Positions 1 to 64,000 of a DNA stretch of 64,000 nt are shown one piece after another (position 1 is the stretch's first letter; each line of letters opens with the position of its first letter). The notes beneath the pieces were generated by a model that did not search any database, was not told the DNA's origin, and saw only the letters and a list, made by a program, of their open reading frames with translations. Source of the DNA: Ascidia mentula. Lineage: Eukaryota > Chordata > Ascidiacea > Phlebobranchia > Ascidiidae. A program made the translations under genes and the position numbers. The stretch covers positions 6,515,001 through 6,579,000 of the forward strand of contig OX387204.1 in the NCBI GenBank assembly GCA_947561715.1. The letters run 5' to 3'.

Positions 1-663
1 CTTAACCAAATGGCGCTTCACGGCAATGGCGGGAAGCAGCGCGGTTCGGGTCACGAGGCTAAATAGACCCTAAGCTACTGAATCTCTCTACTATCTTCCA
101 AATCTATTCTTTTATTTACTAAAGACTTTTGTTAGTGAATGCTTATTATTAGAAGAAACGATTAACAGTAATTGGGGCAAACTTGTCTTTTTTTATTTCG
201 CTTACGCAATCAAATTCCTGCGCGCGGATGAATATTGCGCGAAGAGCAAAAAGGAAGTACGCCGCCGGTCAGCTGACTGCAAAAAGAGAGAAAAAACAAA
301 TAACATTACGTCATCGTAGTAACAGCTGTGAGAATTGTGCACGCGCGATCACACACTCTCAGTTTTGTCTAGCCATGCCGAGACTAGTTTCCTCGCCTTC
401 GAGCTTCATTGACTGCGCCGGGAGGAAATTTCGCCTCACTTTTTTGCCGAAATATCACTCTGGTGAAGATCCAAAGCTACACAAAAATTTTCGGAATTTC
501 GCAAGCGCCTCGAGGCAATTTTAGTGCATAGTTTTTTTGAAAGAGTTTATCTTTTTGTTTTATTGAACCGCGTCTTTCGTTTGCGTTGTGACTACCTCAC
601 AATAAATGTACAACATGAAACATTACGAACATTCTCATTTAAAATTGGTAGGGTGTATATTTG
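1..663. other. intergenic, no gene recognised
   Basis: This stretch lies beyond the 3' end of the minus-strand methyltransferase gene. It contains short open frames, but none resembles a known protein and none is flanked by convincing splice sites. The stretch from about 220 to 460 has many CG dinucleotides (for example near 221-245), which could belong to a promoter of a gene to the left. That is only a guess. Confidence 0.5.
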
Positions 664-3600
664 TTATTCAAGAAGAAGAGTGAGCAAATGCGAAACGACT
701 TTTACGCTTAAACTATTGCCAAGAAGTTTGTACTTTTGCACGTTTGTCATTTCCTCTGGAAAACGAAATTGACTAGGAAATCCCATTAGATTAGCAATTT
801 CTCTTGGTGAGAAATACCGCAAATGGGTTTCGCCGTTGTCAAGAGTCTGTTTTAAAACCGATCCCGTTCCTTCTACGTATTTTCCGTAGGATTTGGTAAA
901 GCACATCGAAACATCCGAATCTCCATCGACTAAGTCCATAACGGGCATGTAGCGATCGACAATATGCTGTGGAAGTTTCAATGTTTCGTTTGTGGACTTT
1001 TCAAGATATGACTCAATCTTTATGTGGGATGGATTTGCAAATCTGCAAACAACACAAAAGTTAAAAACTAATTAACCAAAAAAATATTTAAACAAGCATA
1101 CCCGTCACCATTTAGCCGGTCAACACGGTTTATATCAGTAGCGGGCAAATAATCAAGTATAGTTGCCTGGTTGTGCCAGGATTGACTCCAAGACTTAGGC
1201 CTTAATTTTGCAAGCATGTAGTACCTGAAAACAAATATATGTAGGTGTGTTTTATATTTAATACAGAAAAGTTTGGAACATATTTAGCAAAGCAACACAT
1301 ACATAGAACAGGGGTCACCAAGCTTTTTTCCAAACAATGTAAGTGTGAGTAGACATAGGCGCCCAGTTTATATTTTTGTTCATATTTCCAGGGGACTACA
1401 AAATTGTAATTTTTGTTAGTACGACGTCATCAAGTAACGCAAAACTGTCTTACATTGCATGACGTGTTCTAGTTGCGAAGCTACAAAATAAATTAAACTA
1501 CACAAGCTAACTTATCTGAAACTAGGTCAACATTTTTGTGTGCGTCGTGCAAAGAATCAGCGCATCACATTTTGTGCAATATAATTATTTCCAAACAAAC
1601 ACAATTACCGAAATCTAGTTCGGAGAACCTGTGCGGTTTCTGCGAATGTTAAGAGTCCAACCGGGCGTTTGGCTATTAGGTGTCGAAATTTCTGTCGGTG
1701 ACCCGTAACGTTTATTAACATTTTCTCGTAAGACCCAGATAAAAAAAAGTGTTTGTACTGTTCTTAGGTCCATGGTTTAATTGTTACGCGTTGAAAGCTT
1801 GAAGGTGGGTTGGAGATTAGGCAGATTAGTCTTCAAAGTTACGAATGCGACGTGATTTCGGACAGACGTGCGTATTAGCCTACTTAAACTTTTAGGAGAA
1901 AACCTGGGAGGGGGACAGCCCCCCAAGGAGTATACGCCTATGTAAGTAGTGACGATCAAGGGACAAATAACGGTTAAAGAAAAAATAATTTTTACCAAAA
2001 TGGTTTCCTTGTACAGAGAATTTAAAAGCAACAATACTTAAATTTAGTCTCAAAAAAGCTGGATTCAAACAAAATTGACCACAATATGGTGATACACAGA
2101 AAATAAAATGAGATAATATTTGGCAGTTGGTGTTTTTTTATTTTGAATTTTTTTTGGGGGGGTTCAAGTTTGGCAAACCAGGTGCACAAGGCTGTGGTTT
2201 GGTGACCCCTCACATAAATGATAAAAACAGTACCTTAATCTTGCATTTGGAATGCCCAAGTTTTTCGGACTAACAAGAAACCCTTGCCATGAATATTGCA
2301 AATTTTCTAGGGTTTCCACAAATATTTCATGGGTTTTTGAACTTTCGAAACCTTTGACATTTTCCAGCAAAATGTAGTCTGGTGGCTTTTTCATTTGGAT
2401 GAAGACTTTTAGTAGATGCAAAAATGACCTAGAAAAAATTATATGTTTTAATGATCCATATAACAAGAAAAATAAAACAAAATACCAAACATTTTAAATG
2501 CTTGTCTTTTTTTTTCTTTGTGACAACATTTTTGCATTGTTTTGTACAAAAGACTATAATGTAAATGAACTACATGCAAAAGAGAGAATGGCATGGATAC
2601 CAATAAAACCCTAGAGGTTATAAGTCACGATTGAAGAGATGAAACTACTGTTTCACTACAAACAGACAAGCAACAACCTGCCTGACTAATTTAGAGCATT
2701 AACATGACAAAATAGTTTAGAAAATTAAATTAATTGCAAATATTCAGTTTATAAAAGTTACTCGGTTCTAGGATCAAGTGTGTCTTTCTTGAGTCCAATG
2801 CGGGTGAATGGCTGACAAGGTGGGCTCATCATCACAAGATTGATGTTAAGTTTCTCAAGTTCAGCAGCCCTGTTGAACCATATGCCTTGTTATACTATAA
2901 ACATTAAAAAAACCTTTAACTTGGTTGGTAAATGTATTATGTATGTGACAAAAACATCCATATATAGGCATGCAAACAGAACCACATATATTTTCCCTAA
3001 TACTTGCTTGAAACCTTGAATGTTTTTCTGCCAGTATGTTGTAGAAGGAAAGTTTAGATTGTAAACAGTTTTTGCCTTTGGGTTAATGTCCACCGAAGCA
3101 GCAACGTTGTACGACACATCAGCATCCTGAAGTGCATAATGCATGCCCCCAATCCCAGCAAACACACAACGTAGTTTCGACGTTCGCAACGTCGCTGGAA
3201 AGTCGAAAATTGGTTGCATACCAGGTAATTTTCAAACTAAACGTCGTATGAAAGTTGGTAACACCGACGTTAGTAATGAACGTTGACTTCACCAAAAAAG
3301 TACGTAATAAATAACGTAATTAAAACGTTCACTATATACGTTAGATAAAAACCTGAATGCAACTATTTATGTACGTAAATTTTAACGTAACTGGGACGTA
3401 ACTTCGATACGTTTTATAAAACCCCAAATCGACCATATTTGCACGTAATTATTGACGTAACCCAGACGTTGATTTGAAACGTTTAATACAACCCGAACGC
3501 GACTACAATGGCACGTCAATGTTAACGTAAGAAAGACGTTGATTTGATACGTTTCGATACAACCCGAACGCGACTACAATTGCACGTCAATGTTAACGTA

Positions 3601-6600
3601 AGAAAGATGTTGATTTGATACGTTTCGATGCAACCCGAATGCGACCACAATTGCACGTCAATGTTAACGTAAGAAAGACGTTGATTTGATACGTTTCGAT
3701 ACAACCCGAAAGCGACCACAATTGCACGTCAATGTTAACGTAAGAAAGACGTTGATTTGATACGTTTCGATACAACCCGAATGCGACAACAATTGCATGT
3801 CAATGTTAACGTAGGAAAGATGTTAATTTGATACGTTTCGATACAACCCGAATGCGACCACAATTGCACGTCAATGTTAACGTAAGAAAGACGTTTTTGT
3901 TTTCGGAAAGTCCTAGTTCCTGTATTCTTACGTTCCGTAAAACGTAGAGAAGATGTTAATTTGATATATTAAAAAAAATGTAATTGTGAGCATTTTAGCA
4001 GGATATTATTATTGACAAGATAGGCCAGATAAGAGTGTTGTAAAATATCGTTAATATTTGAGGCGAAGTGGGCTAGACATTGTTATTAACACGCTTTTGA
4101 TTCATCATTCAGAAAGTTAAATTACAAACAAACTATCTGGGTTAAGAACAAAAATCATTTTCGCATTCGCTTTAAACTCTTGGCGCGTTATCCCCCGTTG
4201 ATGCAGCCATTAAATCTTGGCCGCAAACGTTTCACATGGGAAAAAGGTTTTATCAGTCAAAATCTGACAATTGTTTACGCTTCAGATATTCCTTTGCTCA
4301 ACGTCGACCGACTCCCTTCGCGTCAATTCTAGTGCAATAGGAAACTTTTCAGGATTGGATTTCTAAATTTGCTTTATTTGAAATCAAACAAACACCTAAA
4401 ATACGGACTTTCCCATTACAGAGAGCGATTACATTCAAAATGAGAGTGAAAGTCCAGAATTCGTTTTGCACATAGGTTTTTACAGTTCAACTCAAATAGC
4501 GTGTACTAATAATGTGCAAAATTTGATTTCGATTGAAGTTGAAACAAACGAATGAGAGACTGACAACTTGTTTGAAGACAAGGCACGACCGTCGCGCTCG
4601 GCTTTTGACTGGCCCATTGAAATGCTTAACCGTTTCGCTCTTGAAAGCCATTCCAATCAAAAGAAAGCGGTTTTTGCAGTTCAACTCAAAACAGAGTGTT
4701 CTAATAATGTGCAAAATTTGATTTCGATTGAAGTTGAAACAAACGAATGGGGGACTGACAACTTGTTTGAAGACAAGGCACGACCGGCGCGCTTTGCTAA
4801 TGACTGGCCCATTGAAATGCTTAACCGTTTCGCTATTGAAAGCCATTCCAATTAAAAGAAAGCGGTTTTTGCAGTTCAACTCAAAATAGAGTGTACTAAT
4901 AATGTGCAAAATTTGATTTCGATTGAAGTTGAAACAAACGAATGGGGGACTGACAACTTGTTTAAAGACAAGGCACGACCGTCGCGCTCGGCTATTGACT
5001 GGCCCATTGAAATGCTTAACCGTTTCGCTCTTGAAAGCCATTCCAATTAAAAGAAAGCGGTTTTTGCAGTTCAACTCAAAACAGAGTGTTCTAATAATGT
5101 GCAAAATTTGATTTCGATTGAAGTTAAAACAAACGAATGGGAGACTGACAACTTGTTTGAAGACAAGGCACGACCGGCGCGCTTTGCTAATGACTGGCCC
5201 ATTGAAATGCTTAACCGTTTCGCTCTTGAAAGCCATTCCAATTAAAAGAAAGCGGTTTTTGCAGTTCAACTCAAAATAGAGTATTCTAATAATGTGCAAA
5301 ATTTGATTTCGATTGAGGTTGAAACAAACGAATGGGAGACTGACAACTTGTTTGAAGACAAGGCACGACCGGCGCGCTTTGCTAATGACCGACCCATTGA
5401 AATGCTCAACCGTTTCGCTCTTGAAAGCCATTCCAATTAAAAGAAAGCGGTTTTTGCAGTTCAACTCAAAATAGAGTGTACTAATAATGTGCAAAATTTG
5501 ATTTCGATTGAAGTTGAAACAAACGAATGGGGGACTGACAACTTGTTTGAAGACAAGGCACGACCGTCGCGCTCGGCTATTGACTGGCCCATTGAAATGC
5601 TTAAACCGTTTCGCTCTTGAAAGCCATTCCAATTAAAAGAAAGCGGTTTTTGCAGTTTAACTCAAAATAGAGTGTTCTAATAATGTGCAAAATTTGATTT
5701 TGATTGAAGTTGAAACAAACGAATGGGGGACTGACAATTTGTTTGAAGACAAGGCACGACCGTCGCGGTCGGCTATTGACTGCGCATGTAGCAATGCTTA
5801 GTCGTTTCGATCTTAAAAGCCATTTAACAAAAAAGCGGTTTTTGTAATTCAACTCAAAACAGAGTGTTGTAATACTGTGCATAATTTTGCATCGCAGGAT
5901 AGTGAAGGACAAGTCTTTCCAAAATTGTAAAAGAAAACGTAAACGTGATGGAAAGGCCTTTGTGTGGTTTTATAGATGCTTCTAAACATCTGTTTTTAGG
6001 AAATGGGGCAAGGTCAGTTGTTTTTAGAGTGATGATTTGCAAATATTAACATCATACGCGCAGTATTTGTCCCGTACACAGTTCGACAAATTCTACATCC
6101 CTTTGACACACACACACTGTGATTAATTGGGACTGTCCACCGACCTCGCTGTAGTTCGTCCTTTATGGATTTGCCACAGCGTGTGGTCACAGTTCGGCAA
6201 GTCAACGCACCGCATACCTCACATGTTCGTAAAAGAAAATTTGGCGCTATCTGGCCTTGCCGCGGCTTGTGGGAGAGAAGCCGGTTGGCGGGAAAGTTTT
6301 TCAAAGTACCGTTGGATTCCTCTCGGGAGGGATATATTATTGGTATTGGCTGCGTGTCAAATCAAACTTATGGGTATTCTCCAGTCTTTTGACATGTCAG
6401 AAACAGAAATAGCATCAGATGATATTATAGTATTATACTATGATAGCAAACCCTTACAACATATATTTTGTTTGGTTCTATTTACCAAATGTTGTGTTTG
6501 TTGTTGGCCTTTAATGTACTTGGATTGTTTTGCAGCTTAATCGTTTGTAAATGGCTTTGGTGTGAAATTATTTGTTTGTTAAGTTCAAAAGTTCCATGAG

Positions 6601-8104
6601 AATCATTTTGAAAAGCAGGACAAGGAACCTACAGAAAGTGAAGGTAATTTAACTTTATCGTTGTATTGTATATATTGCTATTTTTCATATTTCAAGTGCA
6701 GTTACGTTGGTTCCAAAATTATCAAAGACATGTGTTTTAAATCTTACACCAAAACCTGATTTTCAGATATTCTATTTTCTCGGCGGTACTTCTGGGAATG
6801 TGGAAAAAAACAAAACACCCACAGGACAAATGAATAAGTAGGTGCTGGTTTTGTCTGGAAACCATAATAATGAACTTGTAGCGGATTGTTTAAATCAACT
6901 ATAGGGTGTTAAATTATAATTATAGAGTATACAAATCTTTTTTCCAGATAATGCTTGCTATGCGTATAACACATTATGTCCCGGTACTGCGGTACATGTC
7001 ACGGCTTGTTTAATGCACTTTAAAGTTAAATTTCCATTTTTACAGGAGCTTGCCGAAAAACTACATTCTGCTCCCAAGAAATCAAAAGGAAGTGGGTTGT
7101 TTTTTTTAAGCATGCACCGAGAAGGCAATGCGGAGAGAAAGGCAATGTGGCGACTTTTAAAGGGTATGTTTTTGTGTAAATTTTAAAACTGTGTCTTAGT
7201 GTGTGACACTGCTGTATAAAACTTTAATTATATTGATTGGTGATATTCTTGCTTTGTTTTTGCAGTACCCCTATTTCAGCAGCGGATTATACGACACCAC
7301 TGTCTTCATATTGACGGATTTAGCATAGTATTGTTGTGCTGGGATTATTTTAATAAATTATTTTATGTTGACAAACTGCAGGTGGTGCTTATTGTGCAGG
7401 CGTTGGTAAGATAAATCAAAAATTATTAATTAACAAAATCTAAATTTTTTGAAAGGTATATCTGGCGTTGAAAGGAACGTTTCAAAATCGTCAGATCGTT
7501 GTCAGATTAGACGTTAATTGCAACGTTAGCCCAACGTTCCGAAACTATGGCTAAACAACGTCACAGTAGTCAATGTTTTTACGTTGAAGAAACATTCGCG
7601 TAAACGTTTTATAGACGAATCCTGTGACGTAAAATGTAACGTAAAACAAATGTCCTTTCGCGACGTAAACAGCTACGTCAGGAAAACATCGTTTCGAGTC
7701 GACATTTCTACGTAAACATAACGTTGTTACGAATGTCCAGCCAACGTTGGTTTTGAACGTTACTGTACAGAACGTCATTTCTACGTATGTGGTTGACGTT
7801 TTCAAAAACGTTTTTGAGACGCAGTTTCGAGTCGACAGTATTACGTAAAAGTAATGTTATAACGAATGTCCAGCCAACGTTGGTTTTGAACGTTACTGTA
7901 AAGAACGTCATTTCTACGTATGTGGTTGACGTTTTTGAAAACGTTTTGAAGACGTAGTTTCGAGTCGACAGATTTACGTAAAAAGAACATTCCGACACTA
8001 CGTAGATTAGACCAAAACGCAACCCGAAATCTACGTAGAAATTACGTCAAATTGTTTGCTGGGATGCCACTGTATAACTCCAATACTCGTATTTCTTCTT
8101 CCAT
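664..8104 (-). CDS. TRDMT1: tRNA (cytosine-5) methyltransferase, TRDMT1/DNMT2 family, split by a transposon
   Basis: TRDMT1 enzymes methylate C38 of tRNA-Asp and relatives using S-adenosylmethionine. Minus-strand pieces: 8104-8066 (start, MEEEIRVLELYSG), 3153 to about 3015, about 2885-2762, 2428-2234, 1224-1102 and 1042-664 (stop). Conserved blocks in order: motif I (YSG before the insertion, GIGGMHYAL after it), MMSPPCQPFTRIG with the catalytic Cys, LLENVKGF, the GIPNARLRYY block, the CFTKSYGKYVEGTGS target-recognition strand and LLGNSLSVKVV near the C-terminus. All have direct counterparts in animal TRDMT1 and the size is near the usual 330-390 residues. The later junctions are clean GT-AG sites in matching phase; the junction after NIQG is less certain (donor near 3014 or 3003). 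The 3154-8063 element breaks the first exon between YSG and GIGG. A reading frame entering from the element (ATG at 3219) gives VFAGIGGMHYAL. Family call is firm; whether this copy works is open. Confidence 0.9.
1309..2211. mobile_element. non-autonomous hAT-like DNA transposon in a TRDMT1 intron
   Basis: The left end begins CAGGGGTCACCAA and the right end reads TTGGTGACCCCT, giving inverted ends of about 12 bp of the form common in hAT elements of the Charlie group. The 8 bases before the left end (acatagaa) and those after the right end (acataaat) match at six of eight positions, fitting an old 8-bp target duplication. No transposase frame is visible in the roughly 900 bp between them. The element lies in the intron between exons ending at 2234 and starting at 1224, so it need not affect the protein. 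Confidence 0.65.
3420..3900. repeat. 71-bp tandem repeat in the left arm of the transposon
   Basis: About six to seven head-to-tail copies are spaced 71 bp apart; the word GAYGTTGATTTGA recurs at 3464, 3535, 3606 and 3677, followed by copies drifting in sequence. Each unit carries several ACGT cores (ACGTTGATTTG, TACGTTTCG, GCACGTCAATG, TAACGTAAG). Short open frames on the minus strand here are by-products of the repetition, not genes. Confidence 0.9.
4478..5870. repeat. 195-bp tandem satellite inside the transposon
   Basis: About seven copies with a 195-bp period; the word TTTTTGCAGTTCAACTC or a close variant starts at 4671, 4866, 5061, 5256, 5451 and about 5647, with diverged partial copies at both edges. 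Unit variants alternate (GTCGCGCTCGGC versus GGCGCGCTTTGC), which suggests two-unit amplification steps. Because 195 is 65 x 3, any stop-free frame stays open through the array, and a minus-strand frame of 381 codons at 4487-5632 is repetitive for that reason. I do not call it a gene. Confidence 0.93.
6121..7430. other. single-copy core of the transposon, unassigned
   Basis: Between the satellite and the right ACGT-rich arm lies about 1.3 kb of non-repetitive DNA. At 6120-6310 it is CG-rich and contains TTTGGCGC (6240-6247) and TTGGCGGGAA (6285-6294), both close to E2F consensus. A minus-strand frame at 6304-6014 is cysteine-rich but matches no family I know. Two stretches look exon-like (from about 7047 and 7267, each preceded by a pyrimidine-rich acceptor), yet no protein could be assembled with confidence. 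It may be captured host promoter DNA or a decayed transposase gene. Confidence 0.4.
7730..7990. repeat. about 140-bp tandem duplication in the right arm of the transposon
   Basis: The block starting CGAATGTCCAGCCAACGTTGG occurs near 7730 and again near 7870, so roughly two copies at a 140-bp spacing. Like the left arm it is dense in AACGT and ACGTT words. The unit differs from the 71-bp left-arm unit; what the arms share is the dense, regular placement of the palindromic ACGT core. Confidence 0.8.
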
Positions 8105-9067
8105 TATTCTGTGAAAAAAGTATTGCTGGCCCAAAACACAAAATCATTACATTAAATAAACTCTAATCTTGAGACATAACTGATTTTATTGTTGTCAATT
8201 TTATCAATAAGACAGAGTGTTGTCACGTGTTTGTAACAAAGCGACGCAATGCACAAAATAGGTATTTTCCCTGAACACAAGGATCAGTTTGTTTCTGAGT
8301 TGAAAGCATCAAGTTTATTCTATAGTATTTCCATAAAATAAACGGACACAATCTAACTTTGGTCAAAAATACATCAATTACAAATGCCAAATGATTAAGG
8401 AGAAAAAAACAGGCAATACATCAAAGTACACGGTTTTTAATAAATTTAGAATAACTCAATTTTGCAATTATTTCAATAGTTTTAATGTTTTAATAATACT
8501 TTAAGTGTTTGAACATCGTATTATGCCGAATTTATGCTATAAAGTTTTTGAAAATAATTTTGTTAGTTCTAGTCTGATTTCTATTTTAAATGTGAAGGTT
8601 GGTCAGTTCTGCTTGCTGAGCTTGTGATGATGCGTTGCGTTCCGTGCCAAATTTTGCTCTGGGCTAGTTTAAACAAACTTGTTTTGCTCAACAGCCTTAT
8701 TAGTATCTAAATTATTTTGACGAGCAAATGATAAAAACTATTTATAATATACTGCAATATTTTAATGTGAATAAGAGTGTTTGTAAAATGCACTGCTTTC
8801 ATTTATGACGTTGTGTAATGGGTTGGCATGCCATGCAGACTCTTTGGAATGTTCAGGAAAATCCCCTTAAACTCAAAGATTGCATCATTGTTTGTGATAT
8901 GTTGACATACAAAATTAACCATTATTTCATTTAGTGCAGTATTTTATTGAATGATTTTAATAAAGTACAGTCATTGTTGTTTTTAGTTTATTCATATTTA
9001 CTCCCCTAAAAAGGTTTTATGTTTCATCTGTGGAATGTCCACAGCTGCCAACCTATCAGGCTAGTTC
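8105..9067. promoter_or_regulatory. shared upstream region between divergent TRDMT1 and USP12/46 genes
   Basis: The two genes start head-to-head, 963 bp apart. The sequence is AT-rich and no gene was seen inside it. On the minus strand a strong acceptor (CTTTTTTCACAG, AG at 8110-8109) lies 4 bases before the TRDMT1 start codon. On the plus strand CCAACCTATCAG lies a few bases before the deubiquitinase start. Both could be spliced-leader or 5'-UTR intron acceptors. No clear TATA box was assigned. Confidence 0.5.
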
Positions 9068-12000
9068 ATGAAGGGGTGTTTGCCTAATATTATGGTGAGT
9101 GTTTGTTTAGTACTTTTGTTTTTTTTTAAAAATGCTTTATAATGTCGTTAATGCAGGGAGCAAATGCTTCAGCGGCACTCATGAAAGAAATCGGCCCAGA
9201 ACAGTTTCCTCCCAACGAAAGATATTTTGGATTGCACAATGTAAGAAATTATTAATTGATTTTATGAATGATTGTCTGATTTTTGTATATAATAATGTTT
9301 GGTAAAGGAGTTACCCAAACACATCTTACTTTAATGATTAAATTCAATCTCTGTAACTGGTCAATTGGATATATGTGCCGATAAAAGGTTCTCTTTTTTG
9401 AAATAAAATTCTCTTTAGTGATAAATTTTTAACCGAAAGGTCCGTATTGAAATTTCAAAGGAGGGGCACTGTGAATGTTTTACTTGTAGACTGATACTTT
9501 TGTTTATTCCATTTTGTACTTGAAACAATATAGAGTACCTAATAACTACATTACATTTTTCAGTTTGGCAACACCTGCTACTGCAATTCAGTCTTGCAGG
9601 CACTCTTTTTTTGTCAACCTTTTCGCAACAAGGTACTTCAGTACCGCACACAGCACAATGGCAAGCATGTTGGAAATGGAAAGAAGGACACCTTGCTTGC
9701 CTGTCTTTGTGAATTGTTTTACAGTATCACAAGTCAGAAGAAAAAATGCGGTGTGTTGCAACCCAAGAAGTTTGTAGCACGCTTGAGAAAAGAATATGGT
9801 AAGTTGCAAAAGTGTGTTTTTTTCTATGTTGTCGACAAATTTTCTTTTAAATTATTACTTTTATGTGTATTGTTGCTCTGTGTTTTACACCGTACATATT
9901 TGTTCAATTAATATAAAATCAACAAACCATGTGTAGCAGCATGTAAATTATAAATAGCCCATGGCCATAGGCATCTTTTGCACTATTTGTTTCAAGAGAT
10001 CCTTTATTAAGTGTAATAAATGTATGCAATTCTGATATGATTTGTCAGTGTAATGTTAAAGACAGCATGTTAGTTAGCTTATTGAATACTGGCAATATCA
10101 AGTGGACTGAAATGTTGAGTGTGCTGTTGAAACTGCTTTGCCCTTGTTTTGTTGACAAAATTATTTGTCAAACGATCATCAAAAATATGTTGTCTGTCAG
10201 AGTCCTTCGACAACTACATGCAACATGATGCTCATGAGTTGTTCAACTGCCTTCTTAATTCCATCCACCTTGTGCTGGTTGAGGAAAAGAAAGCAGAGCG
10301 GGAGCGAAGGCGCCTGGAAATGCAAACTGCCACTTTGAGCCCTAGCAATGGAATTAAACGAGAGCGACTCAGCTTTTTCCGATCAAGAAAGGACAAGGAT
10401 AGTCACACATTGTCCTCCAAAGTGGGTGGAAGCACATTTGTGTCACCTGACACTGTGCCAAGCACTTCAGCAGACCCAAGTACGATGGATCTGCAAAACA
10501 TCACCAATGCTGGCTCTACGTCTTCAGTTGCTACATCAGACTCTCCTGCTTCAACAACAGACACAAATGAAATGCCAGTCGGCAACGGCCAAGTTCCGAA
10601 AGTGGAAACAGAGAGTAGTGACGATGGCAAAGTACAGAATGGACACATGAGCTCAGAGGAAACTTCAACACCCAGCAAGTTCAGCTTTTTTTCTCGCAGT
10701 AAATTTTCAAAAAAGGCTGCCTCCAGTTCCAAGTCTTCAGAATTGTCATCGACCAACTCCACAATGCCCCATTTGGAGGAGGAGGATGAAAGTGAAGATA
10801 ATGACACTTGGATAAATGACATCTTCCAAGGAACATACACAACCATAACCCGATGCTTAACTTGCGAAACGGTAATTGTACTGTACCTGTACTTATTGCC
10901 TGGTGTAAAGTTAATGAAGTAGTGGGTTGCTAGCACCTCATTCTATCATTTTGGGGCAACTTGTTTTAATGTCACCACTGTTTATATTTGGTCAAATTAC
11001 TAAATGATATATTGAACCACTTTATGTCTGTACATCTTGCTTCAACGCAAAGTATTTTTTCAGGTGAAAAATAAGGATGAAGATTTTCTTGACCTGTCTG
11101 TTGATATCGAACAAAATACATCTATTACCCACTGTTTAAGGTAAGCTCTTAATAAAAATGTAAATACAACATATAATTCTAAATTGTTTAATTAAATGTG
11201 ATAGTAAACCTAAGCTCCCATCCCAAATACTTTCTAGTATTTGTGATGCGAAATATTTTATTTCACAATGTTAAGTAACCTCATAGTTTTTTTTCCATAT
11301 CATTCAAACATCTTTTATTTCACAATCCGTAATACTATAAAACAAGAACTTGTTTGGGATTATATTTTTGTGGTAAACCTCTCGAACGAACCAGCTGTTT
11401 TTTTGTTTCTAGAGTTTTCAGCAATCAGCAAATGCTCAGTGGCGAACACAAATATTCATGCGAAGTTTGTAGAAGCAAACAAGAGGCCCAGATACAGTAA
11501 GATTATCAAATTTTGTACATTTTCAATTCAATAGCAGACATTATATACTGGCAATTTTATTTAAATTTTGTGCCAATACATTTTAAAACTAGTTACCAAA
11601 CAACCCTCAATGCTATGTCAAAAAAGTCTTTCATTTATTTAATGTTTCAACACTGGGTGACCTCTGCATGTCGACATTGGTCTAAAAAATGAAACAATCA
11701 TGATTTCCATATTTGTCAAATGACGGGTGGTTTGGTCGTGATGATGGCAATGTCTTAAACTTCCTGTTGCAAGTCACAATCTGCATGTGTGGGACTGTGT
11801 TGTGAACTTGCATAGATGGAACCATATAATTATTTACAAATGACTGTTCCATTGTCAAATCCAATTTAATATATATTTGCCAAGTGATTGTTTAAATTTT
11901 AGAAGTAATTTAACGAGGCAACCAAATTCATATGTGTAATATTGTAAACAAAGTTGATACTTCAAACATATTGTTTGTAACTTGGCTTTTTCCATGCGTG

Positions 12001-12893
12001 TGGGTTTTACAATTTGTTTTTAACAAATTTTTGTGCAATTGAAACAGGTCAGCTTTGATCTGTATTGTATGAAAAATAAATATAGTTTTTTTCAACATGT
12101 TCTAGTAATACAATGCATTCAATTTGCAGGATGAGAATAAAGAAGTTGCCCAACATTCTCGCGCTCCACCTCAAGCGCTTCAAATACTGTGACACTCTGA
12201 ACAAGTACACCAAACTCACCTACAGGGTGGTCTTCCCTTTCGACCTCCGCTTGTTCAATACAACAGATGACGCCTCCGATGCTGAACGCCTGTACGACCT
12301 GATAGGCGTCGTCGTACACTGCGGATCGTAAGTTAAGGGTGTTTTTCCGATGAGGCCTAATAAGCTTTCCTCTCGCATCCAGTTGAATTGGTGTTATTAA
12401 GTGCGAGAGTGTTCTGAGCTCTTTGCGTGTTTTTTTGCAATTACCGATGCGTATTTTACGCTACCCACGTATGCTGAATTGCAAAATACTAAAATAGTCC
12501 CAATTTAAAATTGATTACCCTGTTGCCAGACAACAGCTATTAACGTACAGTGGTAAACACACCTGCGTATGCTCTAATGGTCCTTCAAACATTCTGCGGT
12601 TTCCTGGCAACAGCAGCAAACGTAAATGGCTTTCACTTTTTACCTTGCCTAAATTTAACTGTGAATTTAACCTTCCCTGTTGTCTTTACGCATTTAATTG
12701 CTTTTGCACTGTGTGCAGTGGACCGTACCGGGGTCACTACGTGTCAATCGTAAAGAGCCACGACATGTGGCTCCTCTTCGACGACGACAACGTGGAGAAA
12801 CTGGAGCCGAGTGGCATGGAAGATTTCTACGGCGTGACGGCGGACAAGAACTCCGAATCAGGATACATCCTCTTCTATCAGTCCCGAGAGTGA
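9068..12893 (+). CDS. USP46: ubiquitin carboxyl-terminal hydrolase, USP12/USP46 type
   Basis: A cysteine protease that removes ubiquitin from substrates, normally activated by WDR48/UAF1 (and WDR20). Exons: 9068-9094, 9157-9240, 9564-9798, 10201-10871, 11064-11140, 11413-11496, 12130-12327, 12719-12893; all junctions are GT-AG in matching phase, giving 516 residues. Catalytic Cys is about residue 42 in [14 protein letters not shown]; the second box is [16 protein letters not shown]; zinc-binding CLTCE (about 334-337) pairs with CEVC in exon 6; catalytic His is about 465 in [11 protein letters not shown], followed by [10 protein letters not shown]; the end [10 protein letters not shown] is the family's usual end. 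The start has an in-frame stop just upstream and [10 protein letters not shown] aligns with the family's CNMG. USP12 and USP46 are about 366-370 residues; the extra length is an insert at about 150-317, rich in Ser/Thr and ending in an acidic run. USP12 and USP46 cannot be told apart here; a pre-duplication orthologue is likely. Confidence 0.93.
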
Positions 12894-13824
12894 CAACGTG
12901 TCCACCCAAAGCCGTATTGGACGGAAAACGTTACAGAATTTGTGAGCAGCGTCTTTGTCGGCAAGTAGTTAGTTTTGTTTGTACAATGGCGCGTGTAGTT
13001 ACTAGAATGCAGCTATTCAGTGCCGTGCTATGGAACACGCTTTTCCATATTTTCCAGCTTCGTCTCTGTGATGGATTTCTTTTCAAAACTGGTGGTTACG
13101 ATATTAATGAACGGAGTTTATTTTATTGCCCTGTGCTTTTCTCTGGCGACTTATGAAAGCTTTATGTCTCGGTTTAATACTTGATTGACGACTTCCTATT
13201 TTCGTGTTCTATACATATTGCCCGCCATATAAGCGCAGTTGGTATATTATTATAAGTCTCAAAACAAAGATGCGTAAGCATTCGTTTTTTCGATTTGCGT
13301 AATTTACTGATGTTCTTCTACATCAAATTATCTTAAATCAACTTCAAAACGTTGCCTGATGGTCGTGCGCTATTTGCAATTTGCCGCTAATTGCTATTTT
13401 ACTGCGTCTTGGGCGACATCCGTTTCGAACTGTTCGAAGAAACTGTTTCCCAAATGCTTTCGTGCCACCTTTTTAGGCTTTCTATTAGCTTTTTTAATAC
13501 AGTTAGAAAACAATTGTGTCGTTTAAAAAAGTACCGACGTCACTGTCTCTATAATATTTCTTTACGGTGGCTCGCTGATCGTTCTGGCCCGCAAGGGGGC
13601 GCTAAATACCCTGTACATACCTGAAATGAATTTTTAATACAGATATAATTTATGGAAAGTTGAGGCGGATTGTTTTTTTGTTCCTGTGCTTTTTTCGCGC
13701 TTGACTCGATGTGTTCCAATTTTCCGCAGGCGACTACGCGTAATTTCGCGTTCTGTCCTGCACTATTGTCGCGTTTCGTGTAATAACAACGCTTTCTCAA
13801 ACTCTGCCTTGTTTATAATTGGCA

Positions 13825-13830
13825 AATAAA
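13825..13830 (+). terminator. candidate polyadenylation signal of the USP12/46 gene
   Basis: AATAAA about 930 bases past the stop codon, followed by a T/G-containing stretch. It is the clearest plus-strand signal before the opposing gene. Confidence 0.4.
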
Positions 13831-14168
13831 ATCACTCCAATGACCTGATGTGTTTTATCAGTCTTGAAAGGACTTGAACCCCGTACATTTAAACAAAGTG
13901 TTGCCTCGGTTTATAGAAAATAACCAACTTCGCATTACAATAAAAGTCAAAATGTACAGACACTAAAGATTTCCGCTACGTGGCAAAAAAAACTTTTGCC
14001 CAACTTTTTATGCTTCGTACCCCCTTACACCAACGCTCAAACCCCGTGCAAGCCTGATTATTCATCAATAACACAATTAATGCAGACTCCGCTCGTGGCC
14101 ACTGGCCAACGTTGAGTAACCCTGTTGTGGTCAAATGATACTAGGCATGTTATCGCTACCAAGTCACT

Positions 14169-14174
14169 TTTATT
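14169..14174 (-). terminator. candidate polyadenylation signal of the minus-strand channel gene
   Basis: TTTATT on the plus strand reads AATAAA on the minus strand, about 25 bases past the stop at 14198. This would make a very short 3'-UTR, so a later site is possible. Confidence 0.35.
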
Positions 14175-14197
14175 ATTGAGGATTTCGTCAATGTGTA

Positions 14198-17100
14198 CTA
14201 GGGGAGTTCCCACGCGCGATGGGTATTACCCTTTTCCGTGGAAGTCGATGGTTCATTCAGTTTTTTTTTACTTGAATCTGGACGGGTAAGCAGTTTTGCG
14301 ATCAACTGGAAAAATTCGCTGATTGTCACGAAACTGATTCCCAGCCACAATCCGAGAAGTCCGCCGATGTCGCCTGCGTTTAAATAGATAACTAGCATCT
14401 TAAACAAGCTTAAAAAGGACAAGTAAATCAGTATGTGTTTTTGAGTGATGCAAACACATCTGCTTTGCGAATGCCTAAAACAAAAAACCTTTTCCATAAA
14501 ACGTCCACAAAACCCAAGTAGGAGTAATTCTACTTTGTAAAGGCGGAAACTGATGATCAAAATATTGCACTGACGCCGACCGCTTGTCACTCTTCTCTGA
14601 TCTTGTGGGCTTTTTGTGAAACGTTTTAATGGTGCATTCGCCTTTCAGAATATTTTGTGCCACACTGTATATAAGATCTGTACATTTTGGGCTATAGGCG
14701 TCATCATAACAGTAACATCAGTTTCCACCGACGTTCTGTTCTTTTTTTTGCTACGCTGTCGATCCGGTGATGTACTTACTGAGAAGACTGACTTCGTCGA
14801 TTGATTTTGATTGGGTGATTCGGCTGAAACTGAGCGAATCATAGAATATGTCCAACATCACGTGATTCTCTCTGTATCTTTGCAACTTCTTGAATCCTGG
14901 GTCGATTTCTTCTAGCGACAGGTTGTGGATCGACGTCACATCAGCTGCAACGAATCGTTAAAAGTCAATTTCCCAGATGATGAAAAACTCCCAAAAATAT
15001 GTTACGATAATCCCAATCTCAGCCACTACAATGTTTTACACCGTCTTGCGGTTTGTTTCCGTGGAATTTTGGTACCAGCCGAACTGACGGTGAAGTCAGT
15101 AAACGTATGATAGTCGGCCGACCACAGTGCTATGGTTAATGAAGTTCAAAAGTTATAAACACAGCAGGAAAGAAAGAAACACAACAATATGTCATGATTG
15201 CATTTCGCTTTCAGAATCAGCACCGTTAGCTTTTGACCAGGTTTTTGCGTTTACGCACCAGATGACAGAGCTGACAATAAGTTTCTTGGCGTTTCGAATT
15301 CAACTTACTTTCTTCGTGGTAACGGTTCGAGGCCAACGCCTCTCCGACCACCACGTTGGGGAATGTTGAATACGTCAGTGAGGGGTCATACGAGGTCGAA
15401 TGACACGGTTCGTTACACCCACACATGGAAATGGTAATTGTCGAAGAGAATGTTGCTGAAACAAACAACCCGTATAGTTTCGTTTTGCAGTCTTGCAAAG
15501 TGCTGGACATGTTAACAAAAAAAATACTCATAACGTATTTTTTATCATATCTGTTACACTGCAAAAACTACATTTCTAAAAGTTTTATCACAGTTTTGAC
15601 AGTCACCGATTATTCGTTATTTAAATTTCATTTACCTTCTGCATCGCCCGAGCAGTTGAGAATTTGATGTCCGTTGCATTCCGAAACGTGATTGTATTCG
15701 ACTGCCCAGTAAGGCCGACAACCACATTTTTCAATTACAAAGTCCACGCTAAAAAGTGAACTTCTGGTAATTCTGTTTCCAGCATAAACTGTTGATACTA
15801 TTTGTTAAAAGTGCTCGGCAAAACACAGATAAGTCAACAATAAAGGGACACATGTGCGTTTGCAATATTGAAATAATGGTTGTTAAATTTTCTGTGCTTT
15901 ACTGTTATTGTAAAACACAAATTCCTCAGATGAGTAAATTCACTTTGCCATTAACTCACCGACACTCCACCATGCATGCAGTGATTGTGTAGTGTTTGAA
16001 GTACTTCAGTTTCTTCGTGTCGGTAGTACACACGCCCCACGGTTTGTACATGAGTAGTCTCTGTAAACATTTATAAGCGTTACGAGATCTTTCTTGGTTC
16101 GGCAGAAACTTAATTCCATCTACTCCCCTTTTCGCGTCATAAATATTTAAACGTGCATCCAAACATAAAATCTGCCAAATGAACTTTGACAACAGGACGA
16201 ACCGGACAGGGTTATCTTTTTTGTGAGTTTCCAAACACTGCAAATGTTATTTCAAGGTGACGTAACGCTTTGTTAGTTTGACTGCAATTATCTGTTTGTG
16301 CCTCGGTTCTTAATTAAGTGTGTATGCTTTGAGTTTAGAGTGGGACGATCCTGCCAATCATGCCCCTACAAGGAACGTTACTGCTTTGGGTAGAAATTAT
16401 TAATTTTTCACGTATTTCTTAGCACAAGGTTACGACAGAGTGTGTAGCAAGACAAACGAATTTTGATGTATTTTCACAATATCGTAGAAGTTTTATGTCA
16501 ACTATGCACTCAGTGTGTTTTGATCAAAGCAAAATAAAGGCTCACCTCAACTTTCCGTATCACCATATGACCAGCATTACCACTGGGAACTGCGGAACCG
16601 AAATTTTCAACGTCGGCTGGCTCCCCATGATCGTGAATAAGCACTTTGATGCCAGCTTCCGCCGTTCCGTAATTGGGATGCGTGCTGTAGCCGAGCTAAA
16701 GACACAACATATTTTTTGTTAGATTCTTTCCGATATACTTCATTCCTCATGAAACTATCGACATGATTTTCAAAATATCATTTGAAATGTAAAAGAAATA
16801 TCACTTCAAAAATTGCGTCGCAGTCTTAAGTAGATTTTTTTCAAAAAAAATAGAATATTCTGTGAAAAAAAAGCGCAATGATTTCCAAAATTGGAGCTCA
16901 TCATACTCATTTTTGTGTGTTTTCATATTGGCTGTGTTTGCCTTCACCTGGTTTATGTCGAGATACATCATCAGACCGTGACCGCTGCCTGGTACGTTCT
17001 GGACAATCTTCTCTTCAGATGTGAAGGTGTAACACATGCCCATAGGCGTGAGATACTTTGTAAAATTCTGGTACAATAACAATGGAAGTCAGAAAAAAAC

Positions 17101-18778
17101 AAAAACATCTCCAACACATTTAAAACTTTCATTGAAACAGCAAAGAAACAATATCCAACATGGAGCAATGTCGTTTATGTAACAACTGTCAGATAAAATC
17201 GCATTGGACATCGAAAATTTCTTCAATTAGTCAGAACCGAGGCCAAAATTTGACATTGGCCTAAAATACACATATTTGGCGTTCAGCAGAAATAAAGAAA
17301 AAATTCGGCAATGTATTTTTCGAAGTCAAGTTTGTGAAGGTATTAACTATCTGTATAAGAAGGACTTTGTTAACTGTTTAAACTCGTTAATTCTTTTTAA
17401 CGTGGCCTGGAAATTTGGCCGTCGTCCCTGCCTTGTTTCCTTAATGGTAAATTCGACACTGATCGCAACTCTCCAAATGTACGTAGTAATAACATAATTT
17501 GGATTCACTTTCATAGAGCATGGTTGCTGATGAAACAAACAATGTTGCAGGCTGGAATCGTTTAGTTGCCAACCATGAGTATACGCCTCGTCGCTGAGCA
17601 AAAATTCCCCCTTTCCTTCTTTGCGGAGATTTTCGTAATAGTGTTCCACCGCGGTTTCCCACCAAGTGTCGTAAGTTCTAGCACCAAATAATGTATCCGT
17701 GTTGTGTTTTATTGTAATGGAAACATTCAACATTTGCCGTACGATCATGCTGGTGCCACGTACACGGAAAGCGTTTCGCTAACCTCTCTAACCTGTCACG
17801 GAAAGGCGAATTTGCCCTCGTTAGCGCGTCCACCGCCAGAAGCTCGTTCTCGTCTTCGATATTAAAGAATCTGTCACGTGACAATGATGTCACCAATGCA
17901 AAAAATGGAATAATCTTTACAGTGGTTAAGAGTTCCTATTTAAACATTGTGGGAATGTCGTTCAAAAATATTGAAACCGGTAAACCGACATGTTAGGAGT
18001 TAACCAGAAAGATACTAAGGACATGATCACTTTCTTTGGCTTCTTTTTAATTCGAAAATTCTTTGATTTGTACAACAAATTAAACATCAACTCATATAAA
18101 GTTTTCGAAATGGAATTAACTCAATTCATGTCGATAAAAGTTCCAGCAGTCACCATACCTATTCAAGTTACAGATGGTCACGGCAGGGAAATGCAGTTCA
18201 GAGCTGTATTCTTCGTGCAGCTCAGTGCTTGTACGAAACTCCAAGTAGTCCATGACTTTGGCAGTTAACTGCCAGGCCACCGTTCCCGCAAGGACGCACA
18301 GCAGAATTGTCCACGCGATTCTGCCAAACAACAAAAGTTGCAACTTTGGGGGAATGTCAGTGCGGGCCCATTTGTTGGTAAATCTTATAATATTTATGTT
18401 TTTTTTGCTGATTGGTCGCGGAGAGGCGGTGATTAATGGGGAAAAGTAGAACAAAAACCATAAAAGTGACGCAAAATTTGTATACCTAATTATTTAAGCA
18501 CCAAGTGGTATTTTGACACTAACGCAGCAGAGAATTGCTGAATGCATTTTTGCAACATTCAAATATAAAGAAGACATCGCACCATGAGTGAATATAACGT
18601 TTATTGTAACAGCTTCCGTAGTAATGTCATTTGGTGGAATCCGATACAAATAAGCGCCCCATCGTAACTTCCCCAACTACCTGTACACCACTTTCCGCTT
18701 TGGTTTAAACAATTGCTGGAGTCCATGGCATGTGGTTGTATCCGCAAACTCCCTGATTACTTCCATCGACGTCGCCAT
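14198..18778 (-). CDS. DEG/ENaC family, acid-sensing ion channel-like subunit (copy 1)
   Basis: A sodium channel subunit of the degenerin/ENaC/ASIC family, forming plasma-membrane trimers. Minus-strand exons: 18778-18681, 18320-18159, 17870-17793, 17677-17509, 17067-16948, 16695-16546, 16060-15960, 15748-15636, 15455-15309, 14944-14780, 14373-14198; total 492 residues with phases agreeing throughout. Visible: the cytoplasmic His-Gly gating motif (His18-Gly19 in TTTCHGL), TM1 in exon 2 followed by [11 protein letters not shown], a cysteine-rich ectodomain ([31 protein letters not shown]), and TM2 with [10 protein letters not shown], whose Gly-Ile-Ser (about 446-448) sits where ASICs have the Gly-Ala-Ser filter. 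It lies head-to-head with copy 2 and shares all internal intron positions with copies 2 and 3, but lacks their last intron: its tail runs from TM2 into [15 protein letters not shown] is the nearest type; ligand or proton gating cannot be read from sequence. Confidence 0.9.
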
Positions 18779-20529
18779 TTCGTTCGTATATAAACCTTAA
18801 CTCTATTGAGCTAAGCCTAACTCTGCCTTAGGTTAGGCCTATCGGACAATTAATTTGTGTAAGAAAAAAAAACATGCAAAACATAGAGTTGGTACTGGAA
18901 GGAAATCTTAAAAATATATCTTCTGTTTGCCGGGTTTTTATGCGACGTTGCCCACTGCGAACTTTCCTATGTCTGTCCAACTAAATGTATCGTAACTTAT
19001 ATTTCCACGCTTTATATGTTATGACTTTCAGCACAACACGAAACTGGGGCCGACCAGCTCCTCGTCTTGCCGTAAAAAGAGCGCGCAGTAACTTAAACTC
19101 CTTGACGGAGATAACGAAAGAAACAAACATGAAACTTAACACCTATGTTGTCGCCTGCAATAAGCACGGCTTGCATAACTTATGAGGGGCGACCTTTCAG
19201 TTTGTACACACCACACAGTCTAGATAAAAAGGCGAAATTGCCGATGCCCGAGTAATGATCTGTTTAGTACACACCGTTTGGTTGCAGTTGAATTTTGTTT
19301 GCATTATTCATGCTCGGAGCGCGACTATAAGCTTGACTTTGCGCTGATTGGTTTTTGGTCTGCGACGCGTGTCGAGGATAAATTAATAATGATCGAAAAA
19401 GAAAACCTTTTTGCTTGTAAACAAAGTCACGGGGTTATGGAAGTAATTGGTAACAACTACCATTGCCTTTTTCCTGTTTTTTTAAAACCCAGCAGTGCAC
19501 TGAATAAAGCCATCCAATCATCCAAATTCTACCGAATTGGGAGATTCGGCCATCCAGGCATTTCATACACCACCATTGACCTAAAGTAGGGGCCGGCAAC
19601 TTTTTGGAATACAAAGTGCCAGTTTTTTTCAAAATAATAATGACTCAGCCTAGCAATATATTTGATGTTTATTATGTTAACCCTTTGTCTCGCAAAACTC
19701 CATTACGTTGGTGGCCACCCCTTTTGGACAACTTCACATGCAATTGTTTTCAACAACCGTTGGGGGCAAAGGCAGATACACTCATCAAACGGGATTGTGC
19801 AGATAATGTTTTTTTTGCGCTTCACGTTTTGGGCTTAAAGCAATGGTGCTTGTTAATCATTTGTTCCACTTGCCCAAATACTGATCCCCGATCGTTTATT
19901 GTGCATTAGATCCTATAAACTTTGGCAAATTTTTACGTCAGTGCGGGAGGACACCCACGCTCCGTTTATAAATCTCAGTATTGGCAAAGGTTAAACTTGA
20001 TACAATCTTTTGTTTTGAGTGACCATTTGTAGCATAGTAACATGTTTGACTTTAGTATGTTATACATGTTGTTTTTTTTTGTGTGAACAATCGGTGTATA
20101 GGTAATACAAGGTAATTCCGTATAAGGAACTACGAAAAGGTTCCTTACGCTTTTTTACTATTAATGGGTTCTTAAGTGGACGTAACTCGTTTCTTTATTG
20201 TTTCTTTTCAATTGGCGATGCAACAACATTCCATAGCAATGCATTGCTTTAATAATTAAGCAACCGCTTTGTACTCTAACCAATCCTGTTTTTGACTAGA
20301 ATACTTTCAAATGCATAAAACATGTTTCGTTAACGTATAAATCTGCTCATTCACTATCAAGTATGAAATTCCGTTCCCCACAGTAGCAGTTGGGAGCCGC
20401 GCAAGATAGCCAGTAAAGTGAACAGGTCAAGTCTACATTGCTACAAATACAACGTATCAACATAAACTTATATCGCCGCCAGTCCAGTCGCTATTATAAG
20501 CTTTTTCGGCAGAGGTATTTTGGTTCAAA
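18779..20529. promoter_or_regulatory. divergent upstream region of channel copies 1 and 2
   Basis: 1.75 kb between two start codons that point away from each other, so it probably holds both promoters. A TATATA lies about 18 bases before the copy 1 ATG, too close to the ATG to be its TATA box unless the leader is tiny. Before copy 2, CTTTTTCGGCAG (AG ends at 20512) lies 17 bases ahead of the ATG and looks like a splice or spliced-leader acceptor. Near 19590 AGGGGCCGGCAAC resembles one end of a hAT element, but no partner end was found. Open frames here match nothing. Confidence 0.45.
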
Positions 20530-23500
20530 ATGTGGAAAAAAATTGTAGCGTCGATGAAGAACATCTTGGTTGACTTTTCGAGTAAGACGACTTGTCACGG
20601 CTTGTCACAGATCCTCGAACCTGGTCGAAAACTCGTTTCCAGGTAAATGCAACTTGGTTTGTTGAATATTGTGTTACAATTTAGCACAAAAGCAAACACT
20701 TTTCATCTGAAAATAATTGCACATCGCTTGCGTTAAGCTGCCAAAGAACCCTTAAAAATACATGTAAGAAACATTTAAAACAGCATCATGTACGGTAAGA
20801 TACAGCCAGCTAAATAAATATATGAGACTACCGCCGTACACATAATAAATTACCAAATTTAAACATTATTTGCAATTGTAGGGTGATTTGGACATTATTG
20901 GTTATTGGTCTTGTTAGTGGAGTCTCTTGGCAACTAAGTTTGGCCGTAATTGAATACGCGAAGTTCGGGACGACCACCGACCTCACTGAGGAATACCGAT
21001 CAGAACTCGCCTTTCCCGCCGTTACCATATGCAACATCAACCGGTAAATCTAGCTGTTTGGTAATTGACAGGCCAGCAAAGTACCGAGATTCAAATTTTA
21101 TCCAGCCTGTCAATTTTCTTCGTTGTGTTTATTAAAAATCTCTGTGAATTTCCAGTTTTTTTGACGTTAAGAACGAAGAAGAATTGGGCACTATCGACGC
21201 TCTAATAAGGGCATCATCTCCCTATAGAAACAAGTAAGTTTATTTTGTGTACTTTCTTACTCAAAAAGCACAACAAGTTTAATGTGTTTTTTTTCGAAAG
21301 TTTGACCCGCTACCGTAACGTTTTGCAGAGTTTACGATGACTGGTGGGCCACCAAAGTGAAGAACTACGTATCCGAACTCAAATCGCACGGAACCAAACG
21401 CTTTCTTCTCAGCGACGAGACTTTCTCGAAGGGGTGGCTGCTGAACGACACCACGCTGCGGCATTGTACTTTCCAACAGAAGCCTTGCTCTATTAGAGTA
21501 CAAAATATTTGCATATAATATTGTTTAAGCAGTATTTCCTTGCGAGGTTCGAAACATACGGTCATTCAGACTGCTCAGTAAATTTTTCAGAAAATTATAT
21601 TTAACTTGAAAAGACATCATCAGGTTCTAGACATCACAAATTGTTCACCTTTGTTTCTAACCTTGCATGGAAACACTTCTTGTGATACGGCACACAATCC
21701 AAAGTCTGCCAAGATTCCATGGTACTGTAGTAGATAGAGCTCAGTTTTCTATTATATTTTATTACATTTATGAGACCTGATAGGTCGAAAAAGTTTCCAC
21801 CATTGTCTGCAGCTGACTTATTACAATTTATTTTGTACAACTATTGTAAGTAAAATTTGCTATTACGAGGTTATACATTGCCCATATCAACCATCTCGTG
21901 ATATTACAAAAATCAGCATCTGTGAGAAACCCCTAAAACCTTCAGTGTGCAATTTAGAATTTCACAAGGATCTTGACACCGATGGGATTGTGCTACACTT
22001 TCACCTCGAGCGAAGAAATTGTACAAAGTGTGCCAGGGGGAGGTCATGGTCTCAGCGTCTACCTCGACATTGCGCAGGTTTTTTTCAAACTTTTGAAAAT
22101 ATGCTGGCAGCATGGCTACAATAGAACAATGTTGAATTTATTTTCCTATGCTTTGCCTATGTCTCAGCCCTCTTTGACGAAGAATTAGTATTATGCAACC
22201 ATAACTTTATTATACTTTTGTCGGAAAGTATATAATTATTACAGCTTAGATGCATTCTTTAGCAAAATTATTTCACTTTCAGCGATTTAATTAAAACGTT
22301 TAGAGTTTGAACGTACAGAAATGCTGCATATTCTATTGTTGCCATTCGCATCGCATCATCTCAGTAAGCTGTCTTTTATTTACAGACGAAATACACAGAA
22401 CACCCCGAGTACGGGCACCCGGACGCCGGGGTCAAAGTTCACATTCACAACCACAATGAACCACCAGAGGTTGAAAATTTCGGCCTCACAATCCCCAGTG
22501 CCCATGCAGGACATATGGTCGTCAAGAAGATGGAGGTAATTTGTAAATATTTTTGTTTCTTGACAAAAAATTAATCGCGCTTTCGTCAACAGCGCAATCT
22601 GATGTACAAGCCGTGGGGAATTTGCGACCCGAACGACAAGAAGTTAAAGTACCACGATCATTACAGTACATCAGCATGCATGCGCGAGTGCAGGTATCAC
22701 ACTTTTATAACTGCCGGACATGGTCCTATAGGTCCTATACTTTTTCATGAAACATATTTTTTTTGTTTTCAACGAATAAATGTCAGTGCATTGATTCGCG
22801 GTCCGCCCGCTTGGTACTTTCCAAGCACAAACGTTGTCGAACCATGATTTATGCATTGTAAGTTGTTCTCGTCAAAGGCAAGATTATGTGTTGCACAAAA
22901 GCGAGTCCGCTTTTATAGAAGAGTTGTTTAATTATTAAGCAATGCACTACTGTTCCAATGGTGATTTCGGAAAGAAATTCTTTACAAAAACGGTCTCCAA
23001 GTTAACCTCCTAAACAAAACCCTCCTAAAAAATCTTGCAGAGATTGTTGCATCAAAATTCAATTCTATTCAATAAGTACTTCGCAAATTAATGTAAGATT
23101 GGAACATTTCTTTGACACTTGCAGGTCTACGCATATGATTAAGGAATGCGGATGTCGTCCTTACTGGGCACTGGAGATCTACGATGCTGAGGAATGTGAC
23201 GCGCTACAGATATTGGAATGCGCTGGAAGAGCCGAAGGTTTTCCATTATTTTTCCAACAAACTTTACTTTTTTATTCGGCTCCGATCGAAATGTTAAATC
23301 CGAATGGAAGTACAAACCAACTAAATCCCAGAACAAAAAATCAAAATCATTTTGTTGTTGCCAGCGACTTTCTCGTCGAGCTACACTTTGCAAACTTGTG
23401 GTTGCAACGAACCGTGCAAGTTCACCGTGTACGACACCAAGATGAGCTACTCGACTTTCCCAAGCCTGGAAGTTGGCGTTGCCTTTTCCACGCACCCAAA

Positions 23501-24908
23501 CTACGACGAAAGTGAGTCCCTTTTCGCGAACAGAATGCTCACTCACAGTGTGTGGCAGCGTCTCACTACTGATCATTAATCCCCAGTTGTGTGAAATACA
23601 GCTAAACTAAATTGGTTAAAACACAAAAATTTTGATATTTTATTAATCTGTTCTTCTGGTAAATATACTATCCTTCTTCCTCCCTGAGGAAGCCTAGTGT
23701 ACAGCAGGTGAAACGTCGCTCTATAAAAGCTACGTTTAATTGTGGCGGAAGGACAAAATATTAAAATATAATCTGCCCCACAGCAATAGCCACATAAAAT
23801 TTTTGATAATTTCTAGTCCGCGAGTCAAAAGGAATGTCCACCCCTGTTTCATAAACACCCCGCGGTCAAAACATTACAGCGAGTATATGCTGTGACACAG
23901 TTTTTTTGCTTTTGGTCCAAGCAAGGCTGTTTCTTACAATACCAAACACTTGTGATAATTTTGTGTACTTTTTGGAACAGCGCAAGCAGTGATAACGAGT
24001 GATGAGATTGACATCGATTCAATAAAACTACGTAAATACCGCGAGGATCACTTGATGGTGGATGTCTTCTACGATTCGCTGAGCTACCAACGGACTACTC
24101 AGTCAAAACGAGTCAGCGAGATCAGTTTAATGAGTAAGAATTTAAATATACACATTTCACACAAATGTTTTCCTGTATATTGTAATGTTATGTAATTTCA
24201 TGATATAGGGTCAACCTAAGGCGAACTTTTCTTTCAAAAACCAATTATGCTAATGTTTTGAAAAAATTAAACATCAGTTTCCCAGCTTCAGGCTCCGAAC
24301 ATAATGACTACATCTTTAATGTTAAATATTTTAGGTGACATCGGCGGTCTTCTTGGTCTCTGGCTTGGTATAAGTTTCGTTACCCTGAGTGAGTTCGTGC
24401 AATTGGTCGTTCAAATGGTGGGCGAATGGTGGAAGATTAAGACCATAGTTGTTCCCGTGGTGCGTATATATTGTAATAGTTATGTGGCCGACCGTGATAC
24501 CACGGATCAAAATATTGGTTCCCATGTGTAAGAAAAGCTTTCCCAAGCACTGGACCGAGAACTCTATACGATAAACCAGTCTTTCTTAACTGTTTCCTTG
24601 TCGGCACCCCATTGAAATCAACAATTTCGCATCTGTGATTTAGATGACAACGCAGGATATGTCTACAGAAAAAAATCTTTTCCCGTTTCTGAATATAAAT
24701 CATGTTTGCATTTGGACAAAATTCCGTTTTCTTTTTATTTTAGTTGACACGCTGGCGAAGCAAATCCATCAGGACATCGAAACCCCAGGAAAGAAATACC
24801 ATGTTTGGTGGCATCCCGCAAGGTTTTGCAAGGAGTGGGGCCACCAGGCGACCAGTCTTGGTGCAACCGCGCAGAGAGGATCCTGTGTTTGTGATACCGA
24901 TTGATTGA
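20530..24908 (+). CDS. DEG/ENaC family, acid-sensing ion channel-like subunit (copy 2)
   Basis: Second channel subunit of the cluster. Exons: 20530-20642, 20882-21043, 21156-21233, 21329-21497, 21958-22077, 22386-22535, 22593-22693, 23125-23237, 23365-23511, 23981-24133, 24335-24459, 24744-24908; 531 residues, all phases agree. Features in order: His23-Gly24 in KTTCHGL, TM1 at about 38-58, [11 protein letters not shown], ectodomain blocks [47 protein letters not shown] and [14 protein letters not shown], then GDIGG-type pre-TM2 and TM2 with Gly447-Ile-Ser. The last exon encodes a basic cytoplasmic tail (LTRWRSKS ... FVIPID). Compared with copy 3 it has eight more residues at the N-terminus and eight fewer in the tail. 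Introns 1 and 2 are short; no nested genes were seen. The nearest family is ASIC/BASIC; subtype not assignable. Confidence 0.92.
23684..23717 (+). other. hammerhead-like core sequence in an intron (tentative)
   Basis: CTGAGGA at 23684-23690 and GAAAC at 23710-23714 are separated by a segment that can pair GCCT with AGGT, and GTC follows at 23715-23717. These are the conserved core words and cleavage triplet of small hammerhead ribozymes, which are known in Penelope-like retroelements. Stem III would have to be nearly absent, stem I was not established and no element was found around it, so this may be a decayed retroelement end or chance. Confidence 0.2.
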
Positions 24909-26176
24909 CGGGCGTAACTTATCCATTGAAGGCTTACTTTTTGTAAAACTGTTATTATTTGTTTCTTCGAGTATGAAAAAGATTTAAATACAAAACAGAA
25001 ACTGAGCATGCCACTATAGGCAAAATTAATATTTCTGTTTTAAGTAAAACAAATTGCCACTAGTCGTCTACTACGTTTTTTTAGTTTTCTTTGTTTACAA
25101 TGTGTATTATCTTCGAATAAACAAACAAATAAACCAAATTTGGTTCATTGTACCTGTACTACTTATCGAGTTTGGACGAAAATTAGTCATAAAGCTTCAG
25201 GAAAAGATAATTTTTCCAATGTTATCAAGCCTAATAACCTTGCCACTGAGCTTAGTCTATAGCGGTGCTAAATTCTTTCAAGTGCGTATAGGCATACATC
25301 CAGGACAGATCCACAATTTTGTATCGCAATAATGGTATTTTTTTCGCTAGACGAGTACAGATTATGTGCATGCGCCATACATACACGCTATAGTGTTGAA
25401 TGAAATCTTATGAAAACCCCTTTTGTCTCCAACTACAGTTTTTTCGGTGTTGTAACATATTCCAGAGACGAGGAAGTCCATTCAGTAGACTAGGTGTAAC
25501 GGTTACGTTACAGCTTTATCTTCATGAAATATTTTTCGACTGCGCACAGCGACTTTGTTCCTCACTCAAAAGGCATTTATTTAAATAGTATTAGCAAATT
25601 CTATACTCAGTGTTGTCATGTATGTGGGATCGAGATAATGTGCATTTATATCATCTTGCGCATCAGAAAGTTCGGCTGAGGTTGCTTTGCTTTTTAATTT
25701 ACTTCCAAGGTAAATTCGATTTTTAGTTACTACATAAATCTTGGTCTATAACTGGGGAACATTAGAGTTGTTCTTTCTTTGTACAAAAGGTTGCCGATTA
25801 CAATCAGCACTTTAGACCCAATCGTTTGTGTTTCTTTTAAACCTATTATTTAACGATTTGCGTCTGCTAAATAATTACAAGTTTTAAATAATTAATAAAA
25901 CACTTTTGTCCGTGAGGGAAGTTTTCTTTCATTGCACCGTTCAGATATTAAATTGAAATCCTTACTAATACATGAGCCATGCTTTGTTCCTCTTCTTTTT
26001 GTTCGCTTTTTCCATACTCAACCATGCGACGTTTGACAGTGTTTTTGTTCCGAGAAAACCAGTTAGTTTAATTCGTTGGGAAAGGTATGATGGTATAGTA
26101 GCGTATTCGCTACTAAACATAACATTCCAGTGTGTTTTCACAAGACCACCTGCGACAGGAGTGAACTTAAAACATT
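24909..26176. other. intergenic between channel copies 2 and 3
   Basis: AT-rich spacer holding the 3' end of copy 2 and the upstream region of copy 3. AATAAA occurs at 25116-25121, about 210 bases past the copy 2 stop. Just before copy 3, GCGACAG (AG ends near 26158) could be a leader acceptor about 18 bases ahead of the ATG. No gene or repeat was recognised; the open frame at 25972-26208 overlaps exon 1 of copy 3 in another frame and is rejected. Confidence 0.5.
25116..25121 (+). terminator. candidate polyadenylation signal of channel copy 2
   Basis: AATAAA about 210 bases after the stop codon at 24908, with a second near-copy (AAATAAACC) a few bases on. Confidence 0.45.
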
Positions 26177-29100
26177 ATGAGGAACATCTTAGTAAACTTC
26201 GCAACTAAGACGACTTGCCATGGTTTGCCGCAGATTCTAGAACCAGGTCGAAGACTTGTTTCGAGGTAAGTGAAATCCATTATAATAACATATTAATAAA
26301 AATACACCTGCAAAATTGTCTCTGAAAACGATAGCATATAAACCTATATATTTCACGTTCGTTCGTCATGCCAAAATGGAGTCCAATAATCATAGAAACT
26401 TGGTTAAACCCGGTGGGGATTTACCAAAGGAAATGGTCATTGTTTTTCATTTGCAAATTCTTTAGTCTAGTATCTCTATGTAAGGAAAAGTTTACTACCC
26501 ATTAAACTGCTGATGTGTTTGTTGAATGAATTAGAAAAGTTTGCTTTTGTGATTACTTCTCCACAATCACTCAAACATTTTTGACAAGGGTGATTTGGAC
26601 TTTTCTTGTCACCGGATTTATTGGGGGAGTAATTTGGCAACTAAGTTTGGCCGTCATCGAATACGCGAAGTTCGAGACGACCACCGACCTCACCGAGGAA
26701 TACCGATCAGAACTCGCCTTTCCCGCCGTTACCATATGCAACATCAACCGGTAAATGTAGCTGTGTTATAAGTTATTGGGTGCATGACACGGCTATGACA
26801 ACTTTGCGTAAAACTAAAGGTACATCTACAACAAACATATATCCAAAGTTTTTCGGTTCTACGTCAACTAAAAAATGTAGAAAACTGCACGAAAAGTAGC
26901 GGCGACCAAAAACGTAAACCTTTTACGACCAAGCGAATATGACGCCACACAAGGCGCTCGCGTTGAAAAAATGCATTGTTTACATAGGAGAAGGCGCCTT
27001 ATATTGGCGGGTGATTGGCAGCATTAACGAAGCGCCCGACCCGTATACCAAGAAAAAAACCTGATCGGGTTTCGTGCCCGTGACATCCTGGGTTCAAATA
27101 GCGGTGTGGTAAAAAAAAGGGCGCCTTATATTGCAGATATCGAATAGTTTCAAACATAGGAGAATCCACAAATTACCTCACGTTGTCTCAAATGCCAGGA
27201 CAAGATTTTACATCATACAAAAATATGTCACTGTGACGTCACAAACAGAAGGCTTATTTGTCCCTGATTTTCGGAAGACCAAAGGGTATAGCAGCAACGA
27301 CACTACTCTGCACTTCGATAAGGCGGGGATGGTACGTTTCTTTGCTCAGTGACACTACATGACGTCATTTTGGGTGTGATGTCATAACTTTAACCTCACC
27401 TTTGCGTTGACTTTAATTTGATGATTCCAACATTTCTAGTTACAACTATATTGCGAAAAATACACTAGTGGTTGATTGTGGCGAATTATTCAAATCATTT
27501 ATGACGCGAACTCGTAGGCAACGCTACTGCCAGACAAAAAGTGGTACTGTGACAGAATAACAGTGTTGTGTTGCATAATCAGCTAATTTGGTCGGATTTT
27601 TTGGCGGTCTTTACATTACAAATGTATATTTTTTGCAAGTACAACCAGATAAATGACCTAGCAAATATTTATTTTTTTTCAAAACACATGTTATTACACT
27701 ACATAAAGGTTTGGTTTAAATTTCTTTGCCATAAGGTTACATTTCTATGCAACACAAATATCACCGCGCGTAGCAGAAATATGTTAAAAAAGACTAACGA
27801 AGCAGTTAAAGCACGAAATTAGTGTGATCTCAATTATTAGTAGTATTTCACTGCATCTTCGTAGGAAGGGGGAGCAGGAGTAGAGCTTAGCTGTGAAGAT
27901 GATGTTGGTTGATAACAAGACGGGTAAGGTTTGGAACTCTTTGTGGAATCTGTGTTTGTTGGCGTCAAGAAACCGGATTTGTTTGCATGCACTTCGAGAG
28001 GTTTGATCTCACTGGACGACACCATAACTATTTTGGTGGGAGATTGGGAAGATTGGAGGACTAACTCTCTGTTGTATTGAGGTCTTGTCCATTATTTTTC
28101 GCCTTTGGATAGATGTCTTTACAGCCATTGTCACCATATGATCTTTACAGTATAGAATAGCATAGTATATGAGGCCGAGAGGTATTAAAACCACAGCCGA
28201 AACTATATTTCCTCCTGTAACAGCGAAGACACCAAGGGCAAGAAAGAGTGCCGTTAGCATGGCAAGACATTAACTGGTTTCGGTCAGATCTTACTGTAGC
28301 ATTTCCACGCATTTCTTCAAACGTCTCAGCAAGCAATAATGTTGTCTATACGTGAAACAAAATGTATGTATCACGTTTAAACCCAAGGTTGGTTGTTAAC
28401 AAATAAGATAACAACGTGGTTGAAAACAAACCGCTTTGACGTTTTCACCAGTTCTAAGGTTTTACACGGTCAAATGTTGTGCCACCAAATAAGCTGCATA
28501 CTGGTTGTGTTTCTTCAAATTTATTCGTCAAATTGATGGTAAATCATAAGGGACACCAGAAAAAAACATTTGTGCGGCACATTTCACAAATAACTCGACT
28601 GTGGAATGTATTATCAATGTCGCGTGTAATGAACTACTGGCGAGTAACAACAACAATTATCGTAATACTTTGATTTCAGGTTATTCGACGTCAAAGACGA
28701 AGAGGAGTTAAGCACTATCGACGCTTTAATCAGAGCTTCATCGCCATACAGAAACCGGTCAGTTTAAATCGTTTTTTTTTGCCACATAAAAATCTTTCCT
28801 TTCCCAAAATTTTCCGAATAGAAAATCGAATACTCCAAATGGTAATTGTGATTTCACGTAGGGAATACGACGACTGGTGGACAAGCAAGGTAAAAGCATA
28901 CGTAACCGAACTAAAATCGCACGGAACCAAACGGTTTCTTCTTAGCGAAGAGACACTTTCCAAGGGCTGGCTGCTGAACGACACCACTATGCGGCACTGT
29001 ACTTTCCAACAGAAGAGATGTTCCATTAAGGTAAAAACACGCAAATGAACGAAACACTGTTTGCAACTCGTTGGCGATGTTATTGCTGAACTTGAGACTT

Positions 29101-32068
29101 GCTATAATGAAATTTATATCTTTCGCTTGATTTTGCGTTTGTATTGGTTTGTTCGTTTCGTTGTGTTACACCGCAGTCCCAAGTATGTCACATATACAGA
29201 ATTTTACAACGACTCTGACACCGATGGGTTTGTGCTACACCTTCACCTCGAACGAAAGAATGGTACAAAGTGTTCCAGGGGGAGGCCATGGTCTCAGCGT
29301 CTACCTCGACATTGCGCAGGTGAACTTGTTTTTATCAATACATATTAAATTTCAAATATGGAATACACACACACATATATATATATGACCTTGGATTTAA
29401 AAGATTGTTTAGAATTGCGCAGTTTGTTATCCCACAGATTTAAGAGGTCATTGTAAATACTATAGTGTCTGCTACATGTTTAGATTTGGGCAGGTATTTT
29501 TCAGTAGTTTTATAAAAAACTTGCAATTTAGTTTTTGGGTCCATTTCGTTTTATCGGTACAAATCGCTCAACTGTGATACATTTTTTAAGACGAAATACA
29601 CAGAACACCCCGAGTACGGGCACCCCGACGCCGGGGTCAAAGTTCACATTCACAACCACAATGAACCACCAGAGGTTGAAAGCTACGGCCTCACAATCCC
29701 CAGTGCCCATGCAGGACATATGGTCGTCAAGAAATTGGAGGTAAATTGTAAATCCTTGTATTTTTTACGAAAAATCAAACGGTTTCATTTTAACAGCGCA
29801 ACCTGATGTACAAGCCGTGGGGAATTTGCGACCCGAACGACAAGAAGTTAAAGTACCACGATCATTACAGCACATCAGCATGCATGCGCGAGTGCAGGTA
29901 TGAAGGATGTTAATCCTGATGAATCCTGAATGTCAAAATTTAACTACATAAGGTTTAACGAAGCCTTTTAGTTTTTAGACATCTGAAAATGTGACCAAGA
30001 GTTTCTTGTGATAACCACACGAGATAATTAGTCCAATTTTTTTAGAACCATTAATCTGCAGCATTGCACGATTAAATTCTTAATGATGACCGTCTTTTGT
30101 TCCCAGGGCACTTCATGTAGTGAAAGAGTGTGGTTGTCGACCTTACTGGGCGCTGGAGATCTACGACGCACAGGAATGTGACGCATTCGAGATTTTGTAT
30201 TGCGCCGGAGAAGCAGAAGGTAAGAGTCTACCTTCAAATTTTCAACCTAGCATGTTTTCTACCACATTTTCAACCGCAATGTTCTACTATAACTAAGATA
30301 AAGAAGCTGGTCTATTGCTAAATTCCATTCCAAGGTTAACAGTTTTACATTCCTTTAACTAAAAATGCTTACGAATATTATTTGGAATTATGCAATATTT
30401 TCACAAAAATGTTGCTTTTCTACATATTGCGTACACCTTCCACTGCAACAAGTCAAGTAAAGGTGGTGTTTTGGCCAAAATTTAAATTCGTTTTTTTTTG
30501 TATGTTGCCAGCAACATTCTCGTCGAGCTACACTTTGCAAACTTGTGGTTGCAACGAACCGTGCAAGTTCACCGTGTACGACACCAAGTTGAGCTACTCG
30601 ACATTCCCAAGCCTGGAGGTTGGAGTTGCCTTTTCCTCGCATGCGAATGAGGACGAAAGTACGTTCCATTTATAGAATTTCCAAAGTAAATCTTTATTAT
30701 CCTGATTGCAAAACGTTCCAGTAGTGAATTCAATCGATTGCTTGGTATAGTGGTGTTTAGAAACCGTTTTAGTTTATGTAAAGTTAAACTTTTGTCAACT
30801 ATATAGTTTTAATAGAACTCTTGAAAACATGTATGGGAGTCTCCCGACAGTCTAATGGTATACCAATGTACAGACCTTATACCTTCATGTCAGTTTCTTT
30901 GTATTGCTTTACTTACTTTGTTTTAAACAGCGTTGTTTTTAGTGATACCGATGATGCCTAATTACAGGCGGAATATATGTATCTAAAACAACTGAAAGAC
31001 AAAAGACTTAGGTTTACTTCTCGACCACTTGCTTTTTGGTTTAAATTCAAAATCATTTCTGCTTTGAAATTGATAGCTAAAAGGAGTGAAAGTTCAATTT
31101 ACACCAAATTACAAGTGGTTTATTTATCATTTTCGGTACTAGTGGAGTTTGCCGATTTGTGACCGTTCCTATGCTTTACATAAGAAACATACTTTACGAC
31201 AAAAAATTTTCCCAAGCGCCCGTCGAACACTTGTTATGTTTTCAGCAAAAACTTTGGTGACCAGCGACGAGATTGACCTTCGTTCGATTAAACTACGTAA
31301 ATACCGCGAGGATCACTTGATGGTGGATATCTTCTACGATTCGTTGAGCTACCAACGGACTACTCAGTCAAAACGAGTCAGCGAGATCAGCTTGATGAGT
31401 ATGAGTATTAAGTCTTACTAATGCTATAACTATTATGTAATAAAGAGAAAAAACGCCCAAAAAATGGCATAGGCTACTTCGAACATTCTTATAGCGATTG
31501 CTTGTTGGTACTTTTTATACTTTTTATACAATCACCCAACGTAATGTTTTTCATTGTACTTTTTTGTTTTAGGTGACATCGGCGGTCTTCTTGGTCTCTG
31601 GCTAGGTATAAGTTTCGTTACCCTGACTGAGTTCGTGCAATTGATCGTTCAGTTAGTGGGCGAGTGGTGGAAGCTACGAAGTATTATGTTCCGTGTGGTG
31701 CGTTTTTGTCTGTGAAAATTGAATTGATGTCAAAATTGATGGTTTTTATTTTGTTGATATAAAAGCAGAAGACTCATGCTGACAGAGCATCACTTAAGCT
31801 TAGTACTAAATTTTTTAACTGCTATAATGAAGTGCTTCTCGGTTAAATATCTTGTTAGTATTCATTCACTTTTTTGCAGCTGACTCGATGGAAAACCAAA
31901 GCAATTACCTCAAACCATGATCGCGTAACGCCAGAAAACCGTGAAAGAAACCCTCATGTCCACACCGAGGGCCTGAAATCGGAAGCAGAATGTACTGTCA
32001 CCCTCCCAAAATCAAGTGTTGCCGAACCAAGCACGACCAAGTCCATATTTGTTATACCGGTTGACTGA
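26177..32068 (+). CDS. DEG/ENaC family, acid-sensing ion channel-like subunit (copy 3)
   Basis: Third channel subunit, tandem to copy 2. Exons: 26177-26265, 26589-26750, 28680-28757, 28862-29030, 29200-29319, 29591-29740, 29797-29897, 30107-30219, 30512-30658, 31246-31398, 31573-31697, 31880-32068; 531 residues, phases agree. The ATG has an in-frame stop nine bases upstream. Seen: His15-Gly16 in KTTCHGL, TM1, [74 protein letters not shown]2 with Gly439-Ile-Ser, and a 63-codon final exon ending FVIPVD. Exons 6 and 7 differ from copy 2 at about 6 of 150 and 2 of 101 bases, whereas exon 8 differs at about 29 of 113, which points to gene conversion or uneven constraint. Intron 2 (26751-28679) contains a SINE and a small minus-strand gene. 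Confidence 0.92.
27007..27119 (+). mobile_element. tRNA-derived SINE with 14-bp target duplication
   Basis: A 113-bp insert carries a B-box-like GGGTTCAAATAG near 27090, an A-box-like TTGGCAGCATTAACG near its start, and ends in a run of A. It is flanked by a perfect 14-bp direct repeat GGCGCCTTATATTG at 26993-27006 and 27120-27133. The intact duplication suggests a fairly recent insertion. It does not fold as a normal tRNA (the middle contains a long A run), so it is not called a tRNA gene. Confidence 0.8.
27837..28260 (-). CDS. small membrane protein with C-terminal PPSY motif, nested in channel copy 3
   Basis: On the minus strand, inside intron 2 of channel copy 3, an ATG at 28260 (with an in-frame stop 12 bases upstream) opens a frame with two hydrophobic segments (about residues 1-18 and 20-37), followed by a basic region. 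That frame ends at 28009, while a second frame beginning upstream of 28025 continues through a Ser/Pro/Thr-rich tail to [12 protein letters not shown] and a stop at 27837. The two frames could be joined by a short intron (for example GTAAAG at 28122 to AG near 28065, in phase), giving about 130 residues. PPxY motifs bind WW domains such as those of Nedd4-type ubiquitin ligases. The family was not recognised; the join is uncertain and a frameshifted pseudogene is possible. Confidence 0.5.
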
Positions 32069-32795
32069 GATGGTCACTTTTGCGAATGCTCTTTTTGTGA
32101 AATGTGTAGACCAACCTCTTGTTTTATTCAATAAATTCCTACATTCTGTTGTTGTACAAATCTAACTGAAAAATGGTAATTCATTATTCGTCGAACCACT
32201 GAGAGAGAGGTGTCAAATATTAAGCCAAAAAATCTGAATTAAACTCTTTAATATGGAGTATGGAGACTGGAGACTCTGGAGGCTATAGAGGTTCTTTTCT
32301 TAGGTATCTTGTTCATTGCTTTCCATTATAACATTACTGAGAACATTGCTCGTATGTATCCCATATCTCCGGTTGGGTCAAGGGTGGGGTTATCATTATT
32401 TGCCAATATCCAATCCTTGGCCGATTGATAATGACGGACATGTCGAAAGAAATCCGAATTAACAGCAACCTGTCTCGGCACTGCAAAACTATTTTAAAAA
32501 TCAACCCGAACGCAGCAAAATGTTCTGCAAAAATAAAAAGTAAACTGATCATTAAGGCGTTGCAATGCAATACATTAAAGCAGTGTACTGAAATATTGCA
32601 ATGACTAATCGAATATTTCTTTATTTGTTCCCGTGATGGGTACATAATTGTATCTATTGAAACTTTTACGGTGCTCGAAGGCAGACATACTGTACAGAAT
32701 TACAGTACAGTTCCAGTACTTCGCGCAAGAAGTGCTTATTACTGTTTGTTTGGAATCTGTTGGAGAAGTTGGAACGAATCTAGTTTACGGGAAGT
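32069..32795. other. intergenic between channel copy 3 and dynactin
   Basis: 727 bp holding the AATAAA of copy 3 at 32130-32135, a short GGAGAC/GGAG-rich imperfect repeat at about 32255-32290, and the presumed dynactin promoter. No TATA box was assigned. GGAACGAATCTAG ends 12 bases before the dynactin ATG and could be a leader acceptor, although its pyrimidine tract is weak. Confidence 0.45.
32130..32135 (+). terminator. polyadenylation signal of channel copy 3
   Basis: AATAAA 62 bases after the stop codon at 32068, followed by a GTTGTTGT-type downstream stretch, a good arrangement for cleavage and polyadenylation. Confidence 0.6.
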
Positions 32796-35700
32796 ATGGA
32801 CTCCCCAGGCGTAAAACTTGGATCGAGAGTTGAAATTGTTGGAAAAAATCTCAATGGCGTTGTATCTTATGTTGGGTCCACCATGTTTGCAAGGTATTTT
32901 TGTTATAATTGAACATCATGATAACGTTTACGAAAAACAAATGTGCACGTTAGCACGTACCTCATTTTAAAACCGTGCTATTACTCTCCTATTATCACAA
33001 CTTGTTTTTATGTCTTAATTATTGTTTCAGTGGAAAATGGATTGGTGTTACCCTTGATGACCCAGTGGGAAAGAATGATGGTGTCGTTCAAGGAAAACGG
33101 TATTTTACATGTCCACCAAACTATGGTACGATGCAGTTGCGTATTTGTTGATTGGTGCAAAACTGTACATAATTGTTTTTTATAGGGGTATTTGTTCGAC
33201 CCGGCCAAGTTAATGTTATTGAAACCAGAGCTACACTGCCCACAGCACAATCTGGTAAGATGGCAATGGTATTCATGCCTTTTAATATAAAACAGAGCTG
33301 AAAGTGTTGAATAATTGAAAATGATTTGAAAATGCTATTTAAGCATCACTTACATATACTTCACATAGGCAGCTTGGTTTTCAATCTGTACTGGAAACAA
33401 ATTTCAAATAAGATCAAGTTGTAAAATAAATTGGTCGTGATGAAGATCTCAGTAGTCATAGAGTTATTCTTGTTTTATCCATAAACAGGATTTTTGAAAA
33501 CATTCTCTTTTAACTTCAAGATGATAAACTGCAGAAAAGAAGTTCGAGTCCTTCAAGGCATTCACGATTACAGACTCCATCTTCACTGCAAAAACCAAGG
33601 TCTGTTCCATCACGCTTGTCAATGGGAGCATCTCAGCCACCCCCTCAACCAGTTGTTGAAGTAAAACCAGCACCTGTAGTAGAACCTGAACCTGCACCAG
33701 TGGAAGAACCGTCACCACCTGCCCCAGCACCAGTGTATGTACTTGTTGATATTATATGTTTTTATTTTTATCTTTTCTGGTATTACGACAACCTATTGCA
33801 TAAAGTTTGAATAGTATAAATATATGTGGTCTGCAGAGAATGCTCACTGTTTTAGCTTATTATGTCTCATCATTGCACTATCTGCAGCTCACTGACTATC
33901 ATAGTCTCTATTGCTCATACGAAAGTATATGTACATTCAACCCATTGTTTTAAATACGAACACTGAATTAAATGAGTTTTTTCCGAAAAGATCCTCAGTT
34001 TTGGCTCCTGGAATATCCATGGTTGAAATTGATTCGATGAAAGGTCAAATTAAGGAGTGGAAGGAAAAATACGAAACCATCAGAATTAAGCGCCAGGTTT
34101 GGAAACATGTATATATAATAGTATGTGCGACTGCTGTTAAAAGGCTTGGGACAAACTATTGTTGAATATACATACACCAAACTTACCTTCAGGGCTTCAA
34201 AGTTATTAATGTCTTGATAACAGGACGATCGTGCAAAATTGAAGGAATTTGAAAAGATGAGAATACAAAACCAGCATTTGAATGACACAAAACAAAGACT
34301 TTCTGAGCAAATTCAAGATCAAGCCAAACAGCTTCGTGAAGCAAAAAAGGTTAATACACTTGACAGCAAGTCTTGGCATACAGTTAATTCAGCTAGTTTA
34401 AACCTATTTCTTTATTTTCAGGAAGTCCAGGATGCTGTAGAATCAAAGGAACGCTATGTAGAAGAGATGTCTGATGTCCATGAAACTATTGAGATGGCAA
34501 CTTTGGACAAGGAAATGGCTGAAGAGAAAGTGGATGTACTACAAAAAGAGGTATTTGTGTATTTTTGTCCCAATAACTAAACTCAATTACCTGCAGTTAT
34601 AATGCAAAAAGATGGTACATTCATCTTTCCTCTTTTTTAGCATGGTAGATTTTATTAATGTATGATACCAAAGCACTTTCCTGTAATACTAAAAAAGAAA
34701 ATTCCGATTTGCTGAAAATTTGTATATCTCTACTCAGGTTGAAATGTTAAATGATAAAGTGGAAGAGCTTCAGACGGACTTGGAGATTATTAAAGCAGAA
34801 ATGGAGGACAAAGGTGAGGATGGAGCTTTCACAAGTTATCAAGTAAAGCAACTTGAGGAGCAGAATTCAAGACTTAAAGAGGCACTTGTGAGGTAATGTA
34901 CTGATCAGGTGACTATTTTGTTATGTTGTGAACAATACTAGAATTTAACATAGTCACTAGAAATTAACATAGTTATATTAAGTTATATTTTCTTTGATAA
35001 AAATAGCAATTCTTGGATATAAAAAGTATGTAGTTGATGCTAATCTGAAATATTAACATTCAGTTAATTTAACAGTCATTTAAACATATATAGAATGAGG
35101 GACCTTTCAGCTGCCGAAAAGACTGAATACCAGAATCTTGAAAAACAGCTGGAAAAGAAAAAGAAGGAGCTTAATGATGTGACACAGAAGAAGGACAAGG
35201 CTTTGGAGCGATTGGATGTGGTATGCAATATGAATGGATAAAGTTAAATTAAACGTGCCCATAAAATTACCTTCTTTAAACATAAATAATTTCTTGGGGA
35301 TCTGTAAATCATTAACTGTGAAACCTTTTGACAATTCAATTATATTAGAGGCACAGTTGCAGTATGGTGACTTACAGCCAACCTTTTACTTAACTTTTCT
35401 TTGCAGGCTGAAACAACTGTGGATGAGCTAAAGGAACAAGTTGATGCATCATTAGCTGCTGAAGAAATGGTGGAAACACTGACAGATAAAACTCTTCAGC
35501 AGGAAGAAAAAATTATGGACTTTGAAGAACAGATTCATGACTTGGTTAGTGAAACCCTTATACAGCATGTATGGAGGTTAACTGGGACCTGGATTGAATT
35601 TTCTACTAGTGTGAAATACAAGACGTGTCATCTAGTACTGGCCTAACCTTCAGTTTGTATATCGGATTTTTTTATCAGCAATCTTATATAGATGTATTGA

Positions 35701-38700
35701 TAAAGCAACAACTGTCTGATTGATGTCAGCAGAATTATAAGAAAAATCTATTTTACTTATGTGCCATAACCATCATCTCATCAGTTTCAGATTCACTCAG
35801 TATTAATGAGAAAATGTAATCTTAATTAGTTTACCAATAAAGAAAAGATCCTTCTGTTTTAATGATACTTATTCTTCATTGTGTAATGCCACATAGGAAG
35901 CGATCAACGAAATGAACGAGGAGCTTCAGGAAAACGCTCGCGAGACAGAGTTGGAATTGAGAGAAGAAGTCGATCTGATGAGAGCAAAAGCACGGGAAGC
36001 TCAGAGACAAACAGAAGCTGCAAACGAAGCTGTTGGAGATTACCAAGTAAAAATTACCACCTTGCTTATTGGCTTCAAGTTACTTGAAATCCTAACCGAG
36101 TATTCTAAGCTATGTTTGGTCAATGACGTTTTGGTTAAGGGATGGCGCCAAATCAATGTCTTTACTTTTCCTAAAAGACAAATACTCAAAAAGAGCGTTA
36201 GACGACCATCGTCATTGCCATGCTTTCTTTTCTTTGTAACAAACACACATAATTGATATGGCCTAATGGCAACATTACTTTTTGTCTTTTTTTTAATCTA
36301 AAACTCCTTTTGTTAGGACACGATCCAGAAGTTCAGAAAGCTCGTTCAGGAGCTACAGGAATCAAACCAAGAGTTACGTGCGCGTCAGAACGAGCAGGAT
36401 GACAAATCAGAAACAGACAGTATCCCGCCTCAGACCACTCCTTTCAACTATCAAATCAAGATGGTCGAAACCAAGGTGCTTTGTTGCCTCTCACGCTTGG
36501 ACTTCGATTCAAAAAATAAATTTCTCTCATCCAGTTTCGCCACCTAATGCTCATGAGCGGGGCGTCTTCGTACGGTAGGGTGGCAAGGTTGGGCAAAGAG
36601 GCGGACGTGTTGGCTGTGGCGCGGGCCGAGGTTAAAAGGCTTGTCGTGTGTTCGAGTGGTTTTTACTAACCAGTAATATTTCTCGTGATTGCCAACAAAC
36701 AGGAATGCAATTTGTTATTTGGAAGAAAATTCATATAGAATGTTGGAATGCTAAACGCCTCGCATTTCGAATACAAGTGTGTTTGGCAGCACTATGGCCT
36801 TGGATTTTTGAATAGCTATTTTACAGTAGTGCCCGCTGGATTCCACACACCTTATAACGGGGAAACGCTATTTTTACTCCCAGCAACCGAAAAAACAACG
36901 TGTGTGTGATTGTTTGGTAGTTATTTCTTGAACGACGGTTGAAGCAGTTTATTCGTTTATGTGTGACTAATGTAGAAAAGTACAACAACAAATAATCTGT
37001 TCTTTGAAACATGTGTTCGTCAAATCTAGCAATGCAAATGTGCTGCTGATCCCGCCCAGTGTATATAAATGCCCATTCGTTTTGTACAAAAGCCTTCTCT
37101 GTTGGACTTCCAAGTCCGGCTTAATCGAGTTTTACTATTCAAACTAATGTTAGAAATACTTATATTAAACGATTTTAAATTCAGTTACGCCCGCATTCAT
37201 TCATTTTCCAAACGAAAGTCCCTCTGATGCTTTGCACGTTCTTCAGCCTCATAAATATTCCATTACCTTTGTTTTCCGAGCAGGCGGCCGCGCGATCGAT
37301 CGACCACGACTTACGTAAGATCGAAACGTCACAGGCGAACACACACGTGAAACTCCTCCAACAGTTCATGCCCCAGACATTTACTCGACGTGGCGGAGAT
37401 GGCGACTGCCTCCTAGTGGTTTTGTTGGTCGAAAGAATCGCCAAGAAGGCTGAGATATTAGGTTCGGCAACGACTTTTGGGGTTTCGATATTTAAAACTG
37501 CCTTTGCTTTCTTTAAAATAATACAGTGTTTGAGGATTTGTCCCACTGTTATCAGGGTCCAATGTATACAAAAAATACATCCTTTAGTAGGTCACGACTG
37601 CCTTATAAACTATACATCTGTCCAATAAGTCGTATTTTGTTTTGGTTTATCAAATAGGAGATGGCTTTAATCCAACTATGAACATGATAACACTTTCAGC
37701 ACAACTATGCGATAGTTGCCTCCTCACAGAAAAGATTAGGTTTTTGCTTACAAATCCGTCAACGCGTTGGTTTTTTTCTAGGAAGTCTTGTTTTTTGCTC
37801 ATAAAGGGTGCCGAATATCACATTCTTTCGAGATTCATCACTATAAGCAACGATATAACATCGTCCAATAAACAATGTTGTATTAAGATTTCGTGTTATT
37901 TTTTTCATTTTACTAAGAGTTTTAAATTTTGTTTTAACTTCCAGCGAAGCACATTGGCGAAAAGTTTGATGTCGAGAATGATGAGAACGATCTGATTGGT
38001 TCCCGAGGCGATCAGCTGACCTTCGCTACCGACGTCATCAACAACTTGATTCGACTCCAGGTGTTACTCGAAAGATACCACGAGTAAGAAATCCCCAGAA
38101 ATTTTGCTGACGTTTCTATAGCACTTGCTAACGATTTATAATTTACATGATTGCAAAAAACATAATAAAAAAAATTGATTGAAATGTCATCATCCTAAAC
38201 CATGTTGTACAGCAACTAACTTATTACTAAATAAATCTGTCTATCTTGTGGTGTATATTGCATGAATAGAGTTTTTATTTAAAGGTCTATTTACAGTTAA
38301 TGGAATAACTGTTTAACTAGTTTAACGTACACGTTGTATTTACTATCAACTAACCTTTCGGAAATATAATCTACAAACCCAACCTTTTACGTATTATCGA
38401 ATGTCGAGGCAAGTTCATTGCAAATCGCTGTTCTAAATCAATTGTTTTACAGAGCGCTGGGTAAATGTTCAGTGGAGTTGTTTCAGAAAGTGGGAACCCT
38501 GTATGCTGAGATGGTACCTCATGAGAGGGTTCTCGATTTTCTGGTCGATCAACTCAGGAAAGATAGTTTGGACGAAACAACCAACACCGAACAACTGCTA
38601 AAAGCCATCCAGTTCTTCCAGGTACGGCGTGTGTGTGTTTATCGTTGAAGGTCTGTTTGTGGAAACATTTATAAAAACAAAAATATCACAAAAATACCCC

Positions 38701-41700
38701 AAAGTAAATCACTTTTAGGTGCTCACAATTCAACGTAGTTTGTAGCTGAAACCTAATCTCTAAAGTGGACAGAATCCAGCCTCTGATGTGGCACTGTCTT
38801 AAAACCAGCGACAGCAATTAGCCGATAGGAAATGTTTGAAACGAAGTGTTTCTGATTTACCGTCTGTCGGTTTATTTTTGAAAGCTGTTTGTAGAAATTC
38901 CCGATTTACCCGTTGTTAGATATGGCGAAATTCAAACTTGCAATATACGAATCTACGTAACCAGAAATTCAACAATTTGCCTCAATAAAGTGTATGTTTT
39001 GCACAAATCAATCATGTGATCTTAGACAAAACATCATTTGCAGGTATTGACAAAGTTACTATTGGCCTCTTATTTGTACAGCATCTGTTCACGGTGCATC
39101 TCAGTCACGAACAGTACGATTGCAAGGGCGAAATGGAACAACATTTGGAGCAGAGCCAAGCTTACATCGCAGCAATATCTGCCAACACCAACAGGATCAA
39201 GGGATACATGCAGGTAACTATTTAAAAGAGAAAGTTATTCACGCAGAGGTGATGACGTTAAATATTTGTACATATATACGTGATTCAAGCACATTGATTC
39301 TGTTACTACAGTAACTATACAGTGAAAACAAAAACAATACAGCGTGTGCCCTGCGACAAAAATTTGCTTTAGTGTAAAACGTATTTGTTCATTTGCAACA
39401 CAGCCCGGCCAGGAGACAAGCGACGTTTCGATTCTCGCCAAGGACATAATGACGTCATGCGACGACATACGTCAGTTCTGCAAGAAAGTCAAGCGACGAA
39501 TTCCGCAGCCCAACTCCTCCACTATGTTGCAGTTCGACGACGAGGTATAATAAGAATAAACTCGTAAATTGCTTAAAAATCCCTTCGCGACATTCCATTC
39601 TTATGTAACCGTAAAACGAAGATTTATCGCAGGTAAAAACTCGTCTCGACAAAAGCTGTCGGGAGTTGGAGGCCGTACACAAGTGCGCCCTCCAGTGGGT
39701 TCGTCTGTGTTCAAAGGCGAGTGGGACGAGTGACGCGGCGAAGTTTGGCTCCCGAAAGTTGCAGGAGTTTCTCGAGCAGTCGGCGGAGAAGGCAAGTTTA
39801 ATATTAACTTAAATACATTGTTAAATCCTGAATGGTTTTCAACAAACTGACATTAAAGTGGGGCATTTCCCTGCAAGGCTGCCTATTTCCTTCGGGAATT
39901 TGTCCAGTTAATCGTGACTAAGCTTAGTTTTTCAACACCATTGGATAAGTTTATGGTTGTAACTTGGAAACAATGGAATAAGATATGTTGATGCTCACTT
40001 ATTCTGAAACGTCTTTGTTTCAAGATTGTGAACAAGGCAGTTTTTTTTCAGAGCTCTGAAATCCCATCGCCATTTGACGCGATTCGCGTGTCGCTAGGCA
40101 ACGTGATGGCTACCATGAACGGACTTGTGACGTCAATGCAGGAAGGTGAATTCGACACAAAAGACGCAACGGCAAAGGTTATTTATTTACGAGAATTCTT
40201 TGTGTAAATGATCAATTTTCGTCCGGTTTTTATGACTTTTAAAGGTAAAGACGACGCCATTTAAAAAAACAACATAAGCATGCTTGTTTTTTTTTCAAAG
40301 CGAGTCGTTTATTACAATACATTTGTGCAGTAGAACGAATTAATAAAGTTCTTCCATACCTATTTCATAAAGTTACTGTGTGTTCCTGCTTTATCGTGTG
40401 TGTATACAATACGTATGTCCACACCCAGGTACACGACCCGATTGAGAAACGCGCCAAGTTAGTAAAGTCGGACATGATGGATTCCGAAGGTTTGGCTGCG
40501 AAGATCGACGACAAAGACATCGCGATCACCGAACTAAGAACGGCTCTGAAACTAAAATCCGAGGATGTTTCCGAGTCCAGGATTAAAATCGGTAAATTTA
40601 TCGCGTTATAGATCTGATGCATGAAATGCAAAATGTATTTGGGATTGCAGGTTAACATGAGGAATCCACGTTAAATTGCAGCCATAACAGTTTAAAATGG
40701 GTTTTCACTATTGTTGTACTGTCCTGTTTATGTTTAAAGCCTGTACCTGCACAGACACAGTTTGGCCAGCCAGTTTTATGAAACGTAACGTATTATATAG
40801 TATTATGGGGGTGTTTAACAAAAAAATTAGACGTTTATGGTGGCAAAAAGAGCGTTTGCGTGATCATTGGCTGGCATTTAACTTGTGTCAAATATTAAAG
40901 GAATGTTGGAACGGAAGGTGGACAAAGCGACGAAGGAAGGAAACGAAAAAGCGAGTCTTGTTCAACAGAAGCTCGATTCCCTCACGGAGGATATGAAGAA
41001 AAAAGAGAAGTGAGTTCAAAGTGCAAATGCAAGCCACGTGTTAGATTCCACAGTCAAACGTGATTTTGTCCTATAACTGAACAAAGAACTGTTCCAAGAG
41101 CTAATTCAGTAACTGGGTGGTTTTTTTAAACATTTTGTGTTATTGAAGCTGTAAGCCGAATTGATAACTCGCACAAAGCTCCATTGGCAAAATTAGATTA
41201 ATTGTATCCATCGTTTCGGTCAAAACTTGACTGCATAAATCTGTTGATTCCTAATATAGGTTATATGTACCCGTTTTGCAGGCTTGCTAAACTTAAAAAG
41301 TTGAATTTTAGCCGCCTTGTGACAATTCTCCGTTTCAGCCCATTACGTTTCTATGCTGTTACAAGATTATTTTTGCTGATTTATTTCAAGAACAAGTGGA
41401 GCCAATAATTTATTCAAGAAGTTTAACTTTTGAATACAATACAACCAGTATATGTTTATTATTGTCAGGGAATACGACGACACTTTGGACGCGCTGCAGA
41501 ACGATATCGATACCCTGGAAATGGAAAAGGCCGAATTGAAGCAACGGTTGGCGGCCCAAGCGAAAAAGGACGTGTTTTCGAGGCTTGGAATGGCTGCCAG
41601 TGGTCTGGGTGCTGCTAAACCTGGAGCTGCAGCAGGGATTGCTTCCATGCTTGCTACAAGTCCTGGTGGGATATTTTGGTGTTTATTTTGTCTTCGATTT

Positions 41701-44261
41701 CGTTAAACTGTCAAAATGGACCCTTTGGTGCATCTAAGATGTTGACATAGACTGTTTTATTGTAATAGGCTTAGTAAAGGAAATGTTTTTTGAACCATTG
41801 ACGCGCTACTACTGAATGATTCGCGCATATGTCGGTTTGTAATGTAATTGTCCTACCCCAATGTTCAACTTACTATGGAACAGTTGCTTTGCTTCCGCTT
41901 TAACCGTTGCTCAAATTCAAGGGCAAGCTTTTAACGTATTAACTGCTCTGCTTTTTGATCCATATCTGGTAATCGACACGTCCCGTTCCACTCGCAAGCC
42001 ACACAGATCGTCGTACTTAAATTAAGTAAATATCCCACCCAGAAATGGCACCTTCAGTACTCAACCACTTAGTTTAATCGCGGTGGAGGGTTCTCAACGT
42101 CGCAATATTGACAAGGCACTCGGCGGTAACCTCACTCTGGTTATTTGCTTTTCAGTTTCGGTAACCGACTCGCCCTTGCTGAGCCAACAGATCCGATCCC
42201 TCCAGGTAGCTCTGCGGGCAAAGAGCGCCGAGTGCAGTCGGCTTACAGGAGAAAAGATTATGAAGGAGATGAAGGTAACGCGATTGTGCAAGGCGGGTTT
42301 GGTTTTGGCATTTTTTGCAATTGTTTAGATGTCGTTTGTGGGCGTTCTGTGCTCGGGAAAACATCACTGACCCGAATGTTTTTTTAACTCGCTGGGTTTG
42401 ATGTTGCATGGAAGGTGTTACGTTTACGTTCAAATTTCAACATAAACCCAGCAAAACGATGCATTTGTAAGCTTGGTATTAATACTAATTTAAAATTAAA
42501 AAATAAATGGTTCACATTCCAAAAGCAATATATATATATATATATATATGTATGTAGAATACGCCACAACGTCATGTGAATTGCATTTTCTCAATATATT
42601 CTGACATTCCGTGTACTAAAATTTAAATTTCAATCATTCGTCTGAAGTCGAAATTGAAAATGACACGCACATGTACTAAGAATTCCAGTGATTCTTGACC
42701 TTGTTACACCCATTTTACTTGGTAATTCTCCAAATTTCCCAGATGTCTCAGTTTAACAAAAAGGTTTTTGCTCCGGTTGTTATTGGAACGTATACTGTGT
42801 GCTATTTATTCGGTTACGGCCGATGGCGATGCCGTGGGCCAGGCTTCCGTCATATAAGTATCCCGACGATTGAAACCTTTTAGTTCGAAGAAAGATTGAC
42901 GGAACGAGTTGTTTCTGATACAGTTAATGCCCAAACACGCCCATGCCAAGCTGTGATATTGCACAACTACTTAAACTTCTAAAAGCCATAGCGGGCCACG
43001 GGCGTTCCAAAACCACACTGACACAATCTTTCCACTTGCACGCCTCATTACATGTTGAACCTTGAGACAATTGTTACATGTATTATTAAACAGGCGCTGA
43101 CTCCCTTGAATGTCCCTGGAACTGAAAAGAAAAAAATGTCCGATGACCGCGCCGAACTTCGTCATCAAGCACGTCAGCTCACCACTACACTGCAACAACT
43201 CGCCATTCCAGCTGTGATCGACATAAGCAAGCGAAAACCAGGTATATACCTGCAAATAAGATGAACTGGTTCACAACGGGATAAAACGACCGTCGCGAGA
43301 TTTTTTTGGTATATACGCCAATCTAAGGTCAAAATTGAAATCGGTTTTGCATAAATAACGGGTTTAGTCTATTTTTTGTTCTGATTTGACTTTCTTCACG
43401 ATAAACTTTTATACGCGGTCGGCAAAGTCGTCTGATAGTCACACCAGCTGTGTGCAGCTTACACAATTTTACACGTGTGTCTGCACCAAGTATATTTCAA
43501 AAATAGTCGCAAAATCATCACAACTTGCCGTTGAAATATGCATACGCCACCACCGCCACACCAAATGCCTTTGAATTCATTCAGAATCATTTTTTGCAGG
43601 CCTCTATCCCACAGGAAGCGCTTCGCCTCAAGAGAAGCTCACCCAACGTAAATGGGACGCAAAAGTGGCGCAGGAAAAGTTGGCTGATCTGCAAGCGAAA
43701 GCCAAACAGATGTTCGCGGAGGAAAGTAGGTGTCACGTGCAAGGAGAGTTTGCATCATTTCCTTCTCCACAGTTCGTCAAGGTAAGTATTTGGGAAATTT
43801 ATTTGGTACAATTCATGTTTGGCCTCTTTTCAACGTAATTCTCGTAGTCTATATGTTAGGGCCTCTCACATCTTGGGCAGGTTTGCCAGATTGCTTTTGG
43901 GAAGGCAATTCCGTATTTCAGGCTTGCAGTTGTTCACCAAACAGAAATTTCTATTATTTAAATACGCACGCGTAAAAATTTTTAAAACGGGACCGCGGAA
44001 CGCAAAAATTAAGTAAGTTCTGATCTTAATATGCATGTTTACCTATCCAAACACAATTCCGCACTACTTTGAAAGACATCAGCAACGAAATAAATAATAT
44101 TCCATTTTCTTTTGCAGAGCCTGTCCACTGGAGGCGCCCGTCACATAGGTTCGCTTCGTTTGAATGACGTCACGACCCCAGCAGACAACGGCCAGAAAAT
44201 ACTTCTCGACTCTCGGCGGTTCAAAGAGATTCATAATTTGGCTTTAAAAATGTGTTCCTAA
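32796..44261 (+). CDS. DCTN1: dynactin subunit 1 (p150-Glued)
   Basis: The large dynactin subunit links cytoplasmic dynein to microtubules and cargo. Exon ends: 32796-32893, 33031-33125, 33186-33254, 33521-33734, 33991-34096, 34224-34349, 34422-34550, 34738-34892, 35094-35220, 35407-35544, 35897-36046, 36317-36475, 37284-37461, 37945-38083, 38453-38621, 39082-39213, 39404-39544, 39633-39791, 40052-40177, 40429-40591, 40901-41009, 41469-41665, 42156-42274, 43094-43241, 43600-43781, 44118-44261, plus a possible 21-base exon near 42743. About 1,223-1,230 residues (human about 1,278). An N-terminal CAP-Gly domain fills exons 1-3 ([13 protein letters not shown]), then a Ser/Pro/basic linker, long coiled coil 1 (exons 5-12), the helical inter-coil part ([37 protein letters not shown]), coiled coil 2 (exons 20-22) and a tail with FASFPSPQF. 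Intron 18 starts with GC, not GT. CG content jumps between exons 10 and 11. Confidence 0.95.
39792..39797 (+). other. GC-AG intron donor in dynactin
   Basis: The exon ending GCGGAGAAG is followed by GCAAGT, not GTAAGT; the acceptor is TTTTTTTTCAG at 40041-40051. Frame and protein alignment agree with splicing here, and AAG|GCAAGT is the usual context of the rare GC-AG class. Confidence 0.75.
42391..42452. repeat. 62-bp inverted repeat (hairpin) in a dynactin intron
   Basis: GCTGGGTTTGATGTTG at 42391-42406 pairs with CAACATAAACCCAGC at 42438-42452 with a single bulged base, leaving a loop of about 31 bases that contains ACGTTTACGTT words. The end word GCTGGGTTT and ACGT content recall the transposon in TRDMT1, but the stem is different and no target duplication was seen. 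Confidence 0.55.
42528..42549. repeat. AT dinucleotide microsatellite
   Basis: Eleven uninterrupted AT units within a dynactin intron. Confidence 0.9.
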
Positions 44262-44547
44262 CTGTTATGCTCGTGTATTGCTGCTATACCTAAATTACGA
44301 GTTCCGTTTCCATGACATAGAAGCAAATTAAACCGCTGTTTTTGAACGTTGCCACACGTTAATTCCATTTAGCTCTTGTGTTTCGTAACTTACATGTTGT
44401 TGCTGAAGTTTAAATCATGCTTTAAGCTTTGAAGTGGGGCATCGCCTTGTTATTTCGGTTGTCATGGATCCGATGCATGCACCACCTTAGATTGTAGTAC
44501 GCCTAATATATATGTTTTTTTCTTTACATATGTTGTTAACAACCTAT

Positions 44548-44553
44548 AATAAA
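44548..44553 (+). terminator. candidate polyadenylation signal of dynactin
   Basis: AATAAA 287 bases past the dynactin stop codon, followed by a TTTGGTGT stretch. Confidence 0.5.
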
Positions 44554-46396
44554 TGCTCGCATTGTTGCCTTTGGTGTAAGGCTTTTTAAGTGTAGATCGG
44601 GGGAATGCAGGAGGCTGGATATCAGGTGTGTGTGTGTATGTGATATAACTGAGCAATAACTACCATTTATTCGGAAAGTCGGTAAGATTGTAATCTTGCA
44701 CGAAATCAGCCTTTCACTCTTGTCACAATATTGCTGCGTATCAGAGGGTTTTGTCATGTGTGGTCGTTCAATCTGTTTGTTGACATAAATAATGATAAGG
44801 GAAATAACGGAAACGTCCGAACATAGAAATAATTCTGGGAAAGCTGAGGTTCTATTTTTTCTTACACACCTGACGACAAATGCGCTAGGTGGCGCTCACG
44901 GGCAAGGTGTTTCCTTTGTTTACCTGGGTCACACAGTCGTTCGTGATCAGCGTTAATTTTACGGCGAAGGCTGGCGTAAACTGCCTTTTAATAGGTCGTG
45001 AACAGGTGCAACTAGTAGCCTGTGGTTGGATTTTATGAGTGGTGTTTACACACGAGCGTAAGTCGACTTTTTAGACCAGGATTGTGTATTTGCATGCTGT
45101 GGGTTAGTCACAACTGTGAGCACCTAGGTTATGTATCAGCTAAAAATCCTAAAAAGGTACAGAGATAAAAAAGTGGGGTTTTTGTAACGTGATAACTGCG
45201 GCAAAACAGTAATACACATTAATCTTGACGCCATTGTATTCAACGAATTCTACAATATTAATTTGCTAGACGTGGTATTGTGCTTGGAGTAAATGCGTGG
45301 TGAAAGGCCAGCTCCTGGCACGAGCGCTATTCCTGACATGTCGGGCGGGCGCTTCAAGGTTGCTGCACGGTTTTAACTCCTCGGTCACGCCTGGCCGCCG
45401 AGGAAAAACGTCCACTAGGCCTTCATGCTGCCTTCCGAGGCGAGGCTAAAGCGTACCCCGGGGGTGCGTACAAAAAAGCAAACGCGTGTTTCATGCTCGG
45501 GATTGCCGTGATCTCGCTATCTTCGAGAGTGGCGCGCCGATGCGGAACAGACCCTTTCGACGAGCCTCTCTCTTCGCAATAGTGTTTTATTGTTGCGCGC
45601 CTGAAGAGTGTCCCAATTTGGGTTATACGTGTTTGTATAGCCTCTGTTTTATGGACGCGTGTTGAGAACAAGTGGTAAGCCAGCGTTCAGACGCGTTGTT
45701 TGTCGTCAGTCTCAGTTAGTTGCAAGGAAGTACATAACTTTGTATGCGGTGTGAAGGTTCGGACAACATGTCGCCGTTTTCAATGGGAAGGAATGGGGAG
45801 TTTGGTCGAAGCGTTTACTGCAACCACAAGTAATTGTAGGCGTTTGTGTCAGACGAGGCTGTACTATCTGGCATCTTTTCAAAGCTTGGTAAATTATTGA
45901 AATAGTTATGCCAGACATTTTACAACCTTTCGAAGCAAGGAATGTGAAGGCAATCTACGCCTATTTTTGATGTAGACTAGCTGTTACACTCAAATTTTAT
46001 CTCACATAATTTTTATTTTTTCTGGTCGGTTAAACCCTGCTTAACGTAAGAACTATTTTCTGAAGAAAGAAACGACCCTGGTTGTCGCATAGCTAAAGCG
46101 CCCAATTAGTTAAAATCTTCCAGCATCGAACATGATAATTCGCTTCACGGCGAATTTTCCAGCGAAAGTCATGCCCCTAGGGCTTAATTCGACCAGATAC
46201 TCTTGTTTAAATTGATATGCCTTGGCCCGCTTCACGTTCCTAATCGTTTGTTGTTCGCGCTTGGAGTTTTTCTTGCAGGGCAAATAGAGGAAAGCCTATT
46301 TTAAACAGCAACTGAATTGTGTATTTTGAGGATTTAAATGGATATTTAAATTGTGGAACGCCACCAGGAATAGCAAATTCAATGATGGTCTAGCAA

Positions 46397-46410
46397 CTTA
46401 AGTGTTGCAG
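46397..46410 (+). promoter_or_regulatory. splice or spliced-leader acceptor before the RhoGEF start codon
   Basis: TTAAGTGTTGCAG ends 13 bases before the ATG at 46424. A splice acceptor so close to the start codon means either an upstream 5'-UTR exon or leader trans-splicing, which is widespread in tunicates. The two cannot be told apart from DNA. Confidence 0.4.
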
Positions 46411-46423
46411 TTTGGGGAGAAAC

Positions 46424-49400
46424 ATGGAAAATCATAACGAGCAAAATCAGCTGTCGCCGGACGAAGTTCACCGTCGCGCCCTGGCGAAAGGGTTGCTCAC
46501 AAGTATTTTGCCGAGATCCAGAGGCCAATCACCGGCCAGACAAAATGCTGCGTACGGCAATCCAGACTCGCTGCCTGGATCAGCTGACGCCAGTCCCAGG
46601 CCTGTACATCGAGATCTCGGTAGCAGAACCCGCTCGGATTCACCGATTATCACCGAAGGCGGTGAAGTTACAATTCCAGGCGAGGACGAGTTCAACCTGA
46701 TGTTCAATTCAGTGCGTTCCAACCAAGCCTCGGGTGCAAATGAATATTCGCTCGTGGCGGCATTCAGCAAAATTTCCAAAGTGTCCGATCCACCTACCCT
46801 GACAGCCCAAAGTACCGAATACAATCCAACACTGGATTCAGCCGCTCGCCAGAGCGAGAGAGCTGATGATACACTTTCCAATATTGATCGACCGAGTGCG
46901 CGCCAAGGCAAAGATTTCATTTTGCTTTTTTCTAAGCCTACCGTGGAAACCAAGACGCAATCTCAAGAACCACAGAGAATAGATAACTCAAACGAGGAGA
47001 GAGGAATCGACAGCGGTCGAGCCATGGGACGTCGTCGTCGTACCCGTACACCAGGCACTAGAACCAGGCGACAGCAGCCAGGAAACTCGCAACGGACTGA
47101 GGAAGGCAATAGCACAGTAACAAACGTAACCTTAGGCAAAGCTAAGCCGTACTTGCCTTCATACATTCAACCCATGGCTGACGTTAGCCGTCCAACTGCT
47201 TTGTCTTATGTGAATGACTACAATGGGCCTTTGCAGCGACGAAACTCCAGCCAGGGGCAAAGTGTCACAATAAACTCGCTGGGTGACGTTCCAAGTCGCA
47301 GGCCAGCGAAGAAGGGTTTTGTCAAGCGTCATCGGGCACGCCCAGGAGATAATCGACTGTCAAGCAGTAGCAGTGGCGATAGCAGTGATGAAGGTGACGA
47401 CAAAACGCCGAAACGTACAAGCAACGACAATTTGCGGCACGATACGACCGGTCACGAATCGGGCCCTTATCCATCACAACGTCCAAGGACGAGAACAAGG
47501 CAACGTCGACCTAGACAGAGTCAACAAGTGGTGGTATCACACACTCCAGATTACATTCGAACTCGCAAAATTTCCCAACCTGCTGTGTCATCAGCAAAAC
47601 AATCCGATTTCTCAGATCACTTGAACGGTCGGAATACCAATAGCAGGAAACAATATTTGGCTGAAGAGGTTAATAAATACTCCACGCTGCCCGATAACTT
47701 CCGTCAATCACTCGGGCAAGGCAGCTCAGAGCTTGCTCGCTCGACAACAAGCGATCAGTCAAAGCCATACGTTCCAAAGCAGACGAGTAAACTGCTGGAT
47801 GATATAAATCAGAATGTTTTGCCGAATCGTCACGAGTTAATCATTGGCGCAGAACAAACATCGGTCTCCTTAGATGGCACAAGGAAGGCAAGAAACGTCG
47901 CTCACCAAAGCAACCCAAATCAATCACAAACGAAACACTCGCCGTCAAGCGCAGTTCTACACAGCAACAAGACTAGTGGAAAAGTTGACCTACATGGCGC
48001 TGCCTCGGGGCGTAAAGGATCTATAGACAAGGCCGCCGTGCAATTGCCCCAGAACAAACCGACAATTGATGATTTACGAAATCTTTTCAACAGTACCGAC
48101 GGCGCACCAAAGACCGACTTTGGCCAGGTGTATAGCCAAAGCAGTAGCAAGAAACAGTCACCACGCACAAGTTCGTCATCGCGCAAATCAAGTGTTTCTG
48201 AACAGACACATCTAGATGTGGCAGAAATAGTGTACAGACCGCGCATGATAGAAGCACGCAAGGTAGGAGAGGACTATTGGCCTCGGGATGAGGACACAGA
48301 GAAATTGCTCAACAAAAATTATGTAACCCCTAAAACCCCTGGGGAAGATGTGGTGCAAGGTCAAGCTTTAAGCAACCACATCCCTAACACAGAAAACACG
48401 AACAGTATGAACAATGGGGGTGGCGTTGTTAGCGGAAATGACTTTCCTGTTGATGTTGTGCGTTCACCAAAGGAAACCAACCTTAACGATGGTGGTGCAA
48501 ATTATTTTAGTGTGCCAGTAAATGTTGAGTCAGTCAATACCAGTAGTCCAGTGAACCATACAGATTCAACGCAAGCGAATGAACAAACCAATGTTAAACC
48601 AAAAGATAATAATAAACCTGAGCATATAAACCAGTTAAGTGAAAGTGATAAATCATTCGCGTGGAACTTTGAAGAAACAGATGCAAAGTTAAAGGAGTTC
48701 AATGTATTGGACTTGAAAAACAAAGGAACTCCAACCTCACAAATCACAGAACAGGTCCTCAAAGACATCACTGAAAGTCTCCATGACATATCAATAGGTG
48801 GAAAACCAGTATATAAAGCTCCTACGTTTGATATGTCAGTACCTGTTGGTGAAATATACCAAGAAGAGAATGCAGAAGCCAACGCAGTCCATGCTGCAAA
48901 GATGACTTCCTCACGGAAGAGTAGTGTTGTGTCACAATCTACCGCTCTCCCTCGTAAATCAACATCTCAAGCTCCTACAACAAAGATTGATGTTGCAGAC
49001 ATTGATGAGGGCTGCTTTACAGAAGAAGACACCTCCAGACCCAGCTTGCTTGATCAGCCCACTGCTCTCTTAAGTTCGGTGAATGGACTAACCAACGGTG
49101 TTGATGGTGCCTTAAGACGAAGAAGAAAATACTCAGCTGGTACTCAGGGTACCTCGGACACAACTAGCATCAGTACTGGTGCTGATTCCAGCAGATCCTT
49201 GAGTGATCCAATGCCCCATGGAGAAATTCCCATCCAAGAGTCGGGAAAAAACATAATGGAAATAATTGAGAGCAAAAAAGACCACACACTTGATAATTCT
49301 GTGAGTGATTTGTCCATTTTCAGTGAAAACATGTCTGTGCAGGATGAATTTGGTGAAGATATTGGAGACTCCAACCTTGATAAATCTGACTTCAAAAAAC

Positions 49401-52400
49401 CACATGCTGGAAAAACAGGTGCCAAAGTTGTAAAAAAGAAATCGTTTAGTGACCCTATCAAGAATGCTGTCGAAACAGCAGGAAAAATGGGTAAAGTACA
49501 ATCTCCAGTACAAGAGTCTGCTCTTTATACATCTTCCAGTGAGCCTAACCTGTCTGAACAAATGGATGACCTAGGTGACCTAAATGGATTTAAGATGCTT
49601 CATGGTCATGGGTCACAAATGGATATGATGCATCATAGGCGCGTGTCTCACACAACCATGACCATCCAGGGAGATCTCAAGTCATCAGATTTGCCTGATC
49701 CTCCACAGTCAGATTCCTCCAATCGATCTTCAATGGCTGAAAAGTCTGATGGCATCGAACATGTGGTGGAGCACGAAGAGAAACAGTTTCAACAGCTGTT
49801 TGACAGCATGACTGTGTCTTCCCCGAATGAAAGTGACATGAAAATGCCTGTTGCTCACACTCGCTCCTGCAGCGAGCCTGTTGATATGGATAATAATCTG
49901 ATCAAGTCTTCAAGCCGCGTCCGCAGACCTGGAATTATCCAAGCTCCCTCAATGGGTGATATGACTTTGAGTAATTTAAACTCAATGAATGCCAAGCAAT
50001 TCTCCAGTTCAGTGGGGGAAATACACTCTGCAACCTTACCCCGCGCTGCAGGCAGCCGGGGCTTGGAGTATCCTGTAAGTTCATTTTTTTTGCATTTGTA
50101 CTGTTAAGTTTGTGCGAACAGCTCATTTTTGTAAACATTCCTTATAAAATATTTCAATAAACTTGAATTGATGTGATCAAATCATTAAATATGGCTTTGA
50201 CATTGTGGAGATTTTAATTTATTTTTACTATTTGTCTGGATCTCAACACTGATAAAAATATGCTATTATGTTCTACTACCACTTTGTGTTTGCACAGGAC
50301 ATGAGAAAGCACGTGGTGAAAAACTTGTTGGATACTGAGGGGTCCTATGTGAAGTCTTTAAAAATTCTCTTTGAAGTAAGCAGTTGTAATTCCAAATTGT
50401 TACATGTTAAGTTGACGTAAGCCTAAACGCACATAACACAGTCCTCCATAAGCATTTTACATAGCTGTTTATTTCAAGGTTACTGTATGTTTATATGTTT
50501 TTCCCAAGGTAACACTAAGTAAATTGCGGTTATTTGTCAGACGTATCTCAACCCTCTAAAGCGGCCGGAAAACCACAGCATCTGCGAACCGAGACACGTG
50601 GATATAATCTTTTTTCAAATCCCGGAGATTCTGCAACATCACCAGCGCTTCTACGCAAACGTTCGCGACCGCTATCAAAACTGGGACCCTAAATACGTCA
50701 AGATGGGCGACGTGTTCATACAATCGGTAAGCTTATTTCTTACTTTTTGTATACCGCAGCTTAGTTGGCATGGACCTCTTTGGGAAAGGTGTTCGAATCT
50801 TTCGTTGCTATTTTATCTGGCAACGGACGCTATTGTGAAATTATGGTGCACATTTAAACCTGAAAAAAACTAATAGCGTTTAAAACTAATAGCGTTTTGG
50901 CATTGGGCCGTGGTCTTCGACTGAGATGAATCTCGAGTGCTTCAGTTGCTTTCAACCCTATCCGCCTTAGCGAAATGTGTTTACCCAATACCGTGGCTGT
51001 GTGATCGAGGGGTTGCTTTCAAAAACTTCCCATCGGTCCTCAGTGGTATCAAAACTCGTATAGTGTATTTCCCCTGAGTCCAGCAGGCGCTTGTAGTCCG
51101 GGATTAAAACATCACGGCGTGTTTTGTCAGTCCTACTTTACGTGTTTTGACTGGCGAATCGTGTCACTTGCATTCGACCATGGGTTTAACGATTGTGATA
51201 TAACGGCGCGTTCTGGGATGGCAAACATAAAATTGATCGTATCAAGTGTTGTTGATTAGCTGTCAGAGGGTCTGGTTGGTCATAAATGTAAGCGAGTTTC
51301 ATAGGACTAAGCACTCAAACCGTGTGTGATAAGTTTTCGGAGGCGACAAAGCGACCATTCATGACACTGTCGCGGCAGTCAATATTTCAAGTTTAATCGC
51401 CCCGCGTGCGTACCTCCCCTAAGCGAACAATCGCGCTTTTGAATTGTGACGTCGTTGCCATCTTCTTAGAGTAGTTTAGCTGTGTGCTTGTTTGCATTCG
51501 CTTGCCTTCCAGTATCAAAATCGTACATGGCAGGCTGTATGCTGCGAACCTACCAACTAGGCCCTTACATTTCTTCGTAGTACAGTATCCACTTAAAGGC
51601 CATCGTGCGTTCGTAGCTCGCTGTTGAGAGCCCTCAGGGTATGCCAGCAACGCTTGGCTGATCGCGGTTTAAATCTGCCCTTTGTTCTGCCACAAGTGTT
51701 GGACGAACTGAGACAGCTGCCCTGTGTCGTTTGAATTTTGCCTATTGGCAAACCAGGTTTTTAACTTTTCTGCTTTTGGTTGCTTTAAAAGAGCATCAAA
51801 CAAATTTTTTTGTTCTTGTAACATGATGTCACTGTGGCGAACGTGGTTGGACGCAACTGATGCCAAACATTAGTAGAATGCTTCAAGGTTTAACAAAATC
51901 ATACCGCTATGCAAAAAATGTTTCGTCAAACTCGTTCAAAAGAATTACGTCAGCAGAACCGTCATTTTTCAAATGTCCACACGACAACTAATTTCACTGA
52001 GCTTTCCGAGAACTGGGCCGTGCTTTTTGGGTTACAACCACGATCGCTTCACTGGGAGTGAAAAAAGCCACGCGAAGTGTGGACATTACAAGTTATCGCT
52101 ATACCATGTTGACCCAAAGACGGGCAACGGCGCAGAAAACAATTACCGTAATGCGTCCTGGTCAGGGAAATGGCTGCGGCGCCTGTTGTTTGTGTGCATA
52201 CGCTGTGACTCAGCCACCTTGCAAGTGAGTCCAGGTAAAAATTCCGCGCGTGCCTTTCGGACATTTTCTCGTCACGCGTTCATCTCGCCACTTGTTGCGA
52301 TCAGGAAGCAGCGCGCAGAAATAGTGTCGAATGCGTAATTGCGCCTTCGCCGTTGTTTGGTCGTAGTATTCTGTCGCGCTCTTTGTGTTATACGCGCCTG

Positions 52401-55400
52401 CGGGTAGTGCTGACTGAATGCTTTTGGCATCTGCGATGAACTTTTGCCACGCAACGGAGCGTGTCGACCCAAGCGCGCGACTGGTGGCTTACAGGATTTA
52501 CAAACAACCTCCTTCGATTTAAGTGAACCCCATGGGCTTAGCGAGCCTGGGGATTACAGTTTGGGCGAAGAATTATGTATAGCTCACTCGAGCTATACAG
52601 AGCAATTGGAAAATGTCGCGGTTACACTTCAGACCTTTCATCACATGTAATATTTAAATATCATTTTTTGATGGACGGGTGGTTTGTGGTCTATGAGATG
52701 AAATTACCCCTGGTCCCATCGCTTTCAATCGCAGCGAAACTCAACCGAAGTACGGGAATTCTTTTCGCTTCTTGAACATTTATATGTGAGACGTTTACAC
52801 GCATACTTTCCGTAATTGCTCCGTAATCCCACCGTTCTGCGTCTCCTTTGCCTTTGCTTAATTACAGCATACACGACGGTTTTCCGTGGGCGTGGACGTG
52901 GTCTGCTATACTCAGTTCGTCCAAGCATCACTATCATGTTACCTTCTAGCCGAGAAAACCCAGCTTGAACAGCGAAGAACGGATGCTGAGGTTGACTCTG
53001 CGGAAACCGCGTCCTGAGAATGGGTAAACTCTGGGACGTGAGGTTTTCGCGATTGCGGCGTTGAAACATGGGACGATCTATCAAACCCCAATTATCCGAA
53101 CGCCATGGACGAGCCTGCGATAAATAGGAACGGCAAACAGTCATCTAATGACGCCGCCAATGTAGGGATTAAACTGATCAGGGTGTACGATGCGTCGCAG
53201 CTCGCAGGGTTAATACTTTTTTGACCTTAAATCGACGCACAGAAACCTTTGAGCGCTGCAAAGCTCCTGTTGGTGCCAGTCAATATTGACTTTTGCTCAG
53301 GCGAGTTTTGGCCAATCCAGAGTACCGAGGAAGGTAATCCTACTCAAGCGGTACCAGATCAGGCACATCGGCTGCTGACGTCACGTGAGCATTAACCCGG
53401 ACCCGGCAGTGACGTGTGTCGTGCATTAGGCCCGAAGCCGGCCTGGATTGCGACCGAAAATGTACAGAGGGATGTTTTTGTTTTTGCACCGGCCCTTCCT
53501 CTGTGAAGCGGTTCGCGCTCCGCGTCGTCTGTGTGACGTAAATCGGTCGGCGCGGTTCGAACAAGGATCACTGTCTGAGTGTTGCGCGTGGTAAAATGTC
53601 GATCGCAACATTCTACTCTGAGGATAAGGTTTTGCGAACGCCTTAGTGCTTGACCTACATTGGGTTTTACACATATTAACCTGATCAAGAGCGTATCATC
53701 TTTTGATTCTTGTGCAATATCAAATCTTCGTCCGCGGTAGCACTGTGCGCGTGTCTCACATCTATGACACCATTGGCTGCTATTTTTAAAGTGGGTTAGC
53801 GCGGGCCCCCCTTCCACCCTCGCGTGAAGTAGCGGCCTAAGAGGCCAAATTTGCGAAGCACGCGTCGCCTCACTCGGCCTAATCCCCTGTCCACTATTTG
53901 CATCAACGACCGGATTTGCCCAAACTGGGAGTCGCTCGTTTCACTCCCGCTTAACATTCCCCAGCTTTGTGTGAACGTTCACCTCTTGTAAGTAACCCGT
54001 TGGACATCGCTGCTGCGTACTCCAATCGGCTTATAACTGTGTCGGCTGTCGGTAAGTGGCCGCGGTTTGCCCGCGCCATAAGAGCATGCGGCTGCGACTT
54101 GATTGTGCCCGGGAGGGAAGCTGGTAATGCTTGGATGTGCGCACGCCCTCATATCGCAACTGTGTGAAATTTTAACCATCCCAAGCCTCCTGCCCGACTT
54201 CCATCTGTAAACAGCTTCCATTTCCCGTTCCTTCGGTAAAAAAATCCGCCCTCTTTTTGGTTTGTAGTAGTGTTTACGCCTTTGAGCATATTGACGATTG
54301 CAAGTAGAGTTCATTGTAATTGATAGGTGCTTTCAGGTATTTTCTGATCAGTAATTGCATTCTGGATCGAATGAGCGAGCAGGTTTGTCTGTATATTTGT
54401 GCAAGCATTTATTTTGTTTTGTACAATGAGCGTCAGTGTAAAAAACATTGACGGAGTAAACTAAGCCAACGCATATGCGTATATTATTGAAGTTCTACTG
54501 TGGTTGCATTCTGCAGCAGCTCAGCGGGCCCTTGCGTCAGAAATTGATTTTTTAGGTTTTTACCGGAATACATAATACAGCCGATTGTAAATAATTTATG
54601 CGACCTTGCCACGCAGTGGTATGCGCGCCTAATCCGGTGTCATGGCATTTTGTACTTCTTTTCGGACAGTTATTAGCTTTCTTCCTCGTGCGAAATGCAT
54701 TAAAAACTATTGTTTTTACCTAAGGACAAACTAAATCTTTCCTAACACAACTACAGGTAGAAAACAAATTTAAGCTTACTACTTGTCCAGCTCCTATTCG
54801 AAGTACCACAGAAAATCCAACAAAATTAGTAGCACTACCTGACGTCACAACCAGGCAAGTCGACGTCGTTCTATGAAGAGCTAAGGCGTACAAGTTGATC
54901 TGACACTTGACATTAATGCTAGATACTACATCGGGTTTCCAGACCTTGGCCTGCCCAGTACTTTGTCATAATTTCTCTCTTATTATAGTTGCTTCCGAGC
55001 TAGATATAAACGTGACAAATTTTATTATTGTAGTTTGCATTTTGAAATGTATGACGTAATGAAGAATCATATTGTGTTTATAATGAATTACCGGGTTTAA
55101 AGAGTTTATTGCTTTGTTTTGGTTGTTTAATGTATTGTTGTTGGACAGAAAACACGTGGAAAGCGACAAAATTGCCTTCAGCCAGATTGAGTGGTGCATT
55201 ACCTTAGCGTCCAATTTGTCGCCGCGCAGCACTCCATCGATTTTACTTCTAAAACGAATTGTGTCGGCGCAGCCGTTCGGATTAATAGCTTTCAAACTAG
55301 TTCTCCTTTCCAAATGCACTCTCCCAGCACAACAACTGCGGCCAAGCGCCAGGCGAACGATTTTTGTTCCAGACGCGCATGCCTGTCTGTCAAAACGGTG

Positions 55401-58400
55401 CACATTTCCTATGCTGTAGAAAGCAACACCACAAGTTCTGTCGTCGTTTCGGCGACCACCTGTAGGAAAACGACCCAGGCACTCGAAATGCCGACCCCAA
55501 CTTTGCTCATGTGTGTATTTTCTTATTTAAGTGAGATTTTGTCTTAATTGCGGATACGTTTCACGTACCCATGGGGTAGGTTAAGAAGTTTTAACCCGTT
55601 CCGCTGCCGATTGAAAACTTTGCTTTGTAACATTGTCCATTTGAAATGTTTCTGTCCTTGCTTTTAACGTTTTTACGCAGTTTCTGGCATGAATTGTGTA
55701 CGGCAACTTTCCGCAGGTAACAAAATATGGCAGAGTGAAGGCAAACGCAAGCAAATATGTCAAAGTGAAATTTTGCTTTATGACGTGACAATACAAGCAT
55801 AAGCTCTGGCAAGCTTACGTCAGGCACCACGAAAGTCATAAATTCCATAAATATATCAGTTCCTCCTCCATAAAACCGTCCCGAAGAAAGCCATATAATA
55901 ATCTACACGATTGCAATTAACAAATGCCTGCCCAGAGATGTAGCAGACCGCATCGGACAGTTCAATACAAGCGATTGACACTCGATCGCATCAAAGATCA
56001 TCCCTGTCAGGGATTTCCAACCGCCTGGGTCGAGACAATAAAACCGACAGCAAGGGCGAACAGCGATTATAAAGACAGACATCGATAGGGTCATGTGAAA
56101 CTTAGCTGCGCGCCGACGAGGGAACTCTCCAAGCCGCAGCATGCGCAAGTTCAAAGCAGCAGCTGATTTTCGCACGACGATCAGATACGTCTCAGCGACG
56201 TCCTCAAGTCGAAGCGATGGTTTAACGTACCATGCCTGGCCCCGCGTAACCCTAGCCTGCCTAATTGGGGCCAAATCGCGCCGAGTCTGGTGAAATCGAG
56301 CTACCTGTTCGATCGCAGTGACGGTGAGAGAGTTGACATGGGTAAGAGTGGGAATTACGTGCTCGCTGGCAGGTGACCCGCAACCAGCATCTATACTGTG
56401 TGCGTTATTGAGATGCGTAAATAGTAGATTCTGAAAGCCATGGGTACACTTCTTTAAGGTTCGCATGCTTTGTGTAACTGTGAAAACCATTCTTATTACA
56501 TGTTATATGTATTCACCGGTCTATCCTATTTGTAACGCCGGCAATAATATCCCCGGTGCATTTGCCAAATAAGATCTCCGGAATTTTGCACCTTTTGTGT
56601 GGCAGCAAACATATACTGCCTCCCTCCATCATCCGTCCGTCGACGGTTTGACCCGGCCCATTCCACATTCGTCGGTCATTCCGACCGCCCTTGCCGTATG
56701 ATTGATCACTCCGGGCGTCCCACTGTTGGTCCCGCTGTAACACAAACGTGTGAATAGATGCATTGCTCGTGGTGCGAGCTCGACCGCTGACAGGCTTTTT
56801 GTTTGTCTTTACCCTTGTGTAATTGCGCAGGTGTCCTCGTCTGCCCGTGCGAAGCGATGAGGGTGGCCTTGTGCCACACTCCTTATGTCAAATGCACACT
56901 ACGTTGTGAAATCTGCAAACGTACAAACTGGGCTAAATCTATTGTTAGTCCGGCTCCCAATAGTCTATTGCACCAACCTATATACAGTGACAAATGCTAC
57001 AGCATTAATTCTTGTTGTGTCGCAGACCAGGCATACCAATTTGAACAAGCGTTCGTAAGGATCGAACATCCTAACAAGGTCATTTGCAATCAAACCATTT
57101 CTATGAAACTTTGGCAGCAAAACCTGCCGTGGGTTCCCAGCTATTCCTATCCCATCATGTTTAATGCCTGGCCGTGTTTAAACGGACTTATATCTGATCC
57201 GGCGTAAGCTGATTTGATGATAAAGTAGTCACCTGAGGCTTAGCCATAAGTCGTCCATCAAACTTATAGTTCACTTGATCAGATTGTACAAATGCGTTCC
57301 ATTGATTAAACAGGTTTCGGTCGCGGTCAACAGCACTCCTAAAGGCTGTGTTTTGACCGGTATCTGGTATCAACCCAAGGTTTGTGTGCTTTGGTCTGCG
57401 GAGTGATCGGCTTGCCGCCAGTAGATAATGCACGAGAAGTTCGAAATTTGGAAGAATTTTAGTCAGTAAACATAGTTTCCTTATATAAACGTAGGCACCT
57501 GCGTCACAGATCGGTGACCTTATCCAAAGAGCTGTTTTCAGTCTTTTTTCTCATAGCTGGAAATTTTATATATTTCAGCACCGAAATTGCAAAAATCCCT
57601 GACAAACCGTTCATGCCCATGTATTTTACCGTCGTGGAGTTAGAACAAATGAATAAATAAGCTTAATGCGATTTCGGAGCGTGCGTGGGCGTGGGTTTCC
57701 GACCTCTGTCCCATAGGCCATTGATAATTGCAATCGACAGACTTTTGTGCATATCACTTCATAATTGTGGTGGAAGTTTCTTCCTGGCAACTAGGACAAG
57801 GTACCTTATTAAAGCGGCAGGATAACTACCATGGTGTTTTGTCTGCTTTGTAGCAGTGGAGCATCAAAGAAAGCCCATTATTTGCTCTAATATTCAGTTT
57901 CCCTCTGCTGCAGCGCAATTGGCCTTGCATGAATGTTTGTGGAGCAAGTAGGTTTAATCAACTTCGGCCATTGATCAAATGCCACGTACTGAGGACCCAC
58001 CCCGCCCTTGTGACGCAATCAAAGTCACTTTCAACTCTTGGTTTATGAGACTGATTGCCTGTCGCGGATTAACGTCCGATATTTGCTTACTGTGATTTAC
58101 TGCAACCGCCCGACTCAACGACGCAGCTATTTCAGATTCGAACGGTGGGTTAATGCCTTCGACCCCGGGGGTATATTGGATGTAATTACATGCTTTCCTT
58201 TTTCTAAATCCTGCCGACGTATTTCTGTTCGAAAGGTCATTAGCGCACGTCATATGGTTTTCATTGTATAGTGGAAAGTGTTAATGCATGCGAATGTAAA
58301 TTTACGTACAGACAAAAGCATATCAATGGGGTTGTAATTGCAATCAACTGCTCGTTTCGCTTGTGCGAGCAGAATCAAGTCTTTTTTAAGAACGTGTGAA

Positions 58401-61400
58401 CATACTATATACAGTGTATATACCCAGTGACTTGTAAGTAAACCTTTATAATGTAGTTGTATATGGGGTTCCGTATGCTGCTAGCAGGTAAATTCTCTGG
58501 AGTTGATTCTGGAAACAATGGCTCAAAAACAACCGTTTGCATTCCGCAGACCTGGGTAGGCGCCCAGCAGTAATATCGACGGTTAAGAATAAACGACACC
58601 AGCTTTTACGTCATCAGCTGTGCTTGTTGTCTGACCGTCGCGCCGCTCGAGTAACCTTTTCGCGCGTAAACAGCATAGCTGGGTTGGAGAAGGGCCTGTG
58701 ACCCTACTGCATTGCCGTATATGGGCGCTGGCACTGTTGAACTATAGCAGTTCAACGTGGGTTTACGCGTCCCGGAATGGCATTGTTTGGTCTCCGTCGA
58801 AAAAGGAACGGGGGCAGAGAAACTCTACTCACAAACTCGGGGCCCGAGTCAACAATGCATGGCGGCCAAGTGTTTGTTTGTCGCGACGGTGGGGTCGGGA
58901 GCAATGCCATCTGTTCAGCGATATACACCTGTGATGGGCTTCACTTGTCCCTCGACTGGGGAACGAGCCTGCGTTACTGGAAACCACGTCCCGTTAAGAA
59001 GGGTCTTATCTCCGGGTGTGTTGTTTCTGTCGCTTCGCCAACAGACGCGCCCACCCTCGTGCTGTTCCCGAAGGGACTTTGTGTACTCACCCTGACCAGT
59101 TCGTCGGATTTGTGCCAATCGTTCCTCTGCAACTCCGGTCGTGCGGCGCGTGTTTATCTTTTCTATTCGACTGCGAATAATCAACTCCCCGAGGAACTCA
59201 TTAATCCCAAAACGGACGAAATGTTGACATTCCCGAGGCCCGAATAATCGTGATGCGATTGTGCGCTTTGTTCGGCGCCCAGCTGGCCACGGCGCCGTGC
59301 CACTGACGCCACCAAGGCATTTATGGCCACGGGAAGACTCCTATACAAATACACATCTTTCGACAATCAAATCCCACAGCGTCGGGAATTGTGTTATCTA
59401 TCTCTCGGCAAGCAACTCTCCTGTGACGTGTTCATTCACTCCGGTACGATTCCAGTAGGGATAAAACCTGGTCCTGCGTGGGTCTCAAGATTGTTCTGAT
59501 GTAGTTTGGACTTTGTGGCACTTTTCTGCTGCGTTGTTGATGTCGCGAAACGATATACGCCTTAGTACAGCACGATGTAGATGTATGTATTCGGTCAACT
59601 ATATCTTTCCAGATTTGGTTAACATTTAAAGCGATTTTGACAACGATATTAACTTTGAATTGTTGGCACAACGTTCTCTATATTTGGTTTTGGTCAGTTC
59701 TCTTGTATATGAAAAATAGAACCTTTAAGTGTAAAAAAACTTATCCAAACCCTATGTAGACAAAACCTATTTTGGACTAACCTTTAAACAAGGATCGATC
59801 CAATTAATGTTTTACCCATTTGGAGCGATGGATCGAAACTTCACTCGAGTAATGGACTCACGTATTTTGTTTTCTTACAGTTTAACAAAGACAAGCTGTT
59901 CGAGTCGTACACGAGCTACATCGACAACTACACGAACGCACGCGAGACGGTGAACTACGTCACACAAGCCAAGTCCTCATTCAGGGCCTTTTTGGAGGTA
60001 AATATCATTTTTTGGTCCCCTGATATCGAAATGCTAGACTCGTATCATTTGAATCTATTTTGATGGTTGGAATTCACTGTAAAAACGGAGTAAAATTTTG
60101 CTTATTTTGAAATTGGGCCTATTTATTTCCATATTACGTGTTCTATCATCTTCTTGATTCATTCAGTCAAAAGCAACTTGGGCAGGCCGCCAGTCAGTCC
60201 GGCTTCCCAGCCAACCATTAACCATTCAGAAAAGTTAATTAGGAACCAGAAACGAATCAAGCCCAACGCATGTAGGCATGAAAGAAGCCATGGATAGCGA
60301 TGGGGCCACAGATTACTTTTCAGTCATGCAGGAAATGAAACTATTTAGTACTCAACTCCTTCTGACGTCAAAAACCATAAGTGTGGCTAAATCAGGCGAA
60401 ATCCTCGCCTATGCGTTTCAAGTTTCATAACAGGTAGCCACTACAGGACCCAGTTCGTGTTTTTCGGCCCCGCTACTTCAGCATTCCACGAACGCATCCC
60501 AATGGGGAACATAAATCAAAAGCGACGAAACGCTCTCTCTCCGATGTCGCGTTTGATGTTGTTCTTGTGATTTCCATGCTTTGATCTTGTCGCCAGTGAA
60601 CGCGCATTATGGCGATAGGCCGGGACCAAGCCAGGGCAATCATAACCGTTCGTCGGGCGCCTGTGCCTTGTTTATCCTGGTCGGTGCAAGACCGATATTA
60701 ATGATGGTTTTACTGGGTTATCCAAATTCCGCTGTTTCCTCATGTGTTTATCAATCATTTCCGCTTCGGAACAGGTAACCGTTGCCTCCTAATCGCAATA
60801 ATTGAGTTGGAACGAAAACATTTGGCACTGCTCGTTCTTCATTTACCGAGCTTTTCGCTTTGGCGGAGGCAGCTCCTGTAGTTCAAGGGATTTAAGCGAA
60901 ATGTGAGTTTTAAAAGGTGGGGATTAGGCTCAAAATCCCTTGAGGAAATAGGCCCATTCGCGCGCTCCTGTTCATTTAGCCTCAATGCTTCCTTATGTGA
61001 AAGTTTAAGATAAACATGTTTTCAGTGCTAATGAGAGTGTGTAGCAGCTGTCGGTACAGGTGATATATCACCACTTTGTTTAGTTTGTGAAGGAAAATCA
61101 CTGGCTGAGTATTCCTCGTTTTTTGTGCAGACTGCCTATGTTCGGTCATAATAAACTAAGATCCATACTAAAAGTTGGTTTTAATAGCCCCATAAAAGTA
61201 AAAAGAGGCTGTAACATTACATTGTACTGTCGTAGTGGTTAAAGCTAAACACAGTGTAATGTACCATTAATGCAGTTCAGTTCACCATGACAGCATAGTT
61301 TTTCATAACACACACTTTTTTCCCAGCAATGTCAACGTGAAAACAAGGAAAAACAACGACTCAGTGACCTGATGATCAAACCCGTGCAACGAATACCAAG

Positions 61401-62862
61401 ATACGAACTCATCTTAAAGGTAGAAAATGTTGGGTGTACTTCACTCAGTCGCCACCATTAGGAAAATGTTGCTAAACGCCTCTCAAATTTGCGAATATCG
61501 TTTATTGCTTATGCGTCTTATTATTCAATAATTCAAAACTCCTCTGGCAAGAAAACTACTTGCTTGGACGACGTTTAGGTGGTTATACAACCTATACATC
61601 ACGACAAGTGAAACGCCAAACGGCGATAAATAGTAACGCGTGAAAAGGGGCGAAAAAGGTGAAAGAGGTTTTGAATAGCGATTAACCTTTTGACAGTCTA
61701 AAAAAAACGTATTTTTGGTCTCCACTAAATAATAAATTGTCGGCTAAACCTGCAATTTCGAAAACTACCTGTTTCGAACAACGATTAAGATCATGCTGAG
61801 AAGTCAAGAGCAGATTCTCTTTTAAACAAATTATTTTTACGCCAGGACCTGGTGAAGCACACTCCTGATGATCACCCGGACAGACCGAGTCTCCTCGTCG
61901 CCCAACAAGAAATGCACGCCCTCTCCGTGCAAATGAACAAAGGTGTGGTCTTAAATAGTAACAACAACCCTGTAAACTCATAAGACCAAACCGTGGAAGT
62001 GAGGCATTCCGTCAAGTCTGCCTCGCACGTCGAAGACTAGCGAAAACGGTCGATTGTGTCTTGCTTTGACGCGCGCCCGATTCGATTGAATTAACCTGTT
62101 TCGCGAATGCGACTATTTGAACCTGGTTGATCTCCTGTGACGTTTCGGTGTTGACCTAAGTCCTCACTAAGGCCTGAAATGCTTTATTTGAATTTGTGTC
62201 GACTGTGAAAGAGATTTCTTCCCCGTTTGTGTTTGTGCAACGTTTAATTAAGAGGGTTCGCCACATAGTTGGCGTTTCTGGTATTATTAGAAAATGTATT
62301 TGGGCTTAATTACCCGTTCCTCGCTCAGGGGGCAGTTACCGAGCGTTTACCCAAAAGTTTATCCTAACCTTTCATTTAGGGATATCCCCAACCTGTTTGC
62401 GTGTGCAAAGTATAGTAACTTTAATTTATGTAGTAAAATTAAACGAAGCTAATACAATGATATGTTTAAAACTCCAGTCGAATCAAAGGCTAACTCACGA
62501 AACTCCATATTATAAGAAGCTCCAAATGTCAGTTTTAGTTACTGTGCGACTGCCTTGAAACATTAACACAACTCACCACTCACTAATGTTTTTTCTCGCA
62601 GGTGAAAAAGAAGCTGAGGCGGCCGATAAACATGACCGGGTTCTACGCGAAATCGAACAATTAGTCGAAGGCGTCATCGAGGTACAAATTTAGGTTTAAA
62701 TTACTGGACTAAATTGTAATTTGAATGTTAACAATCGTTTAGAACCTATGTACGTTAAAGTATGTGGGACTCTGTTATTGGTTTTGACAATAACTTCCCT
62801 GTTTTTAGATTGCTGGCGTTCCTAAGAGGCGGTTTATCCTTCAAGAGATCCTCGTTGAATTG
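46424..62862 (+). CDS. ARHGEF17: Rho guanine nucleotide exchange factor, ARHGEF17 (TEM4) type, 5' part
   Basis: DH-domain exchange factors load GTP onto Rho GTPases; ARHGEF17 acts mainly on RhoA-C. Exons: 46424-50074, 50298-50375, 50541-50726, 59881-59997, 61327-61419, 61846-61942, 62602-62681, 62809-62862, then on past the window; phases agree, 1,452 residues so far. Residues 1-1217, all in exon 1, are low-complexity Ser/Thr/Arg/Asn-rich sequence, consistent with the long disordered N-terminus of ARHGEF17. The DH domain begins at MRKHVVKNLLDTEGSYVKSL (about 1219) and includes YIDNYTNARETV and the hallmark LMIKPVQRIPRYELILKDLV, then DHPDRPSLLVAQQEMH. VPKRRFILQEILVEL opens the following PH-like part. 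The ATG at 46424 is taken because the frame upstream lacks another ATG and an acceptor lies 13 bases before it. A 9.2-kb intron splits the DH domain; CG content drops between about 48,400 and 50,400. Confidence 0.92.
50727..59880. other. 9.2-kb CpG-rich intron within the DH-domain coding region
   Basis: This intron is far longer than any other in the window (most are 60-1,000 bp) and is strikingly rich in CG dinucleotides, unlike the AT-rich introns of dynactin. No exon, RNA gene or transposon end was recognised. Several open frames exist, the longest at 55903-56490 (minus) and 58777-59247 (plus), but they show no known domain and are what CG-rich random DNA would give. It may hold regulatory elements or an alternative promoter. 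Confidence 0.5.
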
Positions 62863-64000
62863 GTAAATCAAATTTTCTGCGTTCGACTTCATCTGGAGCT
62901 TTAACGCGCTAAAAGCAGTTCCGTTCAATAATAGTGTGCTTTTTATCAAATATTACGAAACATGCTGATACTATAAATCAGTACTGCACAGCTAAAAAAC
63001 CCATCGAGCCTTTTATCGTATCTCTGTTATCTAAATGCAGCATAATAGAGCTAGGCGACCGAATGGCCAAATATGCGAAGTTTATCTGTCAAGGCCCACG
63101 CCGTCGACATCTAGCAAGCGTTGAAGCGAGCATTCCACCAAACATGCCCCGTAAATCCCATGGATCAATGCTCCAAAATCCTGTTGTGTTTTAAACCGGG
63201 TGGCTGCGCCATGCGCTTTCCAACACGCTGGCCAATTTTCATAACAGCGACTTAACTTTGCAATAACAGCAGATAGCGAACATCGCATGCTCAGATCCGT
63301 AAATCCTCGGTTAAAAACAGCGAAAAGCTTCTGCAAAAATCACCCGCCTTCCTTGAATGTTTAAGAAAATATTCGTGAGTTGGTCTCGTTATCTGTACGA
63401 ATTTTTGGACTTTCGGCAGTTTTCTTTCCCAGACAGGGATGGGTAAGCCTAAAAAAGCCGAAGATATTACGAGAATGTCAGCTATGCCGAGATGTGGTGC
63501 CTGCATAAAGCAAGCGCGTAATGACAAAGCTCTCATTTATGGTACACAATGGAGGGGTTTATGTATTGTACACGTGTATGTCAAATAATTAAGCTGCATT
63601 CCTGTGATAATGGTACAGAGGATCATTATGTCCATTTGCTTTTGTAAAAGTGTCAGTGAAGCGTTTCCCAAAGTGTGTTCCACAGAACTATAGTGTGCCA
63701 CAAAAATTTCTGAAGGGTTCTTTTATCTACTGGCTGTAAGTTTAGAGCAAAATTTTCTGATTATGTCCGCCTTAGGCGACTTAACGGATGTAAACAACAA
63801 TGAGGGCAGTGTTACGTATTCCATAGTTGTTAAGCACCGCAGAGAAAAAAGTTTGGAAACATTGCGTTGGTGTGTTGTTAGCTGTGTTACTGTTACTCGT
63901 ATGGTCTTATACGCACTAAAAGCTGACACAAAAACGCGTGTTTTAAAGCAACCGTCCCCTCACATAGATAATTTGACTTGTTGCTAAAGCCTTATGTTTC
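62863..64000. other. intron of the RhoGEF gene at the window edge
   Basis: After the exon ending at 62862 (donor GTAAAT) no further PH-domain exon was recognised up to the right edge. The open frames at 62934-63194 and 63763-63987 match nothing. Confidence 0.45.

Follow-up and report, generated by a model that had tools for sequence, protein, structure and literature searches.

Cytosine-5 methyltransferases such as M.HhaI carry a cofactor-binding motif I of the form FAGxGG. For Dnmt2, an excerpt of PMC3227630 gives a CFT signature adjoining motif IX as specific to this enzyme, and the same excerpt reports Oikopleura dioica as being without Dnmt2. With respect to mobile DNA that becomes spliced, sections of PMC9860276 describe introners in other eukaryotes, some of which bring a 3′ splice site with them and use the target duplication as their 5′ splice site; others draw splice sites from the neighbouring exon, and one adds codons. 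Searches for papers that deal with transposons, introns or splicing in ascidians and tunicates turned up no such case.

Here we describe a 64,000-nucleotide stretch of Ascidia mentula DNA (the window) in which a DNA transposon divides the gene for TRDMT1. We regard this locus as a recent loss-of-function allele of TRDMT1, segregating or otherwise tolerated, rather than as a remodelled gene, with a probability of roughly 0.75.

A transposon within TRDMT1

The coding exons of the host gene are as follows.

8066 to 8104, minus strand: coding part of TRDMT1 exon 1, MEEEIRVLELYSG, breaking off midway through SAM motif I
3015 to 3153, minus strand: TRDMT1 coding sequence beyond the element, IGGMHYALQ...NIQG, aligned to PDB DNMT2, with donor AAG/GTTTCA (cut after AAG)
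2762 to 2885, minus strand: TRDMT1 exon with motif IV, PPCQP
2234 to 2428, minus strand: TRDMT1 exon with the ENV motif
1102 to 1224, minus strand: TRDMT1 exon
661 to 1042, minus strand: last TRDMT1 exon, with the CFT signature, the GNS motif and the stop

The inserted element and its boundaries are the following.

3154 to 8063, no strand given: copy of a terminal inverted repeat (TIR) DNA transposon, 4,910 bp, with internal 71-bp and 195-bp tandem arrays and no recognised transposase
3154 to 3163, plus strand: terminal inverted repeat at the left side, CCCAGCAAAC, whose end encodes FAG in one frame when the minus strand is followed outward
8054 to 8063, plus strand: right terminal inverted repeat, GTTTGCTGGG
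3152 to 3153: left copy of the AT target-site duplication
8064 to 8065: right copy of the AT target-site duplication

The original prediction had placed MEEEIRVLELYSG at 8104-8066 on the minus strand and had proposed that a transposon splits motif I, and both statements were borne out. Host coding sequence picks up from 3153 downwards as ATT GGG GGC ATG (IGGM), and joining the flanks without the element and with a single AT (MEEEIRVLELYSGIGGMHYAL) yields YSGIGG. Combined with the remaining exons, this empty site gives an open protein of 332 aa in which motif I, PPCQP, ENV, CFT (at residue 254) and GNS are all present. Motif I is whole in the empty site alone; in the gene as assembled it is split YSG/IGG. 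Residues 3-332 of the empty-site protein align to human DNMT2 with an E value of 2.6e-86, and phmmer gives 292.9 bits for 1g55, while M.HhaI reaches 60 and DNMT1 chains no more than 25.4, all with a query that was one residue off (an N in place of E where two exons join).

A genome search with the sequence from GIGG onward returned five matches, all of them exons of the TRDMT1 locus in the window. The idea of a second copy, with the locus in the window as its pseudogene or haplotig, was thus rejected, and no second gene is visible in the assembly to supply the function. Similarly, a query from the right end of the element matched no other place past its position 274, about 10 bases beyond the element. 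The exons after the element are intact and carry every motif searched, which says little because at about 0.5% divergence some five substitutions would be expected over 1 kb of coding sequence.

A young insertion and a probable null allele

Sixteen places in the genome, the window copy among them, have a perfect 31-bp left end of this element. The 2-bp target duplication is exact in the window copy and in 12 of the 13 other complete copies, which makes the boundary seen in the window a genuine transposition boundary. A further six left-end and five right-end matches stand apart from these paired copies. In terms of coding content, neither the three internal ORFs of the window copy nor three ORFs from the longest relative gave a Pfam match over cut-off; the best score among these six, 17.1 bits, was to a zinc-finger model whose cut-off is 22.7. 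We take the element to be a recently active and apparently non-autonomous TIR transposon. The extra segments of two of the longest relatives include stretches that by eye resemble nested retroelements, as well as one segment for which the three ORFs compared with Pfam gave no match over cut-off.

The family was also compared with ISL2EU (PHIS superfamily), for which a portion of PMC4482050 gives AT as the target duplication and TIRs that usually start with GG. A 2-bp duplication, AT in the window copy, is shared with ISL2EU. Membership was rejected, as the duplicated dinucleotides vary (AA, TT, TG, TC and CT in other copies) and the TIR starts with CCC. For YqaJ the genome gave a single match, on C71 at 14.0 Mb, outside the window copy.

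The copy nearest to the window element, C67_17.87, differs by 0.94%, and the window copy has 9 private changes in 1,917 sites. By this measure of divergence, the insertion into TRDMT1 is very young, and so it is probably a segregating or tolerated loss-of-function allele. The course of events starts with a TIR transposon with 2-bp duplications landing in exon 1 and splitting SAM motif I after YSG, as the mapped boundaries show. Messages from the native promoter would then run into the element, where by the reading frame MEEEIRVLELYSGIPANNLT would be the last part translated; a ribosome reading on from the native start meets a stop after 20 codons. Most likely, the haplotype with the element makes no working TRDMT1. 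The reported absence of Dnmt2 in Oikopleura dioica, according to the excerpt cited above, provides a precedent for loss in tunicates. Taken together, a null allele, which the original prediction had offered as an alternative, is the best-supported reading of the locus. As such, the locus shows a conserved tunicate tRNA methyltransferase disrupted naturally and probably recently, and would offer a natural knockout.

Possible routes to a functional product

One GT-AG route across the element is in frame and has a good acceptor, and this counts against loss of function. Candidate splice routes were enumerated from GT and GC donors up to 90 nt from the start codon and AG acceptors running down from 4200 until 30 nt beyond the element. 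Four donor/acceptor pairs were in frame and stop-free, none of which restores the exact native sequence. GT 8070/AG 3194 and GC 8067/AG 3194 join exon 1 to ...CVFAGIGG, and GT 8086/AG 3126 and GC 8059/AG 3126 skip the host motif I. The original claim that the frame is restored by no GT-AG pair was therefore incorrect, given the two GT pairs. The sites of the first pair are these.

3195 to 3209, minus strand: 3′ splice site within the element, TTTTCGACTTTCCAG, after which the exon would start at 3194; a good site, with a score at the 97.7th percentile among all AG dinucleotides of the window
8069 to 8070, minus strand: GT of the donor ACA/GTGGCA (cut before GT), the only enumerated GT donor that joins 3194 in frame with FAGIGG kept

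Removal of the element as a GT-AG intron through this pair would give MEEEIRVLELY-TTLRTSKLRCVFAG-IGGMHYAL, with a new motif I and some dozen extra residues contributed by the end of the transposon. The predicted product scores 145.7 bits on PF00145 compared with 149.6 for the native protein (both with one mistyped residue), and introners of the kinds noted earlier are on record for other eukaryotes in the sections of PMC9860276. The donor speaks against this proposal: its score of -0.62 falls at the 45th percentile of all GT and is lower than that of every one of the ten reference donors (2.03 to 9.37, leave-one-out). The splice matrices rest on 10 donors and as many acceptors: six of either kind from a USP46-like gene (nine introns aligned, three in a poorly conserved insertion dropped) and four from TRDMT1, where the first two of seven aligner calls were right and the other two introns were placed by reading the sequence and then checked. 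The insert would also break the native strand RVLELYSG. Furthermore, the family seems unlike one whose copies serve as introns: the longest junction ORF of each of the 13 other complete copies yielded one notable Pfam match, THAP-type, at 22.9 bits just below its cut-off of 23.9, in a scan that would miss exons without a Pfam domain. On balance we consider excision as an intron unlikely.

The insertion might instead be somatic, private or misassembled, and absent from most animals. The data come from one assembly and one haplotype, and young insertions are expected to be rare. Set against this, the window copy has perfect terminal repeats and a perfect duplication at both boundaries, private substitutions and array lengths of its own, features that would be unexpected from a chimeric join, and we judge an artefact of the assembly or individual to be decidedly unlikely. 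Private status of the insertion would fit a loss-of-function allele as well.

Judged from the sequence, it is very unlikely that the transposon both broke and re-made TRDMT1, its terminal repeat encoding the FAGIGG of a working enzyme via either the 8070/3194 splice or a start at 3219. If this were true, mobile DNA would have taken the place of a cofactor-binding loop in a single step, and use of the splice or the new start would make the locus a case of a transposon terminus providing a cofactor-binding motif. The start in question is the following.

3154 to 3219, minus strand: MQPIFDFPATLRTSKLRCVFAG, an ATG and 22 codons encoded by the element and continuing without a stop into the host frame; a hypothetical new N-terminus

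In this version, an element promoter would drive a message whose first used ATG is at 3219, producing an enzyme that begins MQPIFDFPATLRTSKLRCVFAGIGG... The minus-strand frame from this ATG reads MQPIFDFPATLRTSKLRCVFAGIGGMHYAL and is indeed open across the edge into the host, with FAGIGG at the junction; the original prediction had suggested that this frame could make an enzyme with a new N-terminus. On PF00145, a general C5-methyltransferase profile, the element-started form comes close to the native protein, at 145.3 bits compared with 149.2, and a start at GIGG gives 138.9, which speaks against dismissing the idea outright; against human DNMT2 in phmmer, it scores 276.5 bits versus 292.9, with queries that also differ at one mistyped residue. 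All 13 other complete copies have the FAG of the terminal repeat, the ATG equivalent to 3219 and the acceptor, and in 12 of them the frame that starts at this ATG is open. The ATG and its open frame are thus no adaptation; FAG is not tailored to TRDMT1, and its interpretation as an adaptation was rejected. Nothing found speaks positively for such an enzyme: 57 other ATGs precede 3219 on a read-through message, and the DNMT2 strand RVLEL ahead of motif I is lost, with L-R-C-V replacing V-L-E-L. In simulated insertions into the TRDMT1 coding sequence, some element-started open frame into the gene arose at 332 of 1,992 positions and orientations; an in-register FAGIGG arose at 1 of the 1,992, an outcome singled out post hoc. 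A start at 3219 is accordingly highly improbable. FAG at this edge is what the terminal repeat of the transposon encodes in one frame, family-wide, and under loss of function its falling on motif I would be a coincidence of the landing site.

Exact excision of the element at the RNA level, whether through non-canonical splicing or otherwise, with YSGIGG restored, is highly improbable, as by our reading the junction would require ends such as AT...GG or CC...AT, all four introns placed in the rest of TRDMT1 are GT-AG (as are those of the USP46-like gene, for which the aligner permitted GT-AG only), and nothing in the window analysis extends larvacean non-canonical splicing to this genome.

Comparison with known systems

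With its short perfect terminal repeats, 2-bp duplications and dispersed near-identical copies, the element resembles cut-and-paste TIR DNA transposons, and differs from them in that no transposase was recognised in the three scanned ORFs of the window copy. Introners are similar in that this element has TIRs and, close to one end, a good 3′ splice site, and a GT in the exon could act as donor; unlike them, it is 5 kb long, faces a very weak donor, and its other copies tested lie outside recognised host domains except for the one THAP-type ORF. The predicted motif I would read FAG-x-GG as in C5 cytosine methyltransferases such as M.HhaI, whereas the FAG in the window is a transposon terminal repeat. 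The empty-site protein resembles the tRNA-Asp C38 methyltransferase TRDMT1/DNMT2 (PDB 1g55, 9hgm, 4h0n and 6fdf) in sequence alignment and motifs, and the gene in the window differs from it in having its motif I interrupted by a 4.9-kb transposon.

TRDMT1 and the transposon within it

The TRDMT1 allele in this window was most likely knocked out by a young transposon that lies within its first exon. The two features concerned are as follows.

8104–8066, minus strand: TRDMT1 exon 1, which reads MEEEIRVLELYSG and continues straight into the transposon
3154–8063: transposon with terminal repeats CCCAGCAAAC and GTTTGCTGGG, flanked by AT on each side

Omission of the element together with one AT yields AGT GGC ATT GGG GGC, encoding YSGIGG, and the TRDMT1 gene of this empty site specifies an open 332-residue protein with four GT–AG introns. 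This protein matches human DNMT2 (1g55) with an E value of 2.6e-86 (the query being off by one residue), and its motifs include PPCQP, ENV, CFT and GNS. A CFT adjoining motif IX is given as the Dnmt2 mark in PMC3227630.

With respect to the surroundings of the gene, a minus-strand TACTTTTTTCACAG at window 8109–8122 lies upstream of the TRDMT1 ATG, ending four bases before it, and falls at the 87th percentile of AG; it is a possible 5′ UTR or spliced-leader acceptor. A USP46/USP12-like deubiquitinase gene with several GTAAG-type donors (window 9142–12887) is arranged head to head with TRDMT1, with approximately 1 kb between the start codons. Further along, several clustered ORFs in window 17000–30500 resemble, by eye, exons of acid-sensing/ENaC-type ion channels.

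Copies of the transposon and age of the insertion

Relatives of the transposon were sought in 195.8 Mb of genome sequence (79 contigs), where DNA searches matched the left end in 36 stretches and the right end in 45, counts that include the window copy and some copies repeatedly. A perfect 31-bp left end was present at 16 genomic places, the window copy among them; 14 other places were taken, and both ends were found by pattern in 13 of these, hereafter the complete copies. Twelve of the 13 display an exact 2-bp target duplication of varying sequence (AA, TT, TG, TC, CT), and the remaining one is flanked by CC and CA, with no exact duplication. The transposon interior contains 71-bp and 195-bp tandem arrays whose length varies among copies, and a Pfam scan of three internal ORFs of the window copy gave zero matches over the cut-off. 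Membership of ISL2EU was considered and rejected: the duplications seen here vary, unlike the AT duplications and usual GG start of the terminal repeats described for that group in PMC4482050.

The longest relative (L090, G000:C71:14699001-14706900) carries an additional segment of approximately 3.7 kb with several ORFs, one of which we take to resemble SAMD3-like proteins; none of the three ORFs of this segment given to Pfam scored over the cut-off. In the same genome, mitochondrial cox1 contains 18 AGR codons (AGA/AGG) in a 539-codon open stretch, with AGA/AGG at conserved glycine positions; this usage is the ascidian mitochondrial code and points to a tunicate.

In terms of age, 12 copies were compared over the right 1.9 kb, two of them over a shorter stretch only. 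The window copy differs from its nearest relative by 0.94% in this 1.9-kb part, and private changes account for 9 of 1,917 compared sites (0.47%). Diversity in ascidians is high, and at such a young age the insertion may well still be polymorphic. Because the insertion is young, the intact state of the other TRDMT1 exons is uninformative.

A possible motif I encoded by the transposon end

The original prediction held that the transposon end could supply a FAGIGG motif I to a protein with a new N-terminus, started at the ATG at 3219. The final 22 codons ahead of the host sequence are transposon end, MQPIFDFPATLRTSKLRCVFAG. All 13 other complete copies encode FAG and also contain the ATG, and in 12 of them the reading frame that begins at this ATG is open. 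When insertions into the TRDMT1 coding sequence were simulated, the element-started frame was open into the gene in 332 of 1,992 cases, and FAGIGG was formed in a single one, the actual insertion. This is a striking coincidence, but it was recognized post hoc. Against the general C5-methyltransferase profile (PF00145), the element-started form scores 145.3 bits vs 149.2 for the native form, from which FAG would serve acceptably as motif I by profile; starts at YSG and at GIGG give 141.4 and 138.9 bits. The element-started form has nothing similar to the native strand ahead of motif I.

Possible routes from this allele to a protein

An alternative in which the element is spliced out and its end supplies motif I is possible in principle. 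The claim that no GT–AG pair restores the frame proved wrong, as the donor ACA|GTGGCA (8070) does so with the acceptor ACTTTCCAG|CGA (3194), via the transposon end; a GC donor at 8067 also pairs in frame with this acceptor. Scored with matrices for which the window supplied ten reference donors and ten reference acceptors, the acceptor reaches the 97.7th percentile of all AG, whereas the 8070 donor is weak: it scores lower than any of the ten reference donors and ranks at the 45th percentile among GT dinucleotides. Precedent for such a route comes from other eukaryotes, in which PMC9860276 describes introners that bring their own 3′ splice site but rely on an external 5′ site, as well as an introner that adds codons. 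Nonetheless, among the longest junction ORFs of the 13 other complete copies, a Pfam scan that is blind to domainless exons returned one notable match, to THAP (22.9 bits vs a cut-off of 23.9).

At another relative (L087, G000:C70:20472800-20481500), a copy of the same transposon splits a THAP-type ORF whose joined flanks read WTRICSKQHF, and a transposase-like ORF nearby suggests that this ORF is part of another transposon.

Without splicing, translation reading through from the native start ends after MEEEIRVLELYSGIPANNLT, and scanning to the ATG at 3219 on a read-through message would encounter 57 other ATGs first (in any frame).

Taken together, a knocked-out allele is the most likely reading, and, failing RNA evidence to the contrary, the motif I formed at the transposon end counts as a coincidence. 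Loss of TRDMT1 is plausible in tunicates, as Oikopleura dioica is reported to be without Dnmt2 (PMC3227630).
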